Shown: piece by piece, positions 1-37,064 of the stretch
Numbering within the stretch: position 1 is the first letter of the stretch
Layout: every line of letters begins with the position of its first letter
IMG/VR virus record: IMGVR_UViG_3300010379_000017
Coordinates: 1-37,064 of that record
From: a virus
Direction: 5' to 3' (one strand)
DNA: 37,064 nt
The notes under the pieces: generated by a model
Databases searched by the model: none
What the model saw: only the letters and a program-made list of their open reading frames with translations
Told to the model about the DNA's origin: nothing
Translations under genes and position numbers: made by a program

Positions 1-48
1 CTGGGGCCCTGGGGAGCAAGCCTGGGGCTCCAGCACGATTTGGAAACT

Positions 49-678
49 CTACCTCAATAACTGGTCCCTCCGATTCTGGTACAGTTCGAGCCTGTATCCT
101 GCCGCTTCAACGGAAACTCCGAATCGCGAAGCGATCAGAGAAGTGGTTAGGCACCCTGATCGATTCTCTAGCGCTTCAAGCCCAGCCGCGGGCATCAGGA
201 GGGCGCCAGCAAAAGCGTTGGCCTGCCATTCAGTGTCCTCATACGGTTTGTGATCGGCACGACCGCGATGAAACGCCGTCTGTTGGTTGGCGGGCATACG
301 CGCTAGGCGCACTAGTTGGTCGGGGTGAAGAACAACGTGCCCAAGTTCGTGGGCGACGAAATAGGCCGCCCGCGGGTGGCGGCCTTCCAGCATTTCATAT
401 GTTCTCTCGGACGCGAGCACTTCAATGGCATGCTTCCGTTGGTCGTAGCGTGTGTATCCTTCTGAATCCTCCAACCGAATCACGCCGTAGCGTAGGGGGA
501 TTTCGGTACGGTCACCAAGGGTGATGCTGATTTGGTGAAGATCTTCGAAGAGGCGTAGGGCGTCAATGGCCTGGCCCGGCGGATAGCCGAGTTGATGCCG
601 AACGTAGCGTGCAACCTGCTCAAGACTCCAGTAGCTATGTTTGTTCTCAGACCTTACGCCTGAAAGCCCATTGGTCAT
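49..678 (-). CDS. ImmA/IrrE-family metallopeptidase
   Basis: Zinc metallopeptidase of the ImmA/IrrE family. In known members such as ImmA of ICEBs1, the peptidase cleaves a partner XRE repressor and so induces the element. The 209-residue protein carries HELGH at about residues 110-114. A downstream EWQANAFA segment begins at about 150, and its Glu is the expected third zinc ligand. The rest of the protein fits the small single-domain form. Its ATG overlaps the stop of the upstream XRE gene by 4 bases (675-678), so the two are translationally coupled and almost certainly act together. The cleavage target (the adjacent XRE protein) is inferred from family precedent. Confidence 0.9.
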   Translation of the reverse strand: MTNGLSGVRSENKHSYWSLEQVARYVRHQLGYPPGQAIDALRLFEDLHQISITLGDRTEIPLRYGVIRLEDSEGYTRYDQRKHAIEVLASERTYEMLEGRHPRAAYFVAHELGHVVLHPDQLVRLARMPANQQTAFHRGRADHKPYEDTEWQANAFAGALLMPAAGLEALENRSGCLTTSLIASRFGVSVEAAGYRLELYQNRRDQLLR

Positions 679-1055
679 TGATTCTCTTCACCTTCCTTTA
701 AGACACCCTGGATCCTGCGGAGTTTATCCTCCGAAATTCCGCCTCGGGCCAAGCCGGTAACCAGGTCGCCAACAACTTCGGCCTGTAGGGGAGTGGCATG
801 CGTAAGGTCATACTCGATGAGGCCGCGTTCCCGGTCTGCCGCCTCGAGTAGTTCGGCGGAATCCGCATCCAAGAATTCGGCGATTGTCAAGATGCGGCCC
901 CGGCTAAACGGGTTTCGATTCCCGCGCTCCACGTCGGACAAGTAGACCACGGAGACGCCCAGCAACCTGGCAACGTCGCCGAGGGTTTTGTCAGCCTTTC
1001 GTCTCAGGTATCGGAGGATCTCTCCGAAACTCTGTGGTTTTGAGTGTTTCTCCAT
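675..1055 (-). CDS. XRE-family HTH transcriptional regulator
   Basis: A 126-residue DNA-binding repressor. An XRE/Cro-type helix-turn-helix covers about residues 10-65; the segment around LGDVARLLGVSVVYLSDVER is the classic recognition region. A short C-terminal extension follows, probably for dimerisation or as the ImmA target. It is the first gene of a reverse-strand pair with the ImmA/IrrE peptidase. It is divergent from the kinase gene across an AT-rich gap with inverted repeats, which suggests that it represses its own promoter and perhaps the kinase operon. It could be the prophage immunity repressor or a local regulator of the cargo; the sequence does not decide. Confidence 0.9.
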   Translation of the reverse strand: MEKHSKPQSFGEILRYLRRKADKTLGDVARLLGVSVVYLSDVERGNRNPFSRGRILTIAEFLDADSAELLEAADRERGLIEYDLTHATPLQAEVVGDLVTGLARGGISEDKLRRIQGVLKEGEENQ

Positions 1056-1196
1056 TTGTCATCAGTTTAGCATATACGCTCCTAAGCTCATAGCTAAATT
1101 TTTTTAACACCTAAATAATTGCAAATAAACAGGTTAGAAATCAGGATTAAACGCGCATGGTCCGGGCGTATCAGAATTGGGTGTAGAATCGTACTC
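1056..1196. promoter_or_regulatory. Divergent control region with operator-like repeats
   Basis: AT-rich gap between the XRE gene (leftward) and the kinase gene (rightward), in otherwise GC-rich DNA. TTTAGC at 1066-1071 is mirrored by GCTAAA at 1093-1098. Inside lies the near-palindrome AGCATATACGCT at 1069-1080. Such clustered dyads are typical operators for XRE repressors. No clean sigma-70 promoter could be fixed by eye. Confidence 0.5.
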
Positions 1197-2240
1197 ATGG
1201 GTAGCCCGGCAGAGCAACTCGTTGGCCTCATCCTCGAAGGCGGGTGGACGGTGCGCAAGCGCCTCGAACGGCCACCCGGAAAGAGCGGCGGCTTCTTCTC
1301 TCAGCAATATAGGATCGAGTCGAAGAATGGAAAGAAGGCCTTTTTGAAGGCCCTGGATTATACGGAGGCTTTAATGTCGTCCGATGATCCGGCTCGCGTT
1401 TTGGAGGCGCTGACCGCCGCGTTCAACTACGAGCGCGACCTGCTATCGCAGTGTAAGCAGCACGCCCTAGACCGGGTTGTGAGCGTTATCGCCGATGGAA
1501 AAGTGCGCGTGTCTAGTGCTGTCGACGGAATGGTCCAATACCTCATCTTTGAAGAAGCGGAAGGCGATGCACGGAGTAGTATGGATCTGGGGGCTCGCTT
1601 CGATTTGTCACTCCGGCTGCGGGCACTTCACCACATCGCGGTCGGCCTCAACCAGCTGCACAGCCTGGCGATCGCTCACCAGGATCTCAAACCTTCGAAC
1701 GTCTTGATGTTCAACAATGGTTCAAAGATCGGGGATCTTGGCTGTGCGACTCGCAAAGGCTCTGGCAGTCCGCGTGACCACCTCCCGGTTACCGGTGATC
1801 GAACGTACGCTCCGCCCGAGCTGTTATACCATCATCAACCGTCAGACTGGAATGCAAGAAGGCTCGCGTGCGACTTGTATCTTCTGGGCAGCATGGTCGC
1901 GTATTTCTTCACAGCTCTGGGTATGACGAGGCTTTGGGTACCCGAGTTGCTTCCGATGCACAGACCCGGCATTTGGCCAGGAACGTTTGAGGAGGTGCTC
2001 CCCTTCGTCCGGGATGCAGTTGCGAAAGCAGTGGACACAGTCAAGGTGGCAATCCAAAACCACGTACTTCAGGAAGAGATAGCTCATATCGTACGGGAAT
2101 TGTGTGAGCCGGACCCGTTGATGCGCGGCCACCCTAAGAACCATTCTGGCGTGCCTGGTAACGAATACTCCGTTGAGAGATACATCACGAAATTTGACCT
2201 GCTCGCAAGGCGTGCAACACTGGGTCATTTCAGGGTTTAA
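1197..2240 (+). CDS. Serine/threonine protein kinase-like protein
   Basis: Eukaryotic-type protein kinase of 347 residues, with no membrane segment or C-terminal sensor domain. Visible motifs from this start: a candidate ATP-binding Lys in KKAFLKAL (about 51), a helix-C Glu in NYERDLL (about 79), catalytic loop HQDLKPSN (161-168), DLG in place of DFG (180-182) and the APPE motif (205-208). Asp163, Lys165 and Asn168 are intact, so it is probably active, but the HRD arginine is Gln. ATG 1197 is preferred over the TTG at 1119, which would place the start in the AT-rich control region. It is followed closely by a TPR protein, which may be its substrate, scaffold or sensor. A cargo or defence role is possible but inferred from context only. 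Confidence 0.8.
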   Translation: MGSPAEQLVGLILEGGWTVRKRLERPPGKSGGFFSQQYRIESKNGKKAFLKALDYTEALMSSDDPARVLEALTAAFNYERDLLSQCKQHALDRVVSVIADGKVRVSSAVDGMVQYLIFEEAEGDARSSMDLGARFDLSLRLRALHHIAVGLNQLHSLAIAHQDLKPSNVLMFNNGSKIGDLGCATRKGSGSPRDHLPVTGDRTYAPPELLYHHQPSDWNARRLACDLYLLGSMVAYFFTALGMTRLWVPELLPMHRPGIWPGTFEEVLPFVRDAVAKAVDTVKVAIQNHVLQEEIAHIVRELCEPDPLMRGHPKNHSGVPGNEYSVERYITKFDLLARRATLGHFRV

Positions 2241-3759
2241 GACATTGGCCGGATTCGTCGAGGATAAAGAACGGCGGGCTATTCCAAACTGGCGGGATTA
2301 CCGCAAAGCAGCGGGGTTAGGCGAACTGTACCCCGTGCGGCCCCGAGCCGATCGCCCCTCTAGCAGCGACAGCCTTGACGAGAAGATTCGCGACTGGCAA
2401 GAAAGCCATAAGCTCAGCTCCGCTGCCGAACTTCTCGGCGCTGCTGTCGTCCTGAATCGAGCACAACAGGGTATCGAGCCGGCGAGATTCCTGATATCGT
2501 TAGGCGACCGTGCCCCACGGGCTGTTCGAGAGCTTGCGAAGCGAGTCCTGGAGACTAATGCTGACAATCTCGAAGCTCCTCTAGTGCTGCCCGCAGAGAT
2601 ACACATACTCCGCTCCCGGCTCAGAGACGATCCGAAAAACCCGTTAGCGTGGGTTGATCTTGCACGGAAACACGTGGTTGGCGGGCAGCTACAAAGGGCC
2701 ACGCGGGCCATGAAAGTGGCCGTCGGGCTGGCACCCGACAATCGTTTCGTGGTTCGCTCGGCGGCACGACTATTTGTGCACCTTGGGGAGCCTGAGTACG
2801 CACACGATCTCATACTTCGCACTGCGGCCACGGGATCGGATCCCTGGTTAATGGCCTCCGAAATAGCGGTCGCGTGCGTTGCTGGTCGCACCCCGGAATT
2901 CGTGAAACATGGACTCCGGCTGTTACGCTCTGATCGGTTTCCGGCTTCCCAGACCGCGGAGTTGGCAAGCGCCTTGGCAACGCTAGAATTGTCTGCCGCT
3001 AACTACCGCGGATCTCGAAAGTTGTTCCGGCAGTCCCTCGTTCAACCGAACGCCAATACAGTCGCGCAGGCACGCTGGGCCCAACGCGAAACCGGGATTG
3101 AATTGTCCGATTCTGTACTAAGCACAAATCTGGCGTTTGAAGCTCGCGCCTGGCGGGACTACTATGGGCGCAAATGGAAATCGTCCCTTCAAGAATCCTT
3201 GGAGTGGCTTGAGGACGAGCCATTCTCCAGCCGCCCGGCTACGCTGGCATCTTTTCTGGCGGGTTCGATATTTGAGGACTACAACAGGTCTTCGGATATT
3301 GCTGATCAGGGTCTCGTGGCAAACCCGGACGATCCCGGTCTTCTGAATAATTTGGCATTTGGTTTGGCGAACGCCGGGCGGGTGGAAGAAGCCGATCACT
3401 ATTTGGGCCGGTTGCGGGCGCTGGACGTAAAGGGCCCGGGCGAGGTCCCTGTGCTTGCGACGTCGGGATTGATCCAATTCCGCAAAGGCGATTCCGCAAG
3501 CGGCCGACGACTGTATCTCTCCGCCATTGGAACGGCCGAGAAACATAAACGCTACGACCTCCGCGCTCGGGCCTCTGTGTTTTTGGCCCTGGAGGAAATC
3601 CGGGCTATGTCCCAAGATGCTGCCCGAGCGCGGGTGCGGGCTCTCGAGTGGGCGACAGCTTGCGTCGATGATGACCCAAGCCTGGAACTCCTCTTGAAGC
3701 GTCTGAAACAGGCGAAACCCCCGGTGCTGCCGCGCGACCGACCGGACTCCCGGCGGTGA
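2212..3759 (+). CDS. TPR-repeat protein partnered with the kinase
   Basis: An approximately 515-residue helical protein with several tetratricopeptide-like units. Examples are NPLAWVDLARKHVVGGQLQRA with the following ALAPDN-type turn, the stretch around residue 215 of the same type, and PDDPGLLNNLAFGLANAGRV in the C-terminal half. TPR proteins act as protein-binding scaffolds; no catalytic motif is seen. The frame overlaps the end of the kinase gene. Possible starts are TTG 2173, GTG 2212 and TTG 2245, and none has a good ribosome-binding site; 2212 is a compromise. Translation is probably coupled to the kinase, making a two-gene operon. No terminator lies immediately after it; the next clear one is at 4215. 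Confidence 0.75.
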   Translation: MQHWVISGFKTLAGFVEDKERRAIPNWRDYRKAAGLGELYPVRPRADRPSSSDSLDEKIRDWQESHKLSSAAELLGAAVVLNRAQQGIEPARFLISLGDRAPRAVRELAKRVLETNADNLEAPLVLPAEIHILRSRLRDDPKNPLAWVDLARKHVVGGQLQRATRAMKVAVGLAPDNRFVVRSAARLFVHLGEPEYAHDLILRTAATGSDPWLMASEIAVACVAGRTPEFVKHGLRLLRSDRFPASQTAELASALATLELSAANYRGSRKLFRQSLVQPNANTVAQARWAQRETGIELSDSVLSTNLAFEARAWRDYYGRKWKSSLQESLEWLEDEPFSSRPATLASFLAGSIFEDYNRSSDIADQGLVANPDDPGLLNNLAFGLANAGRVEEADHYLGRLRALDVKGPGEVPVLATSGLIQFRKGDSASGRRLYLSAIGTAEKHKRYDLRARASVFLALEEIRAMSQDAARARVRALEWATACVDDDPSLELLLKRLKQAKPPVLPRDRPDSRR

Positions 3760-4214
3760 CTTCTGGCCGCCATCCTCAATTGGGCGAACCAAGGCGTGGA
3801 CTGGCGTATGGCCGTGAAGGCCTCTGGTGGGGCGAGCGGAGGAGCGCAATACGGTCACAGTGGATTTCGAGTGAAGCCGAGCCGCTGGCTGTTTCAGACA
3901 GTTCCTAGCGAGTCTAGAGCGATCAGTCCCCATAAACGCGCTTGCGTCCGCTGAACCACCTCGCCGTCTCGTCCGCTCATCGGGAGAGCTGCTGTCGTTG
4001 GCCGCGCCGGATTCCTGACGATAACAGCCCTTTGCACCAGCAGCTCGCCGCCGAAGGAAGTTCTGGCCGGAAGTTGGGTCGGGGCAAAAATCCTTCAACG
4101 AATGCCACTGTTCCGTCTCATCGGGTCGTCAACAATAGCCGTTCGCCCGACTCAGCGCAATTAAGTGAACAGCATTGCTTCTAAGCCGCAAAACGGAACC
4201 AAGAGAACCGAGAA
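3760..4214. other. Non-coding gap; no gene recognised
   Basis: About 450 bp with no convincing gene on either strand. The open frames crossing it are antisense to the TPR gene or have Arg/Ser/Pro-rich translations typical of shadows. No tRNA or clear attachment site was found. It could hold an element border, since the gene style changes from cargo to small phage genes just after it, but nothing in the sequence proves this. Confidence 0.4.
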
Positions 4215-4241
4215 GGCCCGGCCGCCGCGCCGGGCTTTTTT
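4215..4241 (+). terminator. Rho-independent terminator
   Basis: Stem GCCCGGC (4216-4222) pairs with GCCGGGC (4229-4235) across loop CGCCGC and is followed by six T (4236-4241). The stem-loop core is repeated in the terminator at 4729-4761. Confidence 0.8.
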
Positions 4242-4276
4242 GTTGTTCAGAGAAACCGGAGAAAAAGGTGCGAATA

Positions 4277-4297
4277 ATGGCGCTGGCCCCGCACTAA
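4277..4297 (+). other. Six-codon mini-ORF upstream of the 4307 gene
   Basis: ATG GCG CTG GCC CCG CAC TAA, preceded by AAAGG about 8 bases upstream and ending 9 bases before the next ATG. It may couple or attenuate translation, or be chance. It is listed because other gene starts in the window also have tiny preceding ORFs. Confidence 0.2.
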
Positions 4298-4306
4298 ATA
4301 AACGGA

Positions 4307-4681
4307 ATGCAAAAACTAGACCGCGAAGCATTGATATTGATAGCCGAGCGCCACGAAGCGGCGCTACGCATGCGCGGGGGGCGCCCGGACCGGTTCCACG
4401 TGGATATGCGGGTATCAAGGCTGGAGACGGACGTCGCGGAGATAGCGCGGGCGCTCGCCGGCCAGGAGGTCGTCGCGCCGGCCGAACCGCCCTGTCATCA
4501 GGGACCGCGGCCTGCGTGGCGCGACGCCTTCCCGATCGGTTGGTGGCTCGCGTTCCCCGGTTCCGAAAAGGTAGACCTGGGCGACAAGCATGCTATGGCG
4601 TGCTTCGAATACCGCGACCACGCTGAGACGTACGTGAAAGACATGTGGCCGGGCATCGGGCACATGGAGCAGAACCTCTGA
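4307..4681 (+). CDS. Small hypothetical protein in a terminator-flanked cassette
   Basis: A 124-residue protein with no recognised domain. The N-terminal third is charged and helical (around AERHEAALRMRGGRPDRF). The C-terminal part has a compact aromatic pattern (FPIGWWLAFPGSEK and AMACFEYRDHAETYVKDMW), which looks like a real globular fold and not a shadow frame. It is alone between two near-identical terminators (4215-4241 and 4729-4761), the usual arrangement of a phage moron. No strong ribosome-binding site is seen before ATG 4307. An alternative frame starting at 4165 has an Arg/Gly/Pro-rich translation and was not accepted. Function unknown. Confidence 0.55.
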   Translation: MQKLDREALILIAERHEAALRMRGGRPDRFHVDMRVSRLETDVAEIARALAGQEVVAPAEPPCHQGPRPAWRDAFPIGWWLAFPGSEKVDLGDKHAMACFEYRDHAETYVKDMWPGIGHMEQNL

Positions 4682-4728
4682 TTTTCCTCCTCCTAAGAAA
4701 AGGCAGCGCTGGTCTGCGATTCTCCTAC

Positions 4729-4761
4729 ACCGCCCGGCCGCCGCGCCGGGCGGTTATTTCT
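4729..4761 (+). terminator. Rho-independent terminator, twin of the one at 4215
   Basis: Stem ACCGCCCGGC (4729-4738) pairs with GCCGGGCGGT (4745-4754), loop CGCCGC, followed by the T-rich TATTTCTT. Positions 4733-4751 match 4217-4235 base for base, so the two terminators share stem core and loop. Confidence 0.8.
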
Positions 4762-4763
4762 TG

Positions 4764-4776
4764 TATCTATTTGAAA
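4764..4776 (+). promoter_or_regulatory. TATCTATTTGAAA motif, copy 1
   Basis: This 13-base AT-rich motif occurs exactly again at 14371-14383 and with two changes at 14447-14459. Here it sits between a terminator and the first gene of the early block, where a promoter or operator is expected. Function is inferred from position. Confidence 0.35.
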
Positions 4777-4790
4777 ACGCGCGCAATAAA

Positions 4791-4853
4791 CATCATCAGA
4801 TTTCTTGCGAAATAACTTGACTGTTCAGCGCGCCAGAGTGATCGATGTGATGT
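4791..4853 (+). repeat. R element, diverged copy R0
   Basis: Leader directly before the 4854 gene. It shares the trailing block around CCAGAGTGAT and the preceding CTTGACT with R3, and its translation in the matching frame retains LD...RQSD as in the other copies. It is shorter and lacks the AAGGAGATAAG ribosome-binding segment. It is the weakest of the four copies. Confidence 0.45.
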
Positions 4854-6488
4854 ATGGAAAACGCATACCGCATACCCGAACGCAACCTCGACGGACTCCA
4901 GAAGCAGCTTGAAAAGCTGAATCGCCGCGCCACCCGCCTGGACGTGACGCCGGTGACGATGCGGGAGACGGGCGAGGAGTTCGAGCTTTGGGCAACCCCG
5001 CGCTGCGAAGACGCCGGGCCGTTCCGGATCAACCTACGGCCACGGGAGACGCTCGCGCAGGCCGAAGACCGCGCGCGCGTTACCTTCCGCGGCCGGTGGC
5101 TGACCTTCCTCCCGCGCCGCTACGTCCTGGTAGTGGTGGCCGGCGAGGCGCCGAAGATCAACGGCTGGTCCTTCGCCGCGGTCCTGCAGCACTTGGAGGG
5201 CGGTAACATCCTGGCGTATGTACCCGGCTGGGAGACGGCGGTTCCTACCAGCTACCGGGAGGCGGAACCATACTGCGACCACTGCCGGACCACCCGCGAA
5301 CGCAAGGACACGTACCTGGTGTGCAGCGATGCCGGAGAGTGGAAGCAGATTGGGCGCTCCTGCCTGCGCGACTTCACTGGCCACAAGGACCCGCAGGCGA
5401 TTGCGGAGTTCGCCGAGCACCTGGCGATGTTCTCGGGTTCCTGCTCCGCGGCCGAGGAGTACGACGACTTCGGCGGCGGCAGCCAATCGCGATGGATCTC
5501 GATGGCGTCCTTCCTGGGCGTGGTTGCCTGGTGCGTCCGGACCGAGGGCTGGGTGAGCCGGAAAGCCGCCAAGGACGCCATGGGCGGGCTGCAGGCTACG
5601 GCCGACCTCGCGATGCATATCCTCTGGCCGGCGCGCAATGCGGAAGACGAAAAACTCGGCAAGGGCCATGCGGAGACGCACACGGACGACGACGACCGCG
5701 TGGCGCGCGAAGCGATCGAGTGGGCCCAGAGCCTGGAGCCGAAGGTCGACGACGACTACCTTTGGAACCTGCGGGTCCTGGCCCACAGCGACGCGATCGA
5801 GATTCGCCAGACCGGCCTGGCCGCATCGATGGTGGCGGCGCACGCCCGCGCGACCGAGCGCGAGCTGGAGCGCCGGCGCCAGGCGGAAGGCGCCAAGAAC
5901 AGCGAGTGGGTCGGCCAGCCCAAAGAGCGAATCGAGACGGACCTGACGCTGGTATCGACCAAGTTCTTCGACAACGACTTCGGCGGAACCAACCTGATGA
6001 TGTTCACGGACCCCGCCGGCAACCGGATCAAGTGGTGGGCCAGCGCGAGCGCCGGATGGGAGCCAGCCATCGGCAGCACCAGCCACGTAAAGGCGACGGT
6101 GAAGGAGCACGCAGAGTACAAGGGCATCAAGGAGACGGTGGTATCCCGCGTCCAGGAGTACGACCCGGCCGCGGCGGCAGCAGCCAAGGCCGCCGCAAAG
6201 GAAGCCGCCAGGGCGCGCGCCAAGGCCAAGCGCCAGCAGGTGGAGTGGTTGTGCCAGGGGTGCCGCAACTTTCGCAACACGGCCGCCGTGACGCCGGCGT
6301 GCTGCCCTTTGTGTGGCAGCCGGCAGTTCGCGCCCGCGGAGCCGGCGTCACGACCAACCCGGACGGCGCGCCAAGCTACTGCTGAATGCCCATGCTGCAC
6401 GGCGACCGTCAAATACACGCCAAGCGCCGATTCCGAAATTACCTGCGGAGACTGCGGCACCATGTTTGGCGTTGAGGTGGCCGCATGA
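4854..6488 (+). CDS. Zinc-ribbon phage protein of unknown function
   Basis: A 544-residue soluble protein with several cysteine clusters that look like zinc-binding sites. The first has Cys141, Cys144, Cys157 and Cys170, around YCDHCRTTRERKDTYLVC and the GRSCLRDF segment. There is an Ala/Lys-rich helical linker near residues 440-460. Two C-terminal zinc ribbons follow, at about 463-490 (CQGC...CPLCGS) and 510-540 (CPCC...CGDCG). Proteins with this first Cys pattern are common and uncharacterised in phages and plasmids. A nucleic-acid-binding role is likely from the ribbons but not shown. It opens the early block after a terminator and the R0 leader. Its stop overlaps the next small ORF (ATGA at 6485-6488). 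Confidence 0.8.
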   Translation: MENAYRIPERNLDGLQKQLEKLNRRATRLDVTPVTMRETGEEFELWATPRCEDAGPFRINLRPRETLAQAEDRARVTFRGRWLTFLPRRYVLVVVAGEAPKINGWSFAAVLQHLEGGNILAYVPGWETAVPTSYREAEPYCDHCRTTRERKDTYLVCSDAGEWKQIGRSCLRDFTGHKDPQAIAEFAEHLAMFSGSCSAAEEYDDFGGGSQSRWISMASFLGVVAWCVRTEGWVSRKAAKDAMGGLQATADLAMHILWPARNAEDEKLGKGHAETHTDDDDRVAREAIEWAQSLEPKVDDDYLWNLRVLAHSDAIEIRQTGLAASMVAAHARATERELERRRQAEGAKNSEWVGQPKERIETDLTLVSTKFFDNDFGGTNLMMFTDPAGNRIKWWASASAGWEPAIGSTSHVKATVKEHAEYKGIKETVVSRVQEYDPAAAAAAKAAAKEAARARAKAKRQQVEWLCQGCRNFRNTAAVTPACCPLCGSRQFAPAEPASRPTRTARQATAECPCCTATVKYTPSADSEITCGDCGTMFGVEVAA

Positions 6489-6595
6489 CCGAGAAGCCAC
6501 CCGTACTGATAGCCATCGCCTTTCCATCGATTAAATCTTTCGAGGACAGGCAGATTTCGCTTGCCCGCACGGGCGACGAGAGTGATGAATGGTGA
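6485..6595 (+). CDS. 36-residue peptide encoded across R1
   Basis: A short ORF starting in an ATGA overlap with the preceding stop and ending at TGA 6593-6595. It carries the motifs SIKSFEDRQIS and a terminal SDEW. The same frame in R2 reads SVKSLNNKHISL with QSDE, and in R3 SSKKSFEAKQN, a stop, then QSDEW. This peptide is therefore the intact version of a sequence present in three leaders. Either it is a real small protein whose 3' end has been copied, or the leader DNA simply reads through. There is no strong ribosome-binding site apart from coupling to the upstream gene. Function unknown. Confidence 0.45.
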   Translation: MTEKPPVLIAIAFPSIKSFEDRQISLARTGDESDEW

Positions 6596-6613
6596 CGTAA
6601 AGGAGATAAGCGG
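6511..6613 (+). repeat. R element, copy R1
   Basis: About 103 bp ending at the ATG of the 6614 gene. It starts with ATCGCC then TTT-CATCG-TTAAATCTTT and ends AGAGTGATGAATGGTGACGT, AAAGGAGATAAGCGG, ATGGCA. The last 40 bases match R3 except for one inserted A before the ribosome-binding site. The GGAG supplies the Shine-Dalgarno of the following gene. Confidence 0.8.
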
Positions 6614-6952
6614 ATGGCAACCCTCGAAACGAAAACGGACGGCCGCAGCAGCCTGATAATCCTGGTCCCGACGCGCGAAGAGGTCGAGAGCCTCCAGGTC
6701 GGCAACCTGGCACTCGACGCCTTCGGACGGATGTCCGAGGTAACCGAGATTTTCGGCCGCGGCAACGACATCAAGGGGCGCGCGTACGTGTGCTACTACA
6801 CCAGATTCGGCGCCAACGGGTCCTGCTCGACCAGCATGAAGGAAGGCGAACTGGTCCGGACGGTGGCCACGAGCGGCCGGTATACCTCAGCCGAACTGGA
6901 CGCCATCGAGCGCCAAATCAACCAGGAGCGCACCGCGGCGCCAGCCGCCTAA
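6614..6952 (+). CDS. Small hypothetical protein following R1
   Basis: A 112-residue protein of unknown function. The start is fixed by AAAGGAG 9-12 bases upstream within the R1 leader. It has an alternating beta-rich core (SLIILVPTREEVESLQVG, then YVCYYTRFG) and a short C-terminal helix with ELDAIERQINQER. No membrane segment or known motif is seen. The N-terminus begins MATLE, and the other R-driven genes also begin MA plus a polar residue, because the leader repeat includes the first codons. It sits between a zinc-ribbon protein and another small zinc protein in the early block. Base composition matches its neighbours. Confidence 0.7.
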   Translation: MATLETKTDGRSSLIILVPTREEVESLQVGNLALDAFGRMSEVTEIFGRGNDIKGRAYVCYYTRFGANGSCSTSMKEGELVRTVATSGRYTSAELDAIERQINQERTAAPAA

Positions 6953-6976
6953 CCCGCGCCAGCACGACTCGCCCGC

Positions 6977-7014
6977 GCCCGCCCGGTACCCGGCGGGCTT
7001 GCCGGCGTGAGGAG
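6977..7014 (+). repeat. H element, copy H1
   Basis: Hairpin GCCCGCC (6977-6983) / GGCGGGC (6992-6998), then CTTGCCGGCGTGAGGAG. The GAGGAG is the ribosome-binding site of the GTG start at 7021. There is no T-tract, so it is not a standard terminator. Confidence 0.8.
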
Positions 7015-7020
7015 TACCGA

Positions 7021-7245
7021 GTGTTGACCGACGAGGGCCGCGAAGCCATCCAGAAATCGAACCGCACGCGCAATATGCGGTGCGGAAACTGCGGCGCCAC
7101 CGCGACCGAGATCGTGGACGGCGACAAGATCGGCGGCCTGCCCGGATTGCAGTACCGCTACTGCGCCGGATGCGGTTGGAGCCGCGCGATTACGAAACGG
7201 ATGAGTCGGCGCGAGATGGTACGGGGCCTACACGGAGCAGAATAA
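7021..7245 (+). CDS. Small zinc-ribbon protein
   Basis: A 74-residue protein starting at GTG 7021, six bases after the GAGGAG of H1. It has two CxxC pairs, Cys21/Cys24 and Cys48/Cys51, framing a beta hairpin (EIVDGDKIGGLPGLQYRY). This is the layout of a single zinc ribbon as found in small phage DNA- or RNA-binding proteins and in transcription-factor-like fragments. The C-terminal tail is basic (RAITKRMSRREM), which fits nucleic-acid contact. Its stop TAA overlaps the next start (TAATG at 7243-7247), so the two genes are coupled. The partner is unknown. Confidence 0.75.
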   Translation: MLTDEGREAIQKSNRTRNMRCGNCGATATEIVDGDKIGGLPGLQYRYCAGCGWSRAITKRMSRREMVRGLHGAE

Positions 7246-7568
7246 TGGAACGCCTGAGACTTCACATCCCGGAACGGCGCAGCACCGACGCGCCAGCGCC
7301 CAACGCGACGCTGTTCGTAGGCGCCAGAATCATCGTGATCGACGAGCGGAACCTACCTGCCCGCCTGGTCCGGTTACTGCCGGCGGCGTACGGCACAGCC
7401 AACCACCCGGACCGCAACGCGGGCGCGTGGGCCGCGTTCGTGGCCACCGCCGATGCGATGGGGCTGCTGTACCCGTGGGGGCCACCGGCAACCGAGCGGG
7501 AACGCCAGGACGCGATCTTACGCCACCACGAACGCCACCTGGCTGGCCATCGCCTTTTCATCGGTTAA
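7245..7568 (+). CDS. Hypothetical protein coupled to the zinc-ribbon gene
   Basis: A 107-residue protein with no known domain. It starts at the ATG that overlaps the stop of the zinc-ribbon gene. The sequence contains a beta segment (LFVGARIIVIDE), a helix with GAWAAFVATADAMGLLYPWG and a basic, His-rich C-terminus (RHHERHLAGHRLF). The last eight codons lie inside the R2 leader, and the TAA is formed within the CATCGGTTAAATC of that repeat. The repeat therefore supplies this gene's stop in one frame while encoding its own conserved peptide in another. Function unknown. Confidence 0.65.
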   Translation: MERLRLHIPERRSTDAPAPNATLFVGARIIVIDERNLPARLVRLLPAAYGTANHPDRNAGAWAAFVATADAMGLLYPWGPPATERERQDAILRHHERHLAGHRLFIG

Positions 7569-7645
7569 ATCTTTGAATAATAAGCACATTTCCCTTGATC
7601 GCGGCGGCGTTCAGAGTGATGAATGTGGTGCAAGGAGATAAGCAG
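7545..7645 (+). repeat. R element, copy R2
   Basis: About 101 bp ending at ATG 7646. It matches R1 strongly at GGCCATCGCCTTTTCATCG and TTAAATCTTT, then at AGAGTGATGAATG and CAAGGAGATAAGC. The middle is diverged. It overlaps the 3' end of the preceding gene. Confidence 0.8.
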
Positions 7646-7951
7646 ATGGCACGGACCACGAAGCACAACAAAACGAACGCGACGCCCGGTTTCACAATCG
7701 AGATCAAAAACGACACCAACCTGGGACTGGCGATGCTGATCGCCGAGGACGAGGAAGGCCACTACGAACCGGTTGGTGTGGTGGTGAGCATCAACGAGGC
7801 GCGCGAGATCGCAGCCAGCAACATGAGCGGACGCCGTAAGGACCTCGAACGCGGCAAGACGCCGATGTGCCCGTACGAGTACAAGGTCTGGGCCACTGGG
7901 CTCGATGGCGACTACCGCGTGGCCGGCACGATCGACGCCGCCAGCGTGTAG
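7646..7951 (+). CDS. Small hypothetical protein following R2
   Basis: A 101-residue protein; ATG 7646 is preceded by AAGGAG in the R2 leader. After a basic N-terminal tail (ARTTKHNKT) it has an alpha/beta pattern: TIEIKNDTNLGLAMLIAED, then VGVVVSINEAREIAASNM and a C-terminal strand pair ending in YRVAGTID. No catalytic motif or membrane segment is seen. Upstream in-frame ATG/GTG codons lie inside the repeat and lack a ribosome-binding site. Function unknown; its position suggests an early accessory gene. Confidence 0.65.
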   Translation: MARTTKHNKTNATPGFTIEIKNDTNLGLAMLIAEDEEGHYEPVGVVVSINEAREIAASNMSGRRKDLERGKTPMCPYEYKVWATGLDGDYRVAGTIDAASV

Positions 7952-7973
7952 CCCGCGCGAAGGCCGCGCCCGC

Positions 7974-8011
7974 GCCCGCCCGGTATAGGCGGGCTTGCTG
8001 CAGTGAAGGAG
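7974..8011 (+). repeat. H element, copy H2
   Basis: GCCCGCC (7974-7980), loop CGGTATA, GGCGGGC (7988-7994), then CTTGCTGCAGTGAAGGAG. The AAGGAG is the ribosome-binding site of ATG 8018. The trailer differs from H1 at three positions only. Confidence 0.8.
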
Positions 8012-8017
8012 AAAGCG

Positions 8018-8461
8018 ATGCACAGGAAAGACGTCGAGATCGGGAAGGTATACACGGCGAAGGTAAGTGGCCGGCTGGTGACCGTCAAGATCACCAAAGA
8101 CCGCGGCACCACCCGGCGGTATGCGTACAACAGCAACTTCAGCACGCGCGAGACGCACACCGGTTGGGACGCCATTAACCAGGATACCGGTCGCCAGGTG
8201 CATATACCAACGGCAGCCCGGTTGCGTGGGGAGTACCGGAAGCCGCGGTGCGGCGCGTGCACGAACTGCCTGGCAATTGTAGCGGAAAAGGTCAAATGGA
8301 CCGGGCGATACCGGGATGCTGTCGACTCCGGCCGGCCGACGTCCCATGACGAAATGGCCACGTTGCGCGAAGGCTGGAAGCAGCGCGTCGCGGAGTTACC
8401 ATGCACCGGAAACGTCATCGCCGTTTCATCGAAGAAATCTTTTGAGGCCAAGCAGAATTGA
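8018..8461 (+). CDS. Hypothetical protein following H2, C-terminus from R3
   Basis: A 147-residue protein starting at ATG 8018, six bases after AAGGAG. The N-terminal 60 residues look like a small beta-barrel (KDVEIGKVYTAKVSGRLVTV, then TGWDAINQDTGRQVHI), reminiscent of modification-reader or SH3-like folds in phage proteins. A CGACTNC cluster follows. The last 15 or so residues (VIAVSSKKSFEAKQN) are encoded by the R3 repeat and resemble the peptide of the 6485 ORF. The C-terminus was therefore probably acquired when the leader repeat was copied here. No function can be named. Confidence 0.65.
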   Translation: MHRKDVEIGKVYTAKVSGRLVTVKITKDRGTTRRYAYNSNFSTRETHTGWDAINQDTGRQVHIPTAARLRGEYRKPRCGACTNCLAIVAEKVKWTGRYRDAVDSGRPTSHDEMATLREGWKQRVAELPCTGNVIAVSSKKSFEAKQN

Positions 8462-8514
8462 CTTGCGTCGCACGGGCACCAGAGTGATGAATGGTGACGT
8501 AAGGAGATAAGCGG
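8414..8514 (+). repeat. R element, copy R3
   Basis: About 101 bp ending at ATG 8515. It shares ATCGCC, TTTCATCG and AAATCTTTTGAGG at the left and AGAGTGATGAATGGTGACGT, AAGGAGATAAGCGG and ATGGCAA at the right with R1. It overlaps the 3' end of the preceding gene. Confidence 0.8.
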
Positions 8515-8748
8515 ATGGCAAACACCAAAAAGCAAGCGACGCGGAACCGGAAACCGACCTTCATCGAGTTGATGGACAGCCTGAGGATCCTTTGCCGCGC
8601 CGAGAAGGCCGGCGCAACCTTCTGTGAGTGGCTGAGCCTCGCGGTCGGCAGCTACGATGACGCGCAGACGTACCTCGCCCAGGTGATCGCCCGGACCGAC
8701 AACCCGGTAGTAGCGATGCTGGCGAAGCAAGCGATGGCCGCGCGCTAG
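8515..8748 (+). CDS. Small hypothetical protein following R3
   Basis: A 77-residue, mostly helical protein with a basic N-terminus (ANTKKQATRNRK). Helices follow around FIELMDSLRILCRAEK and DDAQTYLAQVIART. The start is fixed by AAGGAG in R3. It has no zinc cluster or known domain. A DNA-associated role would fit the charge pattern but is speculative. It is followed by a hairpin at 8766-8786 rather than by an H element. Confidence 0.65.
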   Translation: MANTKKQATRNRKPTFIELMDSLRILCRAEKAGATFCEWLSLAVGSYDDAQTYLAQVIARTDNPVVAMLAKQAMAAR

Positions 8749-8765
8749 AGCGCGCGCCGCGCCCC

Positions 8766-8786
8766 GCCAGGCGGCTCCCGCCTGGC
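8766..8786 (+). other. GC-rich hairpin before the 8843 gene
   Basis: CCAGGCGG (8767-8774) pairs with CCGCCTGG (8778-8785) across a three-base loop. No T-tract follows. It lies where H elements occur at other boundaries but does not share their sequence. It could be an mRNA-stability hairpin or a weak terminator. Confidence 0.5.
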
Positions 8787-8842
8787 CCTACCCGATGAGC
8801 AGGGGCCGAAAACCGTAAGGTTCGTAGGAAAAGGAGACGCAG

Positions 8843-9529
8843 ATGTTCTTTACGATCAGCAGCGAAAACCTGATCGCCAAGTACGACACGTACGAACAGG
8901 CGATCGCCGCGGCGCCGGCCGAGGAAATCTTTCAGACGAGCAAGGAGTTCACGCACATCGTCCTGGAGTGGCCGATTGCGCGGTTCGTGGATGTGTGGAA
9001 TAAGCTTCCGGGCACGACCCCCGTCAGGAAGTTCGAGAACCGCCAGAAGGCCGGCGTCCGGATCTGGAAGGCGATCAACGGCGACACCAGCAACGGTGGT
9101 GGCGAGAAGTATGCCCAACCCCGTAGCGAAGCGGAGAAGGCTGTCGATGTGCTCCTGGCCGAAGACGCCGAGAGCGCCGCGGCGCCCCAGGTACAGGCCA
9201 AGGCCGCCAGCGCCGCGAATACCTCCAAGCAGCCCAAGGCCAAGAAGGAACCGAAGGCGCCCAAGGCCCCCAAGGAGCCGAAAGCCAAGAAAGAGCGTGA
9301 GCCGAAGGCCGAAGGCAGCGCGCCGCGCGAAGGGACAGCCAAGGCCAAGGTGATCGGGATGCTCGGCCGCGCGAACGGCGTGACGCTCGACTCCATCGTC
9401 AACGAGACCGGCTGGCAAAAACACACGGTCCGCGGGTTCATCAGCATCCTGGGCAGCAAGCATGGGATGAAAATCGACAGCAGCAAACGCGAGAGCGACG
9501 GCGCCCGCGTCTACAAACTGGCCGAGTAA
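8843..9529 (+). CDS. DUF3489 domain protein
   Basis: A 228-residue protein with three parts. The N-terminal domain (1 to about 95) includes FDVWNKLPGT-type text around FVDVWNKLPGTTPVRKFENR. A low-complexity Lys/Pro/Ala/Glu linker (about 110-165) is built from repeats of KEPKAPKAPKE type. A C-terminal DUF3489 winged-helix-like domain (about 168-228) contains GVTLDSIVNETGWQKHTVRG and ends in ARVYKLAE. DUF3489 is common in proteobacterial and phage proteins and is thought to bind DNA from its helix-turn-helix-like pattern; its role is not established. ATG 8843 has AAGGAG upstream. The repeated linker codons make this stretch prone to length change. Confidence 0.8.
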   Translation: MFFTISSENLIAKYDTYEQAIAAAPAEEIFQTSKEFTHIVLEWPIARFVDVWNKLPGTTPVRKFENRQKAGVRIWKAINGDTSNGGGEKYAQPRSEAEKAVDVLLAEDAESAAAPQVQAKAASAANTSKQPKAKKEPKAPKAPKEPKAKKEREPKAEGSAPREGTAKAKVIGMLGRANGVTLDSIVNETGWQKHTVRGFISILGSKHGMKIDSSKRESDGARVYKLAE

Positions 9530-9552
9530 CCAGGATGGAATACCCGCCCGCA

Positions 9553-9590
9553 GCCCGCCCGGTAACAGGCGGGCTTGCCGGCGTGAGGAG
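9553..9590 (+). repeat. H element, copy H3
   Basis: GCCCGCC (9553-9559), loop CGGTAACA, GGCGGGC (9568-9574), then CTTGCCGGCGTGAGGAG. Here the GAGGAG precedes ATG 9592, which opens only the tiny frame ATG GCG GCG TAA. The recombinase ATG lies 16 bases further on. Confidence 0.8.
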
Positions 9591-9607
9591 CATGGCGGCG
9601 TAAACCC

Positions 9608-10471
9608 ATGACAATCATAAACGCTTTGGGGTACATCCGCGTCTCGACCGACAGCCAGCGCGATCACGGCATCTCACTCCAGGCGCAGACCGCCAAGATT
9701 CGAGCGCAGGCTAAGGCATCCGGCCTGCGTCTCTCGGATATCGTTTCTGATGCCGGTATCAGCGGGAAATCGCTATCCCGCCCCGGAGTCCAGCGAATCA
9801 TGAGCGAGGTCGCCATCGGGAAAATCGGCGCTGTGGTGATCTGGAAGCTTGATCGGTTGACGCGGTCGGTCCGGGATCTACTCGACCTCCTCGACCTTCT
9901 CGCGAAGAACAACGTCCGGTTGATCAGCATCACAGAATCGCTAGATACGGACTCTGCCGTTGGCCGTATGGTAATGACGATCCTCGGCGCAGTCGCGCAG
10001 ATGGAGCGAGAACAGACCGGAGAACGAATTCGCTTGGCGGCGCAGCACATGCGAGACATCGGCCGCGTCTGGGGCGCGCCGCCGTTCGGATTCCGCGCTC
10101 GGGGGAAAAAGCTCGTTCGCAACGAGAGAGAGGTTGCCGTGTGCCGGATAGCCGTACGCCTCCGGGCCGCCGGGAAAACCTACGAGCAGATCGCCGTACA
10201 TCTCAACCACCAGCGAGAGTATCGTCCGCGGGGCGGCGGTAAGTGGCTGCACCAACATGCCCATCGAATGGTGACAAAGCACGCCGCTAAACTCGGGATC
10301 AAGATGCCGGCAACGCGACAGCCGGCGCCACGCACGACAGCCAAGGGATACCGTATCGACGGACCCGCGCACAGGAAGGCGCGCATGAAGGTGCCAGCGT
10401 GGAGACGAAAGGAGATAGCCAAACTTGGAGCGATGGGGCGCGCCCGGGCCCGTGCAAAGGCCATTCCGTAG
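9608..10471 (+). CDS. Serine recombinase, candidate integrase
   Basis: A resolvase/invertase-type site-specific recombinase of 287 residues. The catalytic Ser is Ser13 in YIRVSTDSQ. The DRLTRS motif (82-87) supplies the conserved arginines, and AVAQMEREQTGERI marks the long helix E. A recombinase-type DNA-binding region follows (about 150-220, starting at PPFGF), and the C-terminus is very basic. It is smaller than the large phage serine integrases (450-700 residues) because it lacks the zinc-ribbon and coiled-coil part. It may therefore be a resolvase-like transposon recombinase or a minimal integrase. It is the only recombinase in the window. Its start has no own strong ribosome-binding site; it may be coupled to the 3-codon ORF after H3. 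Confidence 0.9.
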   Translation: MTIINALGYIRVSTDSQRDHGISLQAQTAKIRAQAKASGLRLSDIVSDAGISGKSLSRPGVQRIMSEVAIGKIGAVVIWKLDRLTRSVRDLLDLLDLLAKNNVRLISITESLDTDSAVGRMVMTILGAVAQMEREQTGERIRLAAQHMRDIGRVWGAPPFGFRARGKKLVRNEREVAVCRIAVRLRAAGKTYEQIAVHLNHQREYRPRGGGKWLHQHAHRMVTKHAAKLGIKMPATRQPAPRTTAKGYRIDGPAHRKARMKVPAWRRKEIAKLGAMGRARARAKAIP

Positions 10472-10498
10472 GCAAAGCAACCCGACCTTCTTGACCGC

Positions 10499-10536
10499 GC
10501 CCGCCCGGTACAGGCGGGCTTGCCGGCGTGAAGGAG
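10499..10536 (+). repeat. H element, copy H4
   Basis: GCCCGCC (10499-10505), loop CGGTACA, GGCGGGC (10513-10519), then CTTGCCGGCGTGAAGGAG. AAGGAGG is the ribosome-binding site of ATG 10545. Confidence 0.8.
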
Positions 10537-10544
10537 GACAATTG

Positions 10545-10754
10545 ATGCGCACTGTCAGATTCACGCGCACAACAACCGATTGGGCGGACGTCTCCGTCGA
10601 GATTCCGGATGGCGCCACAAACGATGAGATCGCGGACGCCGCGCTCGCGTCGCTTCACGAGAAGGACCCAGGATGGGAGCCCGTCGAGCGCTGTTTCGAC
10701 GAGTGGGAAAACTACGAGATCCTGGCCGACGAGGAGGAGGGGGCCGAATCGTGA
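10545..10754 (+). CDS. Small acidic hypothetical protein
   Basis: A 69-residue protein starting at ATG 10545, seven bases after AAGGAGG of H4. It has a beta segment (TTDWADVSVEIPDG) followed by a helix (ATNDEIADAALASLHEK), and the C-terminus is strongly acidic (ADEEEGAES). The size and charge resemble small early phage proteins such as protein mimics of DNA or anti-defence factors, but no family is recognised and this is only a resemblance. The stop overlaps the GTG of the following frame (GTGA at 10751-10754). Confidence 0.7.
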   Translation: MRTVRFTRTTTDWADVSVEIPDGATNDEIADAALASLHEKDPGWEPVERCFDEWENYEILADEEEGAES

Positions 10755-11116
10755 CGTGGAACAAATCGATGGAGATGCGGTTACTCGCGATTCGTTCGGA
10801 AGTAAGGAAAACTGCAGACTACTGCCAACATGACACTTTACCCTCAATGCAGATGTTCAGCTCGCTATTTGTCGCCAAAGCCGCCGCTCGTGAAATTCGA
10901 ACTGCCCATGACGCAGCAGCCCCGGTACCGGTTTTCGAAGAGGTAGAGCTTGGGATGGAACGTCCCGCCCGCGGCCGCCTTCCACAGATAAGATATGATC
11001 CAACGACTTCGACCCTATCGAGCATCGTAACACTGGATGCACCAGTTCTTCACTTGGCCGCCCCACCAGGGCGCACCCTGACCATCCGTGATTGTGCCGT
11101 CCGGCTTCACCGTTAA
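10751..11116 (+). CDS. Possible gene with an overrun 3' end
   Basis: A 121-codon frame starting at GTG in a GTGA overlap with the preceding stop. Residues 1 to about 75 look protein-like, with helical text SMEMRLLAIRSEVRKTADYC and a segment MQMFSSLFVAKAAAREIRTAH. The last third is antisense to the end of the reverse-strand peptidase gene (overlap 11015-11116) and reads as low-quality sequence. The real gene may have been cut by insertion of the reverse-strand island and extended into foreign DNA. Low confidence. Confidence 0.4.
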   Translation: MTWNKSMEMRLLAIRSEVRKTADYCQHDTLPSMQMFSSLFVAKAAAREIRTAHDAAAPVPVFEEVELGMERPARGRLPQIRYDPTTSTLSSIVTLDAPVLHLAAPPGRTLTIRDCAVRLHR

Positions 11117-12091
11117 GTGCTCCGTCGTGCAACTGGAGTCCTGGCCGTCCTGCGGCGCACAATTCATCACCTCGACGTCATACGAGGTCACTTTCCCACT
11201 CGCATCCAGATTTGGGGTCATCGTTCGAACCGCTACGCAGTGCGTCCCCGTATCAAGCTCGACTACGCACTCCTCTTTGCCAAGCGCCTCGTAAGCCTCG
11301 TTGCCTGCCGAAGAGCCTTTCCTCTTGGTCGTTATCTTGAAGCCATAATCTGTGCCGAGCCCCCTCAGGTAACTGTCTTTAAGGTCTTCCCAAAAGTAAG
11401 CCCTGCCCGCCTGACCGTTCGGGCATCCTTCTCCTGCAAGCCAGTCCAACTTACGCTTCAGCATTGGCAGATCGAAGTCATCCCACGGGACGCCCTTGTC
11501 AGAGAGATGGTAGTGGATATAGAGATACTCCAGCGCCAACCGCACGGCGTTCGGTACACACTCGTTCGGACCGCAGGGGTGGTTGTGGATCTCGGGATGG
11601 CCGTGCGGCACCCCCTTTGAAAAGAAAACGCCGCCAAGCGGATGTCCCCGATAATATTCGACTGGCGTGTCCACGAAATCATGGTTGAGCGAATAGGTCG
11701 AAGAACCCGGCACCGCCGTTTCCGAGCTCGGCGGAGCTTCCAATCGAGGTTCCGGAGTGAAGCTCAAACCGTAGGTGATCCTCTCGACCGGCACGCCGTC
11801 TGGCGTCCCGAGCGGGAATGTCATCGAGGAGGAATGCCCTAGGGGCACCTGGTGCGAGGAGAGCGAACATGGTCCTCCGCTTGGAATGACCAGCACGTTT
11901 CGAACCTGCCATCGATCGAACACTGTTAGATTGCAAAACAGGGGATGGAACCATCCATCCGTTGAGAACCGCAACCGCCCCCACCCGGACCGCACTACGG
12001 ACTTTTCGTCAAAGCGCACCTCCAGTTGCTGGAACTCGATCCCCTTGGAGCTTTCAGCGCCCATGCCTATGTCGCTTCGCGAACTGTCCAT
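11015..12091 (-). CDS. Cysteine-peptidase-like protein of the reverse-strand island
   Basis: A 358-residue protein; ATG 12091 is chosen because AAGGAG lies five bases upstream. The N-terminal half is beta-rich without a signal peptide. The C-terminal half has the order expected of a papain-like or C39-like fold: Cys178 in GPNECVPNAVRLALEY at a helix start, His284 in DTGTHCVAV and a polar Asn310 near DVEVMNC. This triad is inferred from spacing and local pattern, not from a clear family match. A transglutaminase-like or structural protein is possible. It is transcribed opposite to the phage genes, next to a metalloprotease, and its 3' end overlaps the 10751 frame. Confidence 0.65.
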   Translation of the reverse strand: MDSSRSDIGMGAESSKGIEFQQLEVRFDEKSVVRSGWGRLRFSTDGWFHPLFCNLTVFDRWQVRNVLVIPSGGPCSLSSHQVPLGHSSSMTFPLGTPDGVPVERITYGLSFTPEPRLEAPPSSETAVPGSSTYSLNHDFVDTPVEYYRGHPLGGVFFSKGVPHGHPEIHNHPCGPNECVPNAVRLALEYLYIHYHLSDKGVPWDDFDLPMLKRKLDWLAGEGCPNGQAGRAYFWEDLKDSYLRGLGTDYGFKITTKRKGSSAGNEAYEALGKEECVVELDTGTHCVAVRTMTPNLDASGKVTSYDVEVMNCAPQDGQDSSCTTEHLTVKPDGTITDGQGAPWWGGQVKNWCIQCYDAR

Positions 12092-12193
12092 CGGCACTCC
12101 TTCCTCGACTAAGATTCGTCTTCACTTTCGAAGGGAGGGTTTCTTGGCACCAAACTGAAAGCCCGGCCCTCGTGATACCCCTCAGATAAGCGC

Positions 12194-13366
12194 TCAGACA
12201 GTCGCTGGCTCTAGCGGCTTCGACGTGCAGTCGCGGTTATCGTCGTCCTTCAATAGTGGAGACTTCCTCGCCTTTTCGCATTGCTTGGCGTTCAACTGCG
12301 CACCAAGATCTGCCGATTTGTACATCACGTTCTTCGGCTTATCGCTGTGCTTATCCACGCCGTCGTCGTCAGTACCCGGGTCCCACGCAAGCCCCAATGC
12401 GTGCCCTAATTCGTGCGCCGTGACCGTGGCCAGCGTTTCGTTCGTATAGCCGCGGTTCGGCGGATACTGGACCAGGACCGACGCATTGTCGTCCTTGAGA
12501 GTCATCCCTGGATAGAACTCGTCGCCGGGTGGCGGCTCCATCGTCTCGACGTAGTAGACGTTGTAACAGGTCTTGCTGCGATCCACGTTGACCGCCGCCT
12601 TGTGCTCGTCTGTCGCCGGGCCGGGGTCTACCTTGACCGTGGGCTTGAGACCATTGGGCGTCAGATGAATGTCGCCGTCCGCCACCGTGAACTCGATGCA
12701 GCATTGCCCCGGAGCCGAGCACCCCCAAATCTCGTTAACCCGCTTGATCACCGCCTTGACTTCGTCCTTTCTCATCACCGCGCCGCCGCCCGCGCGCGGC
12801 CCCACTTTGATGTCGAGGCACAACGTTTTGCACTTAGGCTTGCCCGGCGGACAGAAGCAGCACAGCATCACCGCCGCGGGAAGCGGTGCCGCCGCAATTT
12901 CCGGAATCGGGACCGTCCCCAGCCCCGTAACCACGAGCCCGCCCATCCCCGCCTGGTACGAGATCTGCAGCCGCAGGTTGGCGATCGCCGGACGATAAGA
13001 ATATGGATGCCGTGGAATAAAGACCCTGTACTTCTTCTGCGCGATCAGGCCCGGCCAGCGTAGCTCAACCACTGCGTTAACGGCCTTGCCGGATAGGCTC
13101 ACTCTCAATGGCTTCACCAGTTCAAATCCCATCTTTGCCGGTGCGCCCGTCTCAGCCGCTTCGTCGAGCCGCGCAACACCGTAGGCGCTCGTGATCGTCA
13201 CGTCGCCCTCGGTCGAAAGATCGCTTCCGTGAGCAAGATATTCGATCGAACCGCGCAGCGAATAAACCAGAGGCCGTCCTTTTCTGGCCGGAAGTACGAC
13301 GCTTAATTGGCTGCCCGTCTCCGCGATCCGCAAGACGGCGACCCTGGATTTCATCGAGATCTTCAT
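12194..13366 (-). CDS. Metzincin-like zinc metalloprotease
   Basis: A 390-residue protein; ATG 13366 is preferred because GGAGG lies five bases upstream (a TTG at 13378 is also open). The C-terminal domain has HELGHALGLAWD at 318-329 and a Met-turn-like NVMY near 347. These are the two hallmarks of metzincins such as matrixins. The third zinc ligand expected at position 11 of the motif is Trp, with Asp next to it, so the zinc site is altered or uses another residue. The N-terminal 170 residues are beta-rich. Cys pairs (CCFCPPGKPKC, CSAPGQCC) suggest disulfides or metal binding. No clear signal peptide. Role unknown; probably cargo. Confidence 0.75.
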   Translation of the reverse strand: MKISMKSRVAVLRIAETGSQLSVVLPARKGRPLVYSLRGSIEYLAHGSDLSTEGDVTITSAYGVARLDEAAETGAPAKMGFELVKPLRVSLSGKAVNAVVELRWPGLIAQKKYRVFIPRHPYSYRPAIANLRLQISYQAGMGGLVVTGLGTVPIPEIAAAPLPAAVMLCCFCPPGKPKCKTLCLDIKVGPRAGGGAVMRKDEVKAVIKRVNEIWGCSAPGQCCIEFTVADGDIHLTPNGLKPTVKVDPGPATDEHKAAVNVDRSKTCYNVYYVETMEPPPGDEFYPGMTLKDDNASVLVQYPPNRGYTNETLATVTAHELGHALGLAWDPGTDDDGVDKHSDKPKNVMYKSADLGAQLNAKQCEKARKSPLLKDDDNRDCTSKPLEPATV

Positions 13367-13378
13367 GCCCACCTCCAA

Positions 13379-13720
13379 GATAAAGGAAGCCTGATGCTTT
13401 CCCTTTTGCTCTTAATTCGAGTCTAAATCCAACCTGGGGCTTTTCACTGCTGCATTTTTGTTGATACCGGTTGCCGAAACTTCCGGCCCAACAATCGTCC
13501 GACGAGGCGTCATACCAAAAAACACTCCTTTGACAAGAGTACACCCATGCTGCCGAAACTTTGAGGCCCAAAACTCTTGGTTTTTGATTTTCTTTAATCG
13601 AGAGCGAAAAGCCGGCCAGGAATTCTTAGCCGGCTTTCAAACACCACCGATCTGTGGTTTGAAGATCTGGGCCGCGTAAAGCCGAGGTCGCACGGATGCT
13701 GGGAGGAGGTCGCCTTCGTC
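13379..13720. other. Gap with an imperfect direct repeat
   Basis: About 340 bp without a gene. TGCCGAAACTT followed by GGCCCAA-A occurs at 13472-13497 and again, with changes, at 13551-13577. The rest shows no RNA gene. The repeats could be regulator sites for the metalloprotease gene, which reads leftward from here. Confidence 0.4.
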
Positions 13721-13924
13721 TTAGGCGTGCAGCGCTCTACCCCTCTCCAGCGCCCGGTGCAATGCCGCCGCGGAGCGCATGGCGTCGACGAAGTCCTGCG
13801 TCTCCCGGAGGTGCTCCGTGCAATCCGCACATGAAGCCAGGTGTTCCTTGATCTGGACCGTGTCCGGCCCGACCTTGCCCATGGCATAGGCTTCCATGGC
13901 ATCGTCGTTCAGGTGTTCGCCCAT
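13721..13924 (-). CDS. Small zinc-finger anti-sigma-like protein (zf-HC2 type)
   Basis: A 67-residue protein with HLxxCxxC: His28, Cys32 and Cys35 in KEHLASCADCTEHLR. This is the HxxxCxxC signature of the ZAS/zf-HC2 fold of anti-sigma factors for ECF sigma factors. The following helix (DFVDAMRSAAALHRALERGR) fits. It lacks a membrane segment and no sigma factor gene is next to it, so it may be a soluble stand-alone regulator or a remnant. No ribosome-binding site is evident before its ATG, and an AT-rich promoter-like stretch lies upstream. Confidence 0.65.
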   Translation of the reverse strand: MGEHLNDDAMEAYAMGKVGPDTVQIKEHLASCADCTEHLRETQDFVDAMRSAAALHRALERGRALHA

Positions 13925-13982
13925 AAACTATATTAAAGCCTATGTTATCCGAAATAGCAATAGAACTATTATTAGAATTGGG

Positions 13983-14003
13983 TAGTACTTCGATATAGTA
14001 CTA
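13983..14003. repeat. Inverted repeat TAGTACT / AGTACTA
   Basis: Perfect 7-bp arms with a 7-base spacer, upstream of the reverse-strand zf-HC2 gene. It is a possible operator for a dimeric regulator. Confidence 0.5.
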
Positions 14004-14233
14004 GGGTACCTGATTATCGGAATAGAAAGAGCCGCGCGGCGCGCACGGGGGCCGCACGGCCTGGTGCTCCTACGAGGCCACCTTGCGCGCCAGAAGGCCA
14101 CGGTGGCGCCGTGGGCGCGCGTGTGCCGGCATCCTGGCGTCCGGGCCATTGCCCAGGGTGCGCCGCCCGTCCGGGAGTGACCACAGAGACCACCCCGCCC
14201 ATGCTTTTCTGCGCCCTATATATGCGCGAGCGT

Positions 14234-14266
14234 AACTTTAAAACTCCACAGTGGAGTTTTAAAGTT
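14234..14266. repeat. 33-bp perfect palindrome
   Basis: Arms AACTTTAAAACTCCAC (14234-14249) and its exact complement (14251-14266) around a single A. The right arm minus its first base recurs at 14515-14529, also followed by a GCC. The symmetry suits a dimeric DNA-binding protein better than an RNA hairpin, since a one-base loop cannot form. Confidence 0.75.
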
Positions 14267-14370
14267 GGCCCGCCTGATCGCGTGTGCGAGGCTATACCTA
14301 TGATGAAAACAAAATACTTACTGCTCTAGCCGCGCAGGGGTGATTGTCGCCTGGCTGACTGTGGTAGGGC

Positions 14371-14383
14371 TATCTATTTGAAA
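14371..14383 (+). promoter_or_regulatory. TATCTATTTGAAA motif, copy 2
   Basis: Identical to 4764-4776; a near copy lies at 14447-14459 (TATCTGTTTGAAG). These are the most AT-rich points of the gap and possible promoter or operator elements. Confidence 0.35.
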
Positions 14384-14654
14384 TATATAGACTTGGTATA
14401 GTTCGATACCGGATGGTAGAGTACTGGTAGACTGCTATTCACAGGCTATCTGTTTGAAGTCACTAGTACTTGCTAACCCACTCTCCGAAAACAGGCCAAC
14501 AGAAATCTCTCCTCTGGAGTTTTAAAGTTAGCCTCGCGCGTTATAGAGAACGGAAAGTCGGGACCGCCCGTTGCGCCGCGTGCGTGTCCGCCGAGTTTAC
14601 GAGGCATCGCCGGCTGATTCTGGTTCGGTTGCCCAATATACTGGGCACCCGGCT

Positions 14655-14687
14655 GGTAAGTGCAAAAACCCCAGTATTGCAGTTACC
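14655..14687 (+). repeat. 33-bp dyad element, copy A
   Basis: GGTAAGTGCAA (14655-14665), spacer AAACCCCAGTA, TTGCAGTTACC (14677-14687). One mismatch between the arms. It lies about 190 bp upstream of the first forward gene of the late block. Confidence 0.7.
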
Positions 14688-14830
14688 CTTCGTGGCAAAT
14701 TGAAATTGCGAGCCAGGTAAGCCTGGCGAAAGAACGCGGGTGGACGGCCAGCCGGAAACGGTCCGCTGAGTCAGCCCGCAGCAAAGTAGGACCGCGGAGC
14801 CGGGTTTTGACCCTCAACTGCTACCGCGGC

Positions 14831-14854
14831 GGGGCCGGCCTTGTAACCGGCCCC
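14831..14854 (+). other. GC-rich hairpin before the 14880 gene
   Basis: GGGGCCGG (14831-14838) pairs with CCGGCCCC (14847-14854), loop CCTTGTAA. It ends 25 bases before the ATG at 14880 and has no T-tract. It may affect translation or mRNA stability. Confidence 0.5.
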
Positions 14855-14879
14855 CAAACCCTCAACGACCGACGGCCAT

Positions 14880-15722
14880 ATGCGAAGCGATAAGTGCGTC
14901 CTGGTAGTAAGCGACCTCCACTGCGGCAGTATCTACGGGATGCTGCCGCCCGACTTTCAGACATCCGACGACGGCGCCAAGAAACAGAACCCTGGCCAGC
15001 GCTATCTGTGGGAATGCTGGCAGTACATGATCAAGCGCGTCTCCGGGTTGCCGATTGTTGCGGTTGTGGTCAACGGCGACTGTATCGACGGGCGCCAGCA
15101 AGCCCAGCGCGGAACGGAGCTGGCGTTGCCGATGCTGGAGGACCAAACGGCCGCGGCCGAACAGACACTGAAGCACCTGAAGGCGGGCATCAAGAGCAAG
15201 CCGAAGTGGTACTTCACGCAGGGCACCGAGTATCACGACGCGAAGGCCGGCCGCGAAGTGGAAGTCCTGGCGCGCGCGCTCGACGCCACCAGGTATGTCG
15301 GCCTGGGCACCGGCCGGTACTGCCGCGAGGTTCTGGATCTGGAGATCGACGGCGTGGTCACCAACTTCATGCACGGCATCTCCTGCTCGGGCGGCCTATA
15401 CCGAGCGACGGCGCCGGACAGGGAGGCGGTGTGGTCCGCGCTCGCTGGCAAGGAAGGCAAGATGCCCAAGGCCGACGCGCTCGTTCGCAGTCACGCCCAC
15501 TATTTCGTCCACCTGGAACACCAGACCAAGCACGCCACGATCTGCCCGTGCTGGCAACTACAAACGCGATTCATGCGCAAAAACAGCGCTTATCGTATGT
15601 TGCCCGATATTGGGGCGATCCTGCTTTGGATCGACGGCGAAGCGAAGGCGCGGCGCGAGGACCCGGTATACGTCGAGAAGATCCTCTTTGATCTTCCGAA
15701 GATCGGGACTACGAAACTCTGA
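14880..15722 (+). CDS. Calcineurin-like metallophosphoesterase
   Basis: A 280-residue two-metal phosphoesterase. Motifs appear in order: SDLHCG (Asp12, His14), VNGDCID (Asp67), GTEYHD in place of GNHE/D (115-120), MHGIS (His165) and RSHAHYF (His205, His207). All metal ligands except the usual Asn of GNH, here Thr-Glu, are recognisable. Proteins of this size in phages may be nucleases, phosphodiesterases or nucleotide hydrolases; the substrate cannot be read from the sequence. It begins the forward block after the repeat-rich gap. Its stop overlaps an ATG (TGATG at 15720-15724), just before the tRNA genes. Confidence 0.85.
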   Translation: MRSDKCVLVVSDLHCGSIYGMLPPDFQTSDDGAKKQNPGQRYLWECWQYMIKRVSGLPIVAVVVNGDCIDGRQQAQRGTELALPMLEDQTAAAEQTLKHLKAGIKSKPKWYFTQGTEYHDAKAGREVEVLARALDATRYVGLGTGRYCREVLDLEIDGVVTNFMHGISCSGGLYRATAPDREAVWSALAGKEGKMPKADALVRSHAHYFVHLEHQTKHATICPCWQLQTRFMRKNSAYRMLPDIGAILLWIDGEAKARREDPVYVEKILFDLPKIGTTKL

Positions 15723-16126
15723 TGGGCTTTCGGGCGAGTCGTCCAATAGGAAGGATTGCCGATTCGGCGGATGGGAGTTCGAATCTCCCCTTGTCCACCA
15801 AGAAACGGGCCGGCGTAGCTCAATCGGCAGAGCAGCGGTTTTGTAAATCGCACGTTGGAGGTTCGAAGCCTCCCGCCGGCTCCAAACCCCAACCCACATT
15901 CGACTGGGGCGAGATCGACGAACTACGGCAGCAGATCACTAGCGACGCGCCCGCGCCGGCCGGTTCGTTCACGATCAACAACTACGCCGCGAAGTACCGC
16001 GTACCGTACCAGACCGCAGTCGGGCAGCTTCGCCGTCTTACTGCATCCGGCAGGCTGCAGACCGGACACTTCAGCGTGCCGGACGGACGCGGACGAAAGC
16101 GGATGAAGAGGATGTTTTGGGCATGA
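15722..16126 (+). CDS. Winged-helix DNA-binding protein, start uncertain
   Basis: The credible protein is the last 75 or so residues, from DWGEIDELRQQI on. They contain a helix-turn-helix pattern (SFTINNYAAKYRVPYQTAVG then LRRLTASGRLQ) and a basic tail (GRGRKRMKRMFW), like small phage winged-helix regulators. No ATG, GTG or TTG exists in frame between the end of tRNA-Thr (15884) and the middle of the domain. The only open start is ATG 15722, which would translate both tRNA genes. The gene may have lost its start when the tRNAs arrived, or may use a rare ATC or ATT start. The coordinates give the open frame; the true start is probably near 15890. Confidence 0.5.
   Translation: MGFRASRPIGRIADSADGSSNLPLSTKKRAGVAQSAEQRFCKSHVGGSKPPAGSKPQPTFDWGEIDELRQQITSDAPAPAGSFTINNYAAKYRVPYQTAVGQLRRLTASGRLQTGHFSVPDGRGRKRMKRMFWA
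15732..15800 (+). tRNA. tRNA-like gene lacking six anticodon-loop bases
   Basis: Every arm of a tRNA is present. Acceptor GGGCGAG (15732-15738) pairs with CTTGTCC (15790-15796) using two G-U pairs. The D-arm is GTCC/GGAT with loop AATAGGAA. The T-arm is GGGAG-TTCGAAT-CTCCC, followed by an encoded ACCA. The anticodon stem GCCGA/TCGGC is perfect, but only one base (15763) lies between its strands where seven are normal. The length is 69 instead of 75, so the anticodon is gone. The D-arm style resembles Gln and Glu tRNAs. It is probably a pseudo-tRNA, or a tRNA-shaped RNA with another use. A 3-bp stem with a 5-base loop is the only way to fold the arm. Confidence 0.55.
15809..15884 (+). tRNA. 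tRNA-Thr(TGT)
   Basis: A 76-base complete tRNA. Acceptor GCCGGCG/CGCCGGC; D-arm GCTC-AATCGGCA-GAGC; anticodon stem GCGGT/ATCGC with loop TTTGTAA, anticodon TGT at 15842-15844; variable loop ACGTT; T-arm GGAGG-TTCGAAG-CCTCC; discriminator T and encoded CCA. It reads ACA codons. It is eight bases from the preceding tRNA-like gene, so the two are probably co-transcribed with the late operon. Confidence 0.93.
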
Positions 16127-16428
16127 ACGCCAACTTCGAGGACGCGCTCGCCGGCAAGATGGCGACCTCCGCGACGCCGGTAAGCGATACCGCGATTCAA
16201 ACGCAGTGGCCGGTGTTCGCGAAAACCGTGCGCCATCGGTTAGAGGTTGGCGCCCGCGCATACGGCGACGCCTCGTTTAGGCTGCCTGCCGACCGCTTGG
16301 CCGAGGAAATCGACCAGGAACTGCTCGACGTCATGGGGTGGGGCTTCATCCTGTGGCGCCGCGTGCAAGTCCTGATGGAAGAGTTGCGCGAGCTTGAAGC
16401 AGCGGCGAGCAAAAAGGAATCCGAATGA
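16123..16428 (+). CDS. Small hypothetical protein
   Basis: A 101-residue protein in a chain of overlapping genes: ATGA at 16123-16126 with the winged-helix gene, and ATGA at 16425-16428 with the next. The middle has a segment typical of small phage proteins of unknown function (VGARAYGDASFRLPADRLAEEIDQEL). A C-terminal amphipathic helix follows (VLMEELRELEAAASKK). No catalytic motif. Translation is coupled on both sides. Confidence 0.7.
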   Translation: MNANFEDALAGKMATSATPVSDTAIQTQWPVFAKTVRHRLEVGARAYGDASFRLPADRLAEEIDQELLDVMGWGFILWRRVQVLMEELRELEAAASKKESE

Positions 16429-17156
16429 AGCAAGCGAGAGAAATTCTGACCTGTGGGCTACTACTGGCGGCCGTTGTGCTGCTGGCGTTCTGCGCCCAGT
16501 TTGTATCCACGGCGAACAGGGTTGCCGCGAACTTACCCGGCCAGGTACAGGCCGAGATCGACCGCACGCGCGGCGAGCTACTGGCCGAGGTCGATAAGCA
16601 GTCCACTGACCTTCAGGTGCGCGCGACAGGACAGATCGACGCGCTGCGCAATGACACACTGGCGCGGGTCGATACCGCGCTGGCGATTGCCAGTGGCCGC
16701 GTGGGAGATACGCTGGCGCGTGTCGATACGGCGCTCGGGACGGTTGACCAGGTTCGCGCGAGTCTCCAGCCTGCCCTGGACCACGTGACGTCGATCACGG
16801 CCCATGCGGACGAAGCTTCCGGCGTGCTGCTGGCCCGCAATGGATTGCCCGCGCAGTTGCTGGGCGTGACTGCTGCGGCCAAGGTGACGCTAGGCCAGGC
16901 AGCTACTACGATGCGCACGATCCAGGAAGCCACCCCCGATATGCTGGCGACCGTCAAGAAGGTTGGGGACAACATCGATAAAACGACGGAGGCAAGCGCT
17001 GAGGCAAGTAAGCAGACCGCCCAAGTGATGACCAACTTCGCTGCCGCCACCAAACCGCTGCCGAAGTGGCTGCGTGTCTCGCTGCAAATCGGTGGGCCGG
17101 TCGCGATGATGGGCAACTACATGAGTCTGATGGGAAAGACCATGGGGTGGTTCTGA
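16425..17156 (+). CDS. Membrane-anchored coiled-coil protein
   Basis: A 243-residue protein with an N-terminal membrane segment (LLLAAVVLLAFCAQFV, about 12-28). A long helical region rich in heptad-like Ala/Leu/Val follows. An internal duplication, DTLARVDTAL, occurs at 77-86 and 95-104 (nucleotides 16653-16682 and 16707-16736). A short hydrophobic stretch near the C-terminus (GGPVAMMGNYMSLMGKTM) is present. The layout, a membrane anchor plus a long periplasmic or cytoplasmic rod, resembles phage proteins that may act in lysis or in superinfection exclusion. Neither is shown; it lies upstream of the lysis genes. Confidence 0.7.
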   Translation: MKQAREILTCGLLLAAVVLLAFCAQFVSTANRVAANLPGQVQAEIDRTRGELLAEVDKQSTDLQVRATGQIDALRNDTLARVDTALAIASGRVGDTLARVDTALGTVDQVRASLQPALDHVTSITAHADEASGVLLARNGLPAQLLGVTAAAKVTLGQAATTMRTIQEATPDMLATVKKVGDNIDKTTEASAEASKQTAQVMTNFAAATKPLPKWLRVSLQIGGPVAMMGNYMSLMGKTMGWF

Positions 17157-17157
17157 A

Positions 17158-17460
17158 ATGAAGAAGCCCGCCATCTTGACCATGGTGCAAAAGCAGGACG
17201 CGCCCACCGAGATCTGCCTGAACACACTCCCCGCCGAGGGAACGACCGCTCTCTGTATTCACATCGCGCCCAGAGAGCTTGAGGCGGCCCTGATGGGGAC
17301 GTTACAGGTTTCGTGCGAAGTGGAGATTCTGAGGGGGCGCATATTTTGGCGACCGTCATTTCCCCTTCAAGGGCAACAAGATCACCCGGTCTGCGTTGTT
17401 CGGGTGACTCGCGAAGGCGTCGAGAGTATCGAGCCTGAGATTGTGGACTGCGGTCGGTGA
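17158..17460 (+). CDS. Small hypothetical protein
   Basis: A 100-residue soluble protein starting two bases after the stop of the coiled-coil gene. The predicted strands (TALCIHIAPRELEAAL, VSCEVEILRGRIFW, HPVCVVRVTREGVESIE) suggest a small beta domain. No motif is recognised. It is probably co-translated within the same operon. Function unknown. Confidence 0.65.
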   Translation: MKKPAILTMVQKQDAPTEICLNTLPAEGTTALCIHIAPRELEAALMGTLQVSCEVEILRGRIFWRPSFPLQGQQDHPVCVVRVTREGVESIEPEIVDCGR

Positions 17461-17463
17461 ATA

Positions 17464-17682
17464 ATGCGCAGGCTCAGAGCGGTGATGGGGTGTATTGAGT
17501 TTGCCTGCGAGCGCCAGGGCGAGGCTCTTCGATGTCTGCGTAGGGCCGCCAGATTTTGGTTTCTGGCCTTTTATGTGGCGCTTGGGTTTAACCCAGGCGT
17601 AAAACGCCTAGACCCTGCCAAGGTGTTGAGTATGTGGCAACGCGCGAATGATTTAACGCAAGACCTTACGGAATCAAAATGA
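17464..17682 (+). CDS. Small basic hypothetical protein
   Basis: A 72-residue frame three bases after the previous stop. It has a basic N-terminus with several Arg and Cys and one hydrophobic stretch (FWFLAFYVALGF) that could be a single membrane helix. The stop overlaps the ATG of the next gene (ATGA at 17679-17682). The close spacing supports a real gene, but the family is unknown. Confidence 0.55.
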   Translation: MRRLRAVMGCIEFACERQGEALRCLRRAARFWFLAFYVALGFNPGVKRLDPAKVLSMWQRANDLTQDLTESK

Positions 17683-18182
17683 AAACTGTTATCTGTCTCT
17701 TGGTGCTGACCGTGGCTGTTGTTGCGCAGCCGTCGCAGTCGGGATATGTGCCTCCCGTTGAATCTTTCTTCGCGTCCCTCAGGTCGCAAGTCTCTTCCGT
17801 ATCTGTCGCCGTCGAACCTGGTTTCGGCCGGGGCGCTGGTGAAAGCATGTCCGCCGCCATGGCCTTTCGTACGCCGCTGGGCGGCTGGCAGACTACCGTG
17901 CGCGTGGGCCACTCACTCAATGGCTCGGGCGGCGTTGTACTGCTCGGCTTGACTACGCCCATCGGGCAGTTTAAGGCTGGCGCTCGCGCATGGACCGTCT
18001 CTGCCGACGTACAGGCCGGCCCTACATTCAGTCCAGCCGTTCGGCGCGTGATTCTCGGTGGGCTGTCTGTATCCACGCCCGTACGCGGCAAGTATTCGGC
18101 CGGCGCGGGCGTTCACCTAAATTCCGTTGCGGGCGTGGGTATCTACTCCAGCATCTACGCAACCATCGCTAGGTCTTTCTGA
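17679..18182 (+). CDS. Secreted, outer-membrane-barrel-like protein
   Basis: A 167-residue protein with a signal peptide (KTVICLLVLTVAVVAQ, cleavage near residue 17-20). Alternating beta strands rich in Gly and Ser follow (WQTTVRVGHSLNG, VVLLGLTTPIGQFKAG, GAGVHLNSVAGVGIY), and the C-terminal residue is Phe. A terminal aromatic residue after amphipathic strands is the usual mark of Gram-negative outer-membrane barrels. The size suits a small 6-8 strand barrel. In a phage operon such a protein could change the host surface and block further infection, as lysogenic-conversion morons do. That role is inferred. Confidence 0.6.
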   Translation: MKTVICLLVLTVAVVAQPSQSGYVPPVESFFASLRSQVSSVSVAVEPGFGRGAGESMSAAMAFRTPLGGWQTTVRVGHSLNGSGGVVLLGLTTPIGQFKAGARAWTVSADVQAGPTFSPAVRRVILGGLSVSTPVRGKYSAGAGVHLNSVAGVGIYSSIYATIARSF

Positions 18183-18213
18183 CCTGGCAGTTGACTTACA
18201 GAAGAGGAAAATC

Positions 18214-18768
18214 ATGACCAACTTTCGCAGATGGGGCGTAGCCGCCCTCCTGATTCTCGCGTCCGCCTTCTCGGGGGTCGCGCAAACCGTTAAAGCAGAA
18301 CAGAGCGTACAGGACGCTGCCGACTGCCACACTTATGCTAACTTCGCGCCCGTGTTTCAGTCCGATGTCGTGATGCTCAATCCCGCCGTCACGGCAGCGA
18401 ACCAGCAGAATCCAGCGATCCAAAAGAACACGCCGGTCAATCCCCTTTACGCTCTCAGCGAGACGAGCGCACTCGACCTGCTGCTCGTGATGGCCGAGTA
18501 CAGGCCGGTATTGTTCCATTCCTCGCCTTTCGGTTTTGCGCAGGGCAGCGGCGGTTGGTCGAGCAACCGGCTGGTTCCGTGGTTTATCTTCCCAGACGGC
18601 AGCGCGGTAAACGCCGGATTACTCGCGTCGTACTGGACGCACGGCTTGCTGCCAGCCACCGTGAAGGCGAACGTCGCACTCGACATGGCGCACACGGCGG
18701 CCCAGGCCACCAGTGGATTCGATTTCTCGAAGATCTTCAATTACCCGGCAAACGGATATCCGAACTAG
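18214..18768 (+). CDS. Secreted hypothetical protein
   Basis: A 184-residue protein. ATG 18214 is chosen because GAGG lies about six bases upstream and a signal peptide starts here (WGVAALLILASAFSGVAQ). The mature part has a beta-rich middle with the segment PVLFHSSPFGFAQGSGG and a C-terminal region with TAAQATSGFDFSKIFNYP. No enzyme motif or membrane helix after the signal. It follows the barrel-like gene, so the two may act together in the periplasm or outer membrane. Function unknown. Confidence 0.6.
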   Translation: MTNFRRWGVAALLILASAFSGVAQTVKAEQSVQDAADCHTYANFAPVFQSDVVMLNPAVTAANQQNPAIQKNTPVNPLYALSETSALDLLLVMAEYRPVLFHSSPFGFAQGSGGWSSNRLVPWFIFPDGSAVNAGLLASYWTHGLLPATVKANVALDMAHTAAQATSGFDFSKIFNYPANGYPN

Positions 18769-18778
18769 GAAACAATCC

Positions 18779-19126
18779 ATGACGAATCTCATTCAGAGCA
18801 CAGAGCACGCGCTCGCTATTGCGGCGAGCGACACGGTGAAACTCGCCAAGTTCGTGCAGGCCAAGGTGCTACCCGAACTAATCAAAGCCCAAGCGAACCA
18901 AGCGACCATCGAGGCCGTGACCTCAGTGGTCAGCCCGCAGGCCGCGAACATCGAGCGGGTTGGCTTTGCCGTTCTCGGCGTGATTATCAAGGCGATACAG
19001 GACGCCAGTAACGCGGCCAACGCCAGCGGGCTCAACGTCTCGCTCGATGCCCAACTCGTGGCCGACGTCAAGGCGATTGCGCCCACCGTGCAGGCGGCCG
19101 TGGTCGCGCTTCCGAGAGTGGCGTGA
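18779..19126 (+). CDS. Helical hypothetical protein
   Basis: A 115-residue, Ala/Val-rich helical protein starting at ATG 18779. The upstream AGGAAA supports the start. It has long amphipathic helices (ALAIAASDTVKLAKFVQAKV, AIEAV-type segment around residue 40) and a hydrophobic stretch (VGFAVLGVIIKAI). It could be membrane-associated. Its stop overlaps the next ATG (TGATG at 19124-19128). Position directly upstream of the holin candidate suggests a lysis-cassette or virion-associated gene; no family recognised. Confidence 0.65.
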   Translation: MTNLIQSTEHALAIAASDTVKLAKFVQAKVLPELIKAQANQATIEAVTSVVSPQAANIERVGFAVLGVIIKAIQDASNAANASGLNVSLDAQLVADVKAIAPTVQAAVVALPRVA

Positions 19127-19359
19127 TGCTGGCCCGGATCGCTGAGTTCAACGAGCGCCCCGGTGGATCGCTTTTCACCGAGATCCTCGTTGCGTTCCTG
19201 TTGATGCTCGTTGGCGCCGGATTCTACACGCTCAAGATCCCCAAGGCCGACGACGCCATCATGGCCGGAATCACGCTAATCGGCCGCGCCATGGTGGGGG
19301 TTCTGAGCAGCGCCAGCACGCCGGAGAAGAGCAATGGAAGCCACACAAAAAGCAATTGA
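19126..19359 (+). CDS. Holin candidate
   Basis: A 77-residue membrane protein with one strong transmembrane helix (LFTEILVAFLLMLVGAGFYT, about 16-35). A second weaker hydrophobic segment follows (AIMAGITLIGRAMVGVL, about 45-62), and the C-terminus is short and polar. The size, two hydrophobic stretches and the 26-base overlap with the endolysin gene are what is expected of a phage holin. Holins have little conserved sequence, so the call rests on topology and place. A GTG three bases upstream is an alternative start. Confidence 0.65.
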   Translation: MLARIAEFNERPGGSLFTEILVAFLLMLVGAGFYTLKIPKADDAIMAGITLIGRAMVGVLSSASTPEKSNGSHTKSN

Positions 19360-19771
19360 CCTCATCAAGCGGTTTGAAGGATGCCGGCTGGAGACATATC
19401 TCTGCCCAGCCGGCATCCCCACAATCGGTTACGGCCACACGGGCGGGGTGACGATGGGCGATCGGATCACCCAGGAGCGCGCGGATGCGCTGCTCAAGCA
19501 GGACGTGGAGAAGTTCGCGCACGGGGTCGATGCCTGGGTGGACGCTGACATTACACAGCACCAGTTCGATGCGATGGTCTGCTTCGCGTTCAATGTCGGG
19601 CTATCGGCGCTCCGGTCCTCCACGCTGTTGCGTAAGGTTGAAGCGGGCGATATGGCTAGCGCCGCGGACGAGTTCCTGAAGTGGAATAAGGCCAAGCATA
19701 ACGGGGTGATGGTCGCGCTGGATGGCCTGACAAAGCGGCGCCAGGCAGAGCGGTCGCTGTTTCTTTCATGA
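19334..19771 (+). CDS. GH24 endolysin (lysozyme)
   Basis: A 145-residue phage lysozyme that cleaves peptidoglycan at the end of infection. The catalytic Glu15 in KRFEGCRLETYLCPAG, Cys24 and Thr30 follow the E-8aa-D/C-5aa-T pattern of the family, and GYGHT (32-36) is the usual following motif. There is no N-terminal membrane segment or signal, so export needs the holin. The start overlaps the holin gene by 26 bases. The stop overlaps the next small gene by four (ATGA at 19768). Confidence 0.95.
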   Translation: MEATQKAIDLIKRFEGCRLETYLCPAGIPTIGYGHTGGVTMGDRITQERADALLKQDVEKFAHGVDAWVDADITQHQFDAMVCFAFNVGLSALRSSTLLRKVEAGDMASAADEFLKWNKAKHNGVMVALDGLTKRRQAERSLFLS

Positions 19772-19920
19772 GCGCGAATGTTTCCAGAAACGTGGGACGA
19801 GCCAGCGGTGTACGAACTACTAAGTTGGGATCTTCCCGGCCAAAGAAGGCGCACCGTTCTACGGTCGCGAGCCAGAGCTACCACGCCAAGCGACACTGGC
19901 TGCCTCCGAAAGAGTACTAA
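19768..19920 (+). CDS. Small basic protein after the endolysin
   Basis: A 50-residue basic protein beginning in an ATGA overlap with the endolysin stop. It has many Arg/Lys/Ser residues and a C-terminus of WLPPKEY. No Cys, no membrane segment and no known family. The overlap and the clean fit of the reading frame to the gap argue that it is real. It may be a spanin-like or DNA-binding peptide, but neither is supported by a motif. Confidence 0.5.
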   Translation: MSANVSRNVGRASGVRTTKLGSSRPKKAHRSTVASQSYHAKRHWLPPKEY

Positions 19921-19926
19921 GCCGGC

Positions 19927-19953
19927 ATGGAACTGAAACCAAAGAAGGACTGA
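19927..19953 (+). other. Eight-codon mini-ORF before the HNH gene
   Basis: ATG GAA CTG AAA CCA AAG AAG GAC TGA. It ends three bases before the GTG of the HNH gene and contains the AAGAAGGA that serves as that gene's ribosome-binding site. Such a layout can couple translation. Confidence 0.2.
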
Positions 19954-19956
19954 ATC

Positions 19957-20790
19957 GTGAGAAAGTGTGACAGGTGCGGCGGGTGTTTTGACGTGGCGAC
20001 ATGGCCGCGCTATGAGCGCAACGGGCGCCTGACCATCAACTGTGCGGAGTGTAACTCGAAGGACGACGCACATCGGTTAGCTGTTGCGGACGCCAAAGCG
20101 CGCGGGTACATGTATCCAGGAAGAACGCCAGAGTACAAACGCAAGCAACGCGAGGCGGAAGCGGCGCGCGAAGGGCGAGAGTTGCGGCCGTATACACTGG
20201 CATCCAACCATAATCTATTGGCCGTATTAAAGCGGGCAGCTGCGGCAGCCAAGCATGCCGTTCGTGATGAGTGGACGGAACGGTTTAGTGTAGCCAGGAT
20301 GGCTGATGACAAACACCGGTACAAGTACAACCGCGCCGACCCGGAGTTCCTGGCCGCGCGAGCCCAAAGGCAGCGCGGAGCTTATGCGGCAAACCGGATC
20401 GCGGAGCTTGCCAGGGCATCCGAGTATAAGCGGAATAACCCTGATCGATTTGCGGAATACGGGAATACTCGGTACGAGCGGTTAGTGAGCCAAGCAGACG
20501 GTTCGGCGACGCCAGAAGCAATCGCGCGCTTAAAGGATAGCCTTAGTGACTGCCAATACTGCGGCAAGCAGATATCCGGTGGCGAGAAGCAGACGGACCA
20601 CATAGTGGCGCTGGCGCTGGGCGGGAAGCACTCTCTCGATAACATCGCAATCGTATGCGCGTCTTGCAACGGAAGGAAGGCAACATTGACGTACAGCGAT
20701 TGGGTGCACCGGGTTGACGTAGTTCACAGAGATCGAGTGATCGCACTATGGATGGATCGTTACGGATCGCCCGTCGAGGAGGCGGCCTAA
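19957..20790 (+). CDS. HNH endonuclease
   Basis: A 277-residue nuclease. The C-terminal HNH domain has zinc Cys pairs (Cys199/Cys202 and Cys234/Cys237) around the catalytic core. The core comprises Asp214-His215 in QTDHIVALALGGKHSLDNIA, Asn229 and Asn238. An N-terminal Cys cluster (Cys4, 7, 10, 29, 32) suggests an extra zinc site. A basic helical middle probably binds DNA. HNH proteins next to terminase genes are required for cos cleavage and packaging in phages such as HK97. That job fits the place here but a homing role is also possible. GTG 19957 follows AAGGA at about 8 bases. Confidence 0.85.
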   Translation: MRKCDRCGGCFDVATWPRYERNGRLTINCAECNSKDDAHRLAVADAKARGYMYPGRTPEYKRKQREAEAAREGRELRPYTLASNHNLLAVLKRAAAAAKHAVRDEWTERFSVARMADDKHRYKYNRADPEFLAARAQRQRGAYAANRIAELARASEYKRNNPDRFAEYGNTRYERLVSQADGSATPEAIARLKDSLSDCQYCGKQISGGEKQTDHIVALALGGKHSLDNIAIVCASCNGRKATLTYSDWVHRVDVVHRDRVIALWMDRYGSPVEEAA

Positions 20791-20928
20791 AAGGCAGCGG
20801 CAGCGCCTTTATACCGTAGTACGAACTATTTCGTAGGTACTCCTTGGCGACTTTTCGGCGCGGGTAAGCGGATGGCTGTATTTCGCTACGGACAGAGGGG
20901 TTTTTGAGGGTAAGAGGATAGTTAATCC
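20790..20928. other. Short gap with two small hairpins
   Basis: About 140 bp between the HNH gene and the first methyltransferase gene. AAAGGC (20790-20795) pairs with GCCTTT (20805-20810), and a second dyad is TACGAA/TTCGTA near 20819-20836. No clear promoter or terminator. The first could be a weak terminator, but its T-run is only three bases. Confidence 0.35.
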
Positions 20929-22335
20929 ATGGTTAATGGCGGCGTTAAGGTCCCGTCCGAGGTCGTGATGTGGGCTGTCGAGCGACTCCTGGCGTACGCC
21001 AGGAATTCACGGACGCACTCTGCGGAGCAGGTCGCCCAAGTCGCCGACAGTATCAAGGAGTTCGGTTGGACGTCTCCGATTCTGGTTGGCGCGGACGGCG
21101 TGATCATTGCAGGCCACGCGCGGCTCCTGGCCGCCAGACAACTCGGCATGACCGAGGTGCCCGTGATCGTCCTGGACTACCTTACGCCAGCACAGCGTCG
21201 CGCGCTCGTCATTGCGGACAACAAGCTGGCACTCAATGCCGGGTGGGACGAGGAGATGCTGCGCGCAGAGCTGGCATCGCTCCAGGAGGACGATTTTAAC
21301 CTGGATGTGGTGGGCTTCTCAGACGAGGAGCTTGCTGCGCTGCTGGCGCCCGAAGACGCGCCGCCGGCCGGGGGCGACACGCCCGCGGAAGAATCTGTGC
21401 CGGATGCGCCTGCCACGCCGGTCACACAACGGGGAGACGTGTGGCTGATCGGAAAGCACCGGCTTATCTGCGGCGACTGCCGCGACGCCGCGAGCGTGGC
21501 GACGCTCCTGGACGGCGCGATGGTGAACGTGGCGATCACGTCGCCGCCGTACGCGACACAGCGGGAGTACGACAAGTCCAGCGGGTTTAAGCCGATCCCT
21601 CCGGATGAGTACGTAGAGTGGTACCGCGCGGTCGCAGCCGGCATCGAGGCGGTCCTTGCGCCCGATGGCTCCTACTTCCTGAACATCAAAGAGCACGCCG
21701 AAGATGGCGAGCGGAACCTGTACGTGAAGGATCTCGTTATCGCTCACCGGCGCCAGTGGGGATGGCGGTTTGTGGATGAATTCTGTTGGCGGAACACGGC
21801 AAACGGCGTGCCTGGCAAATGGAGTAACCGCTTCAAGAATGCGTGGGAGCCGGTGTTCCACTTCTCGAAGGGGAAGGCGATCAAGTTCCGGCCGCTCGCT
21901 GCCGGCCATAGATCGGACGACGTTGTCGTTTACTCTCCGGATAATCCTTCTGCGCCGAGCGGGTCCGGCCTGTTGGGTTGCGGAGCCGACAAGGTCGCAG
22001 GCATCGCGTGGCCCAGCAACGTGGTCGAGGTCAAAGCGGAGGGTGGCCAGGGCGAGCACTCCGCGCCCTACCCCCGTGCTCTCGTCGAGTTCTTCTTGAA
22101 GGCGTTTTCTGACGCTGGCGAGGTGGTCTTCGACCCGTTTATGGGAAGCGGCACCACAATGGCGGCGGCGCACACACTTGGCCGCGTCGGTTACGGCACG
22201 GAGATCTCACCCGGTTACTGCGATGTGATCCTGCTGCGGATGATGGCACTCACCGGCACGGAGCCAACGCTGTCCGCGACCAACCGCACGTTCAAGCAGA
22301 CCGCCGCGGCGCGCGGTATCGAGGACAAAGGGTAA
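20929..22335 (+). CDS. ParB-domain / DNA methyltransferase fusion (SPPY type)
   Basis: A 468-residue protein. The N-terminal ParB/Srx-like domain (about 15-105) includes GHARLLAARQLGMTEVPV and IADNKLALNAGW. A linker follows, then an SAM-dependent amino-methyltransferase (about 165-450) of beta-class order: TSPPY first (204-208) and FDPFMGSGTT later (401-410). SPPY is most often seen in N4-cytosine enzymes, so 4mC is the likely product, though 6mA cannot be excluded. No restriction enzyme is nearby, so it is an orphan methylase. The ParB domain is close at DNA level to that of the second fusion at 25301. The terminase small-subunit gene starts in its stop codon. Confidence 0.85.
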   Translation: MVNGGVKVPSEVVMWAVERLLAYARNSRTHSAEQVAQVADSIKEFGWTSPILVGADGVIIAGHARLLAARQLGMTEVPVIVLDYLTPAQRRALVIADNKLALNAGWDEEMLRAELASLQEDDFNLDVVGFSDEELAALLAPEDAPPAGGDTPAEESVPDAPATPVTQRGDVWLIGKHRLICGDCRDAASVATLLDGAMVNVAITSPPYATQREYDKSSGFKPIPPDEYVEWYRAVAAGIEAVLAPDGSYFLNIKEHAEDGERNLYVKDLVIAHRRQWGWRFVDEFCWRNTANGVPGKWSNRFKNAWEPVFHFSKGKAIKFRPLAAGHRSDDVVVYSPDNPSAPSGSGLLGCGADKVAGIAWPSNVVEVKAEGGQGEHSAPYPRALVEFFLKAFSDAGEVVFDPFMGSGTTMAAAHTLGRVGYGTEISPGYCDVILLRMMALTGTEPTLSATNRTFKQTAAARGIEDKG

Positions 22336-22907
22336 TGGCGACAGACACACCGCAAGCCCGCCGCCGCGCTGCGGCCGGCCTGGCAACGCAGGCCGAGTAC
22401 GCTCGACATAGGGGCGTCTCCGAGGCATACATCAGCAAGATCAAGGACAAGGGACTGCTGGTTATGCGGGGGAAGCTGGTGGACGTTGTTGCCAGCGATC
22501 AGGTCCTGGATGACAGGCCGGTCGACGTGGAGCAGCCGTCCACCGCGCCGCCGCAGTCGGTCGCGCCGCAGCCACCGCCGACCCCCAGCGCGCCGCTACC
22601 CGGCGCCGGCGAGAAGAACACGTCGGGCACCAGCTACGCCAACGCAAAGACGATCGACATGGTCTGTCGCGCCAGGCTACGCAAGCTGGAACTTGACAGG
22701 GCCGAGGGAAGGATGCTCGAAGCGGAGCCCGTCCGAAAGATGATCGCTGACGCTGCCCGGATTATGCGGGACGGCATATTGGGCATCCCGGATCGCATGG
22801 CGCCGATCCTGGCTGCGGAAACTGACCCACGGAAAGTCCACGACATCCTGAAGACCGAACTCTCGCGCGAACTGGACGCGATTGCAAATGCCATCGAAGG
22901 CATCTAA
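22335..22907 (+). CDS. Terminase small subunit-like protein
   Basis: A 190-residue DNA-binding protein at the usual place of the terminase small subunit. An N-terminal helix-turn-helix (LATQAEYARHRGVSEAYISK) is followed by a Pro/Ala-rich linker. A helical C-terminal region (about 115-190) has RLRKLELDRAEGRMLE and the ILGIPDRMAPIL segment, like small subunits that pair with GpA-type large subunits. It recognises the packaging site and recruits the motor. Its ATG overlaps the methylase stop (TAATG) and its end overlaps the large-subunit gene by 20 bases. Confidence 0.8.
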   Translation: MATDTPQARRRAAAGLATQAEYARHRGVSEAYISKIKDKGLLVMRGKLVDVVASDQVLDDRPVDVEQPSTAPPQSVAPQPPPTPSAPLPGAGEKNTSGTSYANAKTIDMVCRARLRKLELDRAEGRMLEAEPVRKMIADAARIMRDGILGIPDRMAPILAAETDPRKVHDILKTELSRELDAIANAIEGI

Positions 22908-24774
22908 CCACATCACTCTCTTGGATGTCCGTTCGGCACTTGGCGCGGCACTGCGTCCGGACCCGGATCTCACCGTTTCGCAGTGGGCCGACGAACACCG
23001 CAGGCTCACCAGCATGTCCGCGGGCGAGCCCGGCAAGTGGCGGACCTCGCGGACGCCGTACCTCCGGGAGATCATGGACTGCCTCTCCCCGTTGTCTCCG
23101 TACTCTCGCGTGGTGTTTGAGAAACCGGCTCAGGTCGGCGGCTCCGAAGTTCTGTTGAATTTCCTGGGGTACATCATCCACCGGGCGGCCGGCCCGGTGA
23201 TGCTGGTGGAACCGACCGTGGAGCTTGGCAAGCGATTCTCGCGGCAGAGAATCGACTCCCTGATCGAGAATACGCCGGTATTGGCCGAGCGTGTTTCCGA
23301 TCCGCGGGAACGGGACGCGGCCAACACGATGATGTCGAAAGAGTTTCCTGGCGGGGTGCTTGTGATTACGGGCGCTAATAGTGCCACGGGGCTCCGGTCG
23401 ATGCCGGCGCGGTACCTGCTGATGGACGAGCTGTCGGCGTATCCCGCCAGCGCATCGTCGGGCGCTGCAGGGACCGATGAAGGAGACCCCGCGGACCTGG
23501 CGATCGCTAGGACGGGAACGTTCGCGAACCGCAAAATCGCGATGGTGTCAACGCCCAGTACGGAAGGCACATGCAGGATCGATCAAGCGTACCGGGAATC
23601 TGACCAACGCAAGTACCATGTCCCCTGTCCACATTGCGGCGCTTTCCAGATTCTGCGCTGGTCGCATGTCAAGTGGCCGGACGGAAAACCGGGACAGGCG
23701 TACTACGAGTGCGACCACTGCCAGGGCCACATCGCCGACCATCAAAAACCGCCGATGCTCGAACGCGGCGAGTGGCGCGCGGAGGCCACCGGCGATGGGG
23801 ATACTGCTGGCTTCTGGATCAACGGGCTATACTCGCCGTGGACAACGTGGGGGCGGCTCGCGAAGGATTTCCTGCGCTCCAGGAAAAGCCCCGAGCGCCT
23901 GCAGGCATTTGTGAACAGCGTTCTGGCCGAAACGTTCCAGCAGGCCGGCGCCACGAAGACACCCAGCCATGAATTGATGGCGCGCCGGGAGCCCTACAAC
24001 CCCGGCGAGATGCTGCCGGCCGGCGTGTGCATCATCACGATCGGCGTAGATGTTCAGGCAGACCGACTCGAGATGGAGATTGTCGGGTGGGGGCGCGATG
24101 AGGAGTCGTGGTCGCTGGCGTACGTGGTGCTGCCAGGTGACACAGCCAAACCTGAAGTGTGGGCGATGCTCGAACAGGCACTGGCAGTGACCTTCGACCA
24201 CCCGTGCGGCCGTGAGATGAACATCGCGGCGGCGTGTATCGATGCTGGTTATCAGCAATCGAAAGTGACCCAGTTTTGCCTTGAGCGCGCGGGCCGAAAA
24301 GTGTACGCCACAAAGGGAAGCGCCGGCCAGCATCCAATTTGGCCGAGAATGCCCACCAAGGCAAAGAGGGACCGTAGACCACTGTGGATCGTTGGTGTAG
24401 ACGCAGCCAAGGAGGCGACGTACGCGCGCCTAAGGATCGCGGAGCCAGGGCCTGGGTTCTGTCATTTTCCGATCAGCGACCAGCACGACCTTGGGTATTT
24501 CGATCAACTCACATCGGAGACGTGCAAGATCAGGTACCACAAAGGCTTCGCGCATCGTGAGTGGGTGAAGCAACCAGGCGCCCGCAACGAAGCACTGGAC
24601 GCGCGTTGTTACGCTTACGCCGCGCTGCAGAGCCTGGTCGCGCAGGGCTTCCGGATCAACAGGCAGGCCGATATCGTCGACGGGAAGGCGCAGGTACCCG
24701 CGCCGCAGTCGCCCCGGCAGCAAGCGAACGACGACGGGCGCCGGCCGTGGATCGACAGGCGCGACCGGAGGTAA
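22888..24774 (+). CDS. Terminase large subunit, GpA family
   Basis: A 628-residue packaging ATPase and nuclease of the lambda gpA type. The Walker-A-like KPAQVGGSE at about 79-87 and the Walker-B-like LLMDE at about 177-181 form the ATPase. A zinc ribbon (CPHC at 247-250, CDHC at 275-278) is typical of this family, and the nuclease half holds GVDVQADR near residue 375. ATG 22888 is preferred to the TTG at 22882. The GpA family usually cuts at cos sites. It follows the small subunit directly; the HNH nuclease is about 2.9 kb upstream. Confidence 0.93.
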   Translation: MPSKASNHITLLDVRSALGAALRPDPDLTVSQWADEHRRLTSMSAGEPGKWRTSRTPYLREIMDCLSPLSPYSRVVFEKPAQVGGSEVLLNFLGYIIHRAAGPVMLVEPTVELGKRFSRQRIDSLIENTPVLAERVSDPRERDAANTMMSKEFPGGVLVITGANSATGLRSMPARYLLMDELSAYPASASSGAAGTDEGDPADLAIARTGTFANRKIAMVSTPSTEGTCRIDQAYRESDQRKYHVPCPHCGAFQILRWSHVKWPDGKPGQAYYECDHCQGHIADHQKPPMLERGEWRAEATGDGDTAGFWINGLYSPWTTWGRLAKDFLRSRKSPERLQAFVNSVLAETFQQAGATKTPSHELMARREPYNPGEMLPAGVCIITIGVDVQADRLEMEIVGWGRDEESWSLAYVVLPGDTAKPEVWAMLEQALAVTFDHPCGREMNIAAACIDAGYQQSKVTQFCLERAGRKVYATKGSAGQHPIWPRMPTKAKRDRRPLWIVGVDAAKEATYARLRIAEPGPGFCHFPISDQHDLGYFDQLTSETCKIRYHKGFAHREWVKQPGARNEALDARCYAYAALQSLVAQGFRINRQADIVDGKAQVPAPQSPRQQANDDGRRPWIDRRDRR

Positions 24775-24778
24775 CGCC

Positions 24779-25105
24779 ATGGCACTTTGCATCAAGAGCA
24801 CATCGGACACGGGCGTATGCGCCAACTGCGGGTCGGATCTATCTGGCAAGGAGAGCCATAAACCGCTCCTGAAGAAAGGGATCTATTGCGGGCGTTGCTG
24901 TGGGTGCGCCCGAACGGCACAACGGCAGGTCGCGCCGCCCGGTACACAGCCACCCAAGCCGGCGCGCGCTGCTCCGCAGGCCACGCCACGTCCGACATCC
25001 CAGTGGAAGGGTCTTGGTTTCGGAAATCCCAACGATCCGTTCTACCGCGATGGGCGCGCACAGGAAAACGCCGGTTGGATTCCGCGGCGTAAATGGTTCG
25101 GTTAA
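24779..25105 (+). CDS. Small zinc-binding protein
   Basis: A 108-residue protein; GGAGGT lies about 6 bases before ATG 24779. The N-terminal half holds CxxC pairs (VCANCGSDLSG and YCGRCCGC), likely one zinc site. A Pro/Ala-rich middle (VAPPGTQPPKPARAAPQ) follows, and the C-terminus has GWIPRRKWFG. The last segment repeats a pattern of aromatic and basic residues seen in small phage DNA-associated proteins. No family named. It closes the terminase segment before a gap holding the 33-bp dyad element. Confidence 0.7.
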   Translation: MALCIKSTSDTGVCANCGSDLSGKESHKPLLKKGIYCGRCCGCARTAQRQVAPPGTQPPKPARAAPQATPRPTSQWKGLGFGNPNDPFYRDGRAQENAGWIPRRKWFG

Positions 25106-25118
25106 GAGCCACCGATTA

Positions 25119-25147
25119 TAAGTGCAAATAACTCAGTATTGCACTTA
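25119..25147 (+). repeat. 33-bp dyad element, copy B
   Basis: TAAGTGCAA (25119-25127), spacer ATAACTCAGTA, TTGCACTTA (25139-25147). It is in the same orientation as the other copies. It lies in the 195-bp gap between the zinc gene and the second methylase. Confidence 0.7.
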
Positions 25148-25300
25148 CTTCCGATGTTAGATTGAAGGCGTAAAGACGTGCGCCCGCCGTCCCATAGACA
25201 CCAAATCGCACCAAGCACTCACCCTCTTTAAATGGGAACACTCCAATCAGAACGCTGGCTCTCCGATGCAATTACGGGAACCACATGGGGGCACATCTAG

Positions 25301-26539
25301 GTGTCGGTTATCCTTACAATAACCAACCGGTCTATAAGCGGATTGGTTCCTTACGCCCGGAATTCCCGGACGCACTCTCCGGAGCAGGTTGCCCAGGTAG
25401 CGGCCAGCATAAAGGAGTTCGGATTCGTAAATCCAATTCTAGTTGGGGTTGACGGTGTAATCATCGCCGGCCACGCTCGCCTGGCCGCGGCGCGCAAGCT
25501 CGGAATGACCGAGGTCCCTGTCATAGTGCTCGGCCATCTCAGTGAAGCGCAACGCCGCGCCCTGGTCATTGCCGACAACAAGCTGGCGCTCAATGCCGGA
25601 TGGGACGACGCGATGCTCAAATCCGAGATCGCGGCACTGGCCGATGAGCAGTTGGACCTACTTGACGTGATCGGTTTCTCCGACGAGGAACTCAAGGCAC
25701 TGCAGGCCGACCAACCGAACCCGGAGGTCAATCAGGAAAACGAGGACGCCGCGCCGGCCAAGTCCGAACAACAGGCAGTCACCCAACGGGGGGACCTGTG
25801 GATACTGGGCAAGCACCGCTTGCTGTGTGGCGACGCAACCAACGCCGAGGACGTCAAGCGAGTACTCGACGGCGACGTCGCCGATATCGTTTGGACCGAC
25901 CCTCCATACAACGTGGATTACGTGGGCAAGACAGCCAAGAAACTGACTATCGGAAACGATGCGCTCGGTGGCAAGTTCTACGACTTCCTGTTCGACGCCC
26001 TTTCAAACCTCCTTCTCTCGTGCCGCGGCGCCATCTATGTCTGCATGTCCTCGTCCGAGCTGCATACCTTGTACAAGGCTTTCGTGGACGCGGGCGGCCA
26101 CTGGTCGACGTTCATCATCTGGGCGAAGCATCATTTCACTCTCGGACGGTCCGACTACCAGCGCATGTACGAGCCGATCCTGTACGGTTGGCGCGAGGGC
26201 TCCTCGCACTACTGGTGTGGCGACCGTAATCAGGGAGACGTATGGCCGGTGAAGCGGCCGATGGCGAACGTCGATCACCCCACCAAAAAACCGGTGGAGC
26301 TTGTGCAGAAGGCGATCGAGAACAGCAGCCAACTTGGAGACATCGTACTCGACACATTTGCCGGCAGTGGGTCGACCATGGTGGCCTGCGAAAAGACCGG
26401 ACGCGCCGCCCGCCTGATCGAGTACGACCCAGGTTACTGCGACGTGATCGTCAAGCATTGGCAGGGGCTCACCGGCGGTCGCGCCGTCACCGTCGACGGG
26501 CGCGCGTTCGAGATGCCGGCGGAACAGGTGGCAGCGTAG
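25301..26539 (+). CDS. ParB-domain / DNA methyltransferase fusion (DPPY type)
   Basis: A 412-residue paralogue of the 20929 protein. The ParB domain (about 10-100) is nearly the same (GHARLAAARKLGMTEVPVIV, IADNKLALNAGW). The methylase domain carries TDPPY (199-203) and FAGSGS near residue 350. DPPY is the motif of N6-adenine enzymes, so the two fusions probably place different marks. No restriction partner is seen. GTG 25301 is the start; no strong ribosome-binding site precedes it. Its stop overlaps the gpW gene (TAGTG), so it is at the head of the structural operon. Confidence 0.85.
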   Translation: MSVILTITNRSISGLVPYARNSRTHSPEQVAQVAASIKEFGFVNPILVGVDGVIIAGHARLAAARKLGMTEVPVIVLGHLSEAQRRALVIADNKLALNAGWDDAMLKSEIAALADEQLDLLDVIGFSDEELKALQADQPNPEVNQENEDAAPAKSEQQAVTQRGDLWILGKHRLLCGDATNAEDVKRVLDGDVADIVWTDPPYNVDYVGKTAKKLTIGNDALGGKFYDFLFDALSNLLLSCRGAIYVCMSSSELHTLYKAFVDAGGHWSTFIIWAKHHFTLGRSDYQRMYEPILYGWREGSSHYWCGDRNQGDVWPVKRPMANVDHPTKKPVELVQKAIENSSQLGDIVLDTFAGSGSTMVACEKTGRAARLIEYDPGYCDVIVKHWQGLTGGRAVTVDGRAFEMPAEQVAA

Positions 26540-26814
26540 TGGCGGCGCTTAACACGCTTACGGTGGCGCAACTGGTCGCGAACTTGAACGCGCTATACAG
26601 CGCGCTCGGCAACCCCGCGGCGAGCGCGCACATGCCCGACGGAAGCAGCGTTACGTTCCGGTCTATCGATGACATCAAAAAAGCCATCGCCGAAACAGAG
26701 GACGCGATTCGCCAGGCCGGGTCGACTGGGGCCGGAACCAAGAGCACGTTGGCGCAGCACAAGCGAGGGGACGGACCGCGGGGGCCTGGTCTCCAGCACT
26801 CGGATCTCTGGTAA
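26539..26814 (+). CDS. gpW-like head-tail joining protein
   Basis: A 91-residue protein starting at a GTG that overlaps the methylase stop. The pattern TVAQLVANLNALYSALGNPA, then SVTFRSIDDIKKAIAETEDAI, fits the gpW family, including the FRSIDDIKKAI segment typical of these proteins. In lambda gpW is a small protein needed for stable heads and for tail attachment. Its position directly before the portal gene matches the lambda order. Confidence 0.8.
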   Translation: MAALNTLTVAQLVANLNALYSALGNPAASAHMPDGSSVTFRSIDDIKKAIAETEDAIRQAGSTGAGTKSTLAQHKRGDGPRGPGLQHSDLW

Positions 26815-28512
26815 ATGAGCTGGGTCGATAACATCATCGCCAATGTGGCACCGCGCTACGCAATGCAGCGCGCTCGCGCTCGTGTTGTTACAGCGCTCGC
26901 GGACGGGTACCTGGAGCGCCACGCGAAGCGATTTGCGTACGAGGGAGCCGACCCTGGCCGCCGTGCGCACGGATGGTACGCGCCGTCGACTGACGCGAAC
27001 GTCGAGTTGATGGGGTCGCTGGTCTGGCTCCGAAACAGGTCGCGCGAGCTGACGCGCAATAACCCGTACGCCGCTAAGGCTGTTGAGGAACTGGCCGGCA
27101 ACGTGGTCGGCACAGGAATCATTCCGCAGTCGAAGACGGGCAGCGATGCCATCAACAAAATCATCGATGGTGAATGGCCATACTTCGCCGACGCTTGCGA
27201 TACACCACAGCGCTTGGACTTCTACGGGATGCAGTCGCTGGTGATGCGGACTACGGCCGAGAGCGGCGAGGGCATCCTGCGCTTCCGCCCGCGCCTGGCG
27301 AAAGACAACCTGCGCGTGCCGTTGCAGCTCCAGTTGCTTGAAGCAGACTTCCTCGACCAGACAAAAACGATGGGGACCGTCAATGGTCACATCATGCAGG
27401 GCGTCGAGTTCGACATGCTCGGCCGGCGGTCGGCGTATTGGCTTTACACGTACCACCCCGGCGGCGTACTGATCCTAAACCCGCGGGGCGGAATCCTGAG
27501 CCAGCCAATCCCAGCCGAGCAGGTGATGCATACGTACCGGCAACTGCGACCGGGACAGGTCCGCGGTATCCCGTGGCTGCACCCGGTAATGATGGCGCTC
27601 CGGGACCTGGATGATTACTGCGACGCGGAGCGCGTCCGGAAAAAGATCGAAGCGTGCGTCGTTGCGTTCGTGACCCAGCCCGAAGGTATGGAGGGATCGA
27701 CACTCGGGTTTACCGCAAGCGATCCGTTGTCGAAGGAGAAGGTCGAGGGGTTTCAGCCAGGCATGACTGCGTACCTCAAGCCGGGCGAAGGTGTGGAGTT
27801 CAATAACCCCAGGCCGATTGGCGGCTACCGCGAATACAAGCTGACCGAGCTGCAGGGGATCGCTGCCGGTATCGGGATGCCTTACGAGGTGCTGTCCGGC
27901 GACCTATCGCTGGTGAATTACTCCTCGTGGCGCGGCGGCCAGTTAGGCTTCCGGAACACGATCGAGGGGTACCGGTGGCTGACGCTGATCCCACAGTTCT
28001 GTATGCCCACGCGCAGGCGCATGATTGACACGCTGGTGGCGATCGGCAAGATACCGACGAAGGCCGTTGAGGATCCGAAGATCAACCTGTACGCCACTCA
28101 GTGGACAGCGCCGCGATTCGAGTCAGTCGATCCGGTCAAGGATGCCGAGGCGGCGTTGAAGGACATTCGCATGGGCCGCGTCACGTGGTTTGAAGCTGTT
28201 GTGGCGGCCGGCTACGACCCCAACACGCAGATTCAGCAGATCGCGGCGTTCAATAAGTTGGTCGACAAGTACGAGATCATCCTCGACTGCGATCCCCGGA
28301 ACATGACACTCCGCGGCCAGGAGCAGCCGGCCGGAACCGAGGAGCGTACACCAAGCAGCAAGGCGGTGCCGGGATCGAAGGGCGGCCAGGGAATGGCGGC
28401 CACGACGGAAGAGGACCTCGCGATGGTCAAGGAGTTACTCGTCGCAGGTGCGGAGAGATCCAGCGCTACAGCGCGCGCGTGGGATAACCCCACCAGGATG
28501 TATCTGACTTAA
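26815..28512 (+). CDS. Portal protein, lambda gpB family
   Basis: A 565-residue portal that forms the DNA entry ring. N-terminal signature text is RNRSRELTRNNPYAAKAVEE and VVGTGI, as in the lambda-type portal family. The conserved middle has PHYS-like core GIPWLHPVMMALRDLDDY. The crown/clip region includes GIGMPYEVLSGDLSLVNYSS (about 350-370), the best match to the family. Starts directly after gpW. The C-terminal 60 residues are Gly/Thr/Ser rich and variable. Confidence 0.92.
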   Translation: MSWVDNIIANVAPRYAMQRARARVVTALADGYLERHAKRFAYEGADPGRRAHGWYAPSTDANVELMGSLVWLRNRSRELTRNNPYAAKAVEELAGNVVGTGIIPQSKTGSDAINKIIDGEWPYFADACDTPQRLDFYGMQSLVMRTTAESGEGILRFRPRLAKDNLRVPLQLQLLEADFLDQTKTMGTVNGHIMQGVEFDMLGRRSAYWLYTYHPGGVLILNPRGGILSQPIPAEQVMHTYRQLRPGQVRGIPWLHPVMMALRDLDDYCDAERVRKKIEACVVAFVTQPEGMEGSTLGFTASDPLSKEKVEGFQPGMTAYLKPGEGVEFNNPRPIGGYREYKLTELQGIAAGIGMPYEVLSGDLSLVNYSSWRGGQLGFRNTIEGYRWLTLIPQFCMPTRRRMIDTLVAIGKIPTKAVEDPKINLYATQWTAPRFESVDPVKDAEAALKDIRMGRVTWFEAVVAAGYDPNTQIQQIAAFNKLVDKYEIILDCDPRNMTLRGQEQPAGTEERTPSSKAVPGSKGGQGMAATTEEDLAMVKELLVAGAERSSATARAWDNPTRMYLT

Positions 28513-28521
28513 AGGAGACCT

Positions 28522-29004
28522 ATGAAAGGCAACGAGAAGGTAATGGCGGGGTTGCAGGAAGCCATCAATCTTGAGGCGTCGCTGATGCTGCAGTACCTGC
28601 TGGACCAGCGCAACGTGAAGCGCTTCGGCTTGAGTATCGCCAGTGGCCTGAAGAAACTCCACGAGCAGTGTGAGGGCTACATGAAGGACATTGCCAGCGC
28701 GCTGCTGTTCTTCGACGGCGGGGCGCCGGCGTTTGCGCCGAAACCCGCGGCGACGCACCCCACAGTGGCTGCGATCCAGACCGATGCGATAGCGGCCGAA
28801 CAGGCGGTGGTGGCCCGGTATGCGGAGCTTTGCAGGGAAGCGTTCGATGCCGGCGAGATGGATATCTTCCACCTGTACCAGCACCTGACCAAATGGCATC
28901 GCCGCGGCGGTAACGGCAACGAGGGACACCTGGCCTGGCTGCAGAAACAGAACTGGCAACTCGTTGAATTCGGCGAGAAGGATTACGAGGAAGTGAAGGC
29001 CTAA
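28522..29004 (+). CDS. Bacterioferritin-like protein in the head operon
   Basis: A 160-residue four-helix protein with the bacterioferritin opening MKGNEKVMAGLQEAI and the late segment EGHLAWLQKQNWQL. Against E. coli Bfr, di-iron residues Glu18, Glu51 and Glu93/94 are kept. His54 is Met, the position of the heme ligand Met52 is Gly, and Glu127 is replaced by Asn133 while His136 matches His130. Iron binding is therefore probably weakened or lost. A basic insert (KWHRRGGNGN) lies before the last helix. It sits between portal and capsid genes with AAGGAG upstream. No lambda counterpart is known at this point; a structural role for a domesticated ferritin fold is inferred. Confidence 0.7.
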   Translation: MKGNEKVMAGLQEAINLEASLMLQYLLDQRNVKRFGLSIASGLKKLHEQCEGYMKDIASALLFFDGGAPAFAPKPAATHPTVAAIQTDAIAAEQAVVARYAELCREAFDAGEMDIFHLYQHLTKWHRRGGNGNEGHLAWLQKQNWQLVEFGEKDYEEVKA

Positions 29005-29016
29005 GGGAGGGGTGCA

Positions 29017-31317
29017 ATGGCTTTACTGAGACAGGAGACTATCGGGTCGGCCGGAAGTGGTGGAGGCGGCGTATCGACCAAACAGAGCGCCGAGTTTTTC
29101 GCGGCCACCGATACCGAGGTGTCCTTCGCACCATCGACGCTGAACGACAAGGACCGCACCGTCGATGTGGTCTGGTACGGCGGCATGACTGTGCCTCGCT
29201 TTGACCCGGACAGCGGCGAGCCGTACATGCTCCGCCTGAACATGGATGGCTGCCGCCTGGCCCGGCTGAACGCGGGCGCCCCACTGTTCGACTGCCACCT
29301 GAACGGCAACGACTGGAAATCGTTTGAGGCCGGCCAGGTGGGGAGCGCTGCACAGCGCGGTCACGTGGTCAAGGCGTGGGCGGATGGCGGCAAGGGAATG
29401 GGGACCCTGCAGTTCGGCGTCGAGGGGGAGAACGAAGACACCGACCGGTTGTGGTCGGGAGTGGCCTCCGGCCGCGTGCGCAATCTCTCGTTCGGCACGT
29501 GGATCTACAAGCGGGTGCCCGTGACCGATGCCGAGGGCAACGGCATGACGATGCCTCACCCGAGCGGGAGCCAGGCGCAGGTGTACGAGGCGACGGACTG
29601 GGAGCCGTTCGAGGTTTCGGTCGAGACGATACCTGCCGACTTTACGACAGAATTTCTTTCCGCATCAGGGGAACGGGCAAACAGCCCAAAAAAGGAGAAA
29701 CCTGTGGACCAGGTAACGCAACCGGGCGCGGATGCCCGTAACAACGAACAGGTGCTCGCCGCGGCGCGCGACGAGGCAACGAGGATGGAGCGGGAGCGTG
29801 TGGCGAGCATCACCACGCTTGGCACCAACTTCAAGATGGAGAAGCTGGCTGGAGCGCTGGTGGTGGTGGGAGCCAGCGTGGCTGACGCCAACGTGCGGTT
29901 CGCTGCGGCCTCCGAGATCCGTACCATCGGGAAACAGATGGAGCGGTTCGGTATCACGGAGACGTTTGTCTTCGGTCTCATTGACTCCGGTATCTCGGTC
30001 GCCGACGCGCGCACCAAGATCCAGGAGGAAATGGTCGCTGCGTCGAACCGCACGACCGATGGCCGCCCGGCCTCCGAGATTCGCGGCGACGTGACGATCA
30101 CCCGCGACGGCAACGAGACGAAGCTGGCGTGCATGCAGGAAGCGCTGGTACTGCGGTGTAACTCGAACTTCTATGCGCAGAAGACACCGTCCGGAACGTA
30201 CTTTGTCGGTGGCGGTGCCGAAGTGCAGCGCAGGGCCGAGGAGATGGCTCGCGAGTACGTCGGGTTGTCGCTGCTCGAAATGGCGCGCGAGAGCCTGCAG
30301 TTGCGCGGGGTGAATACCCGCGGGATGAGCAAGAGCGAGGTTGCGTCGGAGGCACTGCTCGGCAGCGGCAGCCGCATGCGCGTGTACACGTTCGGCGGCG
30401 GCGCCGAGTCGACCAGCGACTTCCCCAGCATCCTGGCGAACGTCGCGAACAAGACCCTGCGGCAAGGATACGAGGCGTATCCGCAGACCTTCAAACCGTT
30501 CTCTCGTCAGGTTACCGCGGCCGACTTCAAGCCCGTGAACCGCGCGACCCTGAGCGACGCTCCTTCGCTCCAGAAGCTGAATGAAAAGGGCGAGTACCAC
30601 CGGGCTACCCTGAGCGATGGCAACACGGCGTATTCGCTCGGGACGTTCGGCGAGGTGGTTTCGCTGACCCGCAAGACCATCATCAACGACGACTTGCAGG
30701 CGTTCACACGAATCCCCGCGCTGCTCGGCGTGGCCGCCGCGCGCACCCAGTCCGACATCGTGTGGGCCATCGTCACCGCAAACCCGGCTGCGATTTACCC
30801 TGGCGATACCGTTTCGACCGCGCTGTTTGCCACAGGGCACGGCAACCTCCTGACCGGAGCCAATAGCGCGCTGGCGCTCGGCGCGACCCCGCCCGTCACT
30901 GGCATCGCAGCTGGCCGTCTCCAGTTGCGCACACAGAAGGCTCCGCAGGGCACGCCTTTGAACCTCATCCCGCGTTACATCCTGCTGCCCGCGGCGCTCG
31001 AAACCACCGGCCTGCAGCTCATCTACCCGATCCAGTTGGCGGCCAACCAAGTCACCGGCGTGGTGCCCGAGTGGATTCAGAGCCTGGTTCCGATCATCGA
31101 GCCGCGCCTCGATGTCGCCAGCACCACCGCCTGGTACATGGTCGCAGACCCCACACAGATCGACACCATCGAGTACTGCTTCCTGGAAGGCCAGGCCGGC
31201 GTGTACTTCGAGACCCGCCAGGGCTTCGAGGTTGACGGTGTGGAGATGAAGGCCCGTATGGACTTCGCCGCGGCGGCGATCGACTACCGCGGCCTGCAAA
31301 AGAACGCAGGAGCGTAA
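29017..31317 (+). CDS. Prohead protease / major capsid protein fusion
   Basis: A 766-residue fusion of two head proteins. The N-terminal prohead protease (about 20-215) has the likely catalytic His in LFDCHLNG and Ser in RVRNLSFGTW, as in the S78-type fold. A linker and scaffold-like helical region (about 215-390) is followed by an HK97-fold capsid protein (about 390-766). That part includes VNRATLSDAPSLQKLNEKGE, FGEVVSLTRKTIINDDLQAF and IDTIEYCFLEGQAGVYFETR. Processing would release the capsid domain, as in other fused protease-capsid phages. Starts 12 bases after the ferritin-like gene, with GGGAGG. Confidence 0.9.
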   Translation: MALLRQETIGSAGSGGGGVSTKQSAEFFAATDTEVSFAPSTLNDKDRTVDVVWYGGMTVPRFDPDSGEPYMLRLNMDGCRLARLNAGAPLFDCHLNGNDWKSFEAGQVGSAAQRGHVVKAWADGGKGMGTLQFGVEGENEDTDRLWSGVASGRVRNLSFGTWIYKRVPVTDAEGNGMTMPHPSGSQAQVYEATDWEPFEVSVETIPADFTTEFLSASGERANSPKKEKPVDQVTQPGADARNNEQVLAAARDEATRMERERVASITTLGTNFKMEKLAGALVVVGASVADANVRFAAASEIRTIGKQMERFGITETFVFGLIDSGISVADARTKIQEEMVAASNRTTDGRPASEIRGDVTITRDGNETKLACMQEALVLRCNSNFYAQKTPSGTYFVGGGAEVQRRAEEMAREYVGLSLLEMARESLQLRGVNTRGMSKSEVASEALLGSGSRMRVYTFGGGAESTSDFPSILANVANKTLRQGYEAYPQTFKPFSRQVTAADFKPVNRATLSDAPSLQKLNEKGEYHRATLSDGNTAYSLGTFGEVVSLTRKTIINDDLQAFTRIPALLGVAAARTQSDIVWAIVTANPAAIYPGDTVSTALFATGHGNLLTGANSALALGATPPVTGIAAGRLQLRTQKAPQGTPLNLIPRYILLPAALETTGLQLIYPIQLAANQVTGVVPEWIQSLVPIIEPRLDVASTTAWYMVADPTQIDTIEYCFLEGQAGVYFETRQGFEVDGVEMKARMDFAAAAIDYRGLQKNAGA

Positions 31318-31338
31318 TCGGTCCGCGCGAAACCAATC

Positions 31339-31362
31339 GGGGGCGGCGACTCGCCCGCCCCC
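31339..31362 (+). other. Hairpin after the capsid gene
   Basis: GGGGGCGG (31339-31346) pairs with CCGCCCCC (31355-31362), loop CGACTCGC. No T-tract. It lies 21 bases after the capsid stop; it may protect the abundant capsid mRNA or be a weak terminator. Confidence 0.55.
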
Positions 31363-31395
31363 ACAAGAAAACCAAGTTAAGGGAGATTTTCAGCG

Positions 31396-32127
31396 ATGAA
31401 CAATTACGTTCAAAGAGGCGACACTATCACGGCCACGGCGCCCTACGCTCTTACGAGCGGCCAGGGGTGCAAGTCCGGGAACCGCTTCGGCGTTTCCGTC
31501 AACAACCAGAACAGCGGCGATTCGAGCGAGCTGGTAGTGGTCGGCGTGTTCGACCTGGCGAAGGATTCGAGCACGTTCAATTCCGGCGACAAAGTCTATT
31601 GGAACGATGTCGCCAAGCAGTGCACGTCGGTCCAAGGCTCCAACATGGAGATCGGCGTGGTCACCCTGGAGCAGCCCAGCGGCACTAACGCGCCGGGCGG
31701 CGCCACAGGGGACGCCACCGTTCGCGTTCGGTTGAATAGCGTCCCGGTGGGAGGTAAGCTGAACGTCGCGCACGCGACCTACAACTTCGCCGTCGATGGC
31801 GGCGCCAGTTGCACGCCGTCCATCAGCGACACCATTCCGGCCAACGCGCTGGTGTTTGGCGGCGTAGTCAACAGCCCCACCGCCGTCACGGCGGCCGGTT
31901 CCGCTACCGTTTCGGTCGGCACCACGGCCGGTTCTGGAGCCGCGTCGATCTTGGCGGCCACAGCTAAGGCGTCCCTCTCGCTGGATGCTGTGTTGCCCGC
32001 CACTGCCGCAGCGACGCCCTTCAAGATGAGCGCAGCCGGCCAGATCTCCATCGCTGTCGCCACCGGTCCGCTGACCGCCGGCGTCCTGGAGATCGACGTG
32101 TACTACGTCGTTCCGTCGGAAGCGTAA
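31396..32127 (+). CDS. DUF2190 capsid decoration (cement) protein
   Basis: A 243-residue DUF2190-type protein. The opening NNYVQRGDTITATAPYALTSGQGCKSG and the following NRFGVSVNNQ region match the family that trims HK97-type heads. The rest is Thr/Ser/Gly-rich beta text. The C-terminal half (VDGGASCTPSISDTIPANA to VYYVVPSEA) is an additional beta domain of unknown type. Members bind the capsid surface and stabilise the head, as gpD does in lambda. Flanked by hairpins before and after it, and AAGGGAG lies upstream. Confidence 0.8.
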   Translation: MNNYVQRGDTITATAPYALTSGQGCKSGNRFGVSVNNQNSGDSSELVVVGVFDLAKDSSTFNSGDKVYWNDVAKQCTSVQGSNMEIGVVTLEQPSGTNAPGGATGDATVRVRLNSVPVGGKLNVAHATYNFAVDGGASCTPSISDTIPANALVFGGVVNSPTAVTAAGSATVSVGTTAGSGAASILAATAKASLSLDAVLPATAAATPFKMSAAGQISIAVATGPLTAGVLEIDVYYVVPSEA

Positions 32128-32140
32128 ACGACGCACCGAG

Positions 32141-32160
32141 GGGGGCGCTGAGGCGCCCCC
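32141..32160 (+). other. Hairpin after the decoration gene
   Basis: GGGGGCGC (32141-32148) pairs with GCGCCCCC (32153-32160), loop TGAG. No T-tract. It is similar in make-up to the hairpin after the capsid gene. It could be a transcript-stability element that sets the level of these two virion proteins. Confidence 0.55.
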
Positions 32161-32176
32161 AAGGAAACCACCGGCA

Positions 32177-32527
32177 ATGTCCTCCTGGAACACACTCGCG
32201 CCCGCAGTGATGGCCGGCCTGCAGCAGGCTTTCGGCGAGCCCGTCACGTACCAGGCAGCCCAAGGAGGCGTACCGGCGGGAGATCCGTTCCAGGTCACGG
32301 CTATTCGGCGCGCCCGCCCACAAGAGGAGTCCGGTCCCAAGGCCAACTTCGAGGAGATCTCGGTCAACCCGTCAGACCCAGGATTCTCGAACCCGCCGGC
32401 GAAGGGGGACTGGGTGTCGGCATGGGGGGTGCAGTACGTGGTGATGGCCATCAAGCAACCCTTCGCCTACGGCATGGTTGTACTCGTCCTACAGCAAAGG
32501 GCCGGCCAGGTGATCTTTAATGATTAA
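32177..32527 (+). CDS. Head-tail joining-type protein
   Basis: A 116-residue protein between the decoration and the tail completion genes, where lambda-type phages have head-tail connectors. Text such as AIRRARPQEESGPKANFEEI and PPAKGDWVSAWGVQYVV gives a small beta-rich fold compatible with gpFII/connector proteins. The assignment is from position and size rather than a clear family motif. Its stop overlaps the next ATG. Confidence 0.6.
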   Translation: MSSWNTLAPAVMAGLQQAFGEPVTYQAAQGGVPAGDPFQVTAIRRARPQEESGPKANFEEISVNPSDPGFSNPPAKGDWVSAWGVQYVVMAIKQPFAYGMVVLVLQQRAGQVIFND

Positions 32528-33017
32528 CCCCAGGACGCTCGTGTCCGAGTTTGTGGCGGCGCTCCAGTCGTTACCGAACCTCGTCAATGCCCTTGGAAAC
32601 GGCGCCCCATCGATTCAGGGGTATAGCGAAAACGCTACGGTATTCGGAGAGCGAACGCAGAACAACATCCGGCTCGCGATCCTTTCGATGCCTCCGGGCT
32701 CGATCATGGTGACCTGGCAGGGGACAAGAACCGGACGGCTGGGCGGCGCCTTGATGTTTGTCCACGACTTTGCGTTGTACATGCGCGCCCCCGAATCTCC
32801 GGATGTTGGGTATGAGGATATTTTTGACCTCATCGTGAACGACACCCCCCCGGGCAGTAGCCTTATCATGCTGCACTCGCCTATCGACCCCAACTGCGAA
32901 CCGATGGACTTCTACCTCCCGACCGCACAGCGCAACACCGTGGTGGTTGGTGCAGATGGATCGACGTTTGAGTATTTCGAGGTTCGTGCTTCGCTGATCG
33001 AATCTATCAACCCATAA
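32520..33017 (+). CDS. Tail terminator/completion-like protein
   Basis: A 165-residue protein starting eight bases before the previous stop. It has an N-terminal helix (TLVSEFVAALQSLPNLVNAL) and beta-rich text (SIMVTWQGTRTGRLGG, ALYMRAPESPDVGYEDIFDL, VVVGADGSTFEYFEVRASLI). This is typical of minor tail or tail-completion proteins that end the tube next to the connector. Called from place, size and pattern; the gpU/gpZ choice cannot be made. Confidence 0.6.
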   Translation: MINPRTLVSEFVAALQSLPNLVNALGNGAPSIQGYSENATVFGERTQNNIRLAILSMPPGSIMVTWQGTRTGRLGGALMFVHDFALYMRAPESPDVGYEDIFDLIVNDTPPGSSLIMLHSPIDPNCEPMDFYLPTAQRNTVVVGADGSTFEYFEVRASLIESINP

Positions 33018-33045
33018 CCCGGCGACGCCGGCAAGAGGAACTGAA

Positions 33046-33195
33046 ATGGAAACCGTTTTCATGCGCTCGCCCGCTGGCGAGGTCAAAGAAGTCGAGGCGA
33101 CCGCCGCAGCGTTGACGCCGGTTATGGCCGCCGGGTGGCACCAGGTGCCCCCACCGCAGAAGTCGCCGGAAGCCCCGGCCGAGGAGAAGAGGTAA
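33046..33195 (+). CDS. Very small hypothetical protein before the tail tube
   Basis: A 49-residue protein with AGAGG a few bases upstream of ATG 33046. Text: ETVFMRSPAGEVKEVEATA, then PVMAAGWHQVPPP and a charged end (EAPAEEKR). Many siphoviruses carry a short gene of this kind before the tail tube gene with the motif around GWHQV. It may be a tail-assembly factor; the role is not known. Confidence 0.6.
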   Translation: METVFMRSPAGEVKEVEATAAALTPVMAAGWHQVPPPQKSPEAPAEEKR

Positions 33196-33196
33196 C

Positions 33197-34225
33197 ATGG
33201 CAAACATTCAGGAATTGATGAACTGCTGGAGCTACGGCAAGCAGACAGCCATCGGGACGGGGCAGAGCGCGGGTGTTATGTGGCGCCACACCAACCTCAA
33301 CACGAAACCGTGGGCGAAGGTCCCAGTGAACGAGGACGACAGGGCAGAGATCGGCAAAGGGCACGAGTTTCCGACTCAGCTTTTCCCGTCGCACTACGCC
33401 ATGCCGTCGTACGAGATCTCGAAATACGCCTCGTCGGAGTGGCTGGCGTGGGTGATGTCCTATTCTCTCGGCAACGTTACCCTGAGCGGCAGCGGTCCGT
33501 ACACCTACGTCGTGGTTCCGGCGCTCGGCGCCACCAACCCGACCGGCCTGGAATTGCCGTACTTCTCTTTCGTGCAACAGATCCGTCCGGGCGGTTCCTC
33601 TGTGCTCGATGAGATGCTGGTTGGGTGTGCCGTTAAGTCATGGAAGCTCTCCATCAAGAACTCGCCTGGCCGCGCCAGCGCGATGTGCTCGGCGGAATGC
33701 GTCACCACGGGACAGTACACGTCCCCGAGCGGTATCACGATCCCGGCCGCCGTCGCGCCGCACGAATTCAACGCCGGCATGATCAGCGCTCTGACCATCA
33801 ACGGAATCAATTATCTGTCCGGCGGCAGCGGTAAGCAGTTTGTGTCCCTGGAAGCGTCCTGGGACAACAACTTCCGGCCTGGCTTCTTCCCCGGCTCTGG
33901 AACCCAGGATGGTTACCAAATTGAGGGGCGCAAGGAGTGGGGCGACCGCACGTTCGGAATCCAACTCGTGGTTCGCGTTCAGCACGGATCGGGCGAGTAC
34001 GCCGCACTTATCGCCCAGACCACCGGCACCGCCACCGTCACGCTGACGCGCGACGCGAACAACTCTTTATCCATGGCCGTCCAGAAGATGGGGTTCCAGG
34101 TAGTGGAACTCAGCAATACGGACGGCATCGTCACGCTGCAGGTCACGGGCGAGCAACTGTACGACCCCACCAACGGCCTGGTGACGATGACTATCGTGAC
34201 CCCCCAGAACGGTATTTGCCAGTAA
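33197..34225 (+). CDS. Major tail tube protein
   Basis: A 342-residue tail protein. The sequence has the N-terminal loop around GTGQSAGVMWRHTNLN, then the strand-rich core. The run CAVKSWKLSIKNSPGRASAM resembles tail-tube proteins, which commonly have a segment of this type before the next beta unit. It is the only protein of the right length and place for the tube; no sheath gene follows, so the tail is probably non-contractile. A C-terminal beta domain (TATVTLTRDANNSLSMAVQK onward) may be surface exposed. Its stop lies inside the third 33-bp dyad element. Confidence 0.8.
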   Translation: MANIQELMNCWSYGKQTAIGTGQSAGVMWRHTNLNTKPWAKVPVNEDDRAEIGKGHEFPTQLFPSHYAMPSYEISKYASSEWLAWVMSYSLGNVTLSGSGPYTYVVVPALGATNPTGLELPYFSFVQQIRPGGSSVLDEMLVGCAVKSWKLSIKNSPGRASAMCSAECVTTGQYTSPSGITIPAAVAPHEFNAGMISALTINGINYLSGGSGKQFVSLEASWDNNFRPGFFPGSGTQDGYQIEGRKEWGDRTFGIQLVVRVQHGSGEYAALIAQTTGTATVTLTRDANNSLSMAVQKMGFQVVELSNTDGIVTLQVTGEQLYDPTNGLVTMTIVTPQNGICQ

Positions 34226-34253
34226 GTGCAAAAACCTCTGAATTGCACTTACT
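34221..34253 (+). repeat. 33-bp dyad element, copy C
   Basis: AGTAAGTGCAA (34221-34231), spacer AAACCTCTGAA, TTGCACTTACT (34243-34253). The arms are perfect over 11 bp. It overlaps the stop of the tail tube gene and lies 26 bases upstream of the chaperone-slot gene. TTGCAC with TTATAG 18 bases further also looks like a promoter. Confidence 0.8.
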
Positions 34254-34279
34254 CGCCCCCGTAAGCTTATAGAGGAAGC

Positions 34280-34882
34280 ATGAGCGAAGCAAAACAATTC
34301 GATTCAGCAAAAACACTCGTAGTGCCGATCCTCTCGGGCGGCGAGAAGCGCTGCGAGGTCCGGTTTCCCTCGGACAGTGAGTGGTGCGCGTGGGCACGGG
34401 CACAGCGCACCATTCGCCACTTCCTCGGCCGCGGGAAGTCCCAGAGCGAAGACATCGACCTGCCCAAGATCAACGCCGACCTGTTCGCGAAGATCCGGGT
34501 CGACAAGGACGGTCCGGAGTTCGACGAGGCCGAGGCAGGCATGGTGGTCGGCCGGGTGGAGCGCTGTTCGGTTGCGGAGATCGAGCGCGAGGGCACCAAC
34601 TACCGGATCGAGATGAAGGTCCCTGGCTCCCGCGTCGTTCATGTTCTCCGTATGCCCACGGCGAAGGAGATGCAGGAGCATGAGCGGGCGTCCACAAGTG
34701 TCGTGGCAGCAAGACGGTCTGTCGAGACGCGCGCATTCCTGGAGCCGAGCGGCGCGCTCTACGACAGGCTGCACGTATCGCACGACGGTTACGCATGCGA
34801 CGTGCCGATCGTTCACAAGTCCGCGGCCGTGTCCGAGGTCATCGCGCAACTTTCCATTGAGGCAGACGACGACCCGGAATGA
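34280..34882 (+). CDS. Tail assembly chaperone-like protein
   Basis: A 200-residue protein in the tail-chaperone slot between tube and tape measure. AGAGGAAG precedes ATG 34280. Text: EVRFPSDSEWCAWARAQRTI near residue 30, then an acidic helical middle and a beta-rich segment (YRIEMKVPGSRVVHVLRMP), with features of phage tail assembly chaperones of the gpG type. No slippery sequence for a -1 frameshift was found at its end; the next gene starts in an ATGA overlap instead. Confidence 0.65.
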   Translation: MSEAKQFDSAKTLVVPILSGGEKRCEVRFPSDSEWCAWARAQRTIRHFLGRGKSQSEDIDLPKINADLFAKIRVDKDGPEFDEAEAGMVVGRVERCSVAEIEREGTNYRIEMKVPGSRVVHVLRMPTAKEMQEHERASTSVVAARRSVETRAFLEPSGALYDRLHVSHDGYACDVPIVHKSAAVSEVIAQLSIEADDDPE

Positions 34883-35331
34883 CGACGCCCGGCGACTGGC
34901 CGGATGAACCGGGCGTGCGCTTTCTGATTCGGTCGGTTTTAAGGCAGGGCACTCTCTGCGGACCGGAGGAAGAGTGTCCGGATCGTGTCTTCCGTTGCCG
35001 GCGGTGCGGGTACTCGGCGCCGACCGAGTTAGCCGGGTGCCCGGCATGTAGTGGTGGCTGGAAAGATATCGACGTCAGTCACGGACCAGGCTGCCCGAAG
35101 AACCTCCTTCAGGAGGCGCTGGAAACCGGGAACGGCACGCTGATCCGGAGGTGTTTCAGAATCCTGAACGCGAAGCAGATGGGATTGACGATCACGTTGG
35201 CGGATATCACCGAAGAAGAGTTCCGGGCCCTTGAGTTAATCGAGGCGGAACGGTCCGACCAGACCAAAGAAGAAGACAGCGGCGCCAAGAGCTTTCAGGA
35301 ACTTTTGCTCCGCAGGCTATCGAGGAGGTAG
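34879..35331 (+). CDS. Zinc-ribbon protein in the second chaperone slot
   Basis: A 150-residue protein where lambda has the frameshift product gpT. It starts in the ATGA overlap. The N-terminal half has a zinc ribbon with Cys40/Cys43 and Cys54/Cys57 (FRCRRCGYSA and GCPACSGGW); the C-terminal half is helical (ITLADITEEEFRALELIEAE), which is the type of text seen in second chaperones. A zinc ribbon is not usual in this slot. It may be a real partner of the first chaperone or a separate factor. Confidence 0.65.
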   Translation: MTTPGDWPDEPGVRFLIRSVLRQGTLCGPEEECPDRVFRCRRCGYSAPTELAGCPACSGGWKDIDVSHGPGCPKNLLQEALETGNGTLIRRCFRILNAKQMGLTITLADITEEEFRALELIEAERSDQTKEEDSGAKSFQELLLRRLSRR

Positions 35332-35336
35332 GGAGC

Positions 35337-35798
35337 GTGGCACGGTTCGTCACTGTCGTAAGGCGCGCCCGGTTGGTGTATTCGCCCTACACCGCGACTG
35401 AGATGGCCAGCTTTGGACTGGTCCTGGCGGACACGATCCGTGCGCGCATCCAGGCCGGCCAGAACGTGTACGACCAGCCGGCGGCGCCGCTTAAGGCGGG
35501 GCTAAGCGGGCGCCGCGGGTACCCCGACTACAAACAGGCGCGCGGGCTGCAGCCCATCCGGGACTGGACGTGGAGCGGGCACACGCTGCGGTGCCTGAAG
35601 GTTCTCACTGCCAACGAGAATCGTGCAGTTATCGCGTTTCTCGAAGAAGCCAGGCCCGGCCGACGACAGACGGCTTCGCAGATCGCCTTCTACAACAATC
35701 GGCGCGAGCACCAGTGGGGCGTTTCTAACAAGGACCGCGCTGTGGTGATCGCGGCCATGCTTGACGGCAGATCAATTGTAAAAACCGAGGTAGCGTGA
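35337..35798 (+). CDS. Minor tail / virion morphogenesis protein
   Basis: A 153-residue protein starting at GTG 35337, with GGAGG before it. Text: IRARIQAGQNVYDQPAAPLK, then PIRDWTWSGHTLRCLKVL and QTASQIAFYNNRREHQWGVS. These segments are like the phage virion-morphogenesis family, which includes N-terminal helix plus DxxPAAPL and a late NNRREHQ-type motif. Located between chaperones and tape measure. Its stop overlaps the tape measure start (TGATG). Confidence 0.65.
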   Translation: MARFVTVVRRARLVYSPYTATEMASFGLVLADTIRARIQAGQNVYDQPAAPLKAGLSGRRGYPDYKQARGLQPIRDWTWSGHTLRCLKVLTANENRAVIAFLEEARPGRRQTASQIAFYNNRREHQWGVSNKDRAVVIAAMLDGRSIVKTEVA

Positions 35799-37064
35799 TG
35801 GCAGATCAAGCCGAACGCGTAGTTCTCGAAGCCGAAGATAACGTAACGCCGATTACGAGCAAGGCCAACTCCGCGCTGGATGGCTTCGAGCGAAAAGCTC
35901 AGTCATCCGGCGATAAACTCGTTCGCATAAACGACCAGACACGGTCCTCCGTTCAGCGGCTCATTACGTCCCTGGAAAAGCAGGCCGACGTGTACGGCAA
36001 AAGTGGCGTGGAGAAGCTCATCGCGCAACGGGATCAACTCCTCCAGCGATACGGCCGCGAGCCGGCGGCCATCGACGCCATCACGAAGTCCTACCAGCGC
36101 ATGATCGATGCCGAGGTGAAGGCCGCACAGGCCGCGGCGGAAGCGGAGCGCAAGCGCGCGCAGGCGGCGGCCGGCCAGAAAGCGGCTGGCTGGATGCAGG
36201 ACCCGTGGGGATCTTTGCGAGGCAGCGTGTCTGGGGTAATGACCTCAATTGGGACGCTCGGCGGCCTCATTCTGGCGGGCGTAGCTGCTCTAGGGGCGTA
36301 CGCGGCAGCAGGGTGGGAGGCTGCAAAGAGCCTGGGGCAGTTCGGAACCGAGACCCACAACACAGCGATCCGCATGGGATTAACGACCAAGGAGGTCGGC
36401 CAGTTCAGCTATGCGGCGAAGGCCGCAGGAACGGATATCTCGGCCTTTGAATCCACCATGCGAAAACTCTCGCAGGGACTGAGCGACGGAAGCGAAGAGG
36501 GAAAACGGACGCGCGAAGCCTTGCGGGACATGGGCGTTGAAGCCCGAAATATGGACGGATCGGCGAGGCCGATGTCCGGCGTATTCCTGCAAATTTCGGA
36601 GCGATTGAATGCGATCTCTGAGCCGGCGAAGCGGGACGCCGAGGCTATCAGGCTATTCGGGCGGGCTGGCGTGGAGGTATTGCCGGCGATCCTGGGGCTT
36701 GCGGAAAACCTGAAACGCGCGAAAGAGCTTGGACTCGGGGCGTCCGAGGAAGAGACAAAGCGGTGGGAGAAATACCACCAGACGATCACCGAGGCGGACG
36801 CAGTATGGGAGCGCCTGGTGCGTAAGATCAAAGAGCCTATTGCCGCGTCCGTGATCATCACCTACCGGTGGGCTGCGCAAGGGAACGGTCCTGGTTCTGG
36901 GGTCTCGGAATCGACTCGCGGCGGTGGACCCAACGACGGATACGACGAGCAGGATCTTCCGTACATCAACGATCTGCGCCACAATCCAGGCTTGTATGCT
37001 CCCGGAGTATCTACCGCGCCGCCTTCGTGGTCGCAAAGATTTATGCTCCGCGAGGGAATGTCTC
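35798..37064 (+). CDS. Tail tape measure protein (partial, runs off the end)
   Basis: At least 422 codons, open at the end of the window. It starts in the TGATG overlap. The N-terminus is a coiled-coil region (RSSVQRLITSLEKQADVYGK, KAAQAAAEAERKRAQAAAGQ). Hydrophobic segments follow (GVMTSIGTLGGLILAGVAAL), then the conserved tape-measure-type text FGTETHNTAIRMGLTTKEVG and FSYAAKAAGTDISAFE. This protein sets tail length and is ejected with DNA. The missing C-terminus prevents a length estimate. Confidence 0.9.
   Translation, partial: MADQAERVVLEAEDNVTPITSKANSALDGFERKAQSSGDKLVRINDQTRSSVQRLITSLEKQADVYGKSGVEKLIAQRDQLLQRYGREPAAIDAITKSYQRMIDAEVKAAQAAAEAERKRAQAAAGQKAAGWMQDPWGSLRGSVSGVMTSIGTLGGLILAGVAALGAYAAAGWEAAKSLGQFGTETHNTAIRMGLTTKEVGQFSYAAKAAGTDISAFESTMRKLSQGLSDGSEEGKRTREALRDMGVEARNMDGSARPMSGVFLQISERLNAISEPAKRDAEAIRLFGRAGVEVLPAILGLAENLKRAKELGLGASEEETKRWEKYHQTITEADAVWERLVRKIKEPIAASVIITYRWAAQGNGPGSGVSESTRGGGPNDGYDEQDLPYINDLRHNPGLYAPGVSTAPPSWSQRFMLREGMS

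Follow-up and report, generated by a model that had tools for sequence, protein, structure and literature searches.

Leader copies before unrelated small genes of a virus genome are very probably phage promoters with a conserved bipartite core

Four copies of a leader (R1-R4), each ending at a start codon, were found in a viral sequence 37,064 bp long (61% G+C), here called the window, and we consider it very probable that they are phage promoters. Judged from sequence comparison, the right half of the element would be a bipartite promoter from which RNA starts 35-36 nt after a TTG, and the left block would be an optional site for a regulator. The leader is thus most likely a mainly transcriptional element that comes with a ribosome-binding site.

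The right part of the window holds terminase, portal, capsid-protease and minor-tail genes, while an XRE repressor and an ImmA-like peptidase lie at its left end and a serine recombinase gene at 9608-10471. Known RNA families in the window are tRNAs and nothing else, and a tandem pair of tRNA-like matches occurs at 15732-15884, one of them a tRNA-Thr by ARAGORN. Several other features of this phage deserve mention in their own right. Adjoining the repressor, a Ser/Thr protein-kinase-like gene is followed by a TPR-protein gene (1119-3759), and the pair may have an accessory or defence role. At 20929-22335 and 25301-26539 the phage has two diverged genes of ParB-like/DNA methyltransferases, in a family also present in all six clostridial carriers of the leader core that were compared. 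Three palindromic repeats (GTAAGTGCAA...TTGCACTTAC; 14656-14686, 25118-25148 and 34222-34252), spaced about 10 kb apart, are possible operators or terminators, and a search of seven related phages that tolerated up to 6 mismatches did not find them.

The initial annotation had described a leader of about 100 bp copied before three genes and ending at the start codon, and this is confirmed by the coordinates: R1 (6511-6613), R2 (7545-7645) and R3 (8414-8514), on the plus strand like R4, its terminator and the genes behind the four copies, are followed immediately by ATGs at 6614, 7646 and 8515. In an ungapped comparison with R1 covering 80 bp, R2 shows 78% identity and R3 74%; by BLAST against R1 over about 105 bp the values are 78% (E 2.6e-18) and 86% (E 2.9e-29). 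The reading frames before R2 and R3 run with their 3' ends into the leader, and so these two copies are not purely intergenic. Within R1, a left block (6514-6540; 25/27 match to the block of R2) stands 47 nt upstream of the core TTGCCC-N17-GATGAA (6561-6589), which is followed by a Shine-Dalgarno AAGGAG (6600-6605) and by A1 (6614-6952; 112 aa), a protein with no Pfam match and no homologue among the other leader genes. R2 has the reference left block (7548-7574), again 47 nt upstream of the TTG, the core TTGATC-N17-GATGAA (7595-7623), AAGGAG at 7632-7637 and then A2 (7646-7951; 101 aa), and R3 has a left block with a 23/27 match at the same distance (8416-8442), the core TTGCGT-N17-GATGAA (8463-8491), AAGGAG at 8501-8506 and A3 (8515-8748; 77 aa, no Pfam match over the cut-off).

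A weaker copy had also been proposed at 4791-4853, and it proves to be a real, diverged fourth one. R4 ends at the ATG at 4854 and keeps TTG-N17-AGTGAT from 4817, with neither a left block nor a Shine-Dalgarno site. A weight matrix trained on 40 instances, all from contigs other than the window, gives 46.3, 48.2, 48.2 and 21.8 bits for R1 to R4; the next-best site in the window scores -7.4, and the maximum over ten Markov-randomised windows is 0.6. Likewise, AGAGTGATGAATG with up to 2 mismatches matches the window four times against 0.36 expected, a number reached in none of 100 shuffles. R4 looked weak because it is of a leaderless type, with TTGACT-N17-GATCGA at 4817-4845 and the ATG at +37 from the TTG. 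The gene behind it, predicted to be transcribed from R4, encodes a 544-aa protein (4854-6488) with no Pfam match over the cut-off, for which a search for viral relatives gave none.

The window also contains a second intergenic repeat (6970-7019, 7966-8011, 9546-9591 and 10491-10536), a GC-rich hairpin (CGCCCGCCCGGTANNNGGCGGGC) followed by TTGCNGNCGTGARGGAG as the ribosome-binding site for the next gene of the unit. Three further copies occur in the phage G017, where one is fused directly to an R element.

When the spacing was left free and a site needed no more than AGTGATNNAT and, further on, a signal resembling a ribosome-binding site, a TTG preceded AGTGAT by exactly 17 bp in 32 of the 33 sites (25/26 in contigs selected through a protein or a record, 7/7 in phage records from Clostridia); a further count gave 15 of 15. 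The pattern TTG-N17-AGTGATNNAT matches 27 times over twelve acidobacterial phage records, on a single strand within each, and the reversed control pattern does not match at all. Among 54 distinct instances, start codons preceded by a Shine-Dalgarno lie 50-55 bases (33 instances) or 67-79 bases from the TTG, those without one lie at 36, 37 or 39 bases (n = 7), and none fall at 40-49. These distance classes fit TTG as the -35 element, GATGAA as the -10 element and RNA that begins at +35/36, part of the genes being leaderless. The right half would be a sigma-type promoter, CTTG and GATGAAT separated by 17 bp, with a conserved GAGT immediately before the -10. By analogy with the leaderless class, RNA is predicted to start near 6596, 7630 and 8498 in R1, R2 and R3, which would place their Shine-Dalgarno sequences close to the very 5' end of the message, while R4 would drive a leaderless message that begins near 4852.

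Through its copy, each small gene or short gene run would have a transcription start separate from those of the genes around it, and the surroundings of the copies in related phages are in keeping with this. Of 43 distinct copies, 17 directly follow a terminator-like hairpin that ends in a T-rich tail, whereas such a hairpin precedes 13 of 860 randomly chosen positions and 2 of the 189 other open reading frames with a Shine-Dalgarno in the same contigs (1-1.5%). In the window, R4 sits behind an intrinsic terminator at 4729-4754 (a 10-pair stem with 9 GC pairs and a T-rich tail); R1-R3 have no such terminator. The clearest case is contig L042, with six consecutive terminator-promoter-gene units in which different small genes alternate with near-identical terminator-promoter sequence. 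In these units each gene needs a promoter downstream of the terminator, and the core is the conserved sequence at that place.

The genes behind R1-R3 are indeed not alike, as had been claimed. Comparisons of A2 with A3 and of A1 with A3 gave no meaningful alignment; A1 and A2 give a local alignment of 22 bits that a profile of 15 A2 homologues does not support, A1 scoring -1.7 bits on it, a level reached by 1616 of 2000 A1 shuffles. Homology of the downstream genes as the source of the repeats was rejected on these comparisons. Related genomes have the leader too, in front of other genes: in acidobacterial phages, the proteins encoded behind the promoter fall into 20 unrelated clusters, namely A2 (19 members, the commonest), DUF3489 (13), two smaller families and 16 singletons. 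A2 homologues were found in 26 viral contigs, nearly all with the core upstream where the leader region is covered, in both leaderless and Shine-Dalgarno forms. The structural model of A2 is beta-beta-alpha-beta-beta (pLDDT 88.9) and gave no significant match to known folds. The A2 and DUF3489 genes are candidates for phage functions that require a promoter of their own. One of the singletons, a small gene at L092:85-280 behind the core, looks like a HicA-type toxin when its sequence is read by eye; a HicA/B-like pair is located at an ESAS in the mycobacteriophage Adephagia (PMC11373665).

Conservation of the block continues through the Shine-Dalgarno into the first codons, and residues 2-9 are rich in K/T/N/Q (52%, against 20% later), from which it appears that translation initiation is probably also under selection. 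The initial annotation had suggested that the leaders may tune translation, and the Shine-Dalgarno in most copies accords with that part of the suggestion. That the block is primarily a translation-initiation or RNA-protein binding element within a longer message, as first proposed for SAS, seems highly improbable to us, even though it takes in the Shine-Dalgarno and runs on into the coding sequence. Versions that lack a Shine-Dalgarno keep TTG-N17-GATGAA and have their ATG at the expected start of the message, terminators lie directly upstream of copies, and it is hard to see what a TTG placed 50 nt ahead of the ATG would do in translation. An RNA structure formed by the leader was considered and rejected: RNAalifold on 14 aligned leaders found no consensus pair, and although the left block can pair imperfectly with the region around the start in R1 and R2, it does not in R3. 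Known RNA families at ten related loci were tRNAs alone. These observations favour a promoter.

It had further been suggested that the elements are recombination handles for swapping small genes, which would make their regulatory content secondary. The same leader before 20 unrelated protein clusters, the six single-gene units of L042 between near-identical sequences, and the R element of G017 that directly follows the Shine-Dalgarno of another repeat with no intervening gene are all compatible with such exchange. However, no pair of genomes with identical flanks and a swapped gene was found, the bipartite form, fixed spacing and phase to the start codon are conservation of a promoter type, and swapping could be a by-product of promoters, as described for T4 PeSLs; we therefore regard this explanation as unlikely. 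That the block is the operator of a repressor, overlapping an ordinary sigma-70 promoter, would suit the recombinase and early genes, which are usually repressed in a prophage, and the XRE repressor and ImmA-like peptidase of the window, but there is no sigma-70 -10 in the right place, the core is common to phages of two phyla, whereas repressor operators diverge quickly between phages, and it contains no short-spaced inverted repeat, all of which makes an operator quite unlikely as the explanation of the core.

Having preferred a promoter for the right half, we consider the left block separately. It comprises 27 bp (CATCGCCTTTTCATCGGTTAAATCTTT) with two CATCG repeats 11 bp apart, and nine promoters, spread over five contigs, carry it with 18 or more of the 27 positions matching, against at most 14/27 elsewhere. 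In eight phage records, all six matches of at least 19/27 stand 47 nt upstream of a TTG; five of the cores concerned are intact, and the sixth, which belongs to the G017/L015 phage, is diverged. Its fixed phase, at approximately -82 to -56, and its paired CATCG repeats are what a DNA-binding regulator would need, and the block is probably an optional operator, at which either an activator or a repressor might bind.

The pattern CTTG-17 free bases-AGTGATGNATG-AGGAG occurs in 54 stretches in IMG/VR. A stricter pattern, searched in one genome per species for 84,980 species, gave 20 stretches, in Lachnospiraceae and other Clostridia or in Acidobacteriota (Solibacter, Sulfopaludibacter, Bryobacterales, Terriglobia). 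As strict matches of the core are confined to these two groups, a phage of soil Acidobacteriota is the probable source of the window. In clostridial records the element precedes large serine-recombinase genes, a family beginning MEIRYNVTG-like, and small genes. Among sampled genomes, 2 of 396 Acidobacteriota and 15 of 391 Clostridia have a match and the controls have none, although several of these matches look like chance occurrences in coding sequence; many of the related records are fragments. A host regulon was rejected as an explanation, since strict sites number no more than 1-3 per genome in eight carrier hosts and the sites inspected are mostly before phage-type or recombinase genes. 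A possible exception is seen in clostridial loci (L116, L117, L119 and L130-L134, at position 1500) with several core copies per genome, preceding a ribbon-helix-helix-like gene (VRAKITTTIEEALL...) with variable sequence upstream.

What reads the -10 box is a testable question, posed by a near-invariant core with a non-sigma-70 -10 in the mobile elements of two phyla. The -35 TTG and the 17-bp spacing agree with housekeeping sigma-70, whereas the -10, GATGAA, is not TATAAT-like, and a sigma-70 promoter scan of 3800-10800 found none. We know of no sigma-factor consensus that matches GATGAAT preceded by GAGT. A sigma factor encoded by the phage was considered as a candidate reader: a sigma-70 region-4 protein is present in several clostridial phages and in G022 (L105), whereas neither the window nor any further acidobacterial record in the set, some of them incomplete, has such a domain that scores over the cut-off. 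When acidobacterial and clostridial carriers were compared for a common regulator, the most widely shared families were a ParB-methyltransferase and recombinases or virion proteins, all of which are common in phages. The reader may be a factor of the mobile element or of the host. It is tempting to speculate, and we hold it to be a real possibility though short of an even one, that these promoters form a class with a -10 of their own (GAGTGATGAAT/GAGTGATGTAT, 17 bp from TTG), that mobile elements of Acidobacteriota and Clostridia use almost exclusively and whose reader would be a sigma factor, an activator or a modified RNA polymerase not yet described. In practice, the core offers a usable rule for locating transcription starts and single-gene units in acidobacterial phages, and ties those starts to the promoters of large serine recombinases and another conserved family in clostridial prophages.

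Among the papers listed by a full-text literature search, which covered few subscription journals, none contains or describes the core; the matches of the search came at least largely from the short CTTGCTATTT. In function the element is like the mycobacteriophage ESAS or the T4 PeSL, and it is unrelated to them in sequence. The comparison first drawn, with the SAS/ESAS of cluster K mycobacteriophages (PMC3203893), is a fair one as to function: in both, repeated leaders stand before genes of many families (20 clusters here) in a non-structural region, with the ribosome-binding region adjoining. ESAS are now described as containing SigA-like promoters, with hexamers 17-18 bp apart and a further conserved repeat beside the conserved start region (PMC11373665). 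In contrast to these, the -10 here is GATGAA and the hosts are different, and the extra site consists of direct CATCG repeats at a fixed distance rather than 17-bp inverted repeats. The SAS 13-bp GGGATAGGAGCCC has two 2-mismatch matches in the window, at chance level and none of them at R1-R4, and an imperfect 17-bp inverted repeat with a short spacer, as in ESAS, is absent from all four copies; inverted arms are found in R1 and R2 only, 11-14 nt long and 77-85 nt apart.

Promoters of the sigma-70 family with an alternative -10 share the -35/-10 geometry and the 17-bp spacer, and their RNA begins some 35 nt past the -35, as predicted here, but the strict sites described here are almost only in mobile elements. 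The T4-type PeSL, as presented in accounts citing Arbiol 2010 and Comeau 2014 (PMC4503421, PMC3950731), is a terminator stem-loop followed by a promoter, placed between genes. Part of the copies resemble PeSLs, so described: at 17 of 43 copies in relatives and at R4, a terminator is directly followed by the predicted promoter, and in the variable region this arrangement recurs between unrelated small genes, most plainly in L042, L057 and L005. The element differs from PeSLs in that the PeSL promoter of those accounts is an early, host-type sigma-70 promoter, whereas here the -10 is GATGAA with no sigma-70 match, and in that R1-R3 of the window carry the left block in the place of the terminator.
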